Assembly: GCA_028287135.1 (NCBI GenBank)
Contig: JAQBQE010000039.1
Location: 62,001-126,000, forward strand
DNA length: 64,000 bases
Direction of reading: 5' to 3'
Source: Myxococcales bacterium
GTDB taxonomy: Bacteria; Myxococcota_A; Polyangia; Haliangiales; Haliangiaceae
The translations under genes and the position numbers were made by a program. A model generated the notes under the pieces. That model was not told the DNA's origin. It searched no databases and worked only from the letters and a program-made list of their open reading frames with translations. Below, one piece after another: positions 1 to 64,000 of this stretch. Position 1 is the stretch's first letter. Every line of letters starts with the position of its first letter.

Positions 1-1405
1 GGGGCGCGCGGCTCTCGAGGTCAGCTGGGACCCTGGCAGCAACGAGGTCGCGGACTCGGCGACGATGCGTGACGAGATGCTGTCCTCGGTGAGGACGGCG
101 GGTACGCCGTTGCGCTCGCTCGGCGATGCCGATGCTGCGCTCGCGAGCGCGGCGAAGGTGATCGAGGCGGAGTACCTGGTGCCGCACCTCGCACACATCA
201 CGATGGAGCCCCCCGCTGCGATCGCGCAGGTGGCCAGCGGGCGCGCGGAGGTGTGGGCGCCGACCCAGAACCCGCAGGCTGCACGCACCGAGGTCGCACG
301 CGTCCTCGGCATCGGAGAGGACAAGGTGACGGTGCATGTGACGCTGCTCGGCGGTGGCTTCGGTCGCAAGTCGAAGGCGGACTTTGTCTCGGAGGCAGCG
401 TTTCTGGCGCGCGAGATGGGTGCACCAGTGCGCGTGCAATGGACGCGCGAGGACGACCTCCGCCACGACTACTACAACGCGGTCAACGCGCAGCGATTGC
501 GTGCGGGACTCGACGGTCGCGGGGCCGTGATCGCATGGCACCACCGGACGGCGTTCCCGCCGATCAAGAGCACGTTCGTCGCGGGCACCACCACGCCCGC
601 GATCGACGACCTTCAGCAGGGGGTGCTCGATCTCGCGCTCTCGACGCCCAACGTCCGTGCCGAGGCGTGCGCGGCGACGCCGCGGGTCCGCATTGGCTGG
701 TATCGCTCGGTGTACAACATCTTCCACGCCTTCGCGGTCGGCTCGTTCATCGACGAGCTCGCAGTCGCACGCGGCATGGACCCACGCGACGCCTGGCTCG
801 ACATGATCGGACCGGCGCGCATCCTGGGCCTGCAGGACCTCGGCATCGCGAAGCTGTCGAACTACGGGGAGCCGCTCGACCGGCACCCGGTGGATGCAGG
901 CCGTCTGCGCCGGGTGGTCGAGCGGGTCACCGAGGCCTCGCGGTGGAGCACGCGCAAGCAGCAGGGCAGGACGCTCGGGCTCGCGGCCCATCGGAGCTTC
1001 GTGACGTACACGGCCGTCGTGCTGTCGGTCGTGCCCGACAAGCAGCGCGTGTTCCGGATCGACGAGGCCTGGATCTCGATGGACCCCGGCACCGTCGTCA
1101 ATCAGGACCGGGTGCGCTCACAGATGGAAGGTGGCGTCATCATGGGGATCAGCAACGCCCTGTTCGGCGGCGTCACGCTGAAGCAGGGTGCGGTCCAGCA
1201 ATCGAACTTCCGCGACGCCCGGATCGCGCGCATCCGCGACGTGCCGCGAAAGATCCATCTCGATCTCGTCGCCAGTGGGGGGCCGCCGTGTGGCGTCGGC
1301 GAGCCGCCGGTGCCGCCCGTCGGTGCCGCGCTCGCCAATGCGGTGTTCGCGCTCACCGGCAAGCGGGTCCGCGAGCTGCCAATCGCGGCAGCGTTCCGGA
1401 TCTAG
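1..1405 (+). CDS. Molybdenum hydroxylase large subunit, isoquinoline 1-oxidoreductase beta-like (5' end outside window)
   Basis: The frame is open from base 2, so the gene starts before the window; the ATG at 65 is internal. The visible part, about 467 residues, ends at the TAG at 1403-1405. It matches the C-terminal half of the molybdopterin-binding subunit of the xanthine dehydrogenase/aldehyde oxidase superfamily, nearest in flavour to isoquinoline 1-oxidoreductase beta. Support comes from LGGGFGRKSKADF and the following VQWTREDD segment, an EGGVIMGISNALFG segment, and the C-terminal GVGEPPVPPVGAALANAVFA, where the conserved active-site Glu of the family would lie. Such proteins oxidise N-heterocycles or aldehydes with water as oxygen donor, together with a small 2Fe-2S subunit that is not visible here. 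The substrate cannot be read from sequence. Confidence 0.88.
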   Translation, partial: GRAALEVSWDPGSNEVADSATMRDEMLSSVRTAGTPLRSLGDADAALASAAKVIEAEYLVPHLAHITMEPPAAIAQVASGRAEVWAPTQNPQAARTEVARVLGIGEDKVTVHVTLLGGGFGRKSKADFVSEAAFLAREMGAPVRVQWTREDDLRHDYYNAVNAQRLRAGLDGRGAVIAWHHRTAFPPIKSTFVAGTTTPAIDDLQQGVLDLALSTPNVRAEACAATPRVRIGWYRSVYNIFHAFAVGSFIDELAVARGMDPRDAWLDMIGPARILGLQDLGIAKLSNYGEPLDRHPVDAGRLRRVVERVTEASRWSTRKQQGRTLGLAAHRSFVTYTAVVLSVVPDKQRVFRIDEAWISMDPGTVVNQDRVRSQMEGGVIMGISNALFGGVTLKQGAVQQSNFRDARIARIRDVPRKIHLDLVASGGPPCGVGEPPVPPVGAALANAVFALTGKRVRELPIAAAFRI

Positions 1406-1715
1406 AGGCCGACCGCGGCGATCCCGGGTGGCTCGGTTCCGACGTTCGGCATTCAAGAGTCTGATTCGACCAGTACCTCCGATTGTTGAGGGGCTGACTC
1501 TCGAAGTTCTGGAGGAGCGGTCGATGTCCCCTGTGTGCCAGCGAGAACCGTTCCGCGGGAGAGCCCGGTTCAACGTCGCCGGCTGGAGCTGACGATGATG
1601 ATGGCTCGTCCGCGATGACCGCCACGGGCCTGAGTATCCGGACGAGACTGCGTCGGGTCTCGAACGTACGTAGAAACCCGCAACGCGCGCCCGGACAGGC
1701 GGGCATCCCCGAATC
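1406..1715. other. Gene-free stretch
   Basis: About 310 bp separate the molybdenum hydroxylase from the hybrid kinase. I see no protein-like reading frame, no convincing terminator hairpin and no repeat shared with the rest of the window. The promoter of the downstream kinase presumably lies here. Confidence 0.4.
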
Positions 1716-3302
1716 GTGTCGGGCAACGATGGTACGGTGAGCGCTCGTATGAAGCCTCGTGAAGGGTCGCCGGCCGCTTCCGACTTCTTCGAGATGTCGC
1801 TCGACCATCTGTGCATCGTCGACTTCGACGGGTACTTCGTGCGCGTCAACCCGTCGTGGACGCGCACTCTCGGATGGACGATGGAGGAGCTGCTGGCGGC
1901 ACCGTCGATCGATCTCGTGCATCCCGACGATCGGGCCCGTACGATCGCGGCGCGCAAGGGGTTGCATCAGGGCATGAACATGGGCGCGCTCAGGAACCGG
2001 TACCGGTGCAAGGACGGTTCGTATCGGTGGTTCGAGTGGCAGTCGATCGCGGAGATCGATCGCAACGTCGTCTATGCGGCTGCGCGTGACGTCACCGAGC
2101 AGGTCCTCGCCGAGGACAGCCTGCGTGAATCGAAGGAGCAGCAGGAGAAGCTGCGCTTGCAGCTCCTGCTGTCGGACCGGATGGCCTCGGTCGGTACCCT
2201 CGCCGCCGGAAGCGCGCACGAGATCAACGGTCCACTGGTCTCCGTCACCGCGAACATCGCGATGATCATCGAGGAGCTGCGCACGCTCCGCGAATCGGTG
2301 TCGGAGGATCAGATCGCCGAGCTGACGCGGATGGCGAACGAGGTCCGGACCGGCGCCGAGAAGATCCGACGCATCGTGCGCGGCCTCAAGACGTTCTCGC
2401 GCGCCACGGAGGACCGGCCGACGATCATCGAGGTCAAGCAGGTGATCGATCTCGCGATCTCGCTGACCGCCAACGAGATCGAGCAACGCGCCCGGCTGGT
2501 CACGGACTACGGTCCGATCCCGACGATCAAGGCCGACGATGCTCGGTTCGGCCAGGTCCTGATCAACCTGCTGGTCAATGCCGCGCAGGCGATCCCCGAG
2601 GGTGACAGTGCCGGCAACGAGATCCGGATCGTGACCTCGACCGACGCCGACGGGAAGGCCGTGATCGAGGTCCGCGACACCGGCCCGGGGATCCACCCAT
2701 CCATCCTCCAGCGCGTGTTCGACCCGTTCTTCACGACCAAGCCGATCGGGGTCGGCACCGGTCTCGGTCTCTCGATCTGCCACAACATCGTCACCTCGAT
2801 GGGCGGCCAGCTCTCGGTCGAGAGCGAGCTCGGCAGCGGCACCACGTTCCGGATCTCCCTCCCTGCGGCGAGGGCGGAGCGCCCGAGCACCGCACCCATC
2901 AGCGTGGTCGCGGTGGACCCCGCCCAGCGCGGAACGGTGCTCGTGGTCGATGACGATCCGATGGTCGGAGGCGTGCTCCGCCGCGTCCTCAAGCAGCACG
3001 ACGTCACGGTCACGACGCGCGCCAAGGAAGCGCTCGAGCTCCTCGCGGCGGGGCGTCGCTTCGACGTGATCCTGTCTGACCTGATGATGCCGGAGATGTC
3101 GGGCATGGAGCTCCACGAGGTGATGAAGGAGCGCTACCCGGAGGCCGCCGAGCGCGTGGTGTTCATCTCGGGCGGCGCGTTCACCGCGGGCGCGAACACG
3201 TTTCTCGAGCGGGTCGCGAACATCCGGATCGAGAAGCCGTTCGACGCGCAGACCGTGCGCGCGATCGTCCAGCGCTTCATCAAGCCTCAGCGCGGCACGT
3301 AG
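1716..3302 (+). CDS. PAS-domain hybrid histidine kinase with C-terminal receiver
   Basis: This is a cytosolic sensor kinase of 528 residues with no membrane segment. Residues about 25-135 form a PAS fold (WTRTLGWTMEELL, then KDGSYRWFEWQS and a PAC-like RDVTEQ). A short coiled coil follows. The dimerisation helix carries the H-box AHEINGPL, where Gly replaces the usual second Asn but the phospho-accepting His is present. The ATPase has an N-box (LINLLVNAAQAI), DTGPGIHPSI, FFTTK and GTGLGLSI. From about residue 405 a receiver domain begins (VLVVDDDPMV, acceptor in ILSDLMMPEMSG, Lys in IRIEKPF). The start is GTG at 1716, with ATG 1749 as alternative. It stands alone, so its partner is unknown; the attached receiver suggests internal phosphotransfer. 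Confidence 0.9.
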   Translation: MSGNDGTVSARMKPREGSPAASDFFEMSLDHLCIVDFDGYFVRVNPSWTRTLGWTMEELLAAPSIDLVHPDDRARTIAARKGLHQGMNMGALRNRYRCKDGSYRWFEWQSIAEIDRNVVYAAARDVTEQVLAEDSLRESKEQQEKLRLQLLLSDRMASVGTLAAGSAHEINGPLVSVTANIAMIIEELRTLRESVSEDQIAELTRMANEVRTGAEKIRRIVRGLKTFSRATEDRPTIIEVKQVIDLAISLTANEIEQRARLVTDYGPIPTIKADDARFGQVLINLLVNAAQAIPEGDSAGNEIRIVTSTDADGKAVIEVRDTGPGIHPSILQRVFDPFFTTKPIGVGTGLGLSICHNIVTSMGGQLSVESELGSGTTFRISLPAARAERPSTAPISVVAVDPAQRGTVLVVDDDPMVGGVLRRVLKQHDVTVTTRAKEALELLAAGRRFDVILSDLMMPEMSGMELHEVMKERYPEAAERVVFISGGAFTAGANTFLERVANIRIEKPFDAQTVRAIVQRFIKPQRGT

Positions 3303-3339
3303 CGGTCAGCGGGGCGGCACGACGAGACGCTCGACGAGC

Positions 3340-3530
3340 TCTGCGTCGGGCACGACACGATGATGCCGACGTTGATCAGCTCGACGCGCGGAACGACGCG
3401 GATGATCGCGTAGTCAACCGACGCGTGCACGTTCTGCCTCCTCGGCGAACAGCCGCGGCGCGGTGGCCCGGCTCCACAGGTGCTCGACATAGCCGCGCCG
3501 TGTGGCATCGGCGACAACGGCGCCTGCGCC
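3340..3530 (-). pseudogene. Remnant of a HipA-like kinase / DUF3037 gene pair
   Basis: Two short fragments of known-looking proteins lie head to tail on the minus strand. The upstream one ends with RRGYVEHLWSRATAPRLF and ERARVG at the TGA at 3414-3416, which resembles the C-terminus of small HipA-family kinases. Overlapping that stop, a frame from GTG 3430 reads VDYAIIRVVPRVELINVGII, which is the N-terminus of DUF3037 proteins with the usual ERGEF segment shortened. It then loses similarity and stops. HipA-like and DUF3037 genes are normally translationally coupled in this way, so the fragment looks like a decayed locus. The full-length parts are absent. Assignment rests on recalled family motifs. 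Confidence 0.5.
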
Positions 3531-3638
3531 GATGTTCCTGGAACCTTTCGGGCCCTTGCGTGCCGGCAAGACACTGGACCTCGGCACGGTCCGTGTGGAA
3601 TCTGGAGCTTCTGCACCAAGGTGATACGCTCGCGGTGA

Positions 3639-4652
3639 ATGGCGAATCGGACGAGGCTCCTGGCCTCCGCGGCTGGCTATGTCGTCCTGGTGATCGCCTC
3701 CGTCGTGGTCATGGACTGGTTCCAGATGACGATGGCGATCGATGGCCACGTCGGCACGATCGGCATCGGCCTGCGATCGATCAACGTTTGTCAGTCCGAT
3801 GGCGTGTGCGCGAGCGTGTCCTACGGCAACCTCGCGCTGCGCGGCAGCTTCCCGCTCGCAGCCGCGATCACGTTCTGGGGCTCGCTGCTGACCGCATTGC
3901 TCGTCGTCTACCAGGCCGGCACGCGGCTGCTGTCGGGTGCGGCGAGCGAGTCGCTGAGCTCGCACGGGATCAAGGCGTGCTTCACGATGATCCTCGGCGC
4001 CGCGGCCGCGGGGTTCCTGTTCGGTCCCGAGGGCGGATCCGATGCGGCGAAGATGATGGGGCTCGATCTCGAGCGCACGTGGGCGCCGGTGATGCTGATC
4101 GCTGCACATCTGCTCGGCATGGCCGTGCTGCGGTTCGCGGTGTCGAATGATTCTGCCGATGACGAGGCACCGTATGTGCCGATCAAGGTCGAGCGTCCCG
4201 TCACGCCCGCGACGGAGCAGGTCGTGACCGGACCGCTCCCGACGATGCCGGATCACCTGCGCAAGAAGCTGAGCTACATGACCGTGACGGCAGAGATCAC
4301 GCGGGCCGGGATCGATGCGCGCCGGGAGGATGGAACGTCGATGCTCGTGCTGTGGCGCGACGTCGTCGGTGTCGTCGCGCGGCGGTTACCGCCCGAGCAC
4401 GACGGCGCGACGTTCGTCGATATCGTGTCGATGCCAGGCACCACGTTGCGCGTGATGGCGTGGACCCGGCTGACCGGAGAGCCGCTGGTCGGCGCCGACG
4501 ACGCGAGAGCGCGTGCGCTGGTCACGCTCGTGATCTCGCATTGCCCGACCATCAAGGTCGATCCGAAGACGCGGCAGTTCGTCGACGGTGAGCTCGCGGC
4601 GCAGCTCCCCGACGTCGCCACCCTCGGCGCGCACGACGCGCGCCTCGCGTGA
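3639..4652 (+). CDS. Predicted inner-membrane protein with C-terminal soluble domain
   Basis: The product has 337 residues. The N-terminal half has about four hydrophobic segments (roughly residues 8-27, 73-93, 110-132 and 145-165), with a likely external loop after the first that holds two Cys (VCQSDGVCAS). From about residue 185 the protein is soluble, beginning with a Pro-rich linker and then a mixed alpha/beta domain (LRKKLSYMTVTAEITRAG and later LVLWRDVVGVVARRLP). That domain resembles membrane-associated PH-like or DUF folds, but I do not recognise a family. It is convergent with the citrate synthase that ends one base downstream. No function is proposed. Confidence 0.7.
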   Translation: MANRTRLLASAAGYVVLVIASVVVMDWFQMTMAIDGHVGTIGIGLRSINVCQSDGVCASVSYGNLALRGSFPLAAAITFWGSLLTALLVVYQAGTRLLSGAASESLSSHGIKACFTMILGAAAAGFLFGPEGGSDAAKMMGLDLERTWAPVMLIAAHLLGMAVLRFAVSNDSADDEAPYVPIKVERPVTPATEQVVTGPLPTMPDHLRKKLSYMTVTAEITRAGIDARREDGTSMLVLWRDVVGVVARRLPPEHDGATFVDIVSMPGTTLRVMAWTRLTGEPLVGADDARARALVTLVISHCPTIKVDPKTRQFVDGELAAQLPDVATLGAHDARLA

Positions 4653-5717
4653 TCACGCCGGCATGGGGCCGAGGTAGCGCGACGCCGGACGGATCAGCCG
4701 GCCCGTGCGGCGCTGCTCGATCACGTGCGCGGACCAGCCGGCGATCCGGCTGATCGCGAACGTTGCCGAGAACTGCTCGCGTGGCAGCCCGACAGCGTCG
4801 AGCAACACGGCCGTGTAGAACTCGACGTTGGCCGCGAGCGGACGGTCCGGCTTGCGCTCGTGAAGGATCTTCGCAGCCGCGTGCTCGACGGCGCGCGCGA
4901 GCTCGAGTCGCTTGCTCGCCAGGGGCCGCACGGCGGTCTCGAGCACGGCAGCCCGCGGATCGCGAACGCGATAGATCCGATGACCCATCCCCATGATCCG
5001 GCGATGCGCGGCGAGCTCGTCGAGGATCCACGGCTCGGCGCGCCCCGGCTCGCCGATCGCATCGAGCATGTCGAGCACGGGGCCGGGTGCACCGCCGTGG
5101 AGCGGTCCCTTCAGCGCACCGACCGCACCGACGATGGCCGAGATCAGGTCGGACCCGGTCGAGGCGATCACGCGCGCGGTGAACGTCGACGCGCTCATCC
5201 CGTGATCGATCACCGTCACCAGGTACGCGTCGAGCGCCGTCGCGGCCTCGCGGGACGGCGGCTGTCCGGTCGTCATCCGCAGATAGTCCGAGGCGTGATC
5301 GAGCGTCGGGTCAGGACCGACCAGCGGCTGGTCTGTGCGCTTGCGATACCAGGCTGCGACGAACACCGGGGCCGCACCGATCGCGGCGAGCGCGTCTCGG
5401 AGATCGTCGCCTGTCGTCCGCAGATGCCCGAGGCTCGTGCGCAGCGCATCCATCGCATCCGGCGCGTCGAGCGCATCACCGAGCCGACCGACGACCTCCC
5501 AGGCTGCGACGCGCGCATGTCCGAGGTCGGGATCGTCGAGCTTCGCACCACCCGCGGCCAGCACGCGCTGCACCGTCCCTTCGAAGCCTCCGGCCGCGGC
5601 GAGCTGCTCTGCATCACTGCCCGCGATCACCAGGCGACCTCGGTCGCCGTCCACGTGCGAGATCGCTGTATCTGCGACGACGATGCCCTCAAGGCCGTTG
5701 CTGGTCGGACTGCTCAT
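4653..5717 (-). CDS. Citrate synthase / 2-methylcitrate synthase family, catalytic residues intact
   Basis: The enzyme (354 residues) condenses an acyl-CoA with a 2-oxoacid; family members use acetyl-CoA/oxaloacetate or propionyl-CoA/oxaloacetate. The three catalytic positions of citrate synthases are visible: His207 in GPLHGGAP, His246 in GMGHRIYRVRDPRA and Asp307 in VLLDAVGLP. The DHGMSASTF motif (about 171-179) and the C-terminal RRTGRLIRP are also typical. I chose the ATG at 5717 because AGGAGA lies just upstream; the open frame continues to 5753 with no better signal. Upstream, in the opposite direction and only 34 bp away, is a second citrate synthase paralogue fused to a DNA-binding domain, so the two probably share a control region. 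Confidence 0.9.
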   Translation of the reverse strand: MSSPTSNGLEGIVVADTAISHVDGDRGRLVIAGSDAEQLAAAGGFEGTVQRVLAAGGAKLDDPDLGHARVAAWEVVGRLGDALDAPDAMDALRTSLGHLRTTGDDLRDALAAIGAAPVFVAAWYRKRTDQPLVGPDPTLDHASDYLRMTTGQPPSREAATALDAYLVTVIDHGMSASTFTARVIASTGSDLISAIVGAVGALKGPLHGGAPGPVLDMLDAIGEPGRAEPWILDELAAHRRIMGMGHRIYRVRDPRAAVLETAVRPLASKRLELARAVEHAAAKILHERKPDRPLAANVEFYTAVLLDAVGLPREQFSATFAISRIAGWSAHVIEQRRTGRLIRPASRYLGPMPA

Positions 5718-5751
5718 GAACGTCTCCTGCCTCTGATGTAACGTCGGTCGC

Positions 5752-6993
5752 ATGGTTGATCAACGTAGAATCGACGATCAACGTTGGCTCGACGCGCGCG
5801 CCGCTGCGAAGCATCTCGGGATCCAGCTGCGATCGCTCTATGCCTACGTCAGCCGCGGACAGGTCCGTAGCGTCCCCGGCGAGCAAGGGCGCCCACGGCT
5901 CTACGCGCTCGCGGATCTCGAGCGCCTGCGCGTCCGTCGCGATGCCCGGGCCGGTCATGGCGCGGTCGCCGCAGGTGCGTTGCGCTGGGGCGAACCGGTG
6001 CTCGATTCCGCCGTCACCGCGATCACGCCACGCGGCCCTGCCTATCGCGGGCAGCTCGCGGTGGATCTCGCGGCTGCTGGAACGCCGTACGAGAACGTCG
6101 CGGAGCTGCTGTGGTCGGGCTACTTGCCGGATCGTGCGGTGACCTGGCCGCGGATCGCCGTGCCTCATGCGGTGCTCGCCAAGCTCGTCCACGCCGGCGT
6201 CGCACCGATCGATGTGATGCCACTGCTCGTGCAGGTCGCCGCGCTCGGCGATCTCGAGCGCGGCGATCGGCGGCCTGATGCGCTGATCACGCGAGGGCGT
6301 CAGGTCATCCCGCTGCTCGCTGCCGCGCTCGCGCCCGGGTTCCCGGCGGCGATCGTGTCGCGGGCCCTCGGAGCCAGCAGCGTCGCTGGGGTCGTCGTGC
6401 GTGCGCTCGGCGTCGACGAGGATGCGACGCCGCTGATCGATCTCGCGCTCGTCCTGCTCGCGGATCACGAGCTCAATCCATCGAGCTTCAGCGCGCGGAT
6501 CACCGCATCCACCGATGCCGATCCGTATGCCTGCATCGCAGCCGCGCTCGCGACGCTGTCGGGGCCTCGGCACGGCACCGCCTCGATGGAGGTCATGGCG
6601 TTCGCCGACGAGCTCGGCAGCCCGGAGGCCGCGCGCGCCGCGGTGCGTGCGTTGCGCAAGCGGGGGCAGGTGCCGCCCGGATTCGGTCACCCGCTCTACG
6701 CCAGCGGCGACCCGCGGACGTTGCCTCTGCTCGATGCGGCCGCGAAACTCGGTGGGACCAAGCGATCTCGCACGTTGCTCGCGCTGGTGGCGGCAACCAA
6801 GGATGCGTACCCCAGCGTCGACGTCGGGCTCGCTGCCCTGATCGCCGCCCTCGGAGCACCTGCCTCCGCAGGGCCCGGGCTGTTCGCCGTCGCGCGTGCC
6901 GCAGGCTGGCTGGCGCATGCTCTCGAGCAACGCGCGGCTGGCCATCTGCTCCGACCGCGGGCGCGCTACACCGGCGTCCCCGTGGCCACCTGA
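5752..6993 (+). CDS. Citrate synthase-like protein with N-terminal helix-turn-helix, catalytic Asp missing
   Basis: The product has 413 residues. Residues about 12-60 form an excisionase/MerR-type helix-turn-helix (WLDARAAAKHLGIQLRSLYA, then GRPRLYALADLERL). The rest is a citrate synthase fold: DHELNPSSF (238-246), His274 in GPRHGTAS and His313 in GFGHPLYASGDPR. Aligned with the divergent neighbour, the catalytic Asp is Ala365 (AALIAALGAP against VLLDAVGLP), and the Arg after the second His is Pro. HTH-citrate synthases are a known family; loss of the Asp suggests a ligand-sensing regulator rather than an enzyme, which is inference. GATCAACGT occurs twice (5758-5766 and 5776-5784), within and just after the start codon, inside a 10-bp palindrome at the first copy, and could be an autoregulatory site. 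Confidence 0.85.
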   Translation: MVDQRRIDDQRWLDARAAAKHLGIQLRSLYAYVSRGQVRSVPGEQGRPRLYALADLERLRVRRDARAGHGAVAAGALRWGEPVLDSAVTAITPRGPAYRGQLAVDLAAAGTPYENVAELLWSGYLPDRAVTWPRIAVPHAVLAKLVHAGVAPIDVMPLLVQVAALGDLERGDRRPDALITRGRQVIPLLAAALAPGFPAAIVSRALGASSVAGVVVRALGVDEDATPLIDLALVLLADHELNPSSFSARITASTDADPYACIAAALATLSGPRHGTASMEVMAFADELGSPEAARAAVRALRKRGQVPPGFGHPLYASGDPRTLPLLDAAAKLGGTKRSRTLLALVAATKDAYPSVDVGLAALIAALGAPASAGPGLFAVARAAGWLAHALEQRAAGHLLRPRARYTGVPVAT

Positions 6994-7198
6994 TCCGCCA
7001 GGGACCGGAAGGCCGCGGGGCGTACGCGAACCTCGAGAATGCGTGCGAGCGCTGCAGCTCGAATGCGTCCTGCGGTGGCGTCGGCAACGCGTGCGCCCCG
7101 CGACCCGCAGTGCGACTGGGACCCACTCGCGTCCGTGAGGCCGCAGGGAGAGCCGCCTGTCACCCTCCACACGCCGAAGAATGTGGGAGGCTGCGGCC

Positions 7199-7825
7199 AT
7201 GAAACGCACCCTGCTGTTCCTGCTCGTCTCGACGGTCGCTGCCACCGCTGGCTGCGGCGGCAAATCCGGTAGCGCAACGCCCGCGGAGCCCGCCGCGCCC
7301 GTGACGCCCGCGGAGCCTGTCGCCACCGAGCCGACGCCGACGGAGCCCGCCGCCCCCGTCGCGCCGCCCGCTCCGAAGCAAGCGACGGCCACGCTCGCGC
7401 CGACGGCGAAGTCCAAGGTCACCGGCACGATCTCGTTCAAGGAGGTCGAGGGTGGCGTCGAGGTGACCGCGAACGTCGAGGGGCTGACCCCGGGCGATCA
7501 CGCGTATCACGTGCACGAGAAGGGCGACTGTTCGGCTCCCGACGCGTCGAGCGCCGGTGGTCACTTCAACCCGAGCGGACACAAGCACGGCGCGCCCGAT
7601 GCCGCCGAGCACCACGAGGGCGACTTCGGCAACCTGACCGCCGGCAAGGACGGCAAGGCGACGAAGACGTTCGTGATGAAGGGCATCACGCTCGGCGACG
7701 ACCCGACGTCGATCATCGGCAAGGGTTTCATCGTTCACGAGAAGAAGGACGACTTCAAGACGCAGCCCACGGGCAACGCCGGTGGTCGCGTTGCGTGCGG
7801 CGTGCTCGAGCGGACGCCCAGCTAG
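7199..7825 (+). CDS. sodC: Cu/Zn superoxide dismutase, lipoprotein
   Basis: SodC converts superoxide to oxygen and peroxide in the periplasm or at the outer membrane. The 208-residue product starts with a lipoprotein signal (Cys19 in ATAGC), then an Ala/Pro/Thr-rich tether of about 50 residues, then the dismutase fold. Metal ligands are all present: His104 and His106 (YHVHEKGDC), bridging His122 (GGHFNP), His130, His139 and Asp142 for zinc, and His180 (FIVH) for copper. Cys111 and Cys200 would form the disulphide, and Arg197 is the substrate-guiding Arg. The ATG at 7199 is chosen because GGAGG lies 9 bp upstream and a proper signal peptide follows. It is convergent with the operon of the peptide exporter, 6 bp away. 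Confidence 0.95.
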   Translation: MKRTLLFLLVSTVAATAGCGGKSGSATPAEPAAPVTPAEPVATEPTPTEPAAPVAPPAPKQATATLAPTAKSKVTGTISFKEVEGGVEVTANVEGLTPGDHAYHVHEKGDCSAPDASSAGGHFNPSGHKHGAPDAAEHHEGDFGNLTAGKDGKATKTFVMKGITLGDDPTSIIGKGFIVHEKKDDFKTQPTGNAGGRVACGVLERTPS

Positions 7826-7831
7826 AGATCG

Positions 7832-9246
<1,415 letters not shown>

Positions 9247-9250
<4 letters not shown>

Positions 9251-10170
9251 GGCTGGGCTCCGGGGGTGAGGGACGCGGTCTTGGTGGTGGTGGTCGTCGT
9301 CGCTTCGGCGATCCGCACGCGTCCGTTGGACGCCACGCGGATCTCGTCGGGGCGAAGCTTGGTGTCGTCGATGTCGGCCTCGACGATCGTGAAGTTCACG
9401 GGAGGCTCGAGCTCGTCGGAGATGTAGTTGACCGTCGCCCAGATCGGACCGTCGGCGCCGTCGACGGTGAGCTCGACGCGCTGGCCCTTGGCGACCTTCG
9501 CGCGGTGGTCACGGGGAACCGCGAACCGGATCAGCAGGTCACGGTCGTCGAACACGCGAGCGATCGGCATGCCCTTGCTCGCCATGCCGCCGTCGCGGAC
9601 CTTGATCATCGTGACCACGCCGTCGACCGGCGCCTTGAGCTCGGTCTTGGTCAGCATCACCTCGAGCTGCTGGCGCGAGTTCCTCGCCTGGGCGTAGCGG
9701 CCGGCAGCAGCGCCGGTCGACGCTCCCGCGGCTGACGCATCGGCCGACGCAGAGCGCACGGCGTTCATCGGCGATGCTCCGGCGCGGGCGAGCAGACGTT
9801 CGCTACGGAGCTTCTGCGTCAAGGCGCGCGCCTGGATCGCGGCCGCTCCGACCTCACCGGCGAGGGCACGCTCCGCGAACTTCGCGCCCTCGAGATCCGA
9901 GCGGAGCTGGCGATCGTCGAGCTTTGCGATCGTGTCGCCGGCACGGACGCGCTGGCCGAGGGTGACGGCGAGGCGCTCGACCGGAGCATCGACCTCGGCG
10001 GTGATCACCTTGGTGACGCGCGAGGTGACGACGCCGACAAACTCGGGTGCCTCGGGTGCGATCTCGGCAGCGGCGGGCACGCGAGCCTCGGTGGGATCAG
10101 GCTCGGCCGGCGTGGTTGCTGCGCCCTTGCACGCCACGAGCAACAGGACGGTCGGCAGGAATCTGGTCAT
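9247..10170 (-). CDS. Periplasmic adaptor (HlyD/RND-type membrane fusion) lipoprotein
   Basis: The 307-residue product begins with a lipoprotein signal (lipobox LVAC, Cys14) and an Ala/Pro/Glu-rich linker. The adaptor fold follows: a first lipoyl half-motif (VDAPVERLAVTLGQRVRAGDTIAKL), an Ala-rich coiled-coil hairpin (about 85-170), the second lipoyl half (ELKAPVDGVVTMIKVRDGGM) and a beta-barrel. Such proteins bridge an inner-membrane transporter and a TolC channel. It overlaps the C39 ABC exporter gene upstream by 74 bp and the activator gene downstream by 4 bp, so all three are one operon. It is a second adaptor in the locus beside the GAF-fused one at 12.6-14.6 kb; whether both work with the same exporter is unknown. 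Confidence 0.88.
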
Positions 10171-12382
10171 ACGGCATCTCCATGGTGGGCGTGTTCTGCG
10201 AGGCCTGGATCAGCTTGGTGTAGAGCCCGCCCTTGTGGACGAGCTGGTCGTGGGTTCCCTGTTCGACGATGCGACCCTTGTCCATCACGACGATCAGGTC
10301 CGCATTGCGGACGGTCGACAGCCGGTGTGCGACCGTGATCCGCGTGCAGCGCTGCTTCTCGAGGTTGGCGATCACGCGCTTCTCGGTCGAGTTGTCGAGC
10401 GCCGAGGTCGCCTCGTCGAGGAGCATCAGCGCGGGGTTGCGAATCACCGCGCGAGCAATCGCGACGCGCTGGCGCTGACCACCCGAGAGCGAGCCGCCAC
10501 CATCCGAGACCACCGTGTCGTAGGTCATCGGCATCTCGGTGACGTCGTCGTGAAAGCACGCGACCTTGCACGCCGACGAGATCCGATCGAGCGTGGCACC
10601 GGGCGCGGTGAGCGCGACGTTCTCGCGGATCGTGCCGCCGAAGATGAAGGGATGCTGCGGGACGATGCCGATCTGCTGGCGGACCGCGCGGAGGTCCATG
10701 TCCTTCAGGCTGCGTTCGTCGTAGGCGATCTCACCGCTCACCGGCTGGTAGAGGCCGGAGAGCAGATTGAGCAGCGTCGACTTGCCCGAGCCCGACGGGC
10801 CGACGAGCGCGACCGACATCCCGGGGACGATGTCGAGCGAGACGTCCTGGACGACCAGCGGAGCCTGCTCGCCGTACTTGAACGACACGTTCTTGACCGA
10901 GACCGCGCCGCGCAGGCGAGGTGGCTGCATCGCGACATCGCGGTCCTGCTCGAGCTTGGTCTGCAGCACGTCATCGATGCGGTCCATGTGACCCTTGACG
11001 AGCTGTAGCTCGAGCGCGCTCGACACCAGCTGCGACAGCGGACCGAACAGGCTCGACGCGAGCGAGTTCATGGCGAGCATCATGCCCAGCGACATCTTGC
11101 CGGTCATCACCGAGCTCGCACCGATGGTCAGGATCAGCAGCGGTCCGAGCGAGGCGATCGCACCGCGCACACCGTCGACCCACGCCGACGCACGGGCGCG
11201 GCGCATCTTGACGTTGAGCTCGTCGGTGTAGAGGTTTGACCACTTCTCGACGCCCATGCGCTCGGCGCCGGCGCACTTCAGGGTCTCCATCCCGCCGAGC
11301 ATCTGCACCATGTAGCTGTGCGCCTTCGCCTGCTTGTCGAGGTCGGCAGCGAGCAGGCGCTGGAACGTCGGGCGGGCGCACAGGAACACGAGCGCCTCGG
11401 AGGCCGACATCGCGATCGTGATCAGGCCGAGCGTCGGGCTGACGTAGAAGATGATCGCGGCGTAGAGCAGCACGAACACGCCGTCGATGAACGCCGACAT
11501 GCTCTTGCTGGTCACCACCTCGCGCACCGTGCCGTTCGAGTCGACGCGCATCATCAGGTCGCCCGTCGAGCGGCGCTGGAAGAACGAGTACGGCAGCGAG
11601 ACCATGTGGTCGAGGAAGCCGAGCGTCATCTTCGTGTCGAGCGAGATCCGCAGGTGCAGCAGCAGGTGCGTGCGCACGATCTCCGCGATCAGGTTGAACA
11701 CGACCATGCCGCCGATCGCGCCGAGGCAGACGTACAGCAGGTGGTAGTCGGAGCGCGGAACGACCTTGTCGATGATCATCCCGGTGACCAGCGGCAGCGC
11801 GAGTGCGATCAGACGCAGCGCCAGCGACATCACGATCACGCGGGTGAACAGGCCCTTCTCCGACATCAGCTCGTTCCAGTAGCGAACGAGCCGGCCCTTC
11901 TCGGCCTTCGTCTTGGTGAACCGGTCGGTCGGTGTCAGCTCGATCGCGACGCCGGTGAAGCACTTGCTGAACTGGTCGAGCGGGACATCGCGCGGGCCGG
12001 TCGCCGGGTCGACGATACGGACGCCGCCCTTGACCAGCTTCTCGAACACGACGAAGTGGTTGAACTCCCAGTGCAGGATCGTCGCGGTCTTCAGCAGCTT
12101 GATCTGCGTGATGTCGACCTTGATGCCGCGGCCCTGCATGCCGTAGCGCTCGGCGGTGTCGAGGATCGCCTTCGCGGAGACCCCGTCGCGGCCGATGCCC
12201 ATCGCCTCGCGAACGTCCGCGAGCTTGGACTCGCGCCCGTGGAACGCCATCACCATGCACAGCGATGCGGCGCCGCAGTCCGTCCACTCGAGCTGCTGGA
12301 CGAACGGCACACTCCGCTTGCCGGCGAACCCGAGCTTCTTCAGCGCGGGGAAGGACGCGACGATGTTGGAGGTCTTGGTCAT
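10097..12382 (-). CDS. ABC exporter with N-terminal C39 peptidase (double-glycine leader processing)
   Basis: The 761-residue product combines protease, membrane and ATPase domains. The C39 peptidase (about 25-150) has Cys36 (WTDCGAASLCMV), His109 (LHWEFNHFVVFE) and Asp125 (VDPATG). Six helices are predicted between about 180 and 450. The ATPase has Walker A GPSGSGKST (528-536), LSGGQ (632-636) and Walker B LMLLDEATSALD (652-663). Such proteins cut leaders after GG and export the core peptide, and four small genes with GG leaders lie within 12 kb. The ATG at 12382 fits the conserved FVQQLEWTDCG spacing; the longer open frame runs through a regulatory region. It shares a 56-bp upstream element with the lipoprotein gene at 16541. 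No modification enzyme is encoded nearby. Confidence 0.95.
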   Translation of the reverse strand: MTKTSNIVASFPALKKLGFAGKRSVPFVQQLEWTDCGAASLCMVMAFHGRESKLADVREAMGIGRDGVSAKAILDTAERYGMQGRGIKVDITQIKLLKTATILHWEFNHFVVFEKLVKGGVRIVDPATGPRDVPLDQFSKCFTGVAIELTPTDRFTKTKAEKGRLVRYWNELMSEKGLFTRVIVMSLALRLIALALPLVTGMIIDKVVPRSDYHLLYVCLGAIGGMVVFNLIAEIVRTHLLLHLRISLDTKMTLGFLDHMVSLPYSFFQRRSTGDLMMRVDSNGTVREVVTSKSMSAFIDGVFVLLYAAIIFYVSPTLGLITIAMSASEALVFLCARPTFQRLLAADLDKQAKAHSYMVQMLGGMETLKCAGAERMGVEKWSNLYTDELNVKMRRARASAWVDGVRGAIASLGPLLILTIGASSVMTGKMSLGMMLAMNSLASSLFGPLSQLVSSALELQLVKGHMDRIDDVLQTKLEQDRDVAMQPPRLRGAVSVKNVSFKYGEQAPLVVQDVSLDIVPGMSVALVGPSGSGKSTLLNLLSGLYQPVSGEIAYDERSLKDMDLRAVRQQIGIVPQHPFIFGGTIRENVALTAPGATLDRISSACKVACFHDDVTEMPMTYDTVVSDGGGSLSGGQRQRVAIARAVIRNPALMLLDEATSALDNSTEKRVIANLEKQRCTRITVAHRLSTVRNADLIVVMDKGRIVEQGTHDQLVHKGGLYTKLIQASQNTPTMEMPYDQIPADRPVARGVQGRSNHAGRA

Positions 12383-12394
12383 GCGGGCTGCCTT

Positions 12395-12450
12395 GTCCTT
12401 GTTCAACCCGCGTGCCGTCGCCTCGGCGCTGTGGATACCGATGGTTGCAG
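12395..12450 (-). promoter_or_regulatory. 56-bp conserved upstream module, copy 1 (before the C39 exporter)
   Basis: Read on the minus strand, a block at 12450-12430 (CTGCAACCATCGGTATCC, then ACA) is followed after 11 bp by ACGGCACGC, two bases, and GTTGAACAAGGAC ending at 12395. The same blocks with identical spacing precede the gene at 16541; 44 of 56 positions match. The AAGGAC end can serve as ribosome-binding region. CGGCACG-N4-TTGAA looks like a sigma-54 -24/-12 element except that the -12 GC is GA. Confidence 0.6.
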
Positions 12451-12506
12451 TCGTAACCTCGGGGTGACTCCATCCCCGGTTGCGTTCCGCGGGTGACACC
12501 CCGGAG

Positions 12507-12597
12507 AAATGGGGTCAGACCCCATGTACGGGCGCCGAAACTGAGAACGGCCGGCGAGGTGCCGGCCGGGTCGAGAAAATGGGGTCAGACCCCATTT
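12507..12597. repeat. Pair of REP-like palindromes flanking a hairpin
   Basis: Two copies of a near-perfect palindrome built on TGGGGTCAGACCCCA lie at 12507-12525 and 12577-12597, centres about 71 bp apart. Between them is an 8-bp stem (CGGCCGGC, loop GAGGT, GCCGGCCG). The second copy touches the stop codon of the adaptor gene, sharing base 12597. A matching pair with T instead of A at the centre occurs at 20.2 kb. The form is that of REP sequences, but no RAYT transposase gene is present in the window. Confidence 0.7.
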
Positions 12598-14582
12598 CAG
12601 TCGGGCAGGTACTTTTCCAGCGCTGGGAGCAGACTCACCAGGAACGGCTTCTCGGAGATCAAGACCTCCGTCGCAGCAAGCATGCCGTGGTGGTAGCTCA
12701 GCCGGTTGTGCTCCGTCTTGAACGTGCGAGCGGGAAGCCGGGCGCGGACGTGAACGTAGGAGCCGCCCGGGAGCTTGAGCGCATCCGCGAGCGTCGGGCC
12801 CACCACCTTGGCGGCCTCGGTGCTGCCGATCGCCTCGGTGCCGACGAAGCTGATCGTCGCCTTCTCGCGTGGCTTGGTGAAGCCGATCAGCTCGACCTGC
12901 AGGGTCTGGCCGACGCGCAGCCGCGGTCGATCCTTGCTGGGGAGGAACGCGCTGACCTCGATCTCGGCTCCTGGCTGCACGACCGTCGCGATCGGCTCGC
13001 CCGGCTGGAGCGCCTGGCCCGCGCGGACGCGGATATCCGAGATCGTGCCCGCCTTCGCCGCGCGGACGGTCTTCGAGCTCACGCGGGCCTCGGCGAGGGA
13101 CTTGCGCTGCGCCGCGGCGATGAACGCCTTGCGGGTCTGCTCGTCGGTCTGATCGAGCAGGTGCTGCTGGGTCGCTCCGACGTACTCGGTGTTCGCGGCG
13201 TTGTACTCGTCGAGCTCGGCCTGCGCCGAGAGCCGCACGATCGCGGTGCCGACCTTGACGGCCTGGCCGGGCTGCACGAGGACGGCGTCGACGGTGCCGC
13301 CGAGCGGCGCGCTGATCTGGGCGCCATCGATCAGGATGACGGCGCCTCCGGAGCTGTAGGTCGGAACCTTGATGAACACCGAGAACAGGGTCGCGATCAC
13401 GACGGTCGCGATCAGCACGGGATACGCACGCTTGACCCACGACGGCGAGAGCTGGACGAGCTCGCCCTCGGTGCCGCGCGTGCGGTGCGCCTCGAGGGCC
13501 TCGCCACGATAGAGCGAGCCCTTGTCCGCCTTGATCTCGGTGGCCTTCTGCAGGTGCTGGACGGCGAGGTGATGGAGGATCGAGGCGCTCTCGCGAGCGA
13601 GGCCGATCATCGCGATCTGCTCGACCGGCAAGTAGCCGGGGTTGCGCGGGTTCCGGGTCAGCACGATGACCGCGACGGTCTCGCTCGTGGTGACGACCGG
13701 GATCAGCGCCGTGTGCGACGCGATCAGGGCGCGCCGGGCCTGCGCGCAGGCGACGAGCGGGCTCGAATCACGTGGGATCTCGTCGTCGGCACCGAGGGTC
13801 CACAGGCCCTCCTGGCCGGGATAGACGATCGAGATCGCGAGGGACGACGAGATCTCGAGGAGCGCGTCGCGAAGGACGCGGTCGGCGGTCTGGAGATCTG
13901 CCTGCAGTGCGAGGCGGCGGACCCAGCTGTAGATCGTGGGGCCGAGCTCGGGCGGGATGATGATCTGCAGCGGATCGATCATCCCGGGCATCGCCGGCTC
14001 GGAGGCGCGCGGGGCTTCGGAGGGCCGCGCGGCGGGCTGCGACGCCGACGTCGATGCCGACGGTGCGGACGTCGATGCCTTCGGGGCGGACTTCGCCGAC
14101 GCCGAGTGCGCCGACGCGTCCGGTGCCGGTGCGGGAGCGGCAGAGCGGGGTTCCTTGGAGACGCGGCTCGACGTCGAGCGCGAGCTGCGCGGGACTTCGA
14201 CCGGCACGTCGGCAGGCTTGCTCCGCGAGGATGATTTGGCGTCGCTCCTGGGAGCCTCGATCACCGGCTGCAGCGCGTGGACCGACGGCTGCGTCCGCTC
14301 GTGCGGCACGTACGCTGGTTGCGCGTGACGCGACATCGGCGCGGGTGAGATCCCGCGCGCGTGACGCACGTGCACCGACGGTTCGGTCTGCTCGTGCGGG
14401 GCACGTGTCACGTACGGCTGCACCGCCGATCGCTGGCGGTACGGCGCCGGCGTGGCGTCGGCACGAACGCGCGTCGGAGGCTCGGTGCTGGCCTCGTCCG
14501 ATCCATCGAGAAACTCCGGCGCATGGACGATGCGACCCACGACCCGACGGTGCGTCGATGCTTCTTCGTTGCCGTAGCTCAT
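12597..14582 (-). CDS. HlyD-type adaptor with N-terminal disordered region and GAF-like domain
   Basis: The 661-residue product has three parts. Residues 1-200 are low-complexity (Ala, Ser, Pro, Arg-rich, with repeats such as SVHVRHARG and ERTQPSVHALQP). Residues about 210-345 look like a GAF domain (ADRVLRDALLEISSSLAISI, then LIPVVTTSETVAVIVLTR). A single membrane helix (387-405) then leads to a periplasmic HlyD adaptor with paired lipoyl motifs (ISAPLGGTVDAVLVQPGQAV and AAKAGTISDIRVRAGQALQP). The ATG at 14582 is the first that gives this layout. It heads the minus-strand genes of the exporter locus, 214 bp upstream of the C39 ABC gene, and should connect that transporter to the divergent TolC. 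A cytosolic GAF sensor on an adaptor is unusual. Confidence 0.85.
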   Translation of the reverse strand: MSYGNEEASTHRRVVGRIVHAPEFLDGSDEASTEPPTRVRADATPAPYRQRSAVQPYVTRAPHEQTEPSVHVRHARGISPAPMSRHAQPAYVPHERTQPSVHALQPVIEAPRSDAKSSSRSKPADVPVEVPRSSRSTSSRVSKEPRSAAPAPAPDASAHSASAKSAPKASTSAPSASTSASQPAARPSEAPRASEPAMPGMIDPLQIIIPPELGPTIYSWVRRLALQADLQTADRVLRDALLEISSSLAISIVYPGQEGLWTLGADDEIPRDSSPLVACAQARRALIASHTALIPVVTTSETVAVIVLTRNPRNPGYLPVEQIAMIGLARESASILHHLAVQHLQKATEIKADKGSLYRGEALEAHRTRGTEGELVQLSPSWVKRAYPVLIATVVIATLFSVFIKVPTYSSGGAVILIDGAQISAPLGGTVDAVLVQPGQAVKVGTAIVRLSAQAELDEYNAANTEYVGATQQHLLDQTDEQTRKAFIAAAQRKSLAEARVSSKTVRAAKAGTISDIRVRAGQALQPGEPIATVVQPGAEIEVSAFLPSKDRPRLRVGQTLQVELIGFTKPREKATISFVGTEAIGSTEAAKVVGPTLADALKLPGGSYVHVRARLPARTFKTEHNRLSYHHGMLAATEVLISEKPFLVSLLPALEKYLPD

Positions 14583-14598
14583 GGTGAGCGGCCGAAAG

Positions 14599-14614
14599 TG
14601 CAAGGCAGGGACCA
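14599..14614 (-). promoter_or_regulatory. Candidate sigma-54 promoter of the adaptor gene
   Basis: On the minus strand TGGTCCC-TGCC-TTGCA has the -24 GG and -12 GC at the exact 10-bp spacing, and a perfect TTGCA. The predicted start of transcription is only about 6 bp before the ATG at 14582, so this is a weak call. Confidence 0.35.
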
Positions 14615-14770
14615 CGGCACGCGGCCGCCGCAACCTCCGAAGATCATCTGCCGAACGCGGTCGACACCCGGTGGGGTGAATGGGGGGTGGGGCCGTGATC
14701 CGTAACCTCGGGTAGTCGAGTCCAGCGGGGTGCATCCGCTGGATCCGCTGGTAGACAGCGGACTTACGGG

Positions 14771-14786
14771 TGGCATGGCGACTGCT
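14771..14786 (+). promoter_or_regulatory. Candidate sigma-54 promoter of the TolC-like gene
   Basis: TGGCATG-GCGA-CTGC-T matches the -24 element fully in TGGCA and the -12 GC, with one mismatch in TTGC. The predicted transcript would begin about at the ATG at 14799, which would make it leaderless. The GG-N10-GC pattern is common in such GC-rich DNA. Confidence 0.35.
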
Positions 14787-14798
14787 CACGTCGACTGC

Positions 14799-16430
14799 AT
14801 GCGAAGCCGCTCCTATCTGGTCGCCGCTCTCCTCGGGTCGATCGGCAGCCTCCTCCTCGTCACCCCCGCTGCTCGCGCGGAGGACGACGAGGAGGATCTC
14901 TACGACGGCGACGGTCCCGAGGCCGAGGCGGTCGCGCTGTTCAAGCTCGACGACATGATCGAGGTGGCGGTCCGTCGCTCGCCGGATCTCGCGCGCGGCA
15001 AGATCGATCGCGCCGCCGCCAGGGGCGCTGCCGGTGCCGCGGGCGCCAACCAGCAGTGGGTCATGACGATGGGCGGCAACTACAAGAAGCAGGCGGTCAG
15101 CGGCCGGGTCGAGGTCGCGCCGTTCGGCGAGGTCGGCACCGCGTCGATCAACGCGGCACTTGGCCTCGGTCGCAACCTGCCGACCGGCGGCAACGTGCAG
15201 GCCGAGCTCGGCATCGGCCACACGGAGACCGAGCTCAACATTCCCGAGCAGTTCCTCGATGGTTCGCTCACCGGCAGCGGAAGCGCCGCGGCGGGAGCCC
15301 AGGTCCCGATGAACAACGGCGGGCTGTCGGACCGCTACACGCAGATCCAGTCGACGGCTCGGGTCACCCTCAAGCAGCCGCTCGTTCGCGGCTTCGGTCC
15401 GGACGTGGCGCTGTCGGGCGAGAAGAAGGCGAGCTACGCGTTCTCCGAGGCGACGATCAAGGCGCAGCTCGCGGCCGAGGACATGGTCCGCGAGGTCGTG
15501 TCGGGTTACTGGGAGCTCGCGTACGCGTCGTACGCGGTCGATACGCGCGCCGAGGCGGTGGCTCTCGCCGAGTCGCAGGAGAAGGTGACGCGCGAGGAGC
15601 TGCGCGCTGGCAAGGCGCCGCAGAACGCACTCCATGCGGTGACCTACGAGATCCTGGTCCGCAAGGAAGCGCAGCTCGCAGCGCAGCTCGAGGCCGAGAA
15701 GAAGTCCCTCGAGCTCCGGCGCAAGGTGGGTCTCGGACTCGGGCGCCGCGACGTCATGCTGCGACCCGGCGAAGCGTTCGAGATCGGCGACTCGGAGTGG
15801 GACGTCGAGGAGGTCCTCGCGACCAGCCGCAAGGCGAACCGCAAGCTCGCGACGATCGCACTCGAGAAGAAGATCGCGGACATCGACGTCAAGGTCGCGA
15901 AGAACGCGACGCTCCCGCAGGTCGATGTCAGCCTGTCGGGCGCGCTGCTCGGCGGCGGCTCGACGACGGGCGAGGCGTTCTCGGCGCTCAGCGGCGCCGA
16001 CGGGTTCGAAGTGATGGCCGGTCTCTCGGTGCAGTTCGAGCTATCGGGAGCTGCGAAATCCAATCATGACGCGGCCCTGGCGCGCCGTCGCCGGCTCGAC
16101 GTCGATCGCGCCGACCTCGAGCGCCAGATCGATGCCGAGGTCGTCACCTCGGTGAAGGCGGTCACGTTCGCGCAAACCCGCGTGATGCTCTCCGACAAGG
16201 CGATCTCCGTCGCCGAGGACAACGCGAAGGCCGAGAAGCAGTCGTTCCAGGCCGGCAAGGCCACGAACTACAACGTGATGCAGCGCCAGTCGGAGCTGAT
16301 CGAGGCCCGCCTGCGCCGCGGCCGCGCGGTCGCCGACTACCACATCGCCGTCGCGCAGCTTCAGTTCCTCAGCGGCACGCTCCTCGAGCAGTACCGCGTC
16401 AACGTTCGCCCTCGCGCGGACCGCCGCTAG
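14799..16430 (+). CDS. TolC-like outer-membrane efflux protein
   Basis: The 543-residue product from ATG 14799 starts with a signal peptide (MRSRSYLVAALLGSIGSLLL, cleavage after AARA) and an acidic segment. The body has the long helical repeats of the outer membrane efflux protein family: LDDMIEVAVRRSPDLARG, long Ala/Glu/Lys-rich helices, strand regions with alternating residues, and a second helical half (VAKNATLPQVDVSLSGALL, then KAEKQSFQAGKATNYNVMQRQ). TolC trimers form the exit duct for ABC/adaptor exporters. It is divergent from the GAF-fused adaptor over a 216-bp control region, so it most likely completes the C39 exporter. An upstream in-frame ATG at 14730 would spoil the signal peptide. 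Confidence 0.92.
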   Translation: MRSRSYLVAALLGSIGSLLLVTPAARAEDDEEDLYDGDGPEAEAVALFKLDDMIEVAVRRSPDLARGKIDRAAARGAAGAAGANQQWVMTMGGNYKKQAVSGRVEVAPFGEVGTASINAALGLGRNLPTGGNVQAELGIGHTETELNIPEQFLDGSLTGSGSAAAGAQVPMNNGGLSDRYTQIQSTARVTLKQPLVRGFGPDVALSGEKKASYAFSEATIKAQLAAEDMVREVVSGYWELAYASYAVDTRAEAVALAESQEKVTREELRAGKAPQNALHAVTYEILVRKEAQLAAQLEAEKKSLELRRKVGLGLGRRDVMLRPGEAFEIGDSEWDVEEVLATSRKANRKLATIALEKKIADIDVKVAKNATLPQVDVSLSGALLGGGSTTGEAFSALSGADGFEVMAGLSVQFELSGAAKSNHDAALARRRRLDVDRADLERQIDAEVVTSVKAVTFAQTRVMLSDKAISVAEDNAKAEKQSFQAGKATNYNVMQRQSELIEARLRRGRAVADYHIAVAQLQFLSGTLLEQYRVNVRPRADRR

Positions 16431-16478
16431 TGCTTCCCGAGGTTGACAGCGTGGGCGTCTCCCACCCGGCCGACGCAG

Positions 16479-16534
16479 CTGCAACCACCGGTATCCATAT
16501 CCCACGGGTTACGGCACGCAAGTTGATCAAGGAC
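16479..16534 (+). promoter_or_regulatory. 56-bp conserved upstream module, copy 2 (before the L-domain lipoprotein)
   Basis: The block at 16479-16499 (CTGCAACCACCGGTATCC, then ATA), an 11-bp spacer, ACGGCACGC, two bases and GTTGATCAAGGAC repeat the arrangement found before the C39 exporter gene, at the same total length. The AAGGAC lies 6 bp before the ATG at 16541 and fits a ribosome-binding site. Sharing of this element suggests that the exporter and this lipoprotein are regulated together. Confidence 0.6.
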
Positions 16535-16540
16535 CACACC

Positions 16541-17644
16541 ATGCGCTTCTCTCTCCTCGCTCTCCTGTGGATGACGGCCTCCTGCATCGCCGAGGTGGGT
16601 GGCGATTCGTGCACCGGCCAGCGCTGCAACGACGGCGAAGGTAGCGGTAGCGGCAGCGACTCCGCGGCCGTCGACTGCGAGGACGCCGAGGAGCGCGGCA
16701 CCAACCTGACGATCCGCACGGCAGCCGACTTCGACGCGCTGCCGGAGGGCTGCTGGTCGCTCAACGCGAACCTCCGCCTCGAGGGCCCGGCGATCACGAG
16801 TCTCGCGCGCCTCGGTGAGCTGATCGAGGTCAACGATCTCGAGCTCGTCGACACCGGCCTGACCTCGCTCGACACCAGGAAGACGATCAAGGTCTACGGC
16901 TCGCTGCTCGTCAGCGGCAACACCAAGCTCACCAACCTCAACAACCTCGCGGTCAAGCGCTGGGATGGCGCGACCCAGGACGGCGTCGCGTTCTCGGTCG
17001 GCTACACGATCCGCAACAACGCCCAGCTGACCGCGATCGATGGCCTCAAGTACGTCGTGCAGATCGACAAGGACCTCCGGATCACCGACAACGCGAAGCT
17101 CGCAAGCGTCGAGCTCGCCGAGCTGACCAGGGTCACCGGCGGCGTGCATGTCACCGGTACCGGCGTCACCGCGATCCGGCTCCCCGTGCTCGCGAACGTG
17201 GGGCGCCTCGAGGTCACGAACAACCCGCAGCTCACACAGCTCAGCGGCCTCGCGGCAACCTCGATCAGCGGCGACGTCATCCTGCGCACGAACCCGGCGC
17301 TCGCCACGATCGGCTCGATGAGCTCGCTCACCCAGATCGGTGGCGCCCTCACGATCGATGACAATGATGCGCTCGTCGACCTGACGAACCTGGTGCCGAC
17401 CGGGATGACCCGGATCTCCGGCGGCCTGACGCTCTCGAACAACGCGCGACTCGCCAACCTCGGCCAGCTCTCGCGGATGCTCGACGGGATCACCGGCGCG
17501 GTCACGATCACCGGCAACACGGCGCTCTCGACCTGCCGCGCGATCGAGATCGATCACTGCGCGCAGGTCGGTGCGACCGCCGCGACGATCTCCGCGAACA
17601 GCGGCACCGCCAACAACTGCGGCACCTGCTGGTGTGGCCGCTAG
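16541..17644 (+). CDS. Lipoprotein with receptor L-domain-like (leucine-rich) repeats
   Basis: The 367-residue product from ATG 16541 has a lipoprotein signal (lipobox TASC, Cys15), a Gly/Ser linker (GEGSGSGSDS), then about ten irregular beta-helix repeats of the type found in receptor L-domains: NLTIRTAADFDALPEGCWSL, ITSLARLGELIEVNDLELVD, GSLLVSGNTKLTNLNNL, LEVTNNPQLTQLSGL. The tail is Cys-rich (NNCGTCWCGR). Such surface-anchored repeats usually bind other proteins. It carries the same 56-bp upstream element as the C39 exporter gene and is followed after 68 bp by a predicted outer-membrane barrel, so the pair probably belongs to the export locus. A role in recognition, immunity or anchoring is guesswork. 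Confidence 0.8.
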   Translation: MRFSLLALLWMTASCIAEVGGDSCTGQRCNDGEGSGSGSDSAAVDCEDAEERGTNLTIRTAADFDALPEGCWSLNANLRLEGPAITSLARLGELIEVNDLELVDTGLTSLDTRKTIKVYGSLLVSGNTKLTNLNNLAVKRWDGATQDGVAFSVGYTIRNNAQLTAIDGLKYVVQIDKDLRITDNAKLASVELAELTRVTGGVHVTGTGVTAIRLPVLANVGRLEVTNNPQLTQLSGLAATSISGDVILRTNPALATIGSMSSLTQIGGALTIDDNDALVDLTNLVPTGMTRISGGLTLSNNARLANLGQLSRMLDGITGAVTITGNTALSTCRAIEIDHCAQVGATAATISANSGTANNCGTCWCGR

Positions 17645-17712
17645 GCCCCGACGCGGTCGCCACCACCACCCACGTCTCTGCTCGCCCACGCCCACTCACG
17701 AAGGAACCCGCC

Positions 17713-19329
17713 ATGTCGCTCACCACCACCGCCTTCCGCATCGCGCTCACCGCCGCAGCTCTGTGCTCGGCAGCCACCGACGCCGACGCCAGGCCGCGTC
17801 GGGTGGTCATCCTCGACTTCGACGGACCGCGCAGCCTCGCCGACGCCGGGCGCACCGAGGTCCAGAAGATCCTCGGCGAGCAGTACGATGTGGTCGCGAA
17901 GAAGCGCTGGGAAGATGCCCGCGCCAGGGCGCAGCAGAAGTCGGCGGGACCGACGACCTGGCAGAAGGCGTCGAAGCAGTCGGGCGTCGATGCGATCATC
18001 GAGGGCTGGGTCCAGGACGAGGGCCGGCACAAGCTGCTCACGGTCGCGGTGCGCGAGGCGTCGACCGGGCAGGAGCTCGACACCGTCTCGGTGCGGCTCG
18101 GTGCGAAGGGCCTGTCCGATGACGGCCGCGGCAAGCTGTCCGAGGAGCTCGACGGTGTGCTCGCGTACATCGAAGGCGCGCCGGAGCCCGCCGGCAGCTC
18201 GCTCCGCGTGATCGAGACCCGCAAGATGATCGGCGCGAAGCAGCCCCGGGTCGACCTGGTCACCACGAAGACGCGCAAGAAGCTGAAGCGAGTCGCCGAC
18301 GTCGACGACAGCGACGAGGACGGCGAGCCGACCCCGCGCAAGCGCAAGCTGCGGCTCGACGACGATGCGCAGACCGCGGCGGCGGCCGCCACGGCGGAGG
18401 ACGAAGCGGAGGATACCGACGAGCCCGCCGACGCCGACGAGCCGGAGGCCCCGAGCCGCAAGAAGGCGAGGACGGACAAGGAGATCGCGTTCAAGGACCC
18501 CGACGTCGCCACGCAGGAGAATTCCGACCTGGTGTCGCTGTTCGGCGCGACCAGCGACGAGGGCAAGATCGCCGACCCGACCGCCGCTCATGTCCCGGTG
18601 CCGACGCCCAGGTTCCGGATCGCAGGCGGCGCGTTCTACGGCTCGCGATCGCTCAACATCGTCGCCGAGAACCAGACCGGACCCCAGGCGTACTCGGGAG
18701 TTCCGAGCAAGGGGCTCGAGCTCAACGCCGCGGTCTATCCGTTCCCGTCGAACAAGCTCGATGGCGGGCTGCAGGGCATCGGCTTCACCCTCGCGGTCTC
18801 GAAGTCGGCGGGCTCCGAGGTCTCGTTCGACGACGGCGAGACGGTCAGCGAGTACGTCATCAACCAGAGTGCCTACAACGCAGGCATTCATTACCGCCAT
18901 CCGCTCGCCAGCCTGGTCACCGTCGACGGCGAGGTCAGCTACGGCTCGTCCAGCTACCTGATCCCCGACGCGCCGGACACGTTCGAGGTCCCCGACACCT
19001 CGTACTCGTACATCGGTGCGGGCGCTCACCTCGACCTCAACATCACCGAGCGCGCGTCGGTCGGCTTTGGTGCCAAGTATTTCTATCTGCTCGACGTCGG
19101 TGACATCAGCTCGGTCGACTGGTACGGCCCGGGCCGTGCGTCGGGGCTCGGGCTCGACGCAAACTTCCAGATCCCGCTGCCGCAGAACCTCTACGTCCGC
19201 GGCGCGCTGTCCTACGAGAAGTTCAACATCTCGTACGACGGCGTCGGTCAGATCACCGAGGACGAGGGTGTCTCCGAGTCCAACGACTCGACCGTCAACG
19301 GATCGGTCAACGTCGGCATCCAGTTCTAG
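17713..19329 (+). CDS. Predicted outer-membrane beta-barrel with N-terminal domain and acidic linker
   Basis: The 538-residue product from ATG 17713 (AAGGAAC upstream) has a signal peptide ending near ADA-RP. An alpha/beta domain follows (RRVVILDFDGPRSLADAGRT, GVDAIIEGWVQDEG) that resembles the TolB-N-like domains of exported myxobacterial proteins. Residues about 190-270 are a charged linker (DDSDEDGEPTPRKRKLRLDD and acidic repeats). The C-terminal 250 residues show alternating strands rich in Gly, Tyr and Ser and end with NVGIQF, a terminal Phe typical of barrel proteins. It probably forms an operon with the L-domain lipoprotein. It may be a receptor or surface factor for the exported peptides, but nothing in sequence proves this. 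Confidence 0.75.
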   Translation: MSLTTTAFRIALTAAALCSAATDADARPRRVVILDFDGPRSLADAGRTEVQKILGEQYDVVAKKRWEDARARAQQKSAGPTTWQKASKQSGVDAIIEGWVQDEGRHKLLTVAVREASTGQELDTVSVRLGAKGLSDDGRGKLSEELDGVLAYIEGAPEPAGSSLRVIETRKMIGAKQPRVDLVTTKTRKKLKRVADVDDSDEDGEPTPRKRKLRLDDDAQTAAAAATAEDEAEDTDEPADADEPEAPSRKKARTDKEIAFKDPDVATQENSDLVSLFGATSDEGKIADPTAAHVPVPTPRFRIAGGAFYGSRSLNIVAENQTGPQAYSGVPSKGLELNAAVYPFPSNKLDGGLQGIGFTLAVSKSAGSEVSFDDGETVSEYVINQSAYNAGIHYRHPLASLVTVDGEVSYGSSSYLIPDAPDTFEVPDTSYSYIGAGAHLDLNITERASVGFGAKYFYLLDVGDISSVDWYGPGRASGLGLDANFQIPLPQNLYVRGALSYEKFNISYDGVGQITEDEGVSESNDSTVNGSVNVGIQF

Positions 19330-19522
19330 CGCCTACGATCCAGCGCTCTGTCCACGCGATCGCATGCGGCCGGCATCAGCTGGCCGTTCGCCGTTTCGGG
19401 CAGTGTCGCGATCACCGTCGACAAACCGCCGTCACCACCGATCGTCTACCGGCGGTAGCGATCTGGGAGTGCCCACCCGGTCCGATCGCTTCCAGATCCG
19501 CGAGAGCACGTCGCCGATCAGC

Positions 19523-19538
19523 TGGCACATCGCGTGCT
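19523..19538 (+). promoter_or_regulatory. Candidate sigma-54 promoter of peptide gene 1
   Basis: TGGCACA-TCGC-GTGC-T has a perfect TGGCAC, exact spacing and one mismatch in the -12 TTGC. The predicted start is about 32 bp before the ATG at 19581. GTGC in place of TTGC recurs at peptide genes 3 and 4. The stretch from here to the ATG ends with AAGGACACGC, also found before peptide gene 3. Confidence 0.55.
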
Positions 19539-19580
19539 CCTGTACTCGACAGCCACCCCCTCACCACAAGGACACGCCCC

Positions 19581-19913
19581 ATGTCGACCCCCAAGCAGCA
19601 GGACTCCCAGGACCCGTTCATGTCGATCGATGCCAAGCAGCTCGAGAACGTCGCCGGCGGCGCTGCGCGCGTCACGGCCCGCTCGAGCGGCAACAGCGAC
19701 GAGCTGATGGCGATGATGACGTCGATCGGTGACTCGATCAAATCCCTCGCGTCGGCCAACTCGAGCAGCGGCTCGGATCCGATGCAGATGATGATGATGA
19801 TGATGATGATGGGTGGCATGGGTGGCGGCGGCGGCGGTGCCCCGGCGGCGGCAGCGCCTCCCCCGACCCCGGTGGTCAACGTGTCGACGTGCGTCAAGCG
19901 CGGCGGCTGCTGA
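19581..19913 (+). CDS. Polymethionine double-glycine peptide 1
   Basis: This small protein (110 residues) has a leader ending SIDAKQLENVAGG (residues 15-27), the form cut by C39 peptidases after GG. The 83-residue core has a likely amphipathic helix (MTSIGDSIKSLASA), then DPMQ followed by eight Met (70-77) and GG, a Gly/Ala/Pro-rich linker, and a tail VVNVSTCVKRGGC with Cys104 and Cys110. The Met run is an ATG-triplet tract, so slippage could change its length in frame. AAGGACACGC precedes the ATG at 19581; ATG 19620 is a less likely start. The peptide is followed 35 bp later by peptide 2. I know of no described family with this make-up. Export by the C39 transporter is inferred. Confidence 0.85.
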   Translation: MSTPKQQDSQDPFMSIDAKQLENVAGGAARVTARSSGNSDELMAMMTSIGDSIKSLASANSSSGSDPMQMMMMMMMMGGMGGGGGGAPAAAAPPPTPVVNVSTCVKRGGC

Positions 19914-19948
19914 TCCCCACCAGGTTCACGTCGAGAAGGAGATCAACC

Positions 19949-20191
19949 ATGGCGAGCAACGACAACGACCGTGACGCACTCGAGTCGATCGATCTGGCGT
20001 CGCTCCAGGCCGTGACGGGTGGACGGATCAGCCGCTCGAGTGCACCTGACCCTGCCGTGCTGCAAGGCATCAAGCAGCTCGCCGAGATCATCTCGGCGGT
20101 CGGCCAGAACCTCGCGCAGACCAAGGCCGCTGGCAGTCAGCAGATGATGCAGATGATGCAGCAGATGATGCAGGCTCGCGGCGGCCGCTAG
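19949..20191 (+). CDS. Polymethionine double-glycine peptide 2
   Basis: This peptide has 80 residues. The leader ends SIDLASLQAVTGG (residues 13-25), aligned position by position with peptide 1. The 55-residue core has a helical segment (LQGIKQLAEIISAVGQNLAQ) and a Met/Gln cluster MMQMMQQMM (66-74), ending QARGGR. It lacks Cys and the Pro-rich tail of the others. The ATG at 19949 is preceded by GAAGGAG at good distance, stronger than the other peptide genes. Only 35 bp separate it from peptide 1, so both are probably on one transcript that ends at the hairpin at 20320. Confidence 0.85.
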   Translation: MASNDNDRDALESIDLASLQAVTGGRISRSSAPDPAVLQGIKQLAEIISAVGQNLAQTKAAGSQQMMQMMQQMMQARGGR

Positions 20192-20216
20192 ACAGCGCGC
20201 CGTCTCGGCGCCGAAA

Positions 20217-20310
20217 AAATGGGGTCTGACCCCATTTATCGAGCTCGCGTCCGCGGTTGACGCCTGTGGCGCTCGTTCAAACGCGAAGAGAAAATGGGGT
20301 CTGACCCCAT
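20217..20310. repeat. Second pair of REP-like palindromes
   Basis: TGGGGTCTGACCCCA palindromes lie at 20217-20237 and 20292-20310, centres about 74 bp apart. They are the reverse complement form of the pair at 12.5 kb. The first copy sits 25 bp after the stop of peptide 2 and has A-rich and T-rich flanks, so it may act as a terminator too. Confidence 0.7.
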
Positions 20311-20505
20311 CTATCCTAGAGGGCCCGAGGATCTTCTCGGGCCCTTCGCCGTTTCGGCGCACACGGGTCGCGAGAGTGGAGACCGTCCCCCGGGATACCT
20401 GAGAGCTCGCGGTGTTGGCCGACGAGAGTTGAGAGAGTGGAAAGCGTCCCTGCGTTCGATTGGATGCAGATCGCCGAACGCGGTTGACGCCTGTGGCGCT
20501 CGTTC
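20252..20505 (+). repeat. 27-bp direct repeat (20252-20278 and 20479-20505)
   Basis: The two copies are identical and begin CGCGGTTGACGCCTGTGGCG. The first lies between the REP-like palindromes; the second lies 37 bp before the candidate promoter of peptide gene 3. Each contains a small CGCC-TGT-GGCG hairpin. Together with the palindromes they suggest that this 400-bp spacer arose by duplication. No gene is seen in the spacer. Confidence 0.75.
20320..20345 (+). terminator. Terminator-like hairpin after peptides 1-2
   Basis: AGGGCCCGAG, loop GATCTT, CTCGGGCCCT form a perfect 10-bp stem, followed by TTCGCCGTTTC. It lies 129 bp past the stop of peptide 2. Confidence 0.6.
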
Positions 20506-20541
20506 GATCGCGAAGTGCGCGATTGCGTTGAGCGGAGAGCT

Positions 20542-20557
20542 GGGCACGCGCGGTGCA
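20542..20557 (+). promoter_or_regulatory. Candidate sigma-54 promoter of peptide gene 3
   Basis: GGGCACG-CGCG-GTGC-A fits the consensus except for the first base and the GTGC, which peptide gene 1 also has. Spacing is exact and the predicted start lies about 24 bp before the ATG at 20592. AAAGGACACGC precedes the start codon as in peptide gene 1. Confidence 0.5.
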
Positions 20558-20591
20558 CAAGCCTGGGTCACACCACGAAAGGACACGCACC

Positions 20592-20858
20592 ATGAAGACC
20601 ATCACCACCGATACCCTCGTCACTGTCACCGGCGGCGTCGCTGGCAACAACAGCGCGGTCACCCAGCAGCTCACGGCCCTTCAGGGTTCGATCAAGGATC
20701 TTGCGACGAGCCAGGCCAAGCCGGCCGGCGGCCTCAGCGATCCGTCGACGATGATGATGATGATGATGGCGATGCGGCCCCAGCAGCAGACCGTCGTCGC
20801 CGCGCCCGCCGCGGCGAGCCCGGTCATCAACATCTCGAATCGCGTCCGTCGCTGGTAA
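20592..20858 (+). CDS. Polymethionine double-glycine peptide 3
   Basis: This peptide has 88 residues with a short leader ending TITTDTLVTVTGG (residues 3-15). The 73-residue core has a helix (VTQQLTALQGSIKDLATSQ), a Met run 54-59 plus Met61 following SDPST, a Pro/Ala linker and the tail SPVINISNRVRRW. The tail matches that of peptide 1 (PVVNVS) but without Cys. The ATG at 20592 follows AAAGGACACGCACC. It has its own candidate promoter and terminator, so it is a separate unit 400 bp from peptides 1-2. Confidence 0.85.
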   Translation: MKTITTDTLVTVTGGVAGNNSAVTQQLTALQGSIKDLATSQAKPAGGLSDPSTMMMMMMAMRPQQQTVVAAPAAASPVINISNRVRRW

Positions 20859-20897
20859 TCGCAATCACGGCCTGGCGCGCTTCACGGCGCGTCGCAG

Positions 20898-20934
20898 CGG
20901 GTGTGGTCCTCACGGGCCGCACCCGTTTGCGTTT
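20898..20934 (+). terminator. Terminator-like hairpin after peptide 3
   Basis: CGGGTGTGGTCC, loop TCAC, GGGCCGCACCCG pair with two G-U pairs and are followed by TTTGCGTTT. The stop of peptide 3 is 40 bp upstream. Almost the same stem recurs at 21157. Confidence 0.55.
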
Positions 20935-21014
20935 GGGTCAGACACTACTCGCAGTAGGTGCGACACGTGCGGCCGCCGAGCGGACAGCAAGTAGTACGAG
21001 CAGTGTCTGACCCA
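20934..21014. repeat. 81-bp hairpin element with 13-bp perfect terminal inverted repeats
   Basis: TGGGTCAGACACT at 20934-20946 is exactly complementary to AGTGTCTGACCCA at 21002-21014. Pairing continues imperfectly inward (about 13 of the next 20 positions). The arms share the GGTCAGAC core with the REP-like palindromes of the window. No transposase is near, so it could be a non-autonomous mobile hairpin or a structured RNA. It also overlaps a Cys-rich reading frame on the minus strand. Confidence 0.65.
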
Positions 21015-21112
21015 GGGTTGCAGTTCGTCACCCTCGAGACGCACACGTTGCCGTCGACGATCGTGCAGGTGGGCGGAACGACGTGACGCGAGCGAGGGCA
21101 CACCGCGTGCAC
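20945..21112 (-). pseudogene. Cys-rich 55-residue reading frame (small gene or remnant)
   Basis: On the minus strand a frame from GTG 21112 to the TAG at 20945-20947 reads protein-like: PTCTIVDGNVCVSRVTNC, then CCPLGGRTCRTYCE, with eight Cys in 55 residues. No ATG, signal peptide or ribosome-binding site is evident, and its last third is the hairpin element. It may be the surviving C-terminus of a Cys-rich secreted protein, or a real short gene with a missed start. I do not recognise the family. Confidence 0.35.
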
Positions 21113-21156
21113 AAGGATTCTTGGCGAGAACCGTCGAGACGTGGTGACTCGACGGA

Positions 21157-21204
21157 GGGTGCGGTCCGGAATGGGCCCCGGGCCGCACCCGCTCTCGCCT
21201 TTTT
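21157..21204 (+). terminator. Second terminator-like hairpin with the same stem
   Basis: GGGTGCGGTCC and GGGCCGCACCC (21157-21167 and 21180-21190) pair with one G-U pair and are followed by CTCTCGCCTTTTT. No plus-strand gene ends just upstream. It may be a duplicate of the peptide 3 terminator left after loss of a gene; on the minus strand it lies downstream of nrdR. Confidence 0.5.
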
Positions 21205-21221
21205 CAGCTGCTCGCGAGGAG

Positions 21222-21695
21222 CTATTCTTCGTCGAGCGGCAACCCGAGCTGCTGCACGGGCTGCGGAGCCGATGTGCCATCGAGGCGAACCGCTCCGCTC
21301 TCGTCGGTGTAGTTCGCGGCGAGCCGGTGGGCGGAGATCGGGTCGACGTTCTCGAGCCGGGACAGCGCCGCCGCCACGATGTCGCTCCATGCGACCGACT
21401 TGCGGCCGCCGTCGACCAGCGTCGCCTCGATATCGCGGGCGATCCGCCGTAGATCCTCGGGGCGCACGCCGTCGCGATGTGCAGAGATCCGCTCGAGCGC
21501 GTGGAACAGCTTGTCGCCGTCGAACGGCTCGAGCGAGCCATCGCGCTTCTGGACCTTGAGCCCGGGCGCGCCGAGCTTCTCGTAGGTCGTGAACCGGCGC
21601 TTGCAGACCGCGCACATGCGTCGTCGACGCAGGCCGTCCGCCGTGACCCGGGTCTCGGTCACGCTGGAGTCGCCGGTGCAATACGGGCACTGCAC
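21222..21695 (-). CDS. nrdR: Transcriptional repressor NrdR
   Basis: NrdR represses ribonucleotide reductase genes in response to ATP/dATP. The product from GTG 21695 is 157 residues, the usual length for NrdR. The N-terminal zinc ribbon reads MQCPYC, then RRRMCAVCKRRFTTYE with four Cys ligands, and the ATP-cone follows (KVQKRDGSLEPFDGDKLFHAL). The GTG is chosen because the family starts at (M/V)-x-CPYC; the frame stays open 48 bp further upstream. It is divergent from chrA with 55 bp between. No nrd gene is in the window. Confidence 0.95.
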   Translation of the reverse strand: MQCPYCTGDSSVTETRVTADGLRRRRMCAVCKRRFTTYEKLGAPGLKVQKRDGSLEPFDGDKLFHALERISAHRDGVRPEDLRRIARDIEATLVDGGRKSVAWSDIVAAALSRLENVDPISAHRLAANYTDESGAVRLDGTSAPQPVQQLGLPLDEE

Positions 21696-21750
21696 GATCG
21701 GATCGTAGCGCCTCCTGCCGGAGCGGCGAAGTTTCGGTGACAATCAGCCT

Positions 21751-22878
21751 GTGCCGAAGGCCCTGAGCGAGGTTGCGCTGCTGTTCCTGCGCCTCGGGAC
21801 GACGGCGTTCGGCGGCCCGGCGGCCCATATCGCGATGATGGAGGACGAGGTCGTGACCCGCCGGGGCTGGGTCTCGCGCGACGAGTTCCTCGACCTGGTC
21901 GGGGCGACGAACCTGATTCCCGGGCCCAACTCGACGGAGCTCGCGATCCACCTCGGCTACCGCCGCGCCGGCTGGCTCGGTCTGATCGTGGCGGGGCTGT
22001 GCTTCATCCTCCCGGCGGCGGCGATCGTCACCCTGATCGCGTGGGCGTACGTACGGTTCGGTACGCTCCCGGCCGCCGACGCCCTGATGAGCGGGGTGAA
22101 GCCGGTCGTGATCGCGATCGTGCTGCTCGCGCTGTGGCGGCTCGCGCGGACGGCGATCAAGACCCCGTTACTCGGCGTGATCGCGGCGGCCTGCATCGCC
22201 GGCCTGCTCCTCGGTCTCCAGGAGCTCGCGCTGCTCGCCGGTGCGGGCGTGATGATGGCGCTGACCAAGCTGCGGCGCACGCCGACCGGAGCGTGGCTGC
22301 CGCTCGGTGTGCTCGCGCCCGCGGCGGCTGCGACCGCCACCGCGTTCACCCTCGGCCACCTGTTCCTCACGTTCCTCAAGATCGGCTCCGTGCTGTTCGG
22401 AAGCGGCTACGTGCTGCTCGCGTTCCTGCGCGCGGACTTCGTCGAGCGGCTGCACTGGATCTCCGAGACCCAGCTCGCAGACGCCGTCGCGGTCGGCCAG
22501 GTGACTCCCGGCCCGCTGTTCACCACGGCGACGTTCATCGGCTACGTACTCGGTGGCGTGCCGGGTGCGGCCGTCGCCACGCTCGCGATCTTCTTGCCCG
22601 CGTTCGTGTTCGTCGCCATCAGCGGCCCGCTGATCCCGTGGCTGCGCACGAACGCCGCCGCTGGCGCCTTCCTCGACGGTGTCAACGTCGCGTCACTCGC
22701 GCTGATGGCGGTCGTGACCTATCAGCTCGGGCGCGTGTCGATCATCGATCTGCCGACGATCCTGATCGCCGTCGCGGCAGCCTTCGCACTTCGCTTCAAG
22801 GTCGGTTCGGTGTGGCTCGTGCTCGCGGGCGCCGTGGTCGGCGTCGTGCTCGGCCAGCTGGTTCCGGGATGGGGCTGA
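21751..22878 (+). CDS. chrA: Chromate transporter family protein (fused two-domain ChrA)
   Basis: ChrA proteins are inner-membrane carriers that expel chromate. The product (375 residues, GTG start) shows the tandem CHR domains: the first with FLRLGTTAFGGPAAHIAMME and the signature NLIPGPNSTELAIHLG, the second with FLKIGSVLFGSGYVLLAFLR and VGQVTPGPLFTTATFIGY. About ten membrane helices are predicted. Both PGP motifs typical of the family are intact. A second start may exist but the GTG gives the natural N-terminus. It stands between nrdR and a lipoprotein gene without evident functional link; chromate resistance should be considered a family-level assignment. Confidence 0.92.
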   Translation: MPKALSEVALLFLRLGTTAFGGPAAHIAMMEDEVVTRRGWVSRDEFLDLVGATNLIPGPNSTELAIHLGYRRAGWLGLIVAGLCFILPAAAIVTLIAWAYVRFGTLPAADALMSGVKPVVIAIVLLALWRLARTAIKTPLLGVIAAACIAGLLLGLQELALLAGAGVMMALTKLRRTPTGAWLPLGVLAPAAAATATAFTLGHLFLTFLKIGSVLFGSGYVLLAFLRADFVERLHWISETQLADAVAVGQVTPGPLFTTATFIGYVLGGVPGAAVATLAIFLPAFVFVAISGPLIPWLRTNAAAGAFLDGVNVASLALMAVVTYQLGRVSIIDLPTILIAVAAAFALRFKVGSVWLVLAGAVVGVVLGQLVPGWG

Positions 22879-22885
22879 GCCGAGA

Positions 22886-23794
22886 TCAGCGACGACAGCG
22901 GAACTTGTTCATCAGGCTCGGAGCGCCACCGGTATCCGACATCCGGTAGATCACATCACCGCGGGCAGCGAGCGTCTCCGGAAACCCGATCCCGAGTGGA
23001 GCGATCTTGGTGACCTTCGCGGTCGCCGGATTGTCCCAGCCGTCCACGCGCGAGACTTGCGCCATGTCGAACAGGTTCGAGCCGACGTAGAGCTGGCCCG
23101 CGTCGTCGAACGCGCAGTCGGCGAGCGCGCCCGGCTTGGTGATCGCGATCCGCGGCTCGTACGTCACCGCGAGCTTGCCACCTTCCTGCTCGACGACGCA
23201 GTACAGGTGACCGTCGGCCTTCGACGCCGCGAAGCCGATGCACGGCCCTTTCTCGTGCGCCGCGTCGACGAGGCAGAGCCCCTCGTAGTTGCGGCCGCAG
23301 TTGGTCGCGCGCTGGCCGCACACCATCCCGGTGCCCTCGGGTGGCTTGTCCCCCATGCCGCCCTTGTCGGGCAGATCCAGCGGGCCGAGCGGATACGGAC
23401 CTTTTGCCAGATCGAAGCCGCCGGCCTTTCGCCGGTAGCCGAGGATCCAGCCCGACGACGTGATCGCGTACAGCAGCTCGCCGCGCGCCGACAGCCCTTC
23501 GAGATCTTCGCCGGCCGTACCGAGTGGCAGCCTGCCGGTCTCGCGGCTCTCACCGGTCTCGGCATCGACGATCGCGTACGCGCCGCCGTTGCCACTGTCG
23601 CTGATCACCAGCAGGGCAGGCTTGCCGTCGAGCGTCATCCACCCGGCACCCGAGGCCTCGGGGACCGGCGCCGCGTCTGCGAACGGCAGCGGCTGACACC
23701 GATCGTCCTCGGGGGCGGCGGGCGTGGGCTCGCCACGCTCCTTGTCCTTGCCACACGCGATCACGAGGACCGCGACCAGTAGGAACCGCGTCAC
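22886..23794 (-). CDS. Lipoprotein, predicted beta-propeller
   Basis: The 302-residue product has a lipoprotein signal (lipobox VIAC, Cys14), a charged Pro-rich tether, and then repeated blade-like strands: LLVISDSGNGGAYAIVDAET, DLEGLSARGELLYAITSSG, GHLYCVVEQEGGKLAVTYE, FDDAGQLYVGSNLFDMAQVS. The layout resembles SMP-30/phytase-like esterase propellers. Four Cys in the middle (VCGQRATNCGRNYEGLCLVD and PCIGF) could form disulphides. It is divergent from queE with only 28 bp between starts. Enzymatic activity cannot be claimed. Confidence 0.75.
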   Translation of the reverse strand: MTRFLLVAVLVIACGKDKERGEPTPAAPEDDRCQPLPFADAAPVPEASGAGWMTLDGKPALLVISDSGNGGAYAIVDAETGESRETGRLPLGTAGEDLEGLSARGELLYAITSSGWILGYRRKAGGFDLAKGPYPLGPLDLPDKGGMGDKPPEGTGMVCGQRATNCGRNYEGLCLVDAAHEKGPCIGFAASKADGHLYCVVEQEGGKLAVTYEPRIAITKPGALADCAFDDAGQLYVGSNLFDMAQVSRVDGWDNPATAKVTKIAPLGIGFPETLAARGDVIYRMSDTGGAPSLMNKFRCRR

Positions 23795-23822
23795 CTCCGC
23801 GCTATAGCATCACCCGACACCG

Positions 23823-24443
23823 ATGTCCGCGCGCCGCTACCTGGTCAAGGAGATGTTCGGGCCCACGCTGCAAGGCGAGGGCGCCCACGCCGGGCGTGCG
23901 GTCGTGTTCCTGCGCTTCGCCGCGTGCAACCTCGCGTGCACCGGCTGCGATACCGACTTCGATCCCGAGGGAGCGGTGCGCTACTCCGCCGACGAGATCG
24001 TCGCGCGACTGCGCGAGCTCGACACCGGATCCGCGCGTCGCGTGATCGTCACCGGCGGTGAGCCGACGTTGCAGTGGGACGAACCCCTGTCGGCCGCGAT
24101 CCGCGGTGCAGGGTTCATCGTGCACATGGAATCCAATGGCACGCGGGTCCCGGCCGGCACCGTCGACTGGCTGACCGTGTCACCGAAGCCGCAGCACCAC
24201 CCGGCCAGCGTGATGCTCGCCGACGACGTGCGCCCGAGCGAGCTCAAGGTCGTGGTCGATGACACCGTCGACGAGGCCGTGCTCGAGCGCTACGAAGCTC
24301 GCTATCCATGCGAGCACTACTTCCTCCAGCCGTGGATGGATGATCGCTATCCGCAGACGCTCGCGAAGACGATGGCATTGGTGCACGCGCGACCACGTTG
24401 GCGAATGTCCGTCCAGCTGCACAAGATCCTCGGCGTGCCCTAA
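23823..24443 (+). CDS. queE: 7-carboxy-7-deazaguanine synthase
   Basis: QueE is a radical SAM enzyme that converts 6-carboxytetrahydropterin to 7-carboxy-7-deazaguanine in queuosine synthesis. The 206-residue product begins VKEMFGPTLQGEGAHAG, a typical QueE N-terminus, followed by the cluster motif CNLACTGCDTDF (three Cys, C-x3-C-x2-C), the GGEPTLQ motif that contacts SAM, and SPKPQ. The ATG at 23823 fits the family. Its stop overlaps the stop of the convergent peptide 4 gene by 4 bp. No queC or queD lies nearby. Confidence 0.93.
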   Translation: MSARRYLVKEMFGPTLQGEGAHAGRAVVFLRFAACNLACTGCDTDFDPEGAVRYSADEIVARLRELDTGSARRVIVTGGEPTLQWDEPLSAAIRGAGFIVHMESNGTRVPAGTVDWLTVSPKPQHHPASVMLADDVRPSELKVVVDDTVDEAVLERYEARYPCEHYFLQPWMDDRYPQTLAKTMALVHARPRWRMSVQLHKILGVP

Positions 24444-24724
24444 CCAGCGCAGTTGCACGTCACCTGGGTGACCTGCGGCGCCGGTGGGGGCTCGGGTGGT
24501 GGTGCGGCGGCCGGCGCTGCGCCTCCACCGCCACCCATCATCATCATCATCATCATCATCTGCATCGGGTCCCCCGACGCGCCACCCGAGGCCTCCTGTT
24601 TGAGCGAGGTCAACGAGCTCTTGATCTGGTTCATCGCCAGCGTCAGCGACTTGTCGCTGCTCGACGCGCCTCCGTGGACGGTCGCGAGCATGGTCAGGTC
24701 GACGGACGGGAGGTCATCGGTCAT
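24440..24724 (-). CDS. Polymethionine double-glycine peptide 4
   Basis: This 94-residue peptide has a leader ending SVDLTMLATVHGG (residues 7-19). The 75-residue core has a helix (LTLAMNQIKSSLTSLKQEAS), then DPMQ, eight Met (56-63) and five Gly, nearly identical to peptide 1, a Pro-rich linker and a tail PQVTQVTCNCAG with Cys90 and Cys92. The ATG at 24724 has AGGGGG directly before it. The gene lies 4-5 kb from the other three and on the opposite strand, 102 bp downstream of and on the same strand as the YcnI/haem lipoprotein operon. It may be read from that operon or from its own -24/-12 element. Confidence 0.85.
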   Translation of the reverse strand: MTDDLPSVDLTMLATVHGGASSSDKSLTLAMNQIKSSLTSLKQEASGGASGDPMQMMMMMMMMGGGGGAAPAAAPPPEPPPAPQVTQVTCNCAG

Positions 24725-24735
24725 CCCCCTGGTTC

Positions 24736-24751
24736 AGCACGGGACGTACCA
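24736..24751 (-). promoter_or_regulatory. Candidate sigma-54 promoter of peptide gene 4
   Basis: On the minus strand TGGTACG-TCCC-GTGC-T shows correct spacing, one mismatch in the -24 block and the same GTGC as peptide genes 1 and 3. The predicted start of transcription falls at the ATG, so the transcript would be leaderless or the site is fortuitous. Confidence 0.4.
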
Positions 24752-24826
24752 CCTGCGGTGATCAACGAGTCCGCCTGGTTACGAGGTGACCCGGCGTGGC
24801 TCCTGCCTACCCGGGAAGGCGATCCG

Positions 24827-25243
24827 CTACAGCCAGGCCCAGGCCATGTCGCCGAACAGCTCGACCCGGATGTCGACGCCGAGGTTGCCCTGGCTGCTGT
24901 TGCGGACCAGCAGGTACCAGTCAGCGGCGGACGTCGGCTGGAACGTGTAGTCGACCGTCATCACGTCGAGCTCCTCGTGCACGGTCTGCGTCTCGTCGTT
25001 CGCGTGACCGTGGATGTTCCAGTCGATCTGCGCGATCGGTGCGGACAGCTTGATCACCGCGTAGTCGCCGGGGCCGCCGGTCAGCGTGCCCTCGGCGAAC
25101 ATCCCCGGCACGAGCGACCGGTTGTCGGTGATGACCTCGCGCGGCGTTCCTCCGATCAGCGCGTCGGAGAAGTTCTGCCCACCTTCACCGCAGGCGGCGA
25201 GCAGGAGCACGATCGATGCGAGACCGGGTGCGAGACGCGTCAT
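24827..25243 (-). CDS. Lipoprotein with WNIHGHA motif, paralogue B
   Basis: The 138-residue lipoprotein (lipobox LAAC, Cys18) carries an exported domain of about 110 residues with GDYAVIKLSAPIAQIDWNIH, then GHANDETQTVHEELDV and a C-terminal SADWYLLVRNSSQGNLGVDI. The gene at 25659 encodes a clear paralogue with the same order of motifs (IKLTAMLPDLGWNIHGHANG, SDWYLLVRNEGTANLEVQI). Several conserved His (IHGHA and the HEE/EEH region) could bind metal. It is the last gene of a minus-strand set headed by a YcnI-like copper protein. The fold resembles exported beta-sandwich domains, but I do not recognise the family. Confidence 0.75.
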   Translation of the reverse strand: MTRLAPGLASIVLLLAACGEGGQNFSDALIGGTPREVITDNRSLVPGMFAEGTLTGGPGDYAVIKLSAPIAQIDWNIHGHANDETQTVHEELDVMTVDYTFQPTSAADWYLLVRNSSQGNLGVDIRVELFGDMAWAWL

Positions 25244-25290
25244 CAGGCGCGCGATCTAGGCAGAACCGCACCGGCGTTGCAACGCGGATC

Positions 25291-25662
25291 TCAGGGCATG
25301 CCGCAGGCGATCCACTCACCGAGCTGCCGGCGCTCCTCGAGCGACGGCTTGTCGCCGTCCGGCGGCATCGATGTGTTCGTCGCTGCGGGTCCCGAGGCGG
25401 TCGTGAAGTCGATGTGCTCGGACACCGCCTTGATCCCGAAAATGGTGTCGAAGTCGTGGAACGACGTCGCACCCATCCGGTCCTTGCCGACGAGCTTCGA
25501 GTCATGACAGCGCGTGCAGTAGCTCTCCATGAACGGCTTGCCGAAGTTCTCGTACGTCAGCGGTGAGGCCGTCGGGCACGTCGATTCCGTCGGCGGCCCG
25601 AACAGGGGAACGTCGTTGGGGCATCCCGCGAGCGCGAGGACGAGGAGCATCCACCGGGTCAT
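25291..25662 (-). CDS. Mono-haem cytochrome c-like lipoprotein
   Basis: The 123-residue product has a lipoprotein signal (lipobox LAGC, Cys14) and one CTRCH haem-binding motif (49-53) in the sequence GKPFMESYCTRCHDSKLVG. A later TSMPPDG supplies a probable Met ligand. The length and the C-terminal EERRQLGEWIACGMP fit small class I cytochromes of the periplasm. Start is taken as ATG 25662, because the GGAG lies 6 bp before it but directly abuts the alternative ATG 25668. It sits between two paralogous lipoproteins in the YcnI-linked operon and overlaps the next upstream gene by 4 bp, so co-translation is likely. Confidence 0.82.
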   Translation of the reverse strand: MTRWMLLVLALAGCPNDVPLFGPPTESTCPTASPLTYENFGKPFMESYCTRCHDSKLVGKDRMGATSFHDFDTIFGIKAVSEHIDFTTASGPAATNTSMPPDGDKPSLEERRQLGEWIACGMP

Positions 25663-26096
25663 TGCCATCTCCAGGTCATGTCACCGTAGATCTCGACGCG
25701 GATCTGCACCTCGAGGTTGGCGGTGCCCTCGTTGCGCACGAGCAGGTACCAGTCGGATTCAGACGTCGGCGAGAACACGTACTCGACCATCGCCTTGCCG
25801 TGCTCCTCGTACGCGATCTGGGTACCGCCGTTCGCGTGACCGTGGATGTTCCAGCCAAGATCGGGAAGCATGGCCGTCAGCTTGATCACGGCGAGGTCAC
25901 CGGGGCCACCGGTCATGATGCCCTCGACGAGCTCGGTCGGGACGAGACCCGGCATCGACGTGATCACCTCGCGCGGTGGCGCATCGGGGATCGCCGCGTC
26001 AGACACGGTCGCGTCCGGCGTGGTCATGCTGTCGTCACTGCACGCAGCGGTGCCGAGCAGGGCGAGCGCCACCACGCAACCTGTCGCGTACTTCAC
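25659..26096 (-). CDS. Lipoprotein with WNIHGHA motif, paralogue A
   Basis: From GTG 26096 the product is 145 residues with signal peptide KYATGCVVALALLGTAAC (lipobox TAAC). The mature part is about 50% alike to the gene at 24827, including PREVIT, GGPGDLAVIKL, WNIHGHANG and SDWYLLVRN. The GTG overlaps the stop of the upstream gene, typical of a compact operon. Conserved His residues (WNIHGHANGGTQIAYEEHGK) suggest metal binding, in line with the YcnI-like protein two genes upstream, but that is inference. Confidence 0.75.
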   Translation of the reverse strand: MKYATGCVVALALLGTAACSDDSMTTPDATVSDAAIPDAPPREVITSMPGLVPTELVEGIMTGGPGDLAVIKLTAMLPDLGWNIHGHANGGTQIAYEEHGKAMVEYVFSPTSESDWYLLVRNEGTANLEVQIRVEIYGDMTWRWQ

Positions 26097-26320
26097 AACG
26101 TGTGCCCCCCGGGGATGAAGCCCGGCGGCAACAGCTCGCACGGCAGCTGCCCGGTCGGGACCCGCGGAAGATCGGTCGGTCGCTCGAGACACGGAAAAAT
26201 CGACTGAGGACCCGCATCCGACGAGGGTGCGTCCTCGGCGGGCGCCGCGTCCTTCGGCGCAGTCAGGTTGTCACCGCAGGCTCCGGCGAGCAGCGCGGCA
26301 ATCATGATGATCCGCCTCAT
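26093..26320 (-). CDS. Small lipoprotein
   Basis: The 75-residue product from ATG 26320 has a lipoprotein signal (lipobox AGAC, Cys15) followed by an acidic, Ala/Pro-rich tether and PTGQLPCELLPPGFIPGGH, with two Cys. It starts 3 bp after the YcnI-like gene and overlaps the next gene by 4 bp. No family is recognised; it probably is a structural or maturation partner of its operon neighbours. Confidence 0.65.
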   Translation of the reverse strand: MRRIIMIAALLAGACGDNLTAPKDAAPAEDAPSSDAGPQSIFPCLERPTDLPRVPTGQLPCELLPPGFIPGGHTL

Positions 26321-26322
26321 GA

Positions 26323-27039
26323 TCAGTACCGGACCCAGACTTCGTCGCCCGCGACGAGATCGGTGGTGAGCGCCGTGGTCCCGGCGGTCGCCGCGATCAG
26401 GGCGACCGTGCTCGCGTTCGCGCTGTACGCCGCGACGCCCTTCCACACGATCAGCGCGTCACCGAAGTAGGTGCCGAGCTTGGCCGCAGGAACCGTCACG
26501 CCCGCCGGGATCGTGAACTTGTTCCAGCCGGTCGGGTTCAAGCGGGCGGGCACGACGACGAGCTGGGCGGCCGGATTGCCGGTCGTGGCACCCTCGGGCT
26601 GATCCCAGCTCGCGGTGACATCACCGTTCGGCGTCTGACAGACCTGGTGCACGGTGAACTGGATCTTCGAGAACGGCGTGTTCGGAACGCGCGCGCGGAT
26701 CGTGATCTCGTAGTAGCCGTCGTCGTCGGGCAGGATCTCGGAGACCGGCTTGACCCACTCGATCGCCGTGACCGCGGTGCCGGCCTTGGTGAACGTTGGC
26801 TTGCCGAAGTCGCTGGTCAGCGCGCGCACGCTGGTGACGCCGGCCGGAATCTCGACGCGAACCTTGTAGGTGTCGTAGTGCGCGGTCCCGACCTCGCAGC
26901 CGTGACCGACGCTGAACGTGATCTTCGAGGACTTGTCGGCAGCCGCGGGGCCGCTGGCGATGGAGACGTGGGCGAGCGCAACGCTCGAGGAGAGAACACC
27001 GGCGAGCACGACGCTGCCGAAGACATGCTTGGTCGACAT
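26323..27039 (-). CDS. YcnI-like (DUF1775) copper-binding protein
   Basis: YcnI-family proteins bind Cu(II) at their mature N-terminus. The 238-residue product has a signal peptide (VVLAGVLSSSVALA) whose cleavage would leave HVSIASG, so His24 becomes the N-terminal residue that forms the copper site of the family. The DUF1775 fold follows (YKVRVEIPAGVTSVRAL, VTAIEWVKPVSEILPDDDGYY with a conserved Trp, and FTVHQVCQTPNGDVTASWDQ). A membrane helix usual in some homologues is absent. It leads an operon with a haem lipoprotein and paralogous lipoproteins. The link to copper is based on family knowledge. Confidence 0.85.
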   Translation of the reverse strand: MSTKHVFGSVVLAGVLSSSVALAHVSIASGPAAADKSSKITFSVGHGCEVGTAHYDTYKVRVEIPAGVTSVRALTSDFGKPTFTKAGTAVTAIEWVKPVSEILPDDDGYYEITIRARVPNTPFSKIQFTVHQVCQTPNGDVTASWDQPEGATTGNPAAQLVVVPARLNPTGWNKFTIPAGVTVPAAKLGTYFGDALIVWKGVAAYSANASTVALIAATAGTTALTTDLVAGDEVWVRY

Positions 27040-27123
27040 GGAACGAACCTCCGACCATCCGCGAGGCAGATGGCCTTCAATGACTGAGTACGAACAACGA
27101 ATGAACGTGGACTGCCGGACCCG

Positions 27124-27459
27124 CTAGAACGGGGGCGTCTCAGGTCGATCGTGTCTCGGCGCAGGCATCGCGAGCGTGTCGTGCTCGATCTCGATCACGA
27201 TGCGGGTCTCGGTCGCAACGGCGGGTTCCGGAACGATCGCCGGCAGCACCTGAGGAGCGACGCGCTCGGCCTCGCCGCTGCAGCGCTTCATGACCGGGTC
27301 GGCGGGCCGATCACTATCGTGATCGTGGCACTTGCAGATCTCGGGATCCGGGCAGCAGCACTGGGTCTCACCGACGATTCCGGAGGCTGCGAATGCGGTC
27401 ACGCTGCTGGCGAGCAGAGCCAGGACAGCGACGACGGGCAACAGCCAGCGCACGAACAC
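27124..27459 (-). CDS. Exported or membrane-anchored Cys/His-rich protein
   Basis: The 111-residue product starts with one hydrophobic segment (LLPVVAVLALLASSVTAFA), then a likely metal-binding cluster TQCCCPDPEICKCHDHDSD with five Cys and two His, and a Pro/Val-rich tail with VIEIEHDT. It stands 84 bp upstream of the YcnI-like gene on the same strand and may belong to that operon. The CCC/CKCHDHD cluster could bind copper or zinc. No described family is recognised. Confidence 0.7.
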   Translation of the reverse strand: MFVRWLLPVVAVLALLASSVTAFAASGIVGETQCCCPDPEICKCHDHDSDRPADPVMKRCSGEAERVAPQVLPAIVPEPAVATETRIVIEIEHDTLAMPAPRHDRPETPPF

Positions 27460-27564
27460 GACCCCGATAGTAGGTCAGAGTTTGCGCTGTCGTGTCAATT
27501 GGACCTGTTGGCAGGCGCTGACGCGGTGCGACCGGGAGCACGCGCGTGCGGCAACTGCGCGCGC

Positions 27565-27900
27565 TTACTCATCGACGGGGCGACAGGCATGTACGGTGAG
27601 CACTCGCCCATCGGTGAGGTCGCACACGAACACCACGCAGGTGCCCGGCGGAGCGTAGTTCATGAGCGCGGCGTGGTCGCACGCCACCGAGCACGCGCCG
27701 TCGCGCGGTAGCACGCTGCACACATCGGGCTCGGCTTCCTCGGGGGTGTCGACCTGCGCGGGCCTGCCGCCGTGTGCCGGGTCGCTCACCACCGTGATGT
27801 CGTCCTCGGGCACGTCGGCCTCGCCGACCGGCTCACCAGCCTCCACGCAAGCAGCGCATCCCAGCAGAGCAGCGAGCGCGAGCTGGCGGGGGAGGGTCAT
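27565..27900 (-). CDS. Small Cys-containing lipoprotein
   Basis: The 111-residue product from ATG 27900 (AAGGTG upstream) has a lipoprotein signal (lipobox CAAC), an acidic tether (EPVGEADVPEDDITVVSD), and a Cys-rich C-terminal part: DVCSVLPRDGACSVACDHAA and GTCVVFVCDLTDGRVLTVHA. The six mature Cys probably form disulphides. It is upstream of the Cys/His-rich gene, 105 bp away. The function is unknown. Confidence 0.65.
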   Translation of the reverse strand: MTLPRQLALAALLGCAACVEAGEPVGEADVPEDDITVVSDPAHGGRPAQVDTPEEAEPDVCSVLPRDGACSVACDHAALMNYAPPGTCVVFVCDLTDGRVLTVHACRPVDE

Positions 27901-27989
27901 GCTCACCTTCACAGCATCCGGCGTGCCGGCGCGGCTTCATGCCGCACCCCGCCACGAGTGAGAGACCGTCGCAGCTACGGTCAGCGGCA

Positions 27990-28346
27990 GCCCTGCGCGT
28001 GTTCGTTCGATCGACGGCGATCGCGCGGATGTTTCCCGACCGGCTCTGATCGATCCAGACGTCGGGCTGCGCGCCGGGTGACGACGCCGAGTGGCGCTCG
28101 ACCGACGGCACGCCGTACCAGTGACCTGCGCTGAACAGGTCGGCGCCCGCGCCGAAGGCGACCGAGCTGACACCCCACAACGTGGTCGGCACGAGGACGC
28201 CCGTTGCCATGGAGCCCCGCTGGAGCAGCCGGATCTCGGTGCTGGTGAGCCCGCCGGCGACCGCGATCTGCCGATCGTCCTCGCTGATCGCGACGGCAGC
28301 GAGCGCGGCATTAGCGACGGCGATCGTGCCGCGTGACGTTTGCTAG
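27990..28346 (-). pseudogene. Fragment of a WD40-repeat-like protein
   Basis: On the minus strand the frame reads GTIAVANAALAAVAISEDDR, QIAVAGGLTSTEIRLLQRGS and VSSVAFGAGADLFSAGHWYG, the rhythm of WD40/Sgp1-type blades. There is no start codon at its 5' end, where a TAG precedes it, and similarity fades after NIRAIAVDRTN. The reading frame then runs into the neighbouring lipoprotein gene in another frame. This looks like the relic of a much longer gene. The 455-bp stretch between real genes holds nothing else that I can support. Confidence 0.45.
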
Positions 28347-28355
28347 GATGGCGGC

Positions 28356-29021
28356 GTGAGTCGCACGCTGGGCCAGTTCATCGCCGAGGAGCAGCTCGTG
28401 CCGTGGCTCGCGGATAACGTCGCGCACATCAACAAGGCGTCGGGCAAGGGCGCGAAGGAGACGTCGAAGCTCGTCAAGCTCGCGGTGTCGTGCGGCGCCT
28501 GCAAGGCGACCAAGACGTGCTGCTGGTCGCTCGTCGTGGCGCGCCTCTACGAGGGGATGATCGTCGCGGCACGGCTCAAGGACAGCGGTCGCGATACGCC
28601 CGAGATGCGCGAGCAGCTGCGCACCCGCGCGGAGGCGATGGAGGCCGCGAGCCCGTACGACTGGCGCACGCCGTGCCTGTTTCTCGACGAGCGAGAGCGC
28701 TGCACGGTCTACGACGTGCGGCCGACCTCGTGCGGCGCGCTCTACGTCTACACGCCACCTGAGCTGTGCACGACGCGCGCGCAGGAGATCAAAGCGTACG
28801 TCGCCGCCAACGAGCTCGCCGCCGCGACCGAGCTCGAGGAAGCGTTTCGTCAGAGGCTGTCGCTGCGCCACAAGGTCGGGCGCCGCTACCTCGGCGTGTT
28901 GCCGCGGATGGTGCTGGTCTCGCTCGAAGCGTGGGACCGCGAGGACTTCCGCGACTACCTGCGCCAGCTGCCGTGGCCCAGCGGCGAGGACATCGCTCGC
29001 TGGAGCCCGACGACGACCTGA
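28356..29021 (+). CDS. YkgJ family cysteine-cluster protein
   Basis: The product (221 residues, GTG start) has the YkgJ-type metal-binding cluster: CGACKATKTCC near residue 46, then PCLFLDERERCTVYDVRPTS and CGALY. In this family the Cys residues are thought to bind an iron-sulphur cluster or zinc. The C-terminal 80 residues are helical and lack signatures. The downstream peroxiredoxin gene is convergent and directly abuts. The biochemical role of the family is not settled. Confidence 0.85.
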   Translation: MSRTLGQFIAEEQLVPWLADNVAHINKASGKGAKETSKLVKLAVSCGACKATKTCCWSLVVARLYEGMIVAARLKDSGRDTPEMREQLRTRAEAMEAASPYDWRTPCLFLDERERCTVYDVRPTSCGALYVYTPPELCTTRAQEIKAYVAANELAAATELEEAFRQRLSLRHKVGRRYLGVLPRMVLVSLEAWDREDFRDYLRQLPWPSGEDIARWSPTTT

Positions 29022-29654
29022 CTATTTCGGCTGCGAGACGAGGCGGAGGTACGGCTTGACCGTCTTCCAGCCATCCGGGAACAGCGTCTTCGCCTCCTCG
29101 TCCTTGACCGACGGAACGATGATCACGTCACCGCCCTGCTTCCAGTCCGACGGGGTCGCGACCTTGTGCTTCGCCGTGAGCTGCAGTGAATCGATCACGC
29201 GCAGGATCTCGTCGAAGTTGCGGCCCGTGCTCGCCGGGTACGTCAGGGACAGCTTGAGCTTCTTGTCGGGGCCGATGATGAACACCGAGCGCACCGTGAA
29301 CGTGTCGCTCGCGTTCGGATGGATCATCCCGTAGAGGTTCGCGACCTTCTTGTCGGAGTCGGCGATCAGCGGGAAGTTGAGCGCGTGGCCCTGGGTCTCC
29401 TTGATGTCCGCGGCCCAGTCCTTGTGCGAGCCGAGCGGATCGACCGAGAGGCCGATCACCTTCACGTTGCGCTTGTCGAACTCGGGCTTCAGCGCCGCAA
29501 CGCGGCCGAGCTCGGTCGTGCACACCGGGGTGAAGTCCTTCGGGTGCGAGAACAACACGCCCCAGCCAGTACCCAGGTAGTCGTGGAACTTGATCGGACC
29601 TTCGGTGGTCTCGGCGGTGAAATCAGGAACGTCGTCTCCGAGCTGCAGTGCCAT
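29022..29654 (-). CDS. 1-Cys peroxiredoxin (Prx6 type)
   Basis: Prx6-type enzymes reduce hydrogen peroxide and alkyl hydroperoxides in the cytoplasm. The 210-residue product shows the active-site segment PKDFTPVCTTELG with peroxidatic Cys45. This is the only Cys, so it must use an external reductant. The length, GLSVDPLGSHKDWAADI and the C-terminal TPSDWKQGGDVIIVPSVKDE extension are typical of Prx6. ATG 29654 has good N-terminal agreement (LQLGDDVPDF). It forms no operon; the upstream 100 bp presumably holds its promoter. Confidence 0.93.
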   Translation of the reverse strand: MALQLGDDVPDFTAETTEGPIKFHDYLGTGWGVLFSHPKDFTPVCTTELGRVAALKPEFDKRNVKVIGLSVDPLGSHKDWAADIKETQGHALNFPLIADSDKKVANLYGMIHPNASDTFTVRSVFIIGPDKKLKLSLTYPASTGRNFDEILRVIDSLQLTAKHKVATPSDWKQGGDVIIVPSVKDEEAKTLFPDGWKTVKPYLRLVSQPK

Positions 29655-29755
29655 CGCGGCCTCCGTGATCGTGTTGAGGTATCCGTTTTAGCGGATGAGT
29701 CCACGAGGGGCAAGCGGGTTCCCGCGCGATTCGAAACCGCCGCGGTGAGCGATGG

Positions 29756-30328
29756 CTAGTCGCGATACTCGGTGCGGACCATCGCGAGAGCCGCGGTTCC
29801 GATCGCGAGCAGACCGGGGATGACCATCGCGTGCCACAGGCTGATCTCGAGCACGCCGCGGACCTTGGTCGCGCCGAACAGGGTGACGACGGCGAGCATC
29901 GCGCACATGCCGCACAGAAACGCCCAGCCAGCACGGCTGCGCTTCAAGGACTTCCTCGTGAGTGCGGGGAGCAGCATGCCGATCAGGAGGAGCGTCGCGG
30001 GGAGCACGACGTGCAGGCCCTTGCGGTAGGCCGCCACGGCAGCGGCGATCGACGCGAAGCCGATCAGGAATGCGATGGCGTGGCCGATCAGGCGAGGCCA
30101 GCGAACGGCGGCAGCACCGGCGGCCGCGAGGGCCACCGTCAGCGACGCGAACGAGATCCGCACGCCGTTGATGTCGTCGCCGCTGACCGGCCCGTAGACC
30201 GCCACGCGATCGGCGAAGTACGCACTCGAGAGATAGAAGAACAATCCGTTGAGAGCGAGGGCAACGCCCGCGATGATCATCGCGACCTTGGTCGCCTCAC
30301 GGGGGTCGTGCTCGACGATGTCAGCCAT
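29756..30328 (-). CDS. Predicted multi-pass membrane protein
   Basis: The 190-residue product has about six hydrophobic segments (VAMIIAGVALALNGLFFYLS, FASLTVALAAAGAAAVRW, LIGHAIAFLIGFASIAAAVA, VVLPATLLLIGMLLPALT, AFLCGMCAMLAVVTLFG and VIPGLLAIGTAALAM). No family motif is recognised. It is divergent from the hybrid kinase at 30456. Confidence 0.65.
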   Translation of the reverse strand: MADIVEHDPREATKVAMIIAGVALALNGLFFYLSSAYFADRVAVYGPVSGDDINGVRISFASLTVALAAAGAAAVRWPRLIGHAIAFLIGFASIAAAVAAYRKGLHVVLPATLLLIGMLLPALTRKSLKRSRAGWAFLCGMCAMLAVVTLFGATKVRGVLEISLWHAMVIPGLLAIGTAALAMVRTEYRD

Positions 30329-30455
30329 CGCCGGATAGCATGCGCCACTTGTCCCCGGTCGACAACGGTCTTGCGTGCGCCTCTGAGACGCGGGGTCCGA
30401 GGCGCACTCTCGTCGTCACGGGTTGGCGGTGGTAGTCCGAAGCAGAGGCTGAACC

Positions 30456-32439
30456 GTGTACGTGTCGAAGAGCCAGGGCTGGTTGGCGCGACCCAGCAAG
30501 GCGTACGGCTTTGCTGCGATCGTCACGGTCGTCTGCCTGGCGTGCGGCCTCGCACTGCGTTCCATCGTCGATCCGGTCCCGCGCACGATCTTCGTGCTGG
30601 TGATCGGAATCGTGACCCACTACGCCGGGCGCGGGCCTGCGGTCGTCGCGCTGCTCGGCTCGGCCGTGCTCGGACATCTCGCGGGGCTCTGGCCGAACAC
30701 GACACCGGGTCTGGTCGCCACCGTGTTCCTTCTGATCGCGGGAGCGGGCGTCATCTGGGTGATCTCGTCGCTCGAGCGAACGTGGCTGGCGCTCGCTCGC
30801 GAGCATGATCGGCGAGAGATCCTGCAGAGCGTCAGCGCGGAGCTCGATCAATCGCTCGATTACAGGCAGACCATACCGGCCGCGACCAAGCTGATCGTGC
30901 CGCGGTTTGCGGACTGGTGCGCGGTTCTGATTCGCCACGATGGCGAGCTCGAGCGTGTTGCGACCGTTGCGGCGGACCCGGGCAAGCTCTCGATCGTGGC
31001 GGATCTCGGTGAGCGCAACCCGATCGAGCCCGAGGCACGCCACGGCGCCGGGAAGGTCCTGCGCACCGGCGAGCCCGAGCTGGTTCCGTACATCGACCAG
31101 CAGAACCTCGCCGAGCTGTTCCCCGACCCCTCTCATCGCGAGAAGCTGCGCACCCTCGACATCCGGTCGTACGTGTGCGCGCCGATCCAGCGCGAGGACC
31201 GCGTGCTCGGTGTGATCACCCTCGCGATGTCGGAGTCAGGGCGCGTGTATGCGCAGGACGACCTGCAACTGGTGATGTTGCTGGCGTCGCGCATCGCGAT
31301 CGCGATCGAGAATGCGCAGCTGTTCCAGACCGCCCAGGTGGATCGCGCGAGCGCGCAGGAGGCCAACCGTGCCAAGGATGACTTCCTCGCGATGCTCGGC
31401 CACGAGCTGCGCAACCCCCTCGCGCCGATTCGCACGGCGCTCGAGCTGATGAAGCTGCGCGAGCCCGACGCCCTCGTGCACGAGCGCACCGTGATCGATC
31501 GTCAGGTCTCGCAGCTGGTCGCACTGGTCGACGATCTTCTCGATGTGGCGCGGATCGCTCGCGGGCTGGTCGAGCTGCACCGTCGACCGGTGTCGCTTCT
31601 GGACGTCGTTGCGAAGGGCGTCGAGACGGCGAGCCCCCTCGTCGAGTCACGTCAGCACGAGCTCCGGATCGACATCGATCCACGGCTCGTCGTCGATGGC
31701 GATCCGCTTCGCCTCGCGCAGGTCGTCGCGAACCTCGTCACCAATGCAGCGAAATACACCGCGCCCCACGGAACCATCGAGGTCACCGGGCAGCGGCGCG
31801 GCGACAGCGCCGTCCTCGCCGTGCGAGACACCGGGATCGGGATCCCGGCGGACATGCTATCGCGGGTGTTCGATACCTTCGTGCAAGCACCGCAGGCGAT
31901 CGATCGCGCGGGCGGCGGGCTCGGTCTCGGGTTGACGATCGTCAAGAGCTTCGTCGAGCTCCATGGCGGCAAGGTGACCGCATCGAGCAACGGGCCTGGC
32001 GCAGGCACCGTGTTCGAGGTCGTCCTGCCCTTGCTCGCGGCACAGCCAGCCGTCGCGACTGCGGAGCCTCCACCGGAGCACGTGCCCCGCCGTGGCCGGG
32101 TGCTCGTCGTCGACGACAATCCCGATGCGCTCTCGATGCTCGCCGACGCGCTCGAGCAGGTCGGCTACACCACCGCGCGAGCGCACGACGGTCCATCGGC
32201 GCTTGCCGTCGCGGCGGACCTCCACCCGGATGTCGCGCTGCTCGACATCGGCCTACCGGTGATGGACGGCTACGAGCTCGCGCGTCGCCTGCGCGAGGTC
32301 GACGCCGGCGTGAAGCTGGTCGCGGTCACCGGGTATGGCCGACCGGGTGATTTCGACCGGTCGCAGCGGGCCGGCTTCGCCGCGCACCTCGTGAAGCCGA
32401 TCTCGATCTCGACGGTCGAGTCGACGCTCGATCGGCTGG

Positions 32440-32456
<17 letters not shown>
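30456..32456 (+). CDS. Membrane-bound hybrid histidine kinase with GAF and receiver domains
   Basis: The 666-residue product from GTG 30456 begins with three to four membrane segments like the KdpD/DUF4118 region (FAAIVTVVCLACGLAL, IFVLVIGIVTHYAG, VVALLGSAVLGHL, VATVFLLIAGAGVIWV). A GAF domain follows (about 125-285). The kinase core has the H-box LGHELRNPLAPI, the N-box VVANLVTNAAKYT, DTGIGIPADM and GGLGLGLTIV. A receiver ends the protein (VLVVDDNPDALSML, acceptor in ALLDIGLPVMDGYE, Lys in LVKPISI). Its stop codon region overlaps by 17 bp the 3' end of the convergent Ser/Thr kinase gene. No response regulator gene adjoins it. Confidence 0.9.
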
Positions 32457-33615
<1,159 letters not shown>

Positions 33616-33616
33616 C

Positions 33617-34168
33617 TTGCCTTCCTGCGAGGGACGGTCTGACACCACGGGGATCTTCGCGACCTTACCACCGATTTCCGACGGGCCGCGTGGTCGGTCC
33701 GGGCTACGTCTCGGCGCTCGAGGATCCCCCCGTCCGCGGAGCACGTCGCTCCACGTTGCCGCTGCGTTCGCGGAGCCCACCGATCCATTCCCGTCGAAGA
33801 GCGCACCCACGGCCTTGCCGGGAAGTGGCGCCACGCCTGGCACGCTCGCGCCGCTGCTCGCGTCACCGGCACAGCTCGTCGCCGCACTGTCGAAGGACGC
33901 GTCGGTCTCGGTGTTCGGGACGTCCAAGCAGGAACGCGCGTTCGGTCCCGCAGCCGCGCGCTCCCCGCTGAAGAAGTGGGGCAAGCTCGCGATCTCGATC
34001 CAGGGCCCCGTGCGCGAGGTCCGCGGCAAGACCTGGGGGTTCGCGCAGGCGAACCTCGCCCTCGATACCAAGGAGAAGTATCCGGTGCGGATGGCCGGCC
34101 TGGTCATCGCGCGTCCCGATGCGAAGGGCGTGTGGCAGGTCGTGGTCGTGCAGTACACGGCGCTTTGA
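33617..34168 (+). CDS. Hypothetical exported protein, 5' end probably truncated
   Basis: The frame that ends at 34168 is protein-like from about residue 45: LHVAAAFAEPTDPFPSKSAP, then LVAALSKDASVSVFGTSKQE, WGKLAISIQGPVREVRGKTW, and VRMAGLVIARPDAKGVWQVV. The fold may be SnoaL/NTF2-like. AAAFA-EP resembles the end of a signal peptide, but the residues before it (RSGLRLGARGSPRPRSTS) look non-coding and the only starts are a TTG inside the divergent kinase's leader region. I therefore suspect that the 5' part has been lost or shifted. Function is unknown. Confidence 0.5.
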   Translation: MPSCEGRSDTTGIFATLPPISDGPRGRSGLRLGARGSPRPRSTSLHVAAAFAEPTDPFPSKSAPTALPGSGATPGTLAPLLASPAQLVAALSKDASVSVFGTSKQERAFGPAAARSPLKKWGKLAISIQGPVREVRGKTWGFAQANLALDTKEKYPVRMAGLVIARPDAKGVWQVVVVQYTAL

Positions 34169-34172
34169 GCGG

Positions 34173-35300
34173 TTACCAGCGCACGACGAGGCGCTGACCC
34201 GGCTCGATCTGCACCATCCGCTCCTCGGTGCGGACGCCCGAGTCGTCCTTGAGGATCATCTTGAGCTTCCTGCCGTCCGCGGGCGCCGCGACTCCGACGG
34301 CGGCCGCCGTGATCCCGAGGTCGATCATCACGCCGGGCGCCTTGGGATTCTCGAGCGCGATCCGACCGAGGGGGCGCTCGAGCTGGTTCTCGACGATCGC
34401 CCAGTGGAACGTCATCTTGGCGGGCTTGCCGGGCTCGACGGTCGCGTACTCGAACAGCGCCATCTCGAGCTTGGGGTTGAAGCAGAGCCCCTTGTAGCTG
34501 CCGGGCGCGACGACGATGCCCTTCTCCGGCAGCTTGCCGGTGATCCGCTGGCGATTCACCCACAGCTCGGTGCACGGCAGGCTCGACGACACGAGCAGCG
34601 TCCCGAGCACGTCCTGGTCCTTGGCGAGCTCGGCGCGCACGACGTCGGCGTTCGCACCGAACGGACGCTGCACGAGGTAGCGGCGATAGAACTCGCGCTT
34701 GGGCTCAGGCGCGCCGAGCTTGTCGTAGGTCGAGCCGAGCTCGCGAAGAAAGCCCGGTAGCTCGGGCGCGAGGGCGTACCCGATGTGGAAGTAGACGAGC
34801 GCGTCGCCGTACTGCTTCTTCGCGAACGCGGCGCGACCGAGCGTGAACGACTTCTTCGCCTCGGCGGTCATCGGGACCAGCGAGAGCTTGTCGGCGAACG
34901 GATCGTCGACAGCGGCGAGGCGCGCCGCCTCCACGCGTGCTGCCTCGCGATCTTTCTCGACCGTCGTGGCAGCCGCGTAGCTGGCCCATGCATCCGCCGC
35001 GCGCTCGTTCTGACCCGCGAGCGTCCACAGCATGGCGAGCTGCTTGGCCTCGGGACTACCCGGACCGCGCGCGATGACGAGCGCCTGGTAGAGCGGGATC
35101 GCCTTGGCCCAGGCGCGTGCCTTCGCCGCCTTCTTCGCGGGCACGACGAGGAGCTCGGACAGGTTCGCTCGTGATGCCTTCGTCGCGACGGTGTGGACCA
35201 GCTCCTCGGCGCGTGCCGGCCGCCCGATCAGCAGCGCGAGCGCGACGAACAGCGCCGCACCTCCAAAGGCCCTCACCACGCCGATCGTAGCACGCGTCAT
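34173..35300 (-). CDS. Exported TPR-containing protein with C-terminal beta domain
   Basis: The 375-residue product has a signal peptide (GGAALFVALALLIGRPARA). A helical TPR-like region follows (AKARAWAKAIPLYQALVIAR, QNERAADAWASYAAATTVEK, FTLGRAAFAKKQYGDALVYF, LPGFLRELGSTYDKLGAP). From about residue 235 a beta-rich domain (LVSSSLPCTELWVNRQRITG, VVAPGSYKGLCFNPKLEMAL) resembles PEGA-type modules. It could scaffold an envelope complex. GTG 35279 is an alternative start. No partner can be named. Confidence 0.75.
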   Translation of the reverse strand: MTRATIGVVRAFGGAALFVALALLIGRPARAEELVHTVATKASRANLSELLVVPAKKAAKARAWAKAIPLYQALVIARGPGSPEAKQLAMLWTLAGQNERAADAWASYAAATTVEKDREAARVEAARLAAVDDPFADKLSLVPMTAEAKKSFTLGRAAFAKKQYGDALVYFHIGYALAPELPGFLRELGSTYDKLGAPEPKREFYRRYLVQRPFGANADVVRAELAKDQDVLGTLLVSSSLPCTELWVNRQRITGKLPEKGIVVAPGSYKGLCFNPKLEMALFEYATVEPGKPAKMTFHWAIVENQLERPLGRIALENPKAPGVMIDLGITAAAVGVAAPADGRKLKMILKDDSGVRTEERMVQIEPGQRLVVRW

Positions 35301-35442
35301 GGAGCCGCTCGTCCTACCTTGCCCGCGGTCATCCGACCTCGATCGTAGGGCCGCCCACGACGATTACGGCGCGGCGCAACCGCCGGGTATCTCGTCGGAA
35401 ACGGCATGGTACGTTGGGTCCTGGTTGGCGGGGAACCACGCG

Positions 35443-36369
35443 ATGCACGCCGTCATTCTCGAGCGCAACAAGCTGGTGGCACGCAAGGTGGCCCGCCTGT
35501 TCACGTCGACCGGTGCGACGGCGCTGGCGGTCGAAGATCCGGCGCTCGTCACGTCGTGCATCGGCAACGCGGATGTCCTGTGCGCCGACACGTTCGACGC
35601 CGACCTCGTGGTCGAGCAGCTCCGTGCGAAGCCGGGTCTGCGTGGCGTGCTGTGGACGGCGGAGCCGCTGCGCCGTTCGCTCAAGTACCTCGTCGAATCG
35701 AACGCGATCGATCACGTGCTCGGTCGCAAGGACTTCGAGTCCACGCCCCGTGCGTGGGAGGTCGTGATGGTCGCGCGGCGACTCGCGGCCAATCCGGGCA
35801 TCTCGCCTCCGCTCGCCGCGTACCTCGACTGGGGGTTCACGTCGGTCGAGCTCGACGTTCGCTCGACGTCGGATCGGGATGTCGCCGTTTCGAAGATCGC
35901 CGAGTTTGTGGGCTCGCTCTCGGTACCCAAGCGGATCGCGGAGATGTTCTCCGAGCTCGGTCACGAGCTGCTGATGAACGCGCTGTACGACGCACCGATC
36001 GATCAGCACGGCCGCCCCAAGTACGCGGGCGATCGCAAGGCCGACGTCACGCTCGAGGATTCGGAGCGGCCCACCGTGAAGCTCGGCACCGACGGTACGC
36101 GCCTCGTGCTGCAAGTTCGCGATCCGTTCGGCCGCCTCGAGCGCAAGCACGTGTTCGATGGGCTGGCGCGTGGGCTGTCCGGCGGAGAGATGGATCAGAG
36201 CCGCGGAGGGGCAGGGCTCGGGATGATGGTGTGTCACAACGCGTCGTCGGCGATGCTGTTCGACGTCGCGCGCGGGCGGCACACCGAGGTCACCGCGATG
36301 TTCGAGCTCGACATGAACCTGCGAGAGTTCCGCACGCAGGCGAAGTCGCTGCACTTCTGGAGTCACTAG
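35443..36369 (+). CDS. Receiver-like domain fused to anti-sigma-type (RsbW-like) ATPase, copy 1
   Basis: The 308-residue product has an N-terminal response-receiver-like fold (MHAVILERNKLVARKVARLF, then LRGVLWTAEPLRRSLKYLV) without a clear phospho-acceptor Asp pattern. The C-terminal part is a GHKL ATPase with N-box ELGHELLMNALYDAP, DPFGRLERKHVFDG in place of the DxGxG box, and a Gly-rich GGAGLGMMVCHNASSAM. This matches anti-sigma kinases of the RsbW type. It is paralogous to the gene at 62918. The next gene, a STAS protein, starts directly after its stop, so the two probably form a switch pair. The ATG at 35443 is preceded by GGGGAA. Confidence 0.75.
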   Translation: MHAVILERNKLVARKVARLFTSTGATALAVEDPALVTSCIGNADVLCADTFDADLVVEQLRAKPGLRGVLWTAEPLRRSLKYLVESNAIDHVLGRKDFESTPRAWEVVMVARRLAANPGISPPLAAYLDWGFTSVELDVRSTSDRDVAVSKIAEFVGSLSVPKRIAEMFSELGHELLMNALYDAPIDQHGRPKYAGDRKADVTLEDSERPTVKLGTDGTRLVLQVRDPFGRLERKHVFDGLARGLSGGEMDQSRGGAGLGMMVCHNASSAMLFDVARGRHTEVTAMFELDMNLREFRTQAKSLHFWSH

Positions 36370-38649
36370 ATGGACGCGCCCACTGGATCCCAGGCTCCCC
36401 GAGCGAGCCAGCCCGCGATTCCCGCGGATCCGCCGCAGAAGCTGATGGTTGAGAAGTTCGCCGACGGGGCGATCGCGTGCCTCAAGTTCACGGGCACGAT
36501 CGACGAGAGCTTCGAAGGCAAGAAGCTCGGCAGCACCGCCGCCGGTGACACGCTCGTGCTCGATCTCGGCGGCGTGAAGAAGATCTCGTCGTTCGGGATC
36601 CGCGAGTGGGTCGACTTCGTGACGGCGGCGAAGACGCAGGTGCGGTCGATGATCTTGATCGAGTGCACGCCGAAGGTCGTCGATCAGCTCAACATGGTCG
36701 CCAACTTCTCCGGCGGCGGCCGCGTGTTCAGCTTCTACGCGCCGTTTCGCTGCGACTACTGCGACTCCGAGCATCGCGTGCTCCTGCAGGTCGACAAGGA
36801 CCACGAGTCCATCAAGTCGATGAAGCTCGCCGAGCGGCCGTGCCCGAGCTGCAAGGAGGCGATGTACTTCGACGAGGACGGCGCGACGTACTTCTCGTAC
36901 CTGATCAGCCAGGAGAAGTTCGAGCTCGAGCCCGAGGTCGCGGGCTTTCTCGCGACCAAGCTCAACTACGCGGTCAGCGATCTCAATCGCAAGCTTCGCG
37001 TCGACAAGGTGATCGAGGGCCGCACGACGTACCTCAAGCTCGCCGGCGATCTCGACCGCACGTTCCCGCGTGACAAGCTCGCGGAGGGTCTCGAGGGTAC
37101 GGTGATCGTCGACCTGTCCTCGATCGGACGGATCGAGCCCGCGGGTGCCGCCGAGTGGCGTGGGTTCGTGAAGATGGCGTCGCCGCTGGTCGAGCAGCTC
37201 TATCTCGCATCCGTGCCGCCCGCGTTCCTCGAAAAGCTCGGTAGCGCGGAGGATCTCGGACCCCGCGCGCAGGTGTTGACGTTGACGCTGCCGTACATGT
37301 GCTCGAGCTGCGGCACGACGAGCGGGCAGCTGATCGAGGTCGCGCAGCATCACGAGGTCCTCAAGTTCGCGACCGCGCCGGAGCTGCGCTGTCCGACGTG
37401 CAAGCACGCGATGCAGTGCGTCGCCGCCGAGCCGCTGATGACGCTGCTGCCCGAGCTGCCAAGGCCGACCGCCTCGGCGGACGTCGCGAAGTCGATCGGG
37501 ATGCTGCGCGAGCGCGCGCTCCAGGCACAGCGCGATCGCAAGCCGAGCTCGAAGAGCAACGTGATGAGCGCGGTGATGCCGGCAGCCGCGCCGCCGCGAT
37601 CCTCCCTGCTCGTCCCGGTGCTCGCCGGGTCGCTCGCCGTCGTCGTCCTGGCGGGCGGCTTCCTCGCGTACCAGCGGATGACGAAGAGCGATGCGCCGAA
37701 GACCGGCCTCGGTGCGGTGAGCTCGCGCAGCGCGGACGCCCGCCCCGCGTGGATCACGAGTGACCTCCAGGGCACCGCCAGCTGCACCGACATCCCCGAC
37801 AAGGGTCTGTCGTGTGTCGGGGTGTCGTCGGTGTCGGCGCGCCAGGACGATGCGAACGACGAAGCCGCCGACGCAGCGTTCGACGCGGTGGCCAATGCGC
37901 TCGCGGTGCGGATCGGCAGCGATCCATGGAAGCTGTCGGTGCTGCCGATCTACAAGTCCGCGCGCGACGCGAAGCTCGCCGCGTTCGATCGCGATCCCAG
38001 CAACACGAGCGCGCGGCGCGATGTGCGTGAAGGCCGCCATGCGGTGGGCCGCGTGCTGCGCGCGACGAGCGGTGGTGCGATCCCGGCAGCGCCGACGGGT
38101 CGCTACTGGGAGGAGTACAGCGGTGCCGAGGGCAAGCGGTACCTCGCGTTCGCGCAGGTCTCGCTCGGCGCCACCGAGATCGCGAACCTGATCGAGGGGT
38201 ACACCAGGCCGGCGACCGCGCTCGGTGCGACGACGGTCAGCCTGTTCCCGCTCGTCGGCTGGCGGTACCCAAGGCTCGAGACCGGCGCGATCCTGACCAG
38301 GCTCGGCTCGGGGCCGCTGCAGGACCTCGGGCTCGCCGAGCAGTACATCGTGGTCTCGGTCGCAGGCCGCGACGTGACGGATGCCGCATCGTTCGCAAAG
38401 CTCGTCACCGACGAGCACACGGAGCTCGTCGAGCGCGGCGGTGCGTTCCGGCTCAAGGTCCAGGCGAGTGACGGTGCATCACGGGAGTTCTCGGCGGTGA
38501 TCAAGCCGAAGCAGGTCGAGACCCCGACGCCGAACGACGGCAAGGCACCCAAGCCCGGTACGGGTACGCAGACCGGGAGCGGTGGCGTCAACGTCTGGGA
38601 TCGCTACGGTGGCGGCAAGGGCACCGGACGCGACGACCCGACGCAGTGA
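36370..38649 (+). CDS. Membrane protein with two STAS/zinc-ribbon modules and an extracytoplasmic PDZ-like part
   Basis: The 759-residue product has an unusual architecture. Residues about 30-125 form a STAS (anti-sigma-antagonist) domain (IACLKFTGTIDESFEGKKLG, VLDLGGVKKISSFGIREWVD), followed by a four-Cys zinc ribbon (CDYCDSEH and CPSCKEAM). A second STAS (VIEGRTTYLKLAGDLDRTFP, VIVDLSSIGRIEPAGAAEW) and ribbon (CSSCGTTS and CPTCKHAM) repeat this. A membrane helix (LLVPVLAGSLAVVVLAGGFL) lies near residues 410-430. Outside, an LPP20-like domain (ARPAWI, DEAADAAFDAVANALAVRIG) and a PDZ-like segment (LQDLGLAEQYIVVSVAGRDV) follow. It begins at the base after the RsbW-like gene's stop. It probably relays an envelope signal to that ATPase; that is inference. 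Confidence 0.8.
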   Translation: MDAPTGSQAPRASQPAIPADPPQKLMVEKFADGAIACLKFTGTIDESFEGKKLGSTAAGDTLVLDLGGVKKISSFGIREWVDFVTAAKTQVRSMILIECTPKVVDQLNMVANFSGGGRVFSFYAPFRCDYCDSEHRVLLQVDKDHESIKSMKLAERPCPSCKEAMYFDEDGATYFSYLISQEKFELEPEVAGFLATKLNYAVSDLNRKLRVDKVIEGRTTYLKLAGDLDRTFPRDKLAEGLEGTVIVDLSSIGRIEPAGAAEWRGFVKMASPLVEQLYLASVPPAFLEKLGSAEDLGPRAQVLTLTLPYMCSSCGTTSGQLIEVAQHHEVLKFATAPELRCPTCKHAMQCVAAEPLMTLLPELPRPTASADVAKSIGMLRERALQAQRDRKPSSKSNVMSAVMPAAAPPRSSLLVPVLAGSLAVVVLAGGFLAYQRMTKSDAPKTGLGAVSSRSADARPAWITSDLQGTASCTDIPDKGLSCVGVSSVSARQDDANDEAADAAFDAVANALAVRIGSDPWKLSVLPIYKSARDAKLAAFDRDPSNTSARRDVREGRHAVGRVLRATSGGAIPAAPTGRYWEEYSGAEGKRYLAFAQVSLGATEIANLIEGYTRPATALGATTVSLFPLVGWRYPRLETGAILTRLGSGPLQDLGLAEQYIVVSVAGRDVTDAASFAKLVTDEHTELVERGGAFRLKVQASDGASREFSAVIKPKQVETPTPNDGKAPKPGTGTQTGSGGVNVWDRYGGGKGTGRDDPTQ

Positions 38650-38684
38650 TGGGAATCGGCCTCGGTTCGTGAGATCAACGAGGC

Positions 38685-40265
38685 ATGGGACGGAACCTCG
38701 TACTGTGCCTCGCGGTGATCCTCTGTGGATGTGGGCCTGCCAACCGCAACCCCGGCGGCGATGACGTTCCTCCGGGAAAGGACGAGGACGGCGACGGCTT
38801 CACCGACACCGAGGGGGACTGTAACGATGGTGACGCGTCGATCAATCCCGCCGCCGCCGAGGTCTGTGGCGACACCGTCGACAACAACTGCAACGGGATG
38901 TCCGATGCCCAGGACTACGCGTGCTTCACGCCGTGTCAGAAGGCGGCGTTCGATCGGTCGTCGGTCGGCTGCGTCTACTACGCGGTCGATACCAACTCGC
39001 TGGGCGGACCGTTCGCCGTCGCGGTCTCGAACATCGATCCGGCCGCGACCGCCAACGTCACGATCGAGGTGAAGAACGGGGCGACGTGGACCCCGGTGAC
39101 CCCGACGTTCCCCGTCATGCCGCGGTCACTGCGCACCGAGAACCTGACCCGCCGGTTCGCCGACGGCTCGAGCCTGTTCGCGGGTGGTGCGTACCGGATC
39201 ACCTCCGACCTCCCGGTGATCAGCTACCAGTTCGCGCCGATCGATGGCTCGACGAGCTTCCTCTCGGATGCATCGCTGCTGCTACCGACCTCCGCGTACG
39301 ATCGCTACTACATCGTGTCGGCGTGGCCGTACGGCATCGATTCGGGTGGCGCGGCACGGCCGGCGCACATCCAGATCGCCGCCGCCGAGACCACCACGGT
39401 CACCGTGACCTCGCCGATCGCGACGCTCGCGGGCGCCGGTGCAGCAGCTCTGGCTCCCAACGTCCCGGGGACCTACGTCCTCCAGGAGGGCGACTTCTTG
39501 CAGCTCACCGTGGCGACGGTCGACCAGAGCTTCACGGGTACGTACATCGAGTCCGACAAGCCGGTCGCGGTGTTCAGCAGCAACGACTGCGCGAACGTCC
39601 CCAACACCGCTGCCGATTGCTGCTGTGACCACCTCGAGGAGCAGCTGTTCGGCCTCCAGACATGGGGCAAGAGCTACGTCGCTGCGCAAATGCCGCGTCG
39701 CCAGACCGAGGGATCGATCTGGCAGATCCTCGCGCAGGAGGACAACACGAACGTCACGTTCACGGCTGGCGCCGGGATCACCGGGCTGCCGCCGAGTGTC
39801 GTGCTCAACGCTCGCCAGAAGGTGGAGTACGAGGTCCGCGGCGGCACGACCCCGGGCGACTTCCTCGTGACCTCCGACAAGCCCGTGCTGGTCAACCAGT
39901 ACACGGTGGGCTCGTTCCATGTGTCGCAGAACTCGGACCTCGGCGACCCCGACATGGTGCAGGCCGTACCGACGGAGCAGTTCCTCTCGCACTACAACAT
40001 CCTCGTGCCCTCGACCTGGATCAACGACTTCCTGGTGCTGACGCGGAAGGCCGGCTCGACGATCATGGTCGACGGCATCGAGCCCGCAGCGACCTGGGTC
40101 CCGATCGCCGGTGGCTGGGAGACCGCCGTGATTCCGATGCTCGACGGTGTCCACACCCTCGATGGCGCCGCCCCGTTCGGCGTGGCGGTGTCGGGCTACG
40201 ACTCCTACGACTCCTACTCGTATCCCGGCGGCCTGAACCAGACCGTGATCAATCCGATCTTCTGA
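38685..40265 (+). CDS. IgGFc-binding-like lipoprotein with MopE-type motif
   Basis: The 526-residue lipoprotein (lipobox LCGC) carries a MopE-type putative metal-binding segment (DEDGDGFTDTEGDCNDGD, ASINPAAAEVCG, DNNCNGMSD). The main body resembles the IgGFc-binding N-terminal domain: TENLTRRFADGSSLFAGGAY, DRYYIVSAWPYGIDSGGAAR, GDFLQLTVATVDQSFTGTYI, KPVAVFSSNDCANVP, DHLEEQLFGLQTWGKSYVAA. Such proteins are common and expanded in myxobacteria and probably work in surface adhesion. A lipoprotein gene follows 26 bp later. Confidence 0.85.
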   Translation: MGRNLVLCLAVILCGCGPANRNPGGDDVPPGKDEDGDGFTDTEGDCNDGDASINPAAAEVCGDTVDNNCNGMSDAQDYACFTPCQKAAFDRSSVGCVYYAVDTNSLGGPFAVAVSNIDPAATANVTIEVKNGATWTPVTPTFPVMPRSLRTENLTRRFADGSSLFAGGAYRITSDLPVISYQFAPIDGSTSFLSDASLLLPTSAYDRYYIVSAWPYGIDSGGAARPAHIQIAAAETTTVTVTSPIATLAGAGAAALAPNVPGTYVLQEGDFLQLTVATVDQSFTGTYIESDKPVAVFSSNDCANVPNTAADCCCDHLEEQLFGLQTWGKSYVAAQMPRRQTEGSIWQILAQEDNTNVTFTAGAGITGLPPSVVLNARQKVEYEVRGGTTPGDFLVTSDKPVLVNQYTVGSFHVSQNSDLGDPDMVQAVPTEQFLSHYNILVPSTWINDFLVLTRKAGSTIMVDGIEPAATWVPIAGGWETAVIPMLDGVHTLDGAAPFGVAVSGYDSYDSYSYPGGLNQTVINPIF

Positions 40266-40291
40266 CTCCCGCGAGCGGTTAGCATGGAGAG

Positions 40292-41089
40292 GTGCGGAGC
40301 TTGATGTTTGCGCTCGCCCTCGCCGGATGCGGGTTCCAGGTCGCCGGAGGCGCGCCGGTCGGTGGTGACGCCGACGCGCTGACCGATGCGGCGAGCGACG
40401 CCGCGATCGATGCCACACCGGATGCGGCGGTCGCGCGGTTCTGCCCGGTCACCGACACCCTCCGCGTGTGCTTCTCGTTCGACCCGTCGCCCCTGCCCGC
40501 GACCCTCCCGAACGAGGGCGCAGCCACCCTCGATGCGGCGCTCACCAGCATCACTCGCATCCCACGCTCGGCGACCAGCGGTGCCGCGCAGTTCGGCGCC
40601 ACTAGCGGGATCTCGATGCCGATGAACGCCGGCGTCACCGGGATCCTCACGAGCGAGGTCTGGTTCCGGATCGATTCGATGCCCGCGACCAACGGCGGGC
40701 GTCAGGGGCTGTTCGACAGCAACACGACCCAGAACATCAGCCTGTTCGTCTACCGCGCCGATCCGAACCACTCGCTTCGCTGCGGCATGGGCGATCAGAC
40801 CGAGGTGTTCCAGACCTCGGTGAGCTCTGCCGCCTGGCACTACGCGGTGTGCACCTGCGAGAACAACGCGATGAGCGTGTACCTCGACGGAGCGCGCGTC
40901 GGACCCGCACGCCCGGGTAGCTGCGGCACAGGTGCGTTCCTTCGCGACGGGTTCACGATCGGCTCCGACAACGGCGGCAATGCCACGGTCCCCGGCGATC
41001 GGATCATCGGCGCCATCGATGGCGTTCGGTTGTGGTCGGTCGCACGCACGGACGTCGAGATCGGGGCCACCGCTGCCAGCGGCATCTGA
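40292..41089 (+). CDS. LamG/concanavalin-like lipoprotein
   Basis: The product (265 residues from GTG 40292; ATG 40304 possible) has a short lipoprotein signal (LALAGC), an Asp/Ala-rich tether (DADALTDAASDAAIDATPDA) and a jelly-roll domain of the LamG type: TLRVCFSFDPSPLPATLPNE, GILTSEVWFRIDSMP, AAWHYAVCTCENNAMSVYLD, GDRIIGAIDGVRLWSVARTD. Such domains bind carbohydrate or protein. It is probably transcribed with the lipoprotein gene just upstream. Confidence 0.82.
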   Translation: MRSLMFALALAGCGFQVAGGAPVGGDADALTDAASDAAIDATPDAAVARFCPVTDTLRVCFSFDPSPLPATLPNEGAATLDAALTSITRIPRSATSGAAQFGATSGISMPMNAGVTGILTSEVWFRIDSMPATNGGRQGLFDSNTTQNISLFVYRADPNHSLRCGMGDQTEVFQTSVSSAAWHYAVCTCENNAMSVYLDGARVGPARPGSCGTGAFLRDGFTIGSDNGGNATVPGDRIIGAIDGVRLWSVARTDVEIGATAASGI

Positions 41090-41163
41090 ACGCTGGAGGC
41101 GATGGTGAGATCGCCGCGGTCGGGCCCGCGACCGGCGTGGCGTGCTCCAGACTCACGAGCATC

Positions 41164-41928
41164 ATGACCGACTGGCGCGCTCATCCCCTGTGCGGACCTC
41201 GCGACGCGTACCCGGATGCGTTCTGGGGACCCGAGAAGCTCGATTCGGCCGCGTTCGTCGAGCTCGTCGATCTGCTGTCACCCGATGTCGAGATCGCGGC
41301 GCTGCTCGTCGCGCTCAAGGACATCAAGCAGGTCGTCGATGTCGGCGGGGGTACCGGCCTGCTGACCCAGGCGATCATGGGCGGCGCCGAGGTCACCGTG
41401 ATCGAGCCCGACCCGCAGCAGCGCGCGAAGATCCCCGGCGGCATCATCGTTGCCGATGGCCGTGCCGAAGCCGTGCCACTGCCGGATCGATCGACCGAGG
41501 CCGCGATCGCGACCTGGGTCCTCCAATACTGCGACGATCCGATGCGTGCCGTCGACGAGCTCGCCCGGATCGCCCGGCACCGCATCGTGATCATCCAGGC
41601 CGCACCCGGCAACGATCTCGTCGAGATCTACAACCGCGAGGCCGCGATCGCGGGCAAGCCGTCCGCGCACCATGGCTGGCTGCTCGCCGAGGCTGCGACC
41701 CGGCTCGAGGCCGCGGGCTTCCAGGTCACGCTCGAGCGCATTGCGATCCCGGTGCGCAAGCCGGCCGGTGGCGCCGCGCAGCTCGCACGGACGCTCGCGC
41801 GCATGCACTTCTCCGGGCACGCCGACATCGATGCGATGATCGCCGCCACGGAGCCGCTGATCGGCCGCACGCTCGCGGTCGCAGACACGCTATCCGACGA
41901 CGGCGTCCTGCTCAGCGCGCGTCGCTGA
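41164..41928 (+). CDS. SAM-dependent methyltransferase, class I
   Basis: The 254-residue cytosolic product has the class I fold: motif I VVDVGGGTGLLTQA, acidic residue of motif II in VTVIEPDP, DGRAEAVPLPDRS, and motif IV IATWVLQYCDDPMRAVDELA, in the UbiE/methyltransferase-11 pattern. The C-terminal part (HGWLLAEAATRLEAAGFQVT) is usual. The ATG at 41164 is preceded by no strong site, but upstream in-frame residues look non-coding. The substrate cannot be predicted. It is not clearly operonic. Confidence 0.88.
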   Translation: MTDWRAHPLCGPRDAYPDAFWGPEKLDSAAFVELVDLLSPDVEIAALLVALKDIKQVVDVGGGTGLLTQAIMGGAEVTVIEPDPQQRAKIPGGIIVADGRAEAVPLPDRSTEAAIATWVLQYCDDPMRAVDELARIARHRIVIIQAAPGNDLVEIYNREAAIAGKPSAHHGWLLAEAATRLEAAGFQVTLERIAIPVRKPAGGAAQLARTLARMHFSGHADIDAMIAATEPLIGRTLAVADTLSDDGVLLSARR

Positions 41929-42056
41929 CCCAGGGTGCCACCGCCCCGGCGCCGACGAGCGAGAGATAGCCGGCGAGGCACAACGGACAGTTCGGCAGGA
42001 GAGCCAGCACCAGGCCGGGGCGAGCAACCAGCGCGCCGTGCGGGCGACGCTCGACT
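41912..42056 (-). pseudogene. Fragment of a small CPxC-type membrane protein
   Basis: Directly after the stop of the Cys-rich lipoprotein gene, the minus strand reads RRPHGALVARPGLVLALLPN, CPLCLAGYLSLVGAGAVAPW. The LLPxCPxCLAxYL pattern is typical of small membrane proteins in several phyla. There is no usable start codon and the protein seems to end after one hydrophobic segment, so it is probably a remnant. It overlaps the end of the methyltransferase gene on the other strand. Confidence 0.35.
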
Positions 42057-43065
42057 AGCGCGACTGCGCGCCGGCCGAAGCGCTGACCTGCGCCGAGACT
42101 TCGATCGACACGCTGAACCGCGCCTGGATGTTCGCGCTCGCCGCGAGCACGCCCGCGAGCTGACCACCGACGCACAGGCCCTTCTCGCCGAGCTGACCCG
42201 CGAGCTCGCCCGACGCGCGCACGAGCGACGCTCCGGTCTGCACCCACAGCACGAGCGCCTTGCCGGCAAGCTCGAGCTTCTTGGTCGCGCGCAGGATCGC
42301 CGGCATGCCGGCATCGATCGCGCCCATCGCCTTCTGGAACTTCGAGTCGTCGACGATCGTCACGTTCTCGCGCACGACCTCGACCTTGGGCTCCGAGCAC
42401 TCGGTGCGAACGTTCGCGCGGATCTCCGCCGACGCCTTGCACTCGGCCGAGCCATCGACATTCGCGTAACCGTCGCACCCACCGCTGCACCGGCCGTTAC
42501 ACGTGCCCTCGCACTGACCCGCGCACTGCCCACCCGCGCCGCCGCCCGCACACTGACCGCTGCACTGGCCGTTGCACGTGCCGCTGCACCGACCGTCACA
42601 TGTCACCGCGACGTCGGCCACCGCGCGCGCTTCGCAGCTCGCGACGATGCCGGCGGCGAAGTCGACCTGCGTCGTGCACACCGGCGGCGAGTACCGCGTC
42701 ACGAGGCGCGACTCGCTGCGGACGCTGACCTTGAGGTTCGCGTCGAGCTCGGTCGCGGCGCGCGAGCACACGGCCCGGGTATCGCCTTCGGCCGAGACCC
42801 CGAGGATCGTGGCCATTCGCCGGCACGCAGCGGTGATCGAGGTCTCGAGCTCGAGGCTCGCGCGATCGAGCTCTGCCGACGCGACGAGGAAGTTGTAGAC
42901 CTTGCGACCGACGGGATTGGTATCGATCCTGCCGCAGGCATCGGGACTGACGCCGCCAGCACCGCCACCACCGGGACCATCACCACCGTTGGCGGCGCTC
43001 GGAGGGACACAGGAAGCGAGGAACAAACAGGCAAGACCTACAGCAAACACCCGATGCAAAGACAT
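42055..43065 (-). CDS. Cys-repeat lipoprotein
   Basis: The 336-residue lipoprotein (lipobox LASC) has a Gly-rich tether, a helical segment (YNFLVASAELDRASLELETS), and a Cys-repeat core in which C-x-G-x-C units recur (CDGRCSGTCNGQCSGQC, then QCAGQCEGTCNGRCSGGCDG). After it come a beta-like stretch and a hydrophobic helical end (LGEKGLCVGGQLAGVLAASA). The repeat is of the kind seen in exported myxobacterial proteins. The many Cys probably form disulphides or bind metal. No functional family is known to me. Confidence 0.78.
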   Translation of the reverse strand: MSLHRVFAVGLACLFLASCVPPSAANGGDGPGGGGAGGVSPDACGRIDTNPVGRKVYNFLVASAELDRASLELETSITAACRRMATILGVSAEGDTRAVCSRAATELDANLKVSVRSESRLVTRYSPPVCTTQVDFAAGIVASCEARAVADVAVTCDGRCSGTCNGQCSGQCAGGGAGGQCAGQCEGTCNGRCSGGCDGYANVDGSAECKASAEIRANVRTECSEPKVEVVRENVTIVDDSKFQKAMGAIDAGMPAILRATKKLELAGKALVLWVQTGASLVRASGELAGQLGEKGLCVGGQLAGVLAASANIQARFSVSIEVSAQVSASAGAQSR

Positions 43066-43153
43066 CGCGCATCCTCGCCCGGAACGGTCCGGGGCGCACC
43101 CGTCGTCGGGACATTCCGCGAACGTACGTGCGGGTCGACTTAGCGCCCTGCTT

Positions 43154-45160
43154 CTAGCGCCCGAGGCGCCGCGTCAGCCCGGCGAGAACCACGGCACACA
43201 TGCCGAGGGCGAGCACGCTCGCGAGTGCCAGCAGATCGGGCGAATCACTCGCGATCGTCGAGGCGCTCGCGAGCGCGCCGGCCAGCATGGATGTCGGCGC
43301 GTGCGGCACGAAGCGGCGCGCACGATCGATCTCGGGCTCGGGGCAGCTCTGGCCGAAGGTCACCGCGAACTCGACGCGGGCGCCGAGCATGACGTACCGG
43401 CGATAGAGGGCGTGAAAGCGCGCCCGGTCGTCGTGCTCCACGTAGCGGGCCGCGTGACACAGGGTCGCCGCGAAGGCCTGGCTCTGACGGGGGAGGAGGT
43501 TCGCGGCTCGCTCGGCGAGATCGGATGCGAGATAGCGGTAGTGGTAGCGACCGGCGAACCTCGGGGCACTCGCCGTCACGCGAGTGCGCTCGAGGTCCGA
43601 GATCCAGGACGGCCGTGGCTCCGTCGCAGGAAGCGGGTCGCCGTTGGCGTCGACCGCCTCGTCGGCGTCGAAGGAGCGCGGATCGAAGGCGGCCCCGTAG
43701 ATCGCCCAGTCGGGGCCGGACTCGGTTCCGAGGATCTCGAGGCCGTGCGCGCGCGCCAGCACGGAGGCATCGTAGAGTCCGCGAGCTCGGTCGATCGGGT
43801 CGCCATGCGCTCCACGTTCGAGAGCCGTCGCGAATGCGCCGGCCAGGTCGCGGATCCCCGGTGGGAAGTACGTTGGCGCCTCGGCGAACCGGCCCACGCG
43901 CATGAGCCGTCGCGCGAGGAGGTGTCGCAACGAGGACGCAGAGGCGGCCCAGCTGTCGTCATCGTCGCTGTCGATCGGGTCCGGAGGCAGACGATCGACG
44001 AATGCCCGCAGCTCGTCGATCGTGAGGATCCGCTCGGCCAGGTAGACCGCGTCGACCGGGTACTGCTCGCGGGCAGTCCACGCCCTCGTCATCGCATCGA
44101 GCGGGCGACCGGCGGCGATGGCGATGACCGCGAGCTCACCGTGGACGCGCGCCGTCGATCGCTGGATCTCGGTGGCTTCGTCCGCGCACGTCCGGCGCTC
44201 TGCCGTCATCGCCGATGAGACCTCCGCGAGCAGACGTTCGCCCGTCACAGCGTCGCCGTCGCGGAGAGCGAGCTTGGCGAGTACCCAGCGTGACAGGGTC
44301 GCCGTGTCGTCCCGCCGTGCGAGGTGGCGAGCGAGCTCCCATCGTCCCTCGCGATAGGCCGCGGCGGCAAGGCGATCGGCGCCGGCCAGGTGGGGCTGTG
44401 ATGCGAGCTTGCGCCAGAGGAGCTCGCGTTCGCCGTCTTCCAGCTCGTCCGCGCGCGTGAACAGGTAGACCGCGAGCAGCTGCTGTCCCACAGGATCGGC
44501 GAGAAGCGGGCCTGTGTGGGCGCCCCGCTTGGCCTGGACACGGGCGAGGAAGAGGAGCGAGGTCGCGCCGGTGGGATCGCCGTGGGACGCCTGCTCGGCA
44601 TAGAGGTGAACGGCCCCGACCACGTTGTCGGCGTCGAGCTGAATGCGCGCTTCCTGACCGAGGCTGGCTGCCGCCAGCCCGAGCTCGTCGACGAACCCCT
44701 CCTTCGTCAGCGCGCGGACCTGCTGATACGCGGCGATCGCCTCCGGGCCGTCGTGCTGAATTCGCCCGAGCATGTAGGCCGCCCAGGTCGAGCGGTGAGG
44801 CCGTAGCTGGGGTGGTAGCGCGAGGAGGATCGAGAACGTCCTCGCCGCATCGTCGAGGTCACCTCTCGTGAATTGCTTCGCGCCTTGCTCGTAGAGCAAC
44901 CGCTCGACCAGTCCGCCGTGGGTCCGTACACCCTTGGGCTCCGGCCCACTCACCACCACGAACGGCATGGCGGGTGCCGGCATCCGCTTCGTGACCTCGG
45001 TGAGGAAGGCCCCCTCATGCAGCTCGAACAGGGTGGACGTCCGATCCGCGAGCAGCTCGGGCGGGAAATCGGGACCGCACGCACGCGCCGGCTCGATGCG
45101 ACCGAGGAGGCTCACCGCGACGGCGATCGCCGTGATCAGATTCTGGATCTCAGTTCGCAT
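43154..45160 (-). CDS. Exported TPR-rich protein with C-terminal membrane anchor
   Basis: The 668-residue product starts with a signal peptide (LITAIAVAVSLLGRIEPARA) and CGPDFPPELLADRT, a start found in a class of exported TPR proteins. The middle consists of TPR-like helical pairs (AKQFTRGDLDDAARTFSILL, AYQQVRALTKEGFVDELG, ELARHLARRDDTATLSRWVL). It ends with a membrane helix (ALASVLALGMCAVVLAGL) and basic residues. It overlaps the stop of the DUF3142 lipoprotein gene by 11 bp and lies downstream of it, so the two are co-expressed. Such pairs also occur in other bacteria, in my recollection. The function is unknown. Confidence 0.75.
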   Translation of the reverse strand: MRTEIQNLITAIAVAVSLLGRIEPARACGPDFPPELLADRTSTLFELHEGAFLTEVTKRMPAPAMPFVVVSGPEPKGVRTHGGLVERLLYEQGAKQFTRGDLDDAARTFSILLALPPQLRPHRSTWAAYMLGRIQHDGPEAIAAYQQVRALTKEGFVDELGLAAASLGQEARIQLDADNVVGAVHLYAEQASHGDPTGATSLLFLARVQAKRGAHTGPLLADPVGQQLLAVYLFTRADELEDGERELLWRKLASQPHLAGADRLAAAAYREGRWELARHLARRDDTATLSRWVLAKLALRDGDAVTGERLLAEVSSAMTAERRTCADEATEIQRSTARVHGELAVIAIAAGRPLDAMTRAWTAREQYPVDAVYLAERILTIDELRAFVDRLPPDPIDSDDDDSWAASASSLRHLLARRLMRVGRFAEAPTYFPPGIRDLAGAFATALERGAHGDPIDRARGLYDASVLARAHGLEILGTESGPDWAIYGAAFDPRSFDADEAVDANGDPLPATEPRPSWISDLERTRVTASAPRFAGRYHYRYLASDLAERAANLLPRQSQAFAATLCHAARYVEHDDRARFHALYRRYVMLGARVEFAVTFGQSCPEPEIDRARRFVPHAPTSMLAGALASASTIASDSPDLLALASVLALGMCAVVLAGLTRRLGR

Positions 45161-46298
45161 CGACCACGATCCCCTGTCCGGTTGCCCAGCCGATCACCCG
45201 CTGGCTCCCTGCCGGTGCGATGCGGTCCGGAGGCATCCATTGCCTGGTATCCATCGCTCGGTAGCCGTCGACCAGATCCACGGCGGCCACGCTGCCCGAG
45301 AACCGCAGCGCCGGATAGCTGGCATCCAGACTTCCGCTGTTCGCGAGCACGACGTCGAACACACCGGCATGCTGCTCGACGAGACGGATCCGGAGCTCTG
45401 GCGCGAGTGGTAGACCCGCGATCACAGCGCGGAGGGTCGGGGTGCTCCAGGTGGCGCGATCGGAGTCGACGGGCAGCCGGAACCACACCACCCCCTGGAC
45501 GCCGGCGATCGGATCGCGCGCGAGCGTCTGCACGAAGCCCGCGACCTGGACCGGGTCGGCCGCAAGCGGCGCATTGCGGACGACGACCCGGTAGGTCGGA
45601 ACTGCGACGCGGAGGGGGCGATCGGGGACGGCGCGCGCGAACTCGGTCAACCAGCGCCGGGCCTGCTGCGGCTCGAACACGCTGGGCGCGCGGACGGCGT
45701 GGACCTGCACGACGATCTCGTCGACGGCCCCCGCGACGCGCGGAAGCGCCGGCGACCCTGCCCAGGTCGGCAACGCCGTGATCGACCAGCGCAGCGGCGC
45801 CGGGACCCGGGCGCTGTTCAGCCAGGCCGCGTACTCCGGGAGCGCCGCCGTCGCGCAATCGTGGTCGATCTCGACACCGACGACGTGGACACCGGCGTTC
45901 CGCCACACGTCGAGCCGCGCGAGCACGGGCGCCAGCGACAATCCGGCGATCGGGCGAGAGCCAGCGATGCGAACGACCGCGGTCACCGGCCGGTGGGTCG
46001 CGACGAGCGCCTCGATCCCGGCATCACCCGCCTCGGCGACCTCAGGCCACGACAGCTTGCCGTCGTCGACTTCGAGCACGAGGACGCGCAACCCGCTCAG
46101 CTCGGGCGGCGCAGCAGCCACCGCCTCGCGCACCGCACCCGTCCAGGCGCGCTGCCAGACGTACGCTTCGTGGGTCAGCACCACCGGGCTCGGGTTGTCC
46201 CGAGGTTCGCGGCACCCGGCCACGAGCAGGCCGGCGACGACCGCTGCCAGCGCGGGTCCACCATGCATCCTGGCACGCAACGCACGGACGCCCGACAT
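45150..46298 (-). CDS. DUF3142-type lipoprotein
   Basis: The product from ATG 46298 has 382 residues with signal ARMHGGPALAAVVAGLLVAGC. The mature protein has a glycosidase-like alpha/beta character: LTHEAYVWQRAWTGAVREAV, LRVLVLEVDDGKLSWPEVA, VHVVGVEIDHDCATAALPEY, VDEIVVQVHAVRAPSVFEPQ. These agree with DUF3142, whose members look like TIM-barrel proteins. It precedes and overlaps the TPR gene. Upstream starts at 46334 and 46301 lie inside a kinase gene remnant, which is why the later ATG was chosen. Confidence 0.78.
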   Translation of the reverse strand: MSGVRALRARMHGGPALAAVVAGLLVAGCREPRDNPSPVVLTHEAYVWQRAWTGAVREAVAAAPPELSGLRVLVLEVDDGKLSWPEVAEAGDAGIEALVATHRPVTAVVRIAGSRPIAGLSLAPVLARLDVWRNAGVHVVGVEIDHDCATAALPEYAAWLNSARVPAPLRWSITALPTWAGSPALPRVAGAVDEIVVQVHAVRAPSVFEPQQARRWLTEFARAVPDRPLRVAVPTYRVVVRNAPLAADPVQVAGFVQTLARDPIAGVQGVVWFRLPVDSDRATWSTPTLRAVIAGLPLAPELRIRLVEQHAGVFDVVLANSGSLDASYPALRFSGSVAAVDLVDGYRAMDTRQWMPPDRIAPAGSQRVIGWATGQGIVVDAN

Positions 46299-46316
46299 CA
46301 TTCCACGGGATTCAAT

Positions 46317-46448
46317 CACGCCTTGCGACGACATCGAACCAGAATGCCGTGATCCCGTTCGCGCAGTCGACGCCCCACGGTGCCTCCGTGCGCGAGGGCG
46401 AGAGCGCCGGACCGTGGTTGGCGACGATCACGCGGACCGCCGCGGCTC
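46317..46448 (-). pseudogene. Remnant of a histidine kinase ATPase domain
   Basis: The minus strand reads GAAAVRVIVANHGPALS and, after a frameshift, GVDCANGITAFWFDVVA. The truncated kinase at 54348 reads GAAAVRVIVANHGPALS and GVDCADGITAFWFDLAA. At DNA level the two agree closely, including TTGGCGACGATCACGCGGAC. The remnant lacks about 94 bp that in the other copy lie between two GGCGACCGAG repeats (54429 and 54519), removing the Gly-rich lid, and has one extra base. It is a decayed duplicate. Confidence 0.8.
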
Positions 46449-46471
46449 CGGGGCGCACCCGTGCGGCGACA

Positions 46472-49400
46472 TCATTGCGTCCCCGCCCCCCGTCCACGCG
46501 CGAACCGCAGGTACAGCGCGGGGAGAAGGAACAAGTTGAGCAGCGTCGAGGTGACGAGGCCTCCGAGGATCACGACCGCGAGCGGGTGCTCGATCTCGTG
46601 CCCCGGCTGGTTGCCGCTGATCACGAGCGGGACAAGGGCGAGCGACGTCGCGAGGGCCGTCATCAGGATCGGCGAGAGCCGCTCCTCGGAGCCGCGCAAC
46701 ACGAGGTCGCGAGAGAGCGGCATCCGTTCATGCTGCTCCAGATGCCCGTAGTGGCTGACGAGCATGATGCCATTGCGCGCTGCAATGCCGAGCACGGTCA
46801 CGAATCCGACGAGCGAACCGAGCGAGAGGTTGCCACCTGCCAGCACGGCCGCGCCGACGCCGCCGACGAGCGCAAACGGCAGCGTGACGAGCACGAGCGC
46901 GGTGAGCCGCACCGACCGGAAGTCCTGATAAAGCACGAGCACGATCCCGAAGAAGGCGAACACACCGAGCCACACGAGCCGGCTGCGCGCTTCCTGTCGC
47001 GCCGTGAACTCGCCGAGGAGCTGCGGGTGATAGCCGGTGGGAGATGGGAGCGCCCGAACCTTCGCCTCGATCTCTCTCGCGACCGTGCCGAGATCACGAC
47101 CCGCGACGTCGCAGGTCACGTCGATCCTGCGCGATCCGGCTTCGCGCTGCACGACGTTCGGTGACGACGTGAGGTCGACATGGGCGAGCTGCGAGAGCGG
47201 CACGATCGTGCCGCCCGGGGTCTCGATCGGAAGCCGGCGGATCGCCTCGATGTCGTTGCGGATGAGCTCGATCCCTCGCACGACGATCGGAACGATCGCC
47301 CCTTTGTCGTGAATCTCGCCGACGCGCATGCCCTGGACGAGGGTCGTCGCGATCCTCCGGACCTCGCCGGGCCCGATGCCGAGCTCGCGGATCACCTCCG
47401 CGCGCGGCCGCACCTCGAGCTGGGGCACCTCGACCTGAGGCTCGACCTTGAGGTTGGCGACGCCGGGAACCTTGCCGAGCTCCGCGGCGATCGTTGTCGC
47501 GCGCTCGCGGAGCCCTTCCAGGGTCGGACCGTAGATCCGGACGACGACGGTGGCGCTCGCACCGGTCAGCACCTCCTTGATTCGCTCGCGCAGGTACGTG
47601 AGCACGTCTCGGTACAGACCTGGATAGTTGCGGATGGCCTCCTCGACCTTGGCCACCGTCGCATCGTACGGCGCCTTCGGATCGACGCTGATCCACAGCT
47701 CCGTGAAGTTGATGCCGACCACCTCGTCCGCGAGCTCGGCACGGCCGATGTGCGCGCCGAAGCTCCGCACGCCTGGAATCGCCATCAGGTCCTTGCTCGC
47801 GAGCGTCGTGATGCGTTCCATCTCGGGCAGCGACGTCCCCGGCTTGCCGACGAAATGCATCAAGAAGTCATTCTCCTTGAAGCTCGGCAGGAACTCCTGC
47901 CCGAGCGTGCGCGCGACACCCGCTGTCAGCGTGAGCAGTGCGACGACGATGATCGCCGCGAGACGCCAGCGCTCGACCATCGCCGGCATCACGCGACGGT
48001 AACCGCGCTTGAGAAGGCGGACGAGCGGCGGATCGTATTCTGCGAGCTTCGCGCGTGGGAGCAGCAACAACGACAAGGCCGGTGTCACGACCAGGGCGAC
48101 GACCATCGACGACAGCACGGCGAGTCCGTACGACGCGGCGAGCGGACGGAAGAACGAACCGGCGAGGCCCGGGATGAAGTAGACCGGCAAGAACACGAGC
48201 AGCACGATCATCGTCGCGTAGACGATCGCGCTGCGGACCTCAAGCGAGGCTTCGAGGACGATCGCCAGCGGCGAGCGTGAATCGCCCGTCGCGCGGGCCT
48301 CGCGCAACCGGCGCACGATGTTCTCGACGTCGATGATCGCGTCATCGACGACCTCGCCGAGTGCGATCACCAGCCCCGCGAGCACCATCGTGTTGACCGA
48401 GCTTCCTCGCCATTTCAGCACGACGACCGCGGCGAGCAGCGAGAGCGGGATCGCGATGACGCTGATCAACGCAGTCTGCCAGCTCCACAGAAAGCCGATC
48501 AGGATCACGATGACGAGGATGCAGCCCACGATCGTCGCGCGCGCGAGATTGTCGATCGATGTCTCGATGAACGTTGCGGGACGAAAGATCCCCGCATCGA
48601 CGGTGACGTCACGCATCGCGGGTGCGAGCTCGACCAGCGCACGATCGAGGCCGCGCGTGACGTCGAGCGTATTGGCCGTCGGTTGCTTCTCGACGATCAG
48701 CAGGAGCCCGGGCCCGCCGTTGATCACGGCCTCCCCGATCGCCGGCGGCGAGCCCTCAACGACGTCGGCGACCTCGGAGACTCGCACGCTGCGCCCGTTC
48801 GCCTGTGCGAGCACGACGTCGCCCAGGTCCGCGATCGAGCGGATCGTGGGGCGATGCGTAACGGCGACGCGCTGGTTCGGTGTATCGACGAACCCACCGA
48901 CCCCGATCGACGCAGCATCGCCGACGGCGGTCATCACCTGAGCGAGGGTGACGTGGTTCGCCGCGAGACGATCCGGCGCGACGAGGATCTGCAGCTGGCG
49001 CGGCTTCTCGCCCCAGATCGCGACGTTCGCGATCCCCGGCACGGACATCAGGCGCGGGCGAAGCACCCAGCGGGCGAGCGTCGACAGCTCGATCGGTGAG
49101 AGCTGCTTCGAGGTCAGGCCGATCTTGAGCACGCGACTCGTCGACGAGACCGGCGGCACGATCGTCGGCGCCGCGACGACGTTCGGCAGATCGTGCGTGG
49201 CGACTTGCAGCCGCTCCGCGACGAGCTGACGCGCGCGCATGAGGTCGGTGTTCTCCTCGAAGATCAACACGACCGAGGACAGGCCGGGCACCGACTTCGA
49301 ACGCAACGTCGCGAGGCCGGTCGTCCCCGCGAGCGCCGTCTCGATCGGTGCGGTCACGAGCTGTTCGACCTCGACGCTCGTCAGACCCGGCGCCTCGGTC

Positions 49401-49549
49401 TGGATCTCGACGAGGGGCGGGGCAAACTCCGGGAACACGTCGATCGGCGTCTTCGCAGCCTCACGACTGCCGACCACGAGGAACACGATCGCCAGCCCGA
49501 CCACGGCGACCCGCAGCTTCAGGCTCTCGCCAACAATCCAGCGGATCAT
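46472..49549 (-). CDS. czcA: RND heavy-metal efflux pump, CzcA/CusA family
   Basis: The 1025-residue inner-membrane transporter expels metal cations by proton antiport. The start ([20 protein letters not shown]) and [20 protein letters not shown] are typical of heavy-metal RND pumps. Two halves each carry a large periplasmic domain and about six helices. In helix 4, [16 protein letters not shown] keeps the Asp and Glu of the relay but has Ala where CzcA has the first Asp, as in CusA-type pumps. Substrate could be monovalent copper/silver or divalent metals. It overlaps the adaptor gene by 4 bp in an efflux operon. Confidence 0.93.
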
Positions 49550-50697
49550 CTGGACCCGAACTCCGCGCCGTAGAGCTCCGATGCACCCGTGGTCACGACC
49601 ACAGCTCCGGGTTCCGGCCCGCGGTCCAGGATCGCCAGGCCTCCGATCACGTCCCGGATCTCGACCCGCCGCCGCGTGAACAGGTGCGGCGTGCTGGTCG
49701 TGTAGACCCAGGCGCCACCGTGGACGTCGTAGAGCACACTCGCGACCGGCACGACGAGTCCCGTCGTGACACCCGCCATCGGTAGCGTCGCGAGTACGCG
49801 CTGTCCCGGGAGGAACCTGGCGTCCGCATTCTCGACCGCGTAGACGAGCTCCACGCTCACCGACGTCGGATCGGCGAGTGCCGGAGCCTCGACCGGCGTG
49901 ATCCCGCGGACATCGTGACTACCAAGCCGCAGCACGCTCCCCGGCTCCTTGCGCGCGATCGTGTCGAGGTCTCCCGCGTACACGGCGACGCGCACCCACG
50001 CGCGATCGACACGCGCGATCTCGACGAGCGGCGTGCCTGCGGCGACGACCTGACCTGGTGACGCGGTCAGCCGCAAGACGGTGCCGGCGTCGGGCGCGCG
50101 CAGTGGCAGCGAAACATCCGACGCGAACGGATTCTGCCGGATTCGCGCGAAGCGAGCTTCGGCCGCGACGAGATCTGCGTTCACGACGGCGAGCTCCGTG
50201 GCGGCTTCCTCGGCGGCGCGCTGACTGGTCGCGCCGTCCTTGGCGAGGGTGGCGAGTCGTTCGGCTCGGATGCGCGCCGCTTCGACCCGCGACTTCGCCA
50301 CCGAGACATCGCGTTCGCCCCGCGCGAGCACGTCGGCTTCGGCGGCGACGAGCGGCTTGAGCCGCAACAGGACCTCGCCGCGCTCGACCTTCTTTCCAGG
50401 GACCAGAGAGCTCGATGCGACGAGCAAGCCCGCGACGGGAGCCGAGATCGACGTACCACTTCCCGGCACGGCCTCGATCCGCGCCGGATACGTTCGGGTT
50501 CGCGGCACCTCCTTGCGCTCGACCTTCGCGGTCCGGACCCCGAGCCGGCGCTCGGCATCCTCGGTGAGCGCGACCGTCGTCAGCTCGCTCTCCTTCACCG
50601 GCGAGGAGACCTTCGCGGGCGCGGCGGGGGGAGCCGTTTGGTCGGGGGAACTGCACCCGAGCGTCAACCCGAGCACCAGCAGCAGCTTACGTTGCAT
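49546..50697 (-). CDS. czcB: RND periplasmic adaptor lipoprotein, CzcB type
   Basis: The 383-residue adaptor links the RND pump to its outer-membrane channel. It has a lipoprotein signal (LGLTLGC), barrel-sandwich motifs ([20 protein letters not shown] and [20 protein letters not shown]), a helical hairpin with Ala/Glu/Arg ([20 protein letters not shown]), and a C-terminal domain with [23 protein letters not shown] 50697 is chosen because it gives the signal peptide; the reading frame upstream is the shadow of the TolC-type gene. It overlaps that gene by 11 bp and the pump gene by 4 bp. Confidence 0.92.
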
Positions 50698-51997
50698 GAC
50701 TTCTTCCTCCGGTTGCACGCACGAGCTCCGCATGCGCGCGTCGGAGCTCCGCTTCGAGCTCGGCCACGCGGCGCTTCGCGTCGACGAGCGCACGTGTCGC
50801 TTCGAGCACGACGAGGTGGGACTCCTCTCCGCTCTCGAATCCTTGCAACGCGAGGCGCCGGGCTTCCGCGCGTGCGGGCAGCACATCGGCGGTCCACTGC
50901 ACGAGCGCGGCATTCGCACGAACGAGTCGCGCGTGCGCGTCGGCGACTTCCTGGACGATCTGCCGGCGCAGACCGACGTAGGCCCAGCTTGCTTGTTCGA
51001 GCTCCGCGCGTGCACGCATCCGCCCGGCCTGGCGCTGATCGAAGATCGGCAGCGGCAGCTCGAGGCCGGGCCCGGTCTCGCGGCCTGGGCCATTCATGTC
51101 GAAGATCCCGACGAGCTCGATGATCCGCCGACGTTCGAGCCCGGCCCGCTCGCCTGCCGCCTCCACCGCCAGCTTTGCCGCATGCAGGTCCGGGCGCGCC
51201 TCGAACGCGATGGCAGTCCATCCCGCGACATCGCCGCGCATGGGCGGCAGCTGCCATGGTTCGAGCTTCAGCGCGAAGCCCGGTGGTGCACCGAGCAACA
51301 CACGAAGCACGCTCCCGGCGAGCTCGCCGTCGGTCACCGCCTGCTCGGCCAGCACGTGCGCGGACCGCGCGTCGGCGCGCGCGGACTCGACCTCGCGTCG
51401 GCTCGCGTCGCCTTCCCGCAGCCGCGCCTCGGCGAGCTTCAGGAGGCCGCTCCAGATCGTGGCGGCCTCGCGCGCCGTGGCGAGGAGCTGTTCGGCGAGC
51501 AGCACGCTCGCGTAGGCGAGCTGGACATCGCGAGCGACGTCGAGGCTACGCTGGACCAGCGTCTCGGCGACGCGGGAGGCATCCTTGCTGGCGGCGGCGA
51601 CGCGCCGTGGCCGCTGCCAGATCGCCCCGAGCGCTTGCCTTGCAGTGAGCTCGAGCTGCTTGGCGCCCAGCGGGAACAGCAGCGTCACGACGGGATTCGG
51701 CAACACCCCTGCCTCGGCGAGATCCGCGCGCGCCATCCCGAGCTGTGCAAGCTCTCGCTGGAACGCGGCGTTATTCCAGATCGCTATCGCGATCGCCTCG
51801 TCGATCGTCAGCGAGTCGTCGCTTCGAAGCCCCGGAGGCAGCGCGAATTCGCGATCGCGCTGCGTTCTCAGCCCCGCGCCCGTGCGACCGGCGACCTCGT
51901 CGGAGATCCACGTACGCGACTTCGGGAGTTCGGGAACGCAGGCCACGACCGCGATCAGCGCGATCGCAGCGGGCACCCCAGTGCGATGTCCTCGCAT
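50687..51997 (-). CDS. czcC: Outer-membrane efflux lipoprotein, CzcC type
   Basis: The 436-residue product completes the efflux tripartite complex. The lipoprotein signal (ALIAVVAC) precedes the TolC-family helical duplication: LTIDEAIAIAIWNNAAFQRE, ADLAEAGVLPNPVVTLLFPL, ARLREGDASRREVESARADA, LELPLPIFDQRQAGRMRARA and VVLEATRALVDAKRRVAELE. CzcC-type proteins are shorter than TolC and often lipidated, as here. The PepSY-like gene starts 8 bp from its start codon, upstream. Confidence 0.92.
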   Translation of the reverse strand: MRGHRTGVPAAIALIAVVACVPELPKSRTWISDEVAGRTGAGLRTQRDREFALPPGLRSDDSLTIDEAIAIAIWNNAAFQRELAQLGMARADLAEAGVLPNPVVTLLFPLGAKQLELTARQALGAIWQRPRRVAAASKDASRVAETLVQRSLDVARDVQLAYASVLLAEQLLATAREAATIWSGLLKLAEARLREGDASRREVESARADARSAHVLAEQAVTDGELAGSVLRVLLGAPPGFALKLEPWQLPPMRGDVAGWTAIAFEARPDLHAAKLAVEAAGERAGLERRRIIELVGIFDMNGPGRETGPGLELPLPIFDQRQAGRMRARAELEQASWAYVGLRRQIVQEVADAHARLVRANAALVQWTADVLPARAEARRLALQGFESGEESHLVVLEATRALVDAKRRVAELEAELRRAHAELVRATGGRSHAT

Positions 51998-52004
51998 GCG
52001 GAGC

Positions 52005-52445
52005 TCACTCCTCTTCGACGAACGTACCGTCGGCCTTGAACGTGGCCTCCTTCACCGTCTTCTCCACCTTGAACGCGACCTCGAAGCTGACGCTCTTGTC
52101 GGCCTTGGTCTGCTTCTCGGCCTTGAGCATCGTCGCCTTGGGATACCGAGCGGCGAAGGCCTTGGTGACCGCGCCCGGTACCGCCGCGACAGGCACGACC
52201 TCCTCGATCTGCTGGATCTCGCCCTTCGCCGAGACGTCGAGCTCGATGATCGACTTGTCCTTCTTCTGGAGCTTGACCTCGAAGATCGAGTCCTCGGCGG
52301 TGCACTTCGTCAGGGTCGCGTCTGGGAAGGCCTTCTTGGCCGCGTCCGTGACCACCGCGGGACACGCCGTGTCGGCTCCCGCGATGGCCGGGAGCGAGGC
52401 GACCGAGACGGTGAACAGGAGTACGAGCGTTCGATGTTTGGTCAT
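52005..52445 (-). CDS. Exported PepSY-like protein
   Basis: The 146-residue product has a signal peptide (VLLFTVSVASLPAIAGA) and two PepSY-like repeats (VVTDAAKKAFPDATLTKCTA with FEVKLQKKDKSIIELDVSAK, and AVTKAFAARYPKATMLKAEK with SFEVAFKVEKTVKEATFKAD). Such small proteins often accompany metal efflux operons and two-component systems and may bind metals or modulate the sensor. It is first in the efflux operon and is divergent from the response regulator over 125 bp, which should contain the promoter and the regulator's binding site. Confidence 0.85.
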   Translation of the reverse strand: MTKHRTLVLLFTVSVASLPAIAGADTACPAVVTDAAKKAFPDATLTKCTAEDSIFEVKLQKKDKSIIELDVSAKGEIQQIEEVVPVAAVPGAVTKAFAARYPKATMLKAEKQTKADKSVSFEVAFKVEKTVKEATFKADGTFVEEE

Positions 52446-52570
52446 GGCGTTCCCGACACGCTAACGCCCGGACATCGCTCTGCGGATGAAGTCTTCATGA
52501 AGATGCCGATGCCGCGAGCCACGACCCGCACGTACTGGCAGACTCTCGGGATGCGCGGGCACGGGCTCCG

Positions 52571-53236
52571 GTGATCGTCCTCGTCGTCGAGGATGAGGTC
52601 CGACTCGCGACGAGCCTCGTCAAGGGATTGAACGAGGACGGCTTCACGGCGGTGGCCGTGGGCACCGGAGAACAGGCGCTCGCACGCGCATCCGCCGGTG
52701 GACTGCGGGCGATCGTCCTCGACCTCGGACTCCCCGACGGCGACGGCCAGACGGTCATCGCGGAGATCCGGCGGTCGAGTGACGTTCCGATCTTGGTCCT
52801 CACCGCGCGCGACGCGATCGACCAGCGGGTCCGCGCGCTCGACAGCGGCGCCGACGACTATCTCGTGAAGCCGTTCGCGTTCGAGGAGCTCCTGGCGAGG
52901 TTGCGCGCGACCCTGCGCAGGGCCGAGCCGACCACACCTCGACGACTTCGCGTCGGCGACCTCGAGCTCGTGACCGGAGAGCCGCTCGTCAAGGTGGGGG
53001 CACGCTCGGTCATGCTGTCGCCACGCGAGCGAGCACTGGTCGAGCTCCTCGTGGGGCGACTCGGCGAGGTCGTGTCGCGACGCGAGATCCTGCGCGACGC
53101 GTTCGGATACGACTTCGATCCAGGCACCAACCTCGTCGAGGTGCACGTGGCGCACGTCCGGCGCAAGCTGGCGGGCGCGCGCCTGCAGATCGAGACGTTA
53201 CGCGGCTACGGCTACCGCGCGCGCGAGGTGACGTGA
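52571..53236 (+). CDS. OmpR-family response regulator
   Basis: The 221-residue regulator from GTG 52571 has a receiver domain (VVEDEVRLATSLVKGL, acceptor in VLDLGLPDGDG, Thr in LVLTARD, Lys in YLVKPF) and a winged-helix DNA-binding domain (LSPRERALVELLVGRLGEVV, VEVHVAHVRRKLAGARLQIE, TLRGYGYRA). It overlaps the sensor gene by 4 bp. Being divergent from the PepSY/CzcCBA operon, it likely activates that operon in response to metal. Confidence 0.93.
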   Translation: MIVLVVEDEVRLATSLVKGLNEDGFTAVAVGTGEQALARASAGGLRAIVLDLGLPDGDGQTVIAEIRRSSDVPILVLTARDAIDQRVRALDSGADDYLVKPFAFEELLARLRATLRRAEPTTPRRLRVGDLELVTGEPLVKVGARSVMLSPRERALVELLVGRLGEVVSRREILRDAFGYDFDPGTNLVEVHVAHVRRKLAGARLQIETLRGYGYRAREVT

Positions 53237-54321
53237 TGGCCCGCCGGTCGATCCGCCATCGGTTCCTCGTGGGTTCTGTCGCGAGCACGCTGCTGGCGCT
53301 CGCGCTCTTCGTCGTCGGCTCGCTCGTGTTCGTGTGGCTCGACGACATGGACGTCATGATGGCGGATGGCGACTCGTTCCGGGACGAGGCGATCGAGCTG
53401 ATCCTCGGCGCCATGGCGATCGCCGCGCCGCTCGCGATCGGAGCTGCCTGGCTGATGTCCGTGGTTCTGAGTCGACGGATCGCACGACCCGTCGAGGACG
53501 CCATCCGTGCCGCCCGCGAGACGACCGCACACGACCTCCGCCGTACCTTGCCGATGCCCGCGCGCGACGACGAGCTGAGAGAGCTCGTGGTCGCACTCAA
53601 CGACCTGTTCGTCCGTCTCGACGATGGGTTCGGTGCGCTCGCTCGCTTCGCGGCCGATGCATCGCACGAGCTGCGCACGCCGCTCGCGATCATGGCGACG
53701 GAGCTCGAGGTCGCGTTGCGCTATCCACGCCGCACCGACGAATGGGAGGCGGCGGGGCGCACCGGCCTCGAGGAGCTTCGACGACTCTCCGCGCTCGTCG
53801 AAGGACTCCTGACACTCGCGCGGGCCGGTGCCGAAGCACCGGCGGCGCGGATCAAGGTCCGCCTGGTCGATTGCGTCGACGCGGTGGTGGCGCAGCTGTC
53901 GGCAACGGCCGAGGGCGCAGGGGTCTCGCTCGTCGGACCGGTCGACGAGACGTCGGATCGCGTGGAAGGAAACTCGGTGATGCTCGAGACCGCGATCCGC
54001 AACCTCGTCGAGAACGCCATCATCGCCGCGCCGCGCGGCGGCCAGGTCAAGGTGAGTCTCGAGGCGAGCTCCTCGGAAGTCGTCGTCATGGTCGACGACG
54101 ATGGCCCGGGCCTGGGCGCGAATGCGGAGTCGCTGTTCGTACCGTTCCACCGCGGATCCTCCGGGCGCGCGGATGGCGCGGCTCGCCGGGCCGGCGTGGG
54201 GCTCGGCCTCGCGATCGCGCGCCGGGTGGCGATCTCTCACGATGGTCGCCTGGATGCCGGAGCGTCGCCGCTAGGTGGGGCGCGGTTCCGGTTGCGCATT
54301 CCACGCGCGACGCTGGACTGA
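53233..54321 (+). CDS. Sensor histidine kinase of the metal-efflux two-component system
   Basis: The 362-residue kinase has two membrane segments (VASTLLALALFVVGSLVFVW and LILGAMAIAAPLAIGAAWLM) with a very short periplasmic loop (LDDMDVMMADGDSFRDEAIE) containing three Met and several acidic residues that could bind metal. A HAMP region, H-box ASHELRTPLAIM, N-box IRNLVENAIIAAP, DDDGPGLG and AGVGLGLAIARRV follow. It is co-translated with the response regulator upstream. The short sensor loop suggests that the PepSY-like protein or the membrane itself may supply the signal. Confidence 0.92.
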   Translation: MMARRSIRHRFLVGSVASTLLALALFVVGSLVFVWLDDMDVMMADGDSFRDEAIELILGAMAIAAPLAIGAAWLMSVVLSRRIARPVEDAIRAARETTAHDLRRTLPMPARDDELRELVVALNDLFVRLDDGFGALARFAADASHELRTPLAIMATELEVALRYPRRTDEWEAAGRTGLEELRRLSALVEGLLTLARAGAEAPAARIKVRLVDCVDAVVAQLSATAEGAGVSLVGPVDETSDRVEGNSVMLETAIRNLVENAIIAAPRGGQVKVSLEASSSEVVVMVDDDGPGLGANAESLFVPFHRGSSGRADGAARRAGVGLGLAIARRVAISHDGRLDAGASPLGGARFRLRIPRATLD

Positions 54322-54347
54322 TGACGAAACCGGAAGCGCGCTCCGGC

Positions 54348-55136
54348 TCACGCCCTCGCCGCGAGATCGAACCAGAACGCGGTGATCCCGTCGGCGCAGT
54401 CGACCCCCACGGTGCCTCCGTGCGCGAGGGCGACCGAGCGCACGATCGCGAGGCCGAGGCCGCTGCCTCCGTCGGCGTGGCGCGTCGAGTAGAACCGGTC
54501 CCACACCTTCGCTCGCGCGGCGACCGAGAGCGCCGGTCCATGGTTGGCGACGATCACGCGGACCGCCGCGGCTCCGCGCCGCTCGATGACCAGGTGGACG
54601 GTGGTCCCAGCCTCTGCGTGCTGCGTGGCATTGGCGACGAGGTTCTCGATCGCGGACGCGATCGCGGCGCCACGGCCGTGGATCGTCGCCTCGCGATCGC
54701 ACGTGACCTCGACCGGGACGGGCCATGCACGGGCGGCGCAGGCCCGCGCGAGGTCGGCGAGATCGACGGGCAGGGCGGAGCCTCGATCGTCCTCGACGCG
54801 GGCGAGCTCGAGCAGGCGCGAGACCAGTCGATCGAGTCGCGCGGTGTCATCGACGATCATGGCGAGGAACTGCTCGCGCGCCTCGAGGTCATCGGCAGCA
54901 CCGTCGCGCAGGAGCTCGGCGGCACCGCGGATCCCGGTCAGCGGCGTCTTGAACTCGTGGCTGATGTCGGCGGCGAGCGTGCGGGCATCACGCGCGCGGC
55001 GCTCGAGCTCCTCGGTCATCGCCTCGACCGCACGCGCGAGCTGCCCGATCTCGTCGGAACGCCGGGTCAGGCGATCGGACGCCTCCACGGGCTGCCGCGC
55101 GAGTCTCTGCAGTGACAGACATGATTCCTCCTGCAC
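54348..55136 (-). CDS. Truncated histidine kinase, sensor region missing
   Basis: The 262-residue product starts in the middle of a HAMP linker (RLTRRSDEIGQLARAVEAMT) and contains H-box ISHEFKTPLTGI, N-box IENLVANATQ, a degenerate N/D box (VANHGPALSVAARAKV), and GGSGLGLAIV. Membrane and sensor parts expected before residue 15 are absent and the 150 bp upstream are non-coding, so the gene is probably a 5'-deleted pseudogene or a soluble derivative. A second, further decayed copy lies at 46317. No response regulator is paired with it. Confidence 0.7.
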   Translation of the reverse strand: MQEESCLSLQRLARQPVEASDRLTRRSDEIGQLARAVEAMTEELERRARDARTLAADISHEFKTPLTGIRGAAELLRDGAADDLEAREQFLAMIVDDTARLDRLVSRLLELARVEDDRGSALPVDLADLARACAARAWPVPVEVTCDREATIHGRGAAIASAIENLVANATQHAEAGTTVHLVIERRGAAAVRVIVANHGPALSVAARAKVWDRFYSTRHADGGSGLGLAIVRSVALAHGGTVGVDCADGITAFWFDLAARA

Positions 55137-55203
55137 CGTTCAACCATCGAGGTACCGAGCGACAGCGCAGCGGGTGTGGAGGACGTGTCGTGCGATCGTG
55201 GAG

Positions 55204-56464
55204 ATTCTGCGCAGACGGACTACGGGCGGCCATGCTCGACCACACCTTGCGCGCGGAGACATCGAGCCGGGTCGTAGTACGATGGTGAGGTGAGGCCCGT
55301 GCAGCTCGCCGTCACGCTCGCCGTGATCTCCTTGGCGAGCTCCGTGGCGGCGGCTCCCTCGAAGGAGGTCACGCGCGAGTTCCAGGCCGGCGTCGACGCG
55401 TTCCGCCTCGGCAAGCTCGCGGAGGCTCGCACGTACCTCGAGCGCGCGAGCCGGCTCGACCCGAAGCTGCCGGGCCCGCATCGCTTCCTCGCGGCCGTCG
55501 CGCAGGCGGAGAGTCGGTTCCCCGACTGCATCCGATCGGCGCGCACCGCGATCGAGCTCAACCCGCGCTCGCAGGAGATCGCCGACACGATCAAGCTGCA
55601 CGACGACTGTCGCCGCGCTGCGGGTCGACCGGCCTATCCGCAGGAGCTCGGCGACAAGGCCGCGATCGCGGTGACCACGAATGTCCCGGCCGCGACCGTC
55701 ACGATCAGCGGCCTCGCGTACGGCGCCACACCGCTCGAGCCCCGGCCGATCACCGTGGGCTCGCACGACCTCGCGTTGACGAAGAGCGGCTTCCTGCCCG
55801 CGCAGGTCACGGTCAACGCGCTCGCCGGCGTGGTGACGGATGTCGAGGTCGAGCTGATCGCGGATCCCGCGGCGGCTGCCCCCGACGTGAGCACGGACCA
55901 GGTCGTTGCGCGCGCGACCGGCCAGCTCGTCGTCGCGGTCCGCCCGCCGACGTCCACCCGCATCGTGATCGACGGCACGGAAGCACCGTCGGGCGACGTC
56001 CACACCGGGCCCGAGATGACGGCGCGCGGCTTCCGGCTCGCCCCGGGTGTGCACGTCGTCGAGGTCGAGGCGCCGGGCAAGGACCTCTGGCGCCGTCGCG
56101 TCCAGCTCGCCGTCGAGGAGCGCTGGGTGCGGGCGACGCTGGTGGACACCGCGACGCGCGAGCGCACGCGGACGCGGGGCTTGGTGGGCGTCGGCGTCGG
56201 CACCGCTCTGGTCGGCGTCGGCATCGTCAGCGCTCTACGCTCGAGCTGGATCGTATCCGGCGCCACGTTCGGGGCCGGTGCCGTCGCGCTCGGACTTGGT
56301 ACGTGGTGGCTGGTTCATGGTCGCCGTCCCGATCCCACAGCCGCACCGCCATTTGCCGTCGTCCCGGTAACCGGCGGCGCCGTGGCCGCCCGCGCGTGGT
56401 CGTGGTGAGCGCGCGTTTTCGACGCAGTCGGTCGTGACGAGCGCCTTCTAGACATTCTGCGCAG
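55204..56464 (+). repeat. ATTCTGCGCAG upstream of two neighbouring genes (55204-55214, 56454-56464)
   Basis: The same 11-bp sequence with palindromic core CTGCGCAG lies 76 bp before the gene at 55290 and 24 bp before the gene at 56488. Flanks also agree (15 of 17 positions). It may be a regulatory site shared by the two transcription units; chance is not excluded. Confidence 0.35.
55290..56408 (+). CDS. Exported TPR/PEGA protein with C-terminal membrane segments
   Basis: The 372-residue product from GTG 55290 has a signal peptide (LAVISLASSVAAA), TPR-like helices (FQAGVDAFRLGKLAEARTYL, FPDCIRSARTAIELNPRSQE), and two PEGA-type domains (IAVTTNVPAATVTISGLAYG, ITVGSHDLALTKSGFLPAQV; QLVVAVRPPTSTRIVIDGTE, FRLAPGVHVVEVEAPGKDLW). 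Two hydrophobic segments near the C-terminus (GLVGVGVGTALVGVGIVSAL and GAGAVALGLGTWWLV) complete it. It opens a run of plus-strand envelope genes. PEGA domains are thought to bind cell-surface polymers. Confidence 0.8.
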   Translation: MRPVQLAVTLAVISLASSVAAAPSKEVTREFQAGVDAFRLGKLAEARTYLERASRLDPKLPGPHRFLAAVAQAESRFPDCIRSARTAIELNPRSQEIADTIKLHDDCRRAAGRPAYPQELGDKAAIAVTTNVPAATVTISGLAYGATPLEPRPITVGSHDLALTKSGFLPAQVTVNALAGVVTDVEVELIADPAAAAPDVSTDQVVARATGQLVVAVRPPTSTRIVIDGTEAPSGDVHTGPEMTARGFRLAPGVHVVEVEAPGKDLWRRRVQLAVEERWVRATLVDTATRERTRTRGLVGVGVGTALVGVGIVSALRSSWIVSGATFGAGAVALGLGTWWLVHGRRPDPTAAPPFAVVPVTGGAVAARAWSW

Positions 56465-56487
56465 GCGCTGGCTATCATCCGCGCTGG

Positions 56488-57432
56488 ATGGGGTCGCACG
56501 TCGTGCGTCGTGGAGCAGTGGTCGTGCTCGCGCTGGCTTCGGTCAGTGGCTGCGTCGATGGCTTTCGCGGCTCGAACGTCCAGCTCGATCTCGCACCGAG
56601 CACGCCCGCACAGGCATCCCCCGGCGCGGTGCCGCGCCCGAACCAGTTGCCCTCGAACGCGCACTACACGCTCTATGCGATCCAGACCGCCGAGGATCGC
56701 GATCGGTTGTTCGAGATCGATCGGTTCGAGATCCACCCGATCGTCGATCTGCAGTCGCCATGCTTCATCGATGTCGGCGACCACGTCCCGCATCCGGGTC
56801 TCCACGTCAGCCAGTTCGCGGCGCAGATCGCGATCGACACCGGGATCCCCGACTACCGCAATCCTCCGGACACCGCGACCGAGGAGCAGAAGATCGACGC
56901 AGCCACCGCCGCGCAGCGGATGGCAAACGTGACCGCGCTCGGTGGTGATAGCGGGATCAAGGTCGTGACCTCGTACTCGGACAGCCAGTACGCGGCGGTC
57001 GCCGCCGACTGCACCGGCGATGGCATCCCACCTGCGATGTGCAGCGGCGAGGATGCGAACGCTCGCCGGTTCGCCGCGTGTCAGGCCGCGTGGGCCGCGG
57101 ATCCCGAGCTATGGGAGGGCACCGATCGCGTGCTGACCGCGCCGCTCGCAGGGACCACGCGCGGGATGGTCGACGGCATGAACCCGGTCAACCTCGCACC
57201 GGTCGGCGGTGCGCAGTTCTTCGTCGACGAGGATCTGACCGGGATGGATGCGTTCGCGCTGTACTGGCAGCTCGACGGGACAGAGGGACCGGGCACCCTC
57301 CTGATGTATGGACGCCCGACCATGCCGACGCGCGGTGTGATGCACGTCGAGCTCACGAGCACGTCGTCTCCCGGTCTGTCCGCTGACCTCGCGATCTTCG
57401 CCGACCTCGGCGGGGACGAGGTCCACTTCTGA
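56488..57432 (+). CDS. Hypothetical lipoprotein
   Basis: The 314-residue lipoprotein (signal RRGAVVVLALASVSGC) has a large mature domain with segments LPSNAHYTLYAIQTAEDRDR, FEIDRFEIHPIVDLQSPCFI, HPGLHVSQFAAQIAIDTGIP and GDEVHF at the end. Four Cys are present. No family is recognised. It is followed 8 bp later by another lipoprotein gene and then by OmpA- and TonB-receptor-type genes, so it likely is a surface component of that complex. Confidence 0.72.
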   Translation: MGSHVVRRGAVVVLALASVSGCVDGFRGSNVQLDLAPSTPAQASPGAVPRPNQLPSNAHYTLYAIQTAEDRDRLFEIDRFEIHPIVDLQSPCFIDVGDHVPHPGLHVSQFAAQIAIDTGIPDYRNPPDTATEEQKIDAATAAQRMANVTALGGDSGIKVVTSYSDSQYAAVAADCTGDGIPPAMCSGEDANARRFAACQAAWAADPELWEGTDRVLTAPLAGTTRGMVDGMNPVNLAPVGGAQFFVDEDLTGMDAFALYWQLDGTEGPGTLLMYGRPTMPTRGVMHVELTSTSSPGLSADLAIFADLGGDEVHF

Positions 57433-57440
57433 GGAGCGTC

Positions 57441-58522
57441 ATGCAACGTCGATGGATCATGATCGCTTGTGGGGTGGCAGCGCTGACCGGAGGGTCGAGC
57501 TGCACGTCGACGGAGTGTGGCGACGGCACGATCGACCGCGACGGAACGTGTGTCCCTGCCGACGAGGTCGTGGGTACCGCGGGGTGCGGCCCGTTCACCG
57601 AGCTGCAGGGCGATCAGTGCGTGCCGATGTTCCCGCCGACCGAGTGCGATCCCGCGACGACGGTGCCCGATACCGATCCGGAGACCGGCGTCACGACCTG
57701 CATCGGCACCGGCACGATCGCCGGATGTGCCGGCGCGTTCGCGTGCCCGGCCCCCGCTGCCGGCAAGCAGACGATCTGCGGTCAGCTCTACGACTTCGAG
57801 ACCAACGCGCTGGTCCAGGGCACCAACCCCGTCGGCATGCAGTGCCCGGCGACGCCGACGGCCGACGGTCCGTGCTCGCTCGGCATCCGCGCGTACGACG
57901 CGGTCGAGTTCGCGAGCGGTCCTGCCACCGCGGTGCCGCGCACCACGGGCGCGGTCTACATCGATGATTGCGGCCGCTATCGCGTGCCCGACATCGAGCC
58001 GGGCACCAGCCCGTTCATCGGCCTCGGCATCGACGACGCGGATCCGACCAAGCGTGGCCCGATGGGCGTCACCAACGCGGTCGGTGTGGCGACGGCGAAG
58101 ATGGTCGATACCCGCACGAGCAACTTCGAGGCGTTCGTCGTCAAGCCGGCGACCACGTCGAAGTGGGCGATGTCCGGCGGCCCGACGCTGGCGACCGGCA
58201 TGTACGCGATGGTGTTTCGCGCGGCGAGCACCGGCATGGCGACGCAGGCCGGCGTCACCGCCGTGAAGATGTCGGGTCCCGTGATGGCGAACGACTTCTA
58301 CTTCCAGCCCGCGCAGCAGACGCGCGAGACCATCGATGTCGCGCAGAACGCGACCGGCACCAACGGCACGGCTCTGATCACCGGCGCGTCGCTCGCCGAC
58401 GGCGGCTACAGCGGCGTCGGTGCGTTGCCGGCGACGTGCAAGTGGTCCGGACATCCGGGCGTGACGCTGCAGGGCATCGTGTTCATCCAGATCCTGCGTC
58501 CCGTGAACGCCGCCGGCATGAC

Positions 58523-58535
<13 letters not shown>
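57441..58535 (+). CDS. Cys-containing hypothetical lipoprotein
   Basis: The 364-residue lipoprotein (signal CGVAALTGGSSC) has a Cys-rich N-terminal part (TECGDGTIDRDGTCVPADEV, GCGPFTELQGDQCVPMFPPT), the pattern of a myxobacterial Cys-rich repeat, and a larger beta-rich domain (GAVYIDDCGRYRVPDIEPGT, GVTNAVGVATAKMVDTRTSN). It overlaps the OmpA-like gene by 13 bp. It is probably exported to the outer membrane with its neighbours. No function is known. Confidence 0.72.
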
Positions 58536-60465
<1,930 letters not shown>

Positions 60466-60469
<4 letters not shown>

Positions 60470-62820
60470 AGCGCGGACTCCTCCTCGTGCTCGCTGCGAG
60501 CACGGCACACGCGCAGGCGCCGACCGTGATCGACGTCGAGGTCCCGACGGTGGTGATCGAGCAAGGCGATCCGATCACCGGTGGCGCCGACGAGGATCTC
60601 GATCTCGCCAACATCGTGCAGAGCGCGGCGAAGGGCATCACGACGGTGCAGGAGGCACCCGCGATCGTCACCGTGATCACGCCCGACGAGATCCGCGATC
60701 GCCAGTTCCAGGATCTGCCGTCGCTGTTCGACACGGTGCCCGGGTGGAGCCGGTCGAGCCTCGGTAATGGCGGGTTCCCGATCCCGCTCGTCCGCGGCCA
60801 GGGACAAGCCGTGCAGTACCTGCACGACAGCGTCTCGCTGTTCGATCCGTTCGTGAACATCCCGTCCTCGATGCGCCATCAGCCCATGGAGCTGATCAAG
60901 CGGGTCGAGATGATCACGGGCCCGGGTGGCGTGCTGTGGGGCTCGAACTCGCTGCTCGGGATCCTCAACGTGATCACGAAGGACGCCGAGGACATCGAGG
61001 GCATCGAGACCGGCGGCTCGCTCGGTCATGGCGCAGGCGATCGGATGATGGCGCGCGCCTACGTGATGGCGGGCAAGAGCGACATGCTCGGCGGCGAGCT
61101 CAAGGCGTTCGTGCACGGCAGCGTCGAGACCTATCAGGGGCCCGAGCAGAAGTTCCCGATGCTGCTGTTCCACGGTGCGCTGCCGCAGCCGAACTCCGCC
61201 AACATCTACGGTCCACTTGTCGGCTCCGATCAGGCCCAGTCCTTGATCGCGAGCTTCTCGGGCAAGGTCACGTACGGAAAGCTCCAGGTGCGGATCTCGG
61301 CGCCGTTCGGCCGCCGGTACGTCCCCGCCGGTCTGTCGGGCAACCCGAGTCGCGAAGATCTGGCCGAGGACGCGCGCTGCCCCGATGACCTCAGCGATCC
61401 GACCTGCCACGACCCGCTGAAGACGAGCCGGAAGAACCGCAACGACGTGTTCGATCGCTACGCGGTCGCCGAGTATCGCAACCGATTTGCCGACGACAAG
61501 GCCGGCATCACGGCACGCGCATACCTGATGCAGTTCGTTCGTGGGTTCCAGCCACTGCAGGTCCTCTCGCCCTCGTCGCTGATCCAGGGCGGCCTCGCGT
61601 TCAAGTCCGATCTGACGAGCTATCGAGCAGGCGGCGCGATCGATGGAGACGTCGAGGTCACACCGAAGATCCGGGTGCTGTACGGCGCCGAGGCGTTCAA
61701 CGAATTCAAGCCCGACACCGTGAACCGGTCGCGCCAGGGTCAGGGCACGCAGTCGGAGGTCCTGGCGCCGTACGATCTGACGCGACTGCCGGTTCTCTGC
61801 CCCCGCAGCTACGACGCCGACCAGATGCGGCTCGTGCCGATCGAGAACTGTCCGCTGACGTTCGCCTTCCCCGCGGATCGCACCGTGCTCGGCGCGTACG
61901 TCAATCCGCAGTACCGGCCGACCAGGAAGCTGATCTTCGATCTCGGCGGTCGCCTCCAGGTCGCGCCGGACTCGCTCGGCAGCATCTCGTACCCGCTCAA
62001 CACCACGATCGCCGCCACGGTGGTGTGGAACTTCATCCCGGGTTGGCACGTCAAGCTCAACGGCGCTCAGGGCTTCCGGCCCCCGGTGTTCAACAACACC
62101 GCATCCAACGGCGAGGGCGTCCAGATCGGTGGTAACCCGAACCTCGAGGTCGAGACCTCCGATGCCGCGCAGGCCGAGGTCAACGCGCGCATCTGGAAGG
62201 GCGAGCGGCGGATCCGCGAGCTGTCGTTCCGCATCGACGGCAGCTACACCCGGATCAAGAACTACATCGCGATCAACTCGGGCAACTACCGCAACTCTGC
62301 CGATCGCGATCTCGCCTCGGTCGAGTTCCTCGGCAAGCTCTACGTCCAGGGCGGCCACCGGATCGAGCTCGGCTACACGTACCTGCGGGGCAACACGGCG
62401 GACACCGGTCGCCTGCGCAACCTGCCCGAGCACTGGTTCAACCTCGCGACCGTGTTCTCGCTGATCGGCACCAAGCTGTCGGCGACCACCAACCTCAAGG
62501 TCACGGGCGCCGCCGAGGATGCCAACCGGCTGGTCGAGTACCGCGGCTCGACGCTCGACGAGATGGGAGAACCCCTGAGCCCGGTCACCGTCCAGGCGAC
62601 CGACCTCGTCCTGGACCGCCTCCCGCCGATCGCCGAGCTCACCCTCGGGCTCGCCTACCAGCCCACGCCCAAGCTCCTCGTCCGGGCCACCGTCTACAAT
62701 GCCCTCGTCGGGCACTACTACCTCTCGGACGTGTACTTCGACTACGAGCCCCACCTCGAGTACCTGCCAAACCCCTCGGAGGGGTTCCGCGCGTACGTCT
62801 CGGCGCTCTATCAGTACTAG
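60466..62820 (+). CDS. TonB-dependent outer-membrane receptor
   Basis: The 784-residue product from GTG 60466 has a signal peptide (LLLVLAASTAHA) and a plug domain (QEAPAIVTVITPDEIRDRQF, LPSLFDTVPGW, VEMITGPGGVLWGSNSLLGI, LNVITKD), then a 22-strand-type barrel (RPTRKLIFDLGGRLQVAPDS, GFRPPVFNNTASNGEGVQIG, NPNLEVETSDAAQAEVNARI) and ends with SALYQY, an aromatic terminal residue. TonB receptors import siderophores, vitamins, sugars or metals. The ligand cannot be read. It ends the envelope operon; TonB/ExbBD genes are not in the window. Confidence 0.92.
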
Positions 62821-62917
62821 TTGAGGCCACTCAGGCCCCACACCTACACCGGGCAGGGCGCCCGATACGGTATGCTGTCTGGCGCTGGGACCTCCGGTCA
62901 CAGCCCCCCGGGGAACC

Positions 62918-63904
62918 TTGTCGAAACGGCGCGTCCTCGCTATCTCGAGCGACCTCGATCAGCTCCGCCGCATCGTCGCGACGCTCGAGCGCGCTGGTGC
63001 CGAGGTCGATGCTGCTCGCAGCGTCGAGTCGATCGCGGGCGAGCTGATCCCGCACCGCTACGTCTTCTACTCGGCGACCGACGCTGATGTCGGCGCCCTG
63101 AACCAGCTGGTCCCCAAGCTCCGCGACCGCGCGCACGTCACGATCGTGACGCCCAAGGCCACGCTCTCGGATCTGACCGTCTACCTCCACGACGATCGCG
63201 TCAACCACGTCGTCGTCGGTGACGAGCTCGACCATGGCGTGTTCGTCACCGCGCAGAAGCTCCTGACCGGCGACATCTTCGGGATCGAGAAGTACCTGCC
63301 CGCCGGGACGCCCGTTCACTACGTGCGGCTGCGCGACTTCGACGGCCGCGGCCGCGCGATCGACACCGTGCTGCAGTTCGCCGAGCAGTCGAAGCTCCGC
63401 CGTCAGGTCCGCAGTGCGATCGGCCAGGTCTGCGAAGAGCTGCTGATGAATGCGCTGTACGACGCGCCGGTCGATGCCGACGGCAAGCCGGTGTTCGCGG
63501 ACGTCGATCCGCACGATCGCCGCGACATGCCGACGCCACGGCCGGTCTCGATCCGGTATGCCGCGACCGACACCCACTTCGCGGTCGCCGTCCGCGATCG
63601 GTTCGGCCGGCTCGCGAAGAACACGATCCTCTCGTACATCGAGAAGTGCATCCACTCGCCGAACCAGATCGATCGCAAGACGTACGGCGCGGGGCTCGGG
63701 CTGTATCTCGTCGCGAACGCGGCAGCGAGCTACGTCGTCAACGTCGCGCACGGCATCGCGACCGAGGTCGTGTGCACGTTCGATCGCGGCGCCAAGACAC
63801 CGCTCCGGCTGGTCGGCATGTTCGTCCATCCGGGCGGCGCCGAGGCACTGAAGCAGGGACCGACGCCGGAGACCGCGGCGGGGCAGGGGATCGAGAATGG
63901 CTGA
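62918..63904 (+). CDS. Receiver-like domain fused to anti-sigma-type ATPase, copy 2
   Basis: The product (328 residues, TTG start preceded by GGGGA) has an N-terminal receiver-like fold (RRVLAISSDLDQLRRIVATL, then HVTIVTPKATLSDLTVYLHD) and a C-terminal GHKL ATPase with EELLMNALYDAPVDADGKP, AVAVRDRFGRLAKNTILSYI and TYGAGLGLYLVANAAASYVV. It is paralogous to the gene at 35443. The next gene, a Ser/Thr kinase, starts within its last codons, which suggests that the two act in one pathway. Confidence 0.75.
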   Translation: MSKRRVLAISSDLDQLRRIVATLERAGAEVDAARSVESIAGELIPHRYVFYSATDADVGALNQLVPKLRDRAHVTIVTPKATLSDLTVYLHDDRVNHVVVGDELDHGVFVTAQKLLTGDIFGIEKYLPAGTPVHYVRLRDFDGRGRAIDTVLQFAEQSKLRRQVRSAIGQVCEELLMNALYDAPVDADGKPVFADVDPHDRRDMPTPRPVSIRYAATDTHFAVAVRDRFGRLAKNTILSYIEKCIHSPNQIDRKTYGAGLGLYLVANAAASYVVNVAHGIATEVVCTFDRGAKTPLRLVGMFVHPGGAEALKQGPTPETAAGQGIENG

Positions 63905-64000
63905 GCGTCAGTTCGGGCCCTATCGACTCGTGCGTCAGATCGCCGTCGGCGGCATGGCCGAGATCCATCTCGCCAAGACCAAGGGCATCGCAGGGTTCGA
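63897..64000 (+). CDS. Ser/Thr protein kinase (3' end outside window)
   Basis: Only the first 34 codons are present. MAERQFGPYRLVRQIAVGG, followed by MAEIHLAK, is the start of a bacterial Ser/Thr kinase: the GGMAE replaces the usual Gly loop end, as in the myxobacterial class represented by the gene at 32440. The ATG at 63897 overlaps the stop codon of the anti-sigma-type ATPase gene. Confidence 0.8.
   Translation, partial: MAERQFGPYRLVRQIAVGGMAEIHLAKTKGIAGF

Follow-up and report, generated by a model that had tools for sequence, protein, structure and literature searches.

Can a partner switch, a type of system known mainly as sigma-factor control in the cytosol, be tethered to the membrane, and what would such a switch control? 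This question is raised by two genes within the 64,000-nucleotide stretch of myxobacterial DNA analyzed here (hereafter the window), which is part of contig C61 of a genome assembly that is 59.5% complete. The first gene (35443..36369, + strand; ATG at 35443, TAG at 36367-36369) codes for a 308-aa protein combining a REC-like domain with a SpoIIAB/RsbW-type GHKL ATPase/kinase domain (hereafter the ATPase), while the second (36370..38649, + strand; ATG at 36370, TGA at 38647-38649) codes for a 759-aa STAS-zinc ribbon/TM/PDZ protein (hereafter the STAS-PDZ protein). The TAG of the ATPase gene abuts the ATG of the STAS-PDZ gene with zero gap, and the start and stop codons of both ORFs bear out exactly the interval 35443-38649 given by a first-pass annotation. 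That annotation had described two STAS/zinc-ribbon modules, a membrane helix, and LPP20-like and PDZ-like regions, encoded directly downstream of an RsbW-like ATPase, and had suggested a partner switch that reads the envelope directly. Profiles built from orthologues, AlphaFold (AF2) models and structure comparison (Foldseek and VIA-align lists) gave concordant domain assignments. In the STAS-PDZ protein, modeled as a whole with a pLDDT of 85, these follow the order STAS1, zinc ribbon, STAS2, zinc ribbon, one membrane helix, ectodomain and PDZ.

We investigated the STAS identity of the N-terminal half by both sequence and structure. The window protein alone matched PF01740 only below threshold (E=0.0024); however, 21 of its 36 relatives matched it (best 2e-6), and 17 of 24 members matched TIGR00377 at E<=1 (best 2.5e-5). 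The module-1 profile recovered the structure of a Haliangium anti-sigma-factor antagonist (an anti-anti-sigma structure, 4hyl; E=2.9e-6), and STAS2 in the AF2 model gave Z scores of about 12 to TM1442, RsbV and 4hyl. Matches to PopD (NF048005) were weak, with a best E of 0.049. Module 1, with STAS1 and zinc ribbon 1, spans aa 24-186 (36439..36927, + strand), and module 2, with STAS2 and zinc ribbon 2, spans aa 208-349 (36991..37416, + strand). The duplication is real, since the module-1 profile matches not only its own residues 24-186 (6e-79) but also residues 208-349 (E=5e-29). The module-2 profile also matched eukaryotic C2H2 zinc-finger proteins, which we attribute to cysteine spacing and not to homology.

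The two modules are homologous yet unequal. In the module-1 profile alignment, Ser74 falls on the serine of the DSAG (DSxG) motif of TM1442, and this position is a serine in 36/36 aligned relatives and in 79/79 first-module ORFs (72 distinct genes, the remaining seven being shortened second copies from overlapping loci). In module 2, Pro257 replaces the serine: proline occupies this position in 32 of the 36 aligned relatives and in 42 of 57 second modules (51 distinct), with a serine at the switch position in just one of the 57. The zinc ribbons display a CxxC...CxxC signature (Cys128/131/158/161 in ribbon 1; Cys311/314/341/344 in ribbon 2) that is seen in 36/36 and 35/36 rows, respectively, with all four cysteines present in 74 of the 79 first modules and 54 of the 57 second modules. 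Therefore, STAS2 no longer has the switch site, although its fold and metal site persist. Thus, of the hallmarks of a STAS anti-anti-sigma factor, the protein has the fold and a cognate GHKL kinase encoded together with it, while the phosphorylatable serine is found in module 1 and not in module 2. The STAS tandem could alternatively be a structural adaptor comparable to MlaB of the Mla transporter, with no phosphorylation switch and with the substrate of the ATPase lying elsewhere. The profile matches do include MlaB-type STAS proteins, and STAS2 is devoid of the serine; however, the serine is invariant in all first modules and a predicted kinase-competent ATPase adjoins, and we consider such an adaptor role very improbable.

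The claim of an RsbW-like ATPase directly upstream also stands. Its AF2 model (pLDDT 92) revealed a SpoIIAB/RsbW-type GHKL domain at aa 131-290, with SpoIIAB (1th8_A) as a match at Z 12.5 (rmsd 2.0 over 129 residues). E171, H174-E175, N179, D227 and GGAG 255-258 are invariant in 29/29 ATPase sequences, so that the N-box (E-x3-N) and the glycine-rich loop are retained in all cases. The N-terminal aa 1-117 form a REC-like domain (Spo0F, Z 10) that retains E7, D49 and T72 in the core orthologues; however, it features Arg95 where a Lys is usual and E7-R8 in place of the acidic pair. The receiver fold is hence present, while the Lys expected of a phosphorylatable receiver is Arg95; because of this substitution and that of the acidic pair, the input of this domain is uncertain. 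Over its full length, the ATPase is matched best by the structure of LvrC of Leptospira (PDB 9qih), published in 2026 as a receiver-Bergerat anti-sigma factor with a canonical receiver fed by the histidine kinase LvrB (PMC13269768). In both proteins, a receiver domain precedes one of the SpoIIAB/RsbW type; in contrast to LvrC, the window version lacks the receiver Lys and its gene is paired with that of a membrane STAS protein.

The combination of one phosphorylatable and one serine-less STAS, a sensor part fused to STAS and no sigma factor nearby also recalls the stressosome (RsbR/RsbS/RsbT), in which a sensor is likewise joined to STAS and a switch kinase. By this analogy, the STAS-PDZ protein would correspond to RsbR, STAS2 would be a scaffold, and the ATPase would correspond to an RsbT that is released to activate a third protein. 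However, the structural matches favor SpoIIAB and RsbW, and the stressosome is cytosolic, has the opposite domain order and is without the zinc ribbon and PDZ; membrane anchoring and zinc ribbons are not known from stressosomes. We therefore regard this correspondence as quite unlikely.

What lies beyond the STAS modules bears on whether the switch could face the envelope. A single transmembrane helix at about aa 413-435 (37606..37674, + strand; hydropathy 2.35 at 413-431, model helix 416-438) is present in 36/36 relatives, in agreement with the first-pass annotation. It is followed by an ectodomain at aa 449-602 (37714..38175, + strand) with conserved PxW, VGxS and YWE motifs, most blocks of which are modeled with a pLDDT of 89-98, and for which searches by sequence against Pfam and the PDB yielded zero matches. 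The LPP20-like identity proposed for this region found no support at the sequence level: besides the empty PDB sequence search, Pfam scans recovered no such match in either 36 or 22 members, and a whole-genome search with PF02169 found none at E<=10. The PDZ-like region, conversely, was confirmed as a PDZ domain at aa 617-711 (38218..38502, + strand) both by profile (DegP-type PDZ, E=6e-11) and by structure (HtrA, Z 11.2, rmsd 1.8 over 78 aa), with PDZ_2 and PDZ_6 matched in many of the 36 relatives. While it shares the fold and a probable periplasmic location with the HtrA/DegS PDZ, the protease domain is absent and the match is limited to the PDZ part. The protein ends in a conserved N[VI]W...DDPTQ-COOH tail after a Gly-rich linker (38590..38649, + strand), and a search with this motif across all loci analyzed matched these STAS-PDZ proteins exclusively. 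The tail might be a PDZ ligand or a docking motif; its recognition by the PDZ domain of the same protein is unsupported, the tail being modeled with a pLDDT of about 40-50. The same tail and linker extend to the distant relatives.

The N-terminal half is likely to be cytosolic, because paralogues are fused to a kinase and the partner uses ATP; the positive-inside rule, with 4.3 versus 4.1 K/R on the two sides of the helix, favors neither orientation. The PDZ domain would probably then be periplasmic. Signaling might also run inside-out, with the ATPase and the kinase discussed below setting the phosphorylation of STAS1 and thereby controlling the periplasmic PDZ region as an effector rather than a sensor, for example, one involved in assembling an envelope complex or controlling its quality. 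Consistent with this, genes of the TPR/PEGA, FadL-like, lipoprotein and OmpA-family kinds form a downstream block next to the pair in five loci (L030, L031, L032, L036 and L038), and the PDZ is of the HtrA/DegS type without a protease. However, in known partner switches the input alters STAS phosphorylation and the output is cytosolic (PMC8256260), and nothing points to an effector activity of the ectodomain, making this direction unlikely in our assessment. Of the original suggestion, the membrane-tied partner-switch pair is well supported by the SpoIIAB-type fold, the catalytic N-box, the invariant STAS serine and the conserved adjacency and strand, while a direct reading of the envelope is plausible, given a PDZ beyond the membrane helix and the conservation of secreted and outer-membrane genes nearby.

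Of 56 related genomes, 42 contain relatives of the STAS-PDZ protein and 41 contain relatives of the ATPase. Phylum-wide, 53 of 377 genomes contained matches, many of them to single modules, and the near-full-length matches in this survey were confined to the class. In at least 27 of 39 long relatives, the ATPase gene is no more than 1 kb away, and in each of these cases it lies upstream with the same orientation. More broadly, at least 47 of the 151 matches listed adjoin an ATPase, with 46 of the 47 on the same strand and 46 of the 47 with the ATPase first, compared to a chance adjacency of about 0.4% per gene. At least 11 of the 91 short (single-module) matches listed also adjoin an ATPase, and many others are not adjacent to one. 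As these adjacency counts refer to the matches listed and the contigs are short, all of them are lower bounds.

The neighborhood extends this pairing to a conserved quartet, comprising the STAS-PDZ, ATPase, TPR and Ser/Thr kinase genes. The latter two are divergent neighbors: a TPR protein (34173..35300, - strand; TPR_9, E=6e-4) with a signal-peptide-like N-terminus in the form of a hydrophobic stretch, and a soluble Ser/Thr protein kinase (32440..33615, - strand; Pkinase, E=2.5e-32). The TPR gene occupies the same position in most orthologous loci, and the kinase gene is conserved at them as well. Among loci with enough flank, the kinase is found in 11 orthologous loci and the TPR gene in 8 of those 11; four further, shorter loci extend to the kinase start, and two distant loci (L039 and L042) have the TPR gene only. 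The kinase ends in a conserved C-terminal FWGSLFKKKK tail (32440-32475, - strand), which is perhaps a membrane-binding end.

A second link to kinases comes from gene fusions. In two paralogues of the same genome (contig C42), two STAS-ribbon modules are combined with a Ser/Thr kinase domain (Pkinase, E ~1e-41) and, at the C-terminus, a hydrophobic helix. One of these paralogues is flanked on both sides by an ATPase of this family, and one of the two flanking ATPases bears a hydrophobic helix and PEGA. Pfam detected STAS-ribbon/kinase fusions in other genomes too (L062 and L069). Furthermore, in a region covered by 62918-63901 of the window and 2353-5301 of locus L077, the family's second REC-like/HATPase gene (62918-63901) precedes a gene past the end of the window whose product is a Ser/Thr kinase bearing one hydrophobic helix and a pair of PEGA domains. 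The kinase connection, both by conserved locus and by fusion, was absent from the first-pass annotation, as were the receiver-like domain of the ATPase and the retention of the switch serine in the first STAS only. Searches of contig C61 for Sigma70_r2 and for the SpoIIE phosphatase both returned zero matches; a sigma target could be unlinked. Because of the fusions, the neighborhood and these absences from the contig, we prefer a kinase output to a classical sigma output, the switch probably acting on a Ser/Thr kinase and not a sigma factor. As no phosphatase gene is linked, going by the SpoIIE search of the contig, the reset step is unaccounted for.

Taken together, these observations incline us, by a small measure, to the proposal that the two genes constitute a membrane-tethered partner switch. 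We envisage that the ATPase would bind STAS1 of the STAS-PDZ protein and, in one state, phosphorylate Ser74, which would break the contact between the two. STAS2, as a degenerate serine-less copy, may provide a constant docking or dimer face, and the zinc ribbons may stabilize the STAS modules. On the far side of the single helix, the ectodomain and PDZ would respond to the state of a periplasmic peptide or protein and so bias the ATPase between being held and being free; this outside-to-inside direction is the least certain step. Once freed, the ATPase would act on another target, most likely the divergent Ser/Thr kinase or its pathway, with a local sigma factor not being the favored target.

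As in SpoIIAA/SpoIIAB and RsbV/RsbW of Bacillus, there is a STAS fold with a phospho-site serine and an adjacently encoded SpoIIAB-type kinase. In contrast to their single cytosolic STAS, the window pair features two STAS-zinc ribbon modules, a TM helix and a PDZ ectodomain, its kinase carries a REC-like domain, and no sigma factor is linked. The SLC26/SulP transporters similarly have STAS attached to a membrane part, but the window protein has one TM helix and no transporter. The parts are of known kinds. New, as far as could be checked, are their architecture, the duplication into a live and a dead copy, and the coupling to kinases: the literature on STAS with zinc ribbons, PDZ, kinase fusions and myxobacteria that we covered, which took in few subscription papers, has no description of this architecture. 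It adds a STAS-zinc ribbon family that is without a name in the libraries searched. The arrangement suggests that envelope signals may be passed by partner switching instead of a classical sensor kinase. More speculatively, and with considerable reservation, the pair might typify a transmembrane class in which STAS/SpoIIAB switching, with a live and a dead STAS, connects a PDZ sensor in the periplasm with a Hanks-type Ser/Thr kinase, replacing both the sensor kinase and the sigma factor of classical schemes. If true, this would explain how a number of the kinases that abound in these large genomes are controlled, with Ser74 as one defined serine open to experiment.

Several further features of these loci deserve mention. 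The two STAS-ribbon-Ser/Thr kinase paralogues belong to a cluster on C42 (L028, 3763-15116) that also encodes a REC-HATPase-TM-PEGA protein, one further HATPase and a second protein of the STAS-TM-PDZ type. In the window, the region directly 3' of the STAS-PDZ gene (38685-40265) codes for a protein in which a MopE-type metal-binding motif occurs together with an IgGFc-binding domain. The TPR-PEGA, lipoprotein-like and OmpA-family genes that are near downstream neighbors of this STAS gene in other, related genomes are located some 17 kb farther downstream in the window (55299-60469). Finally, four small proteins with double-glycine-like leader motifs, Met-rich tails and no Pfam matches are encoded at 19581-20858 and 24440-24724, and the same window codes for a C39-peptidase ABC transporter at 10097-12406.
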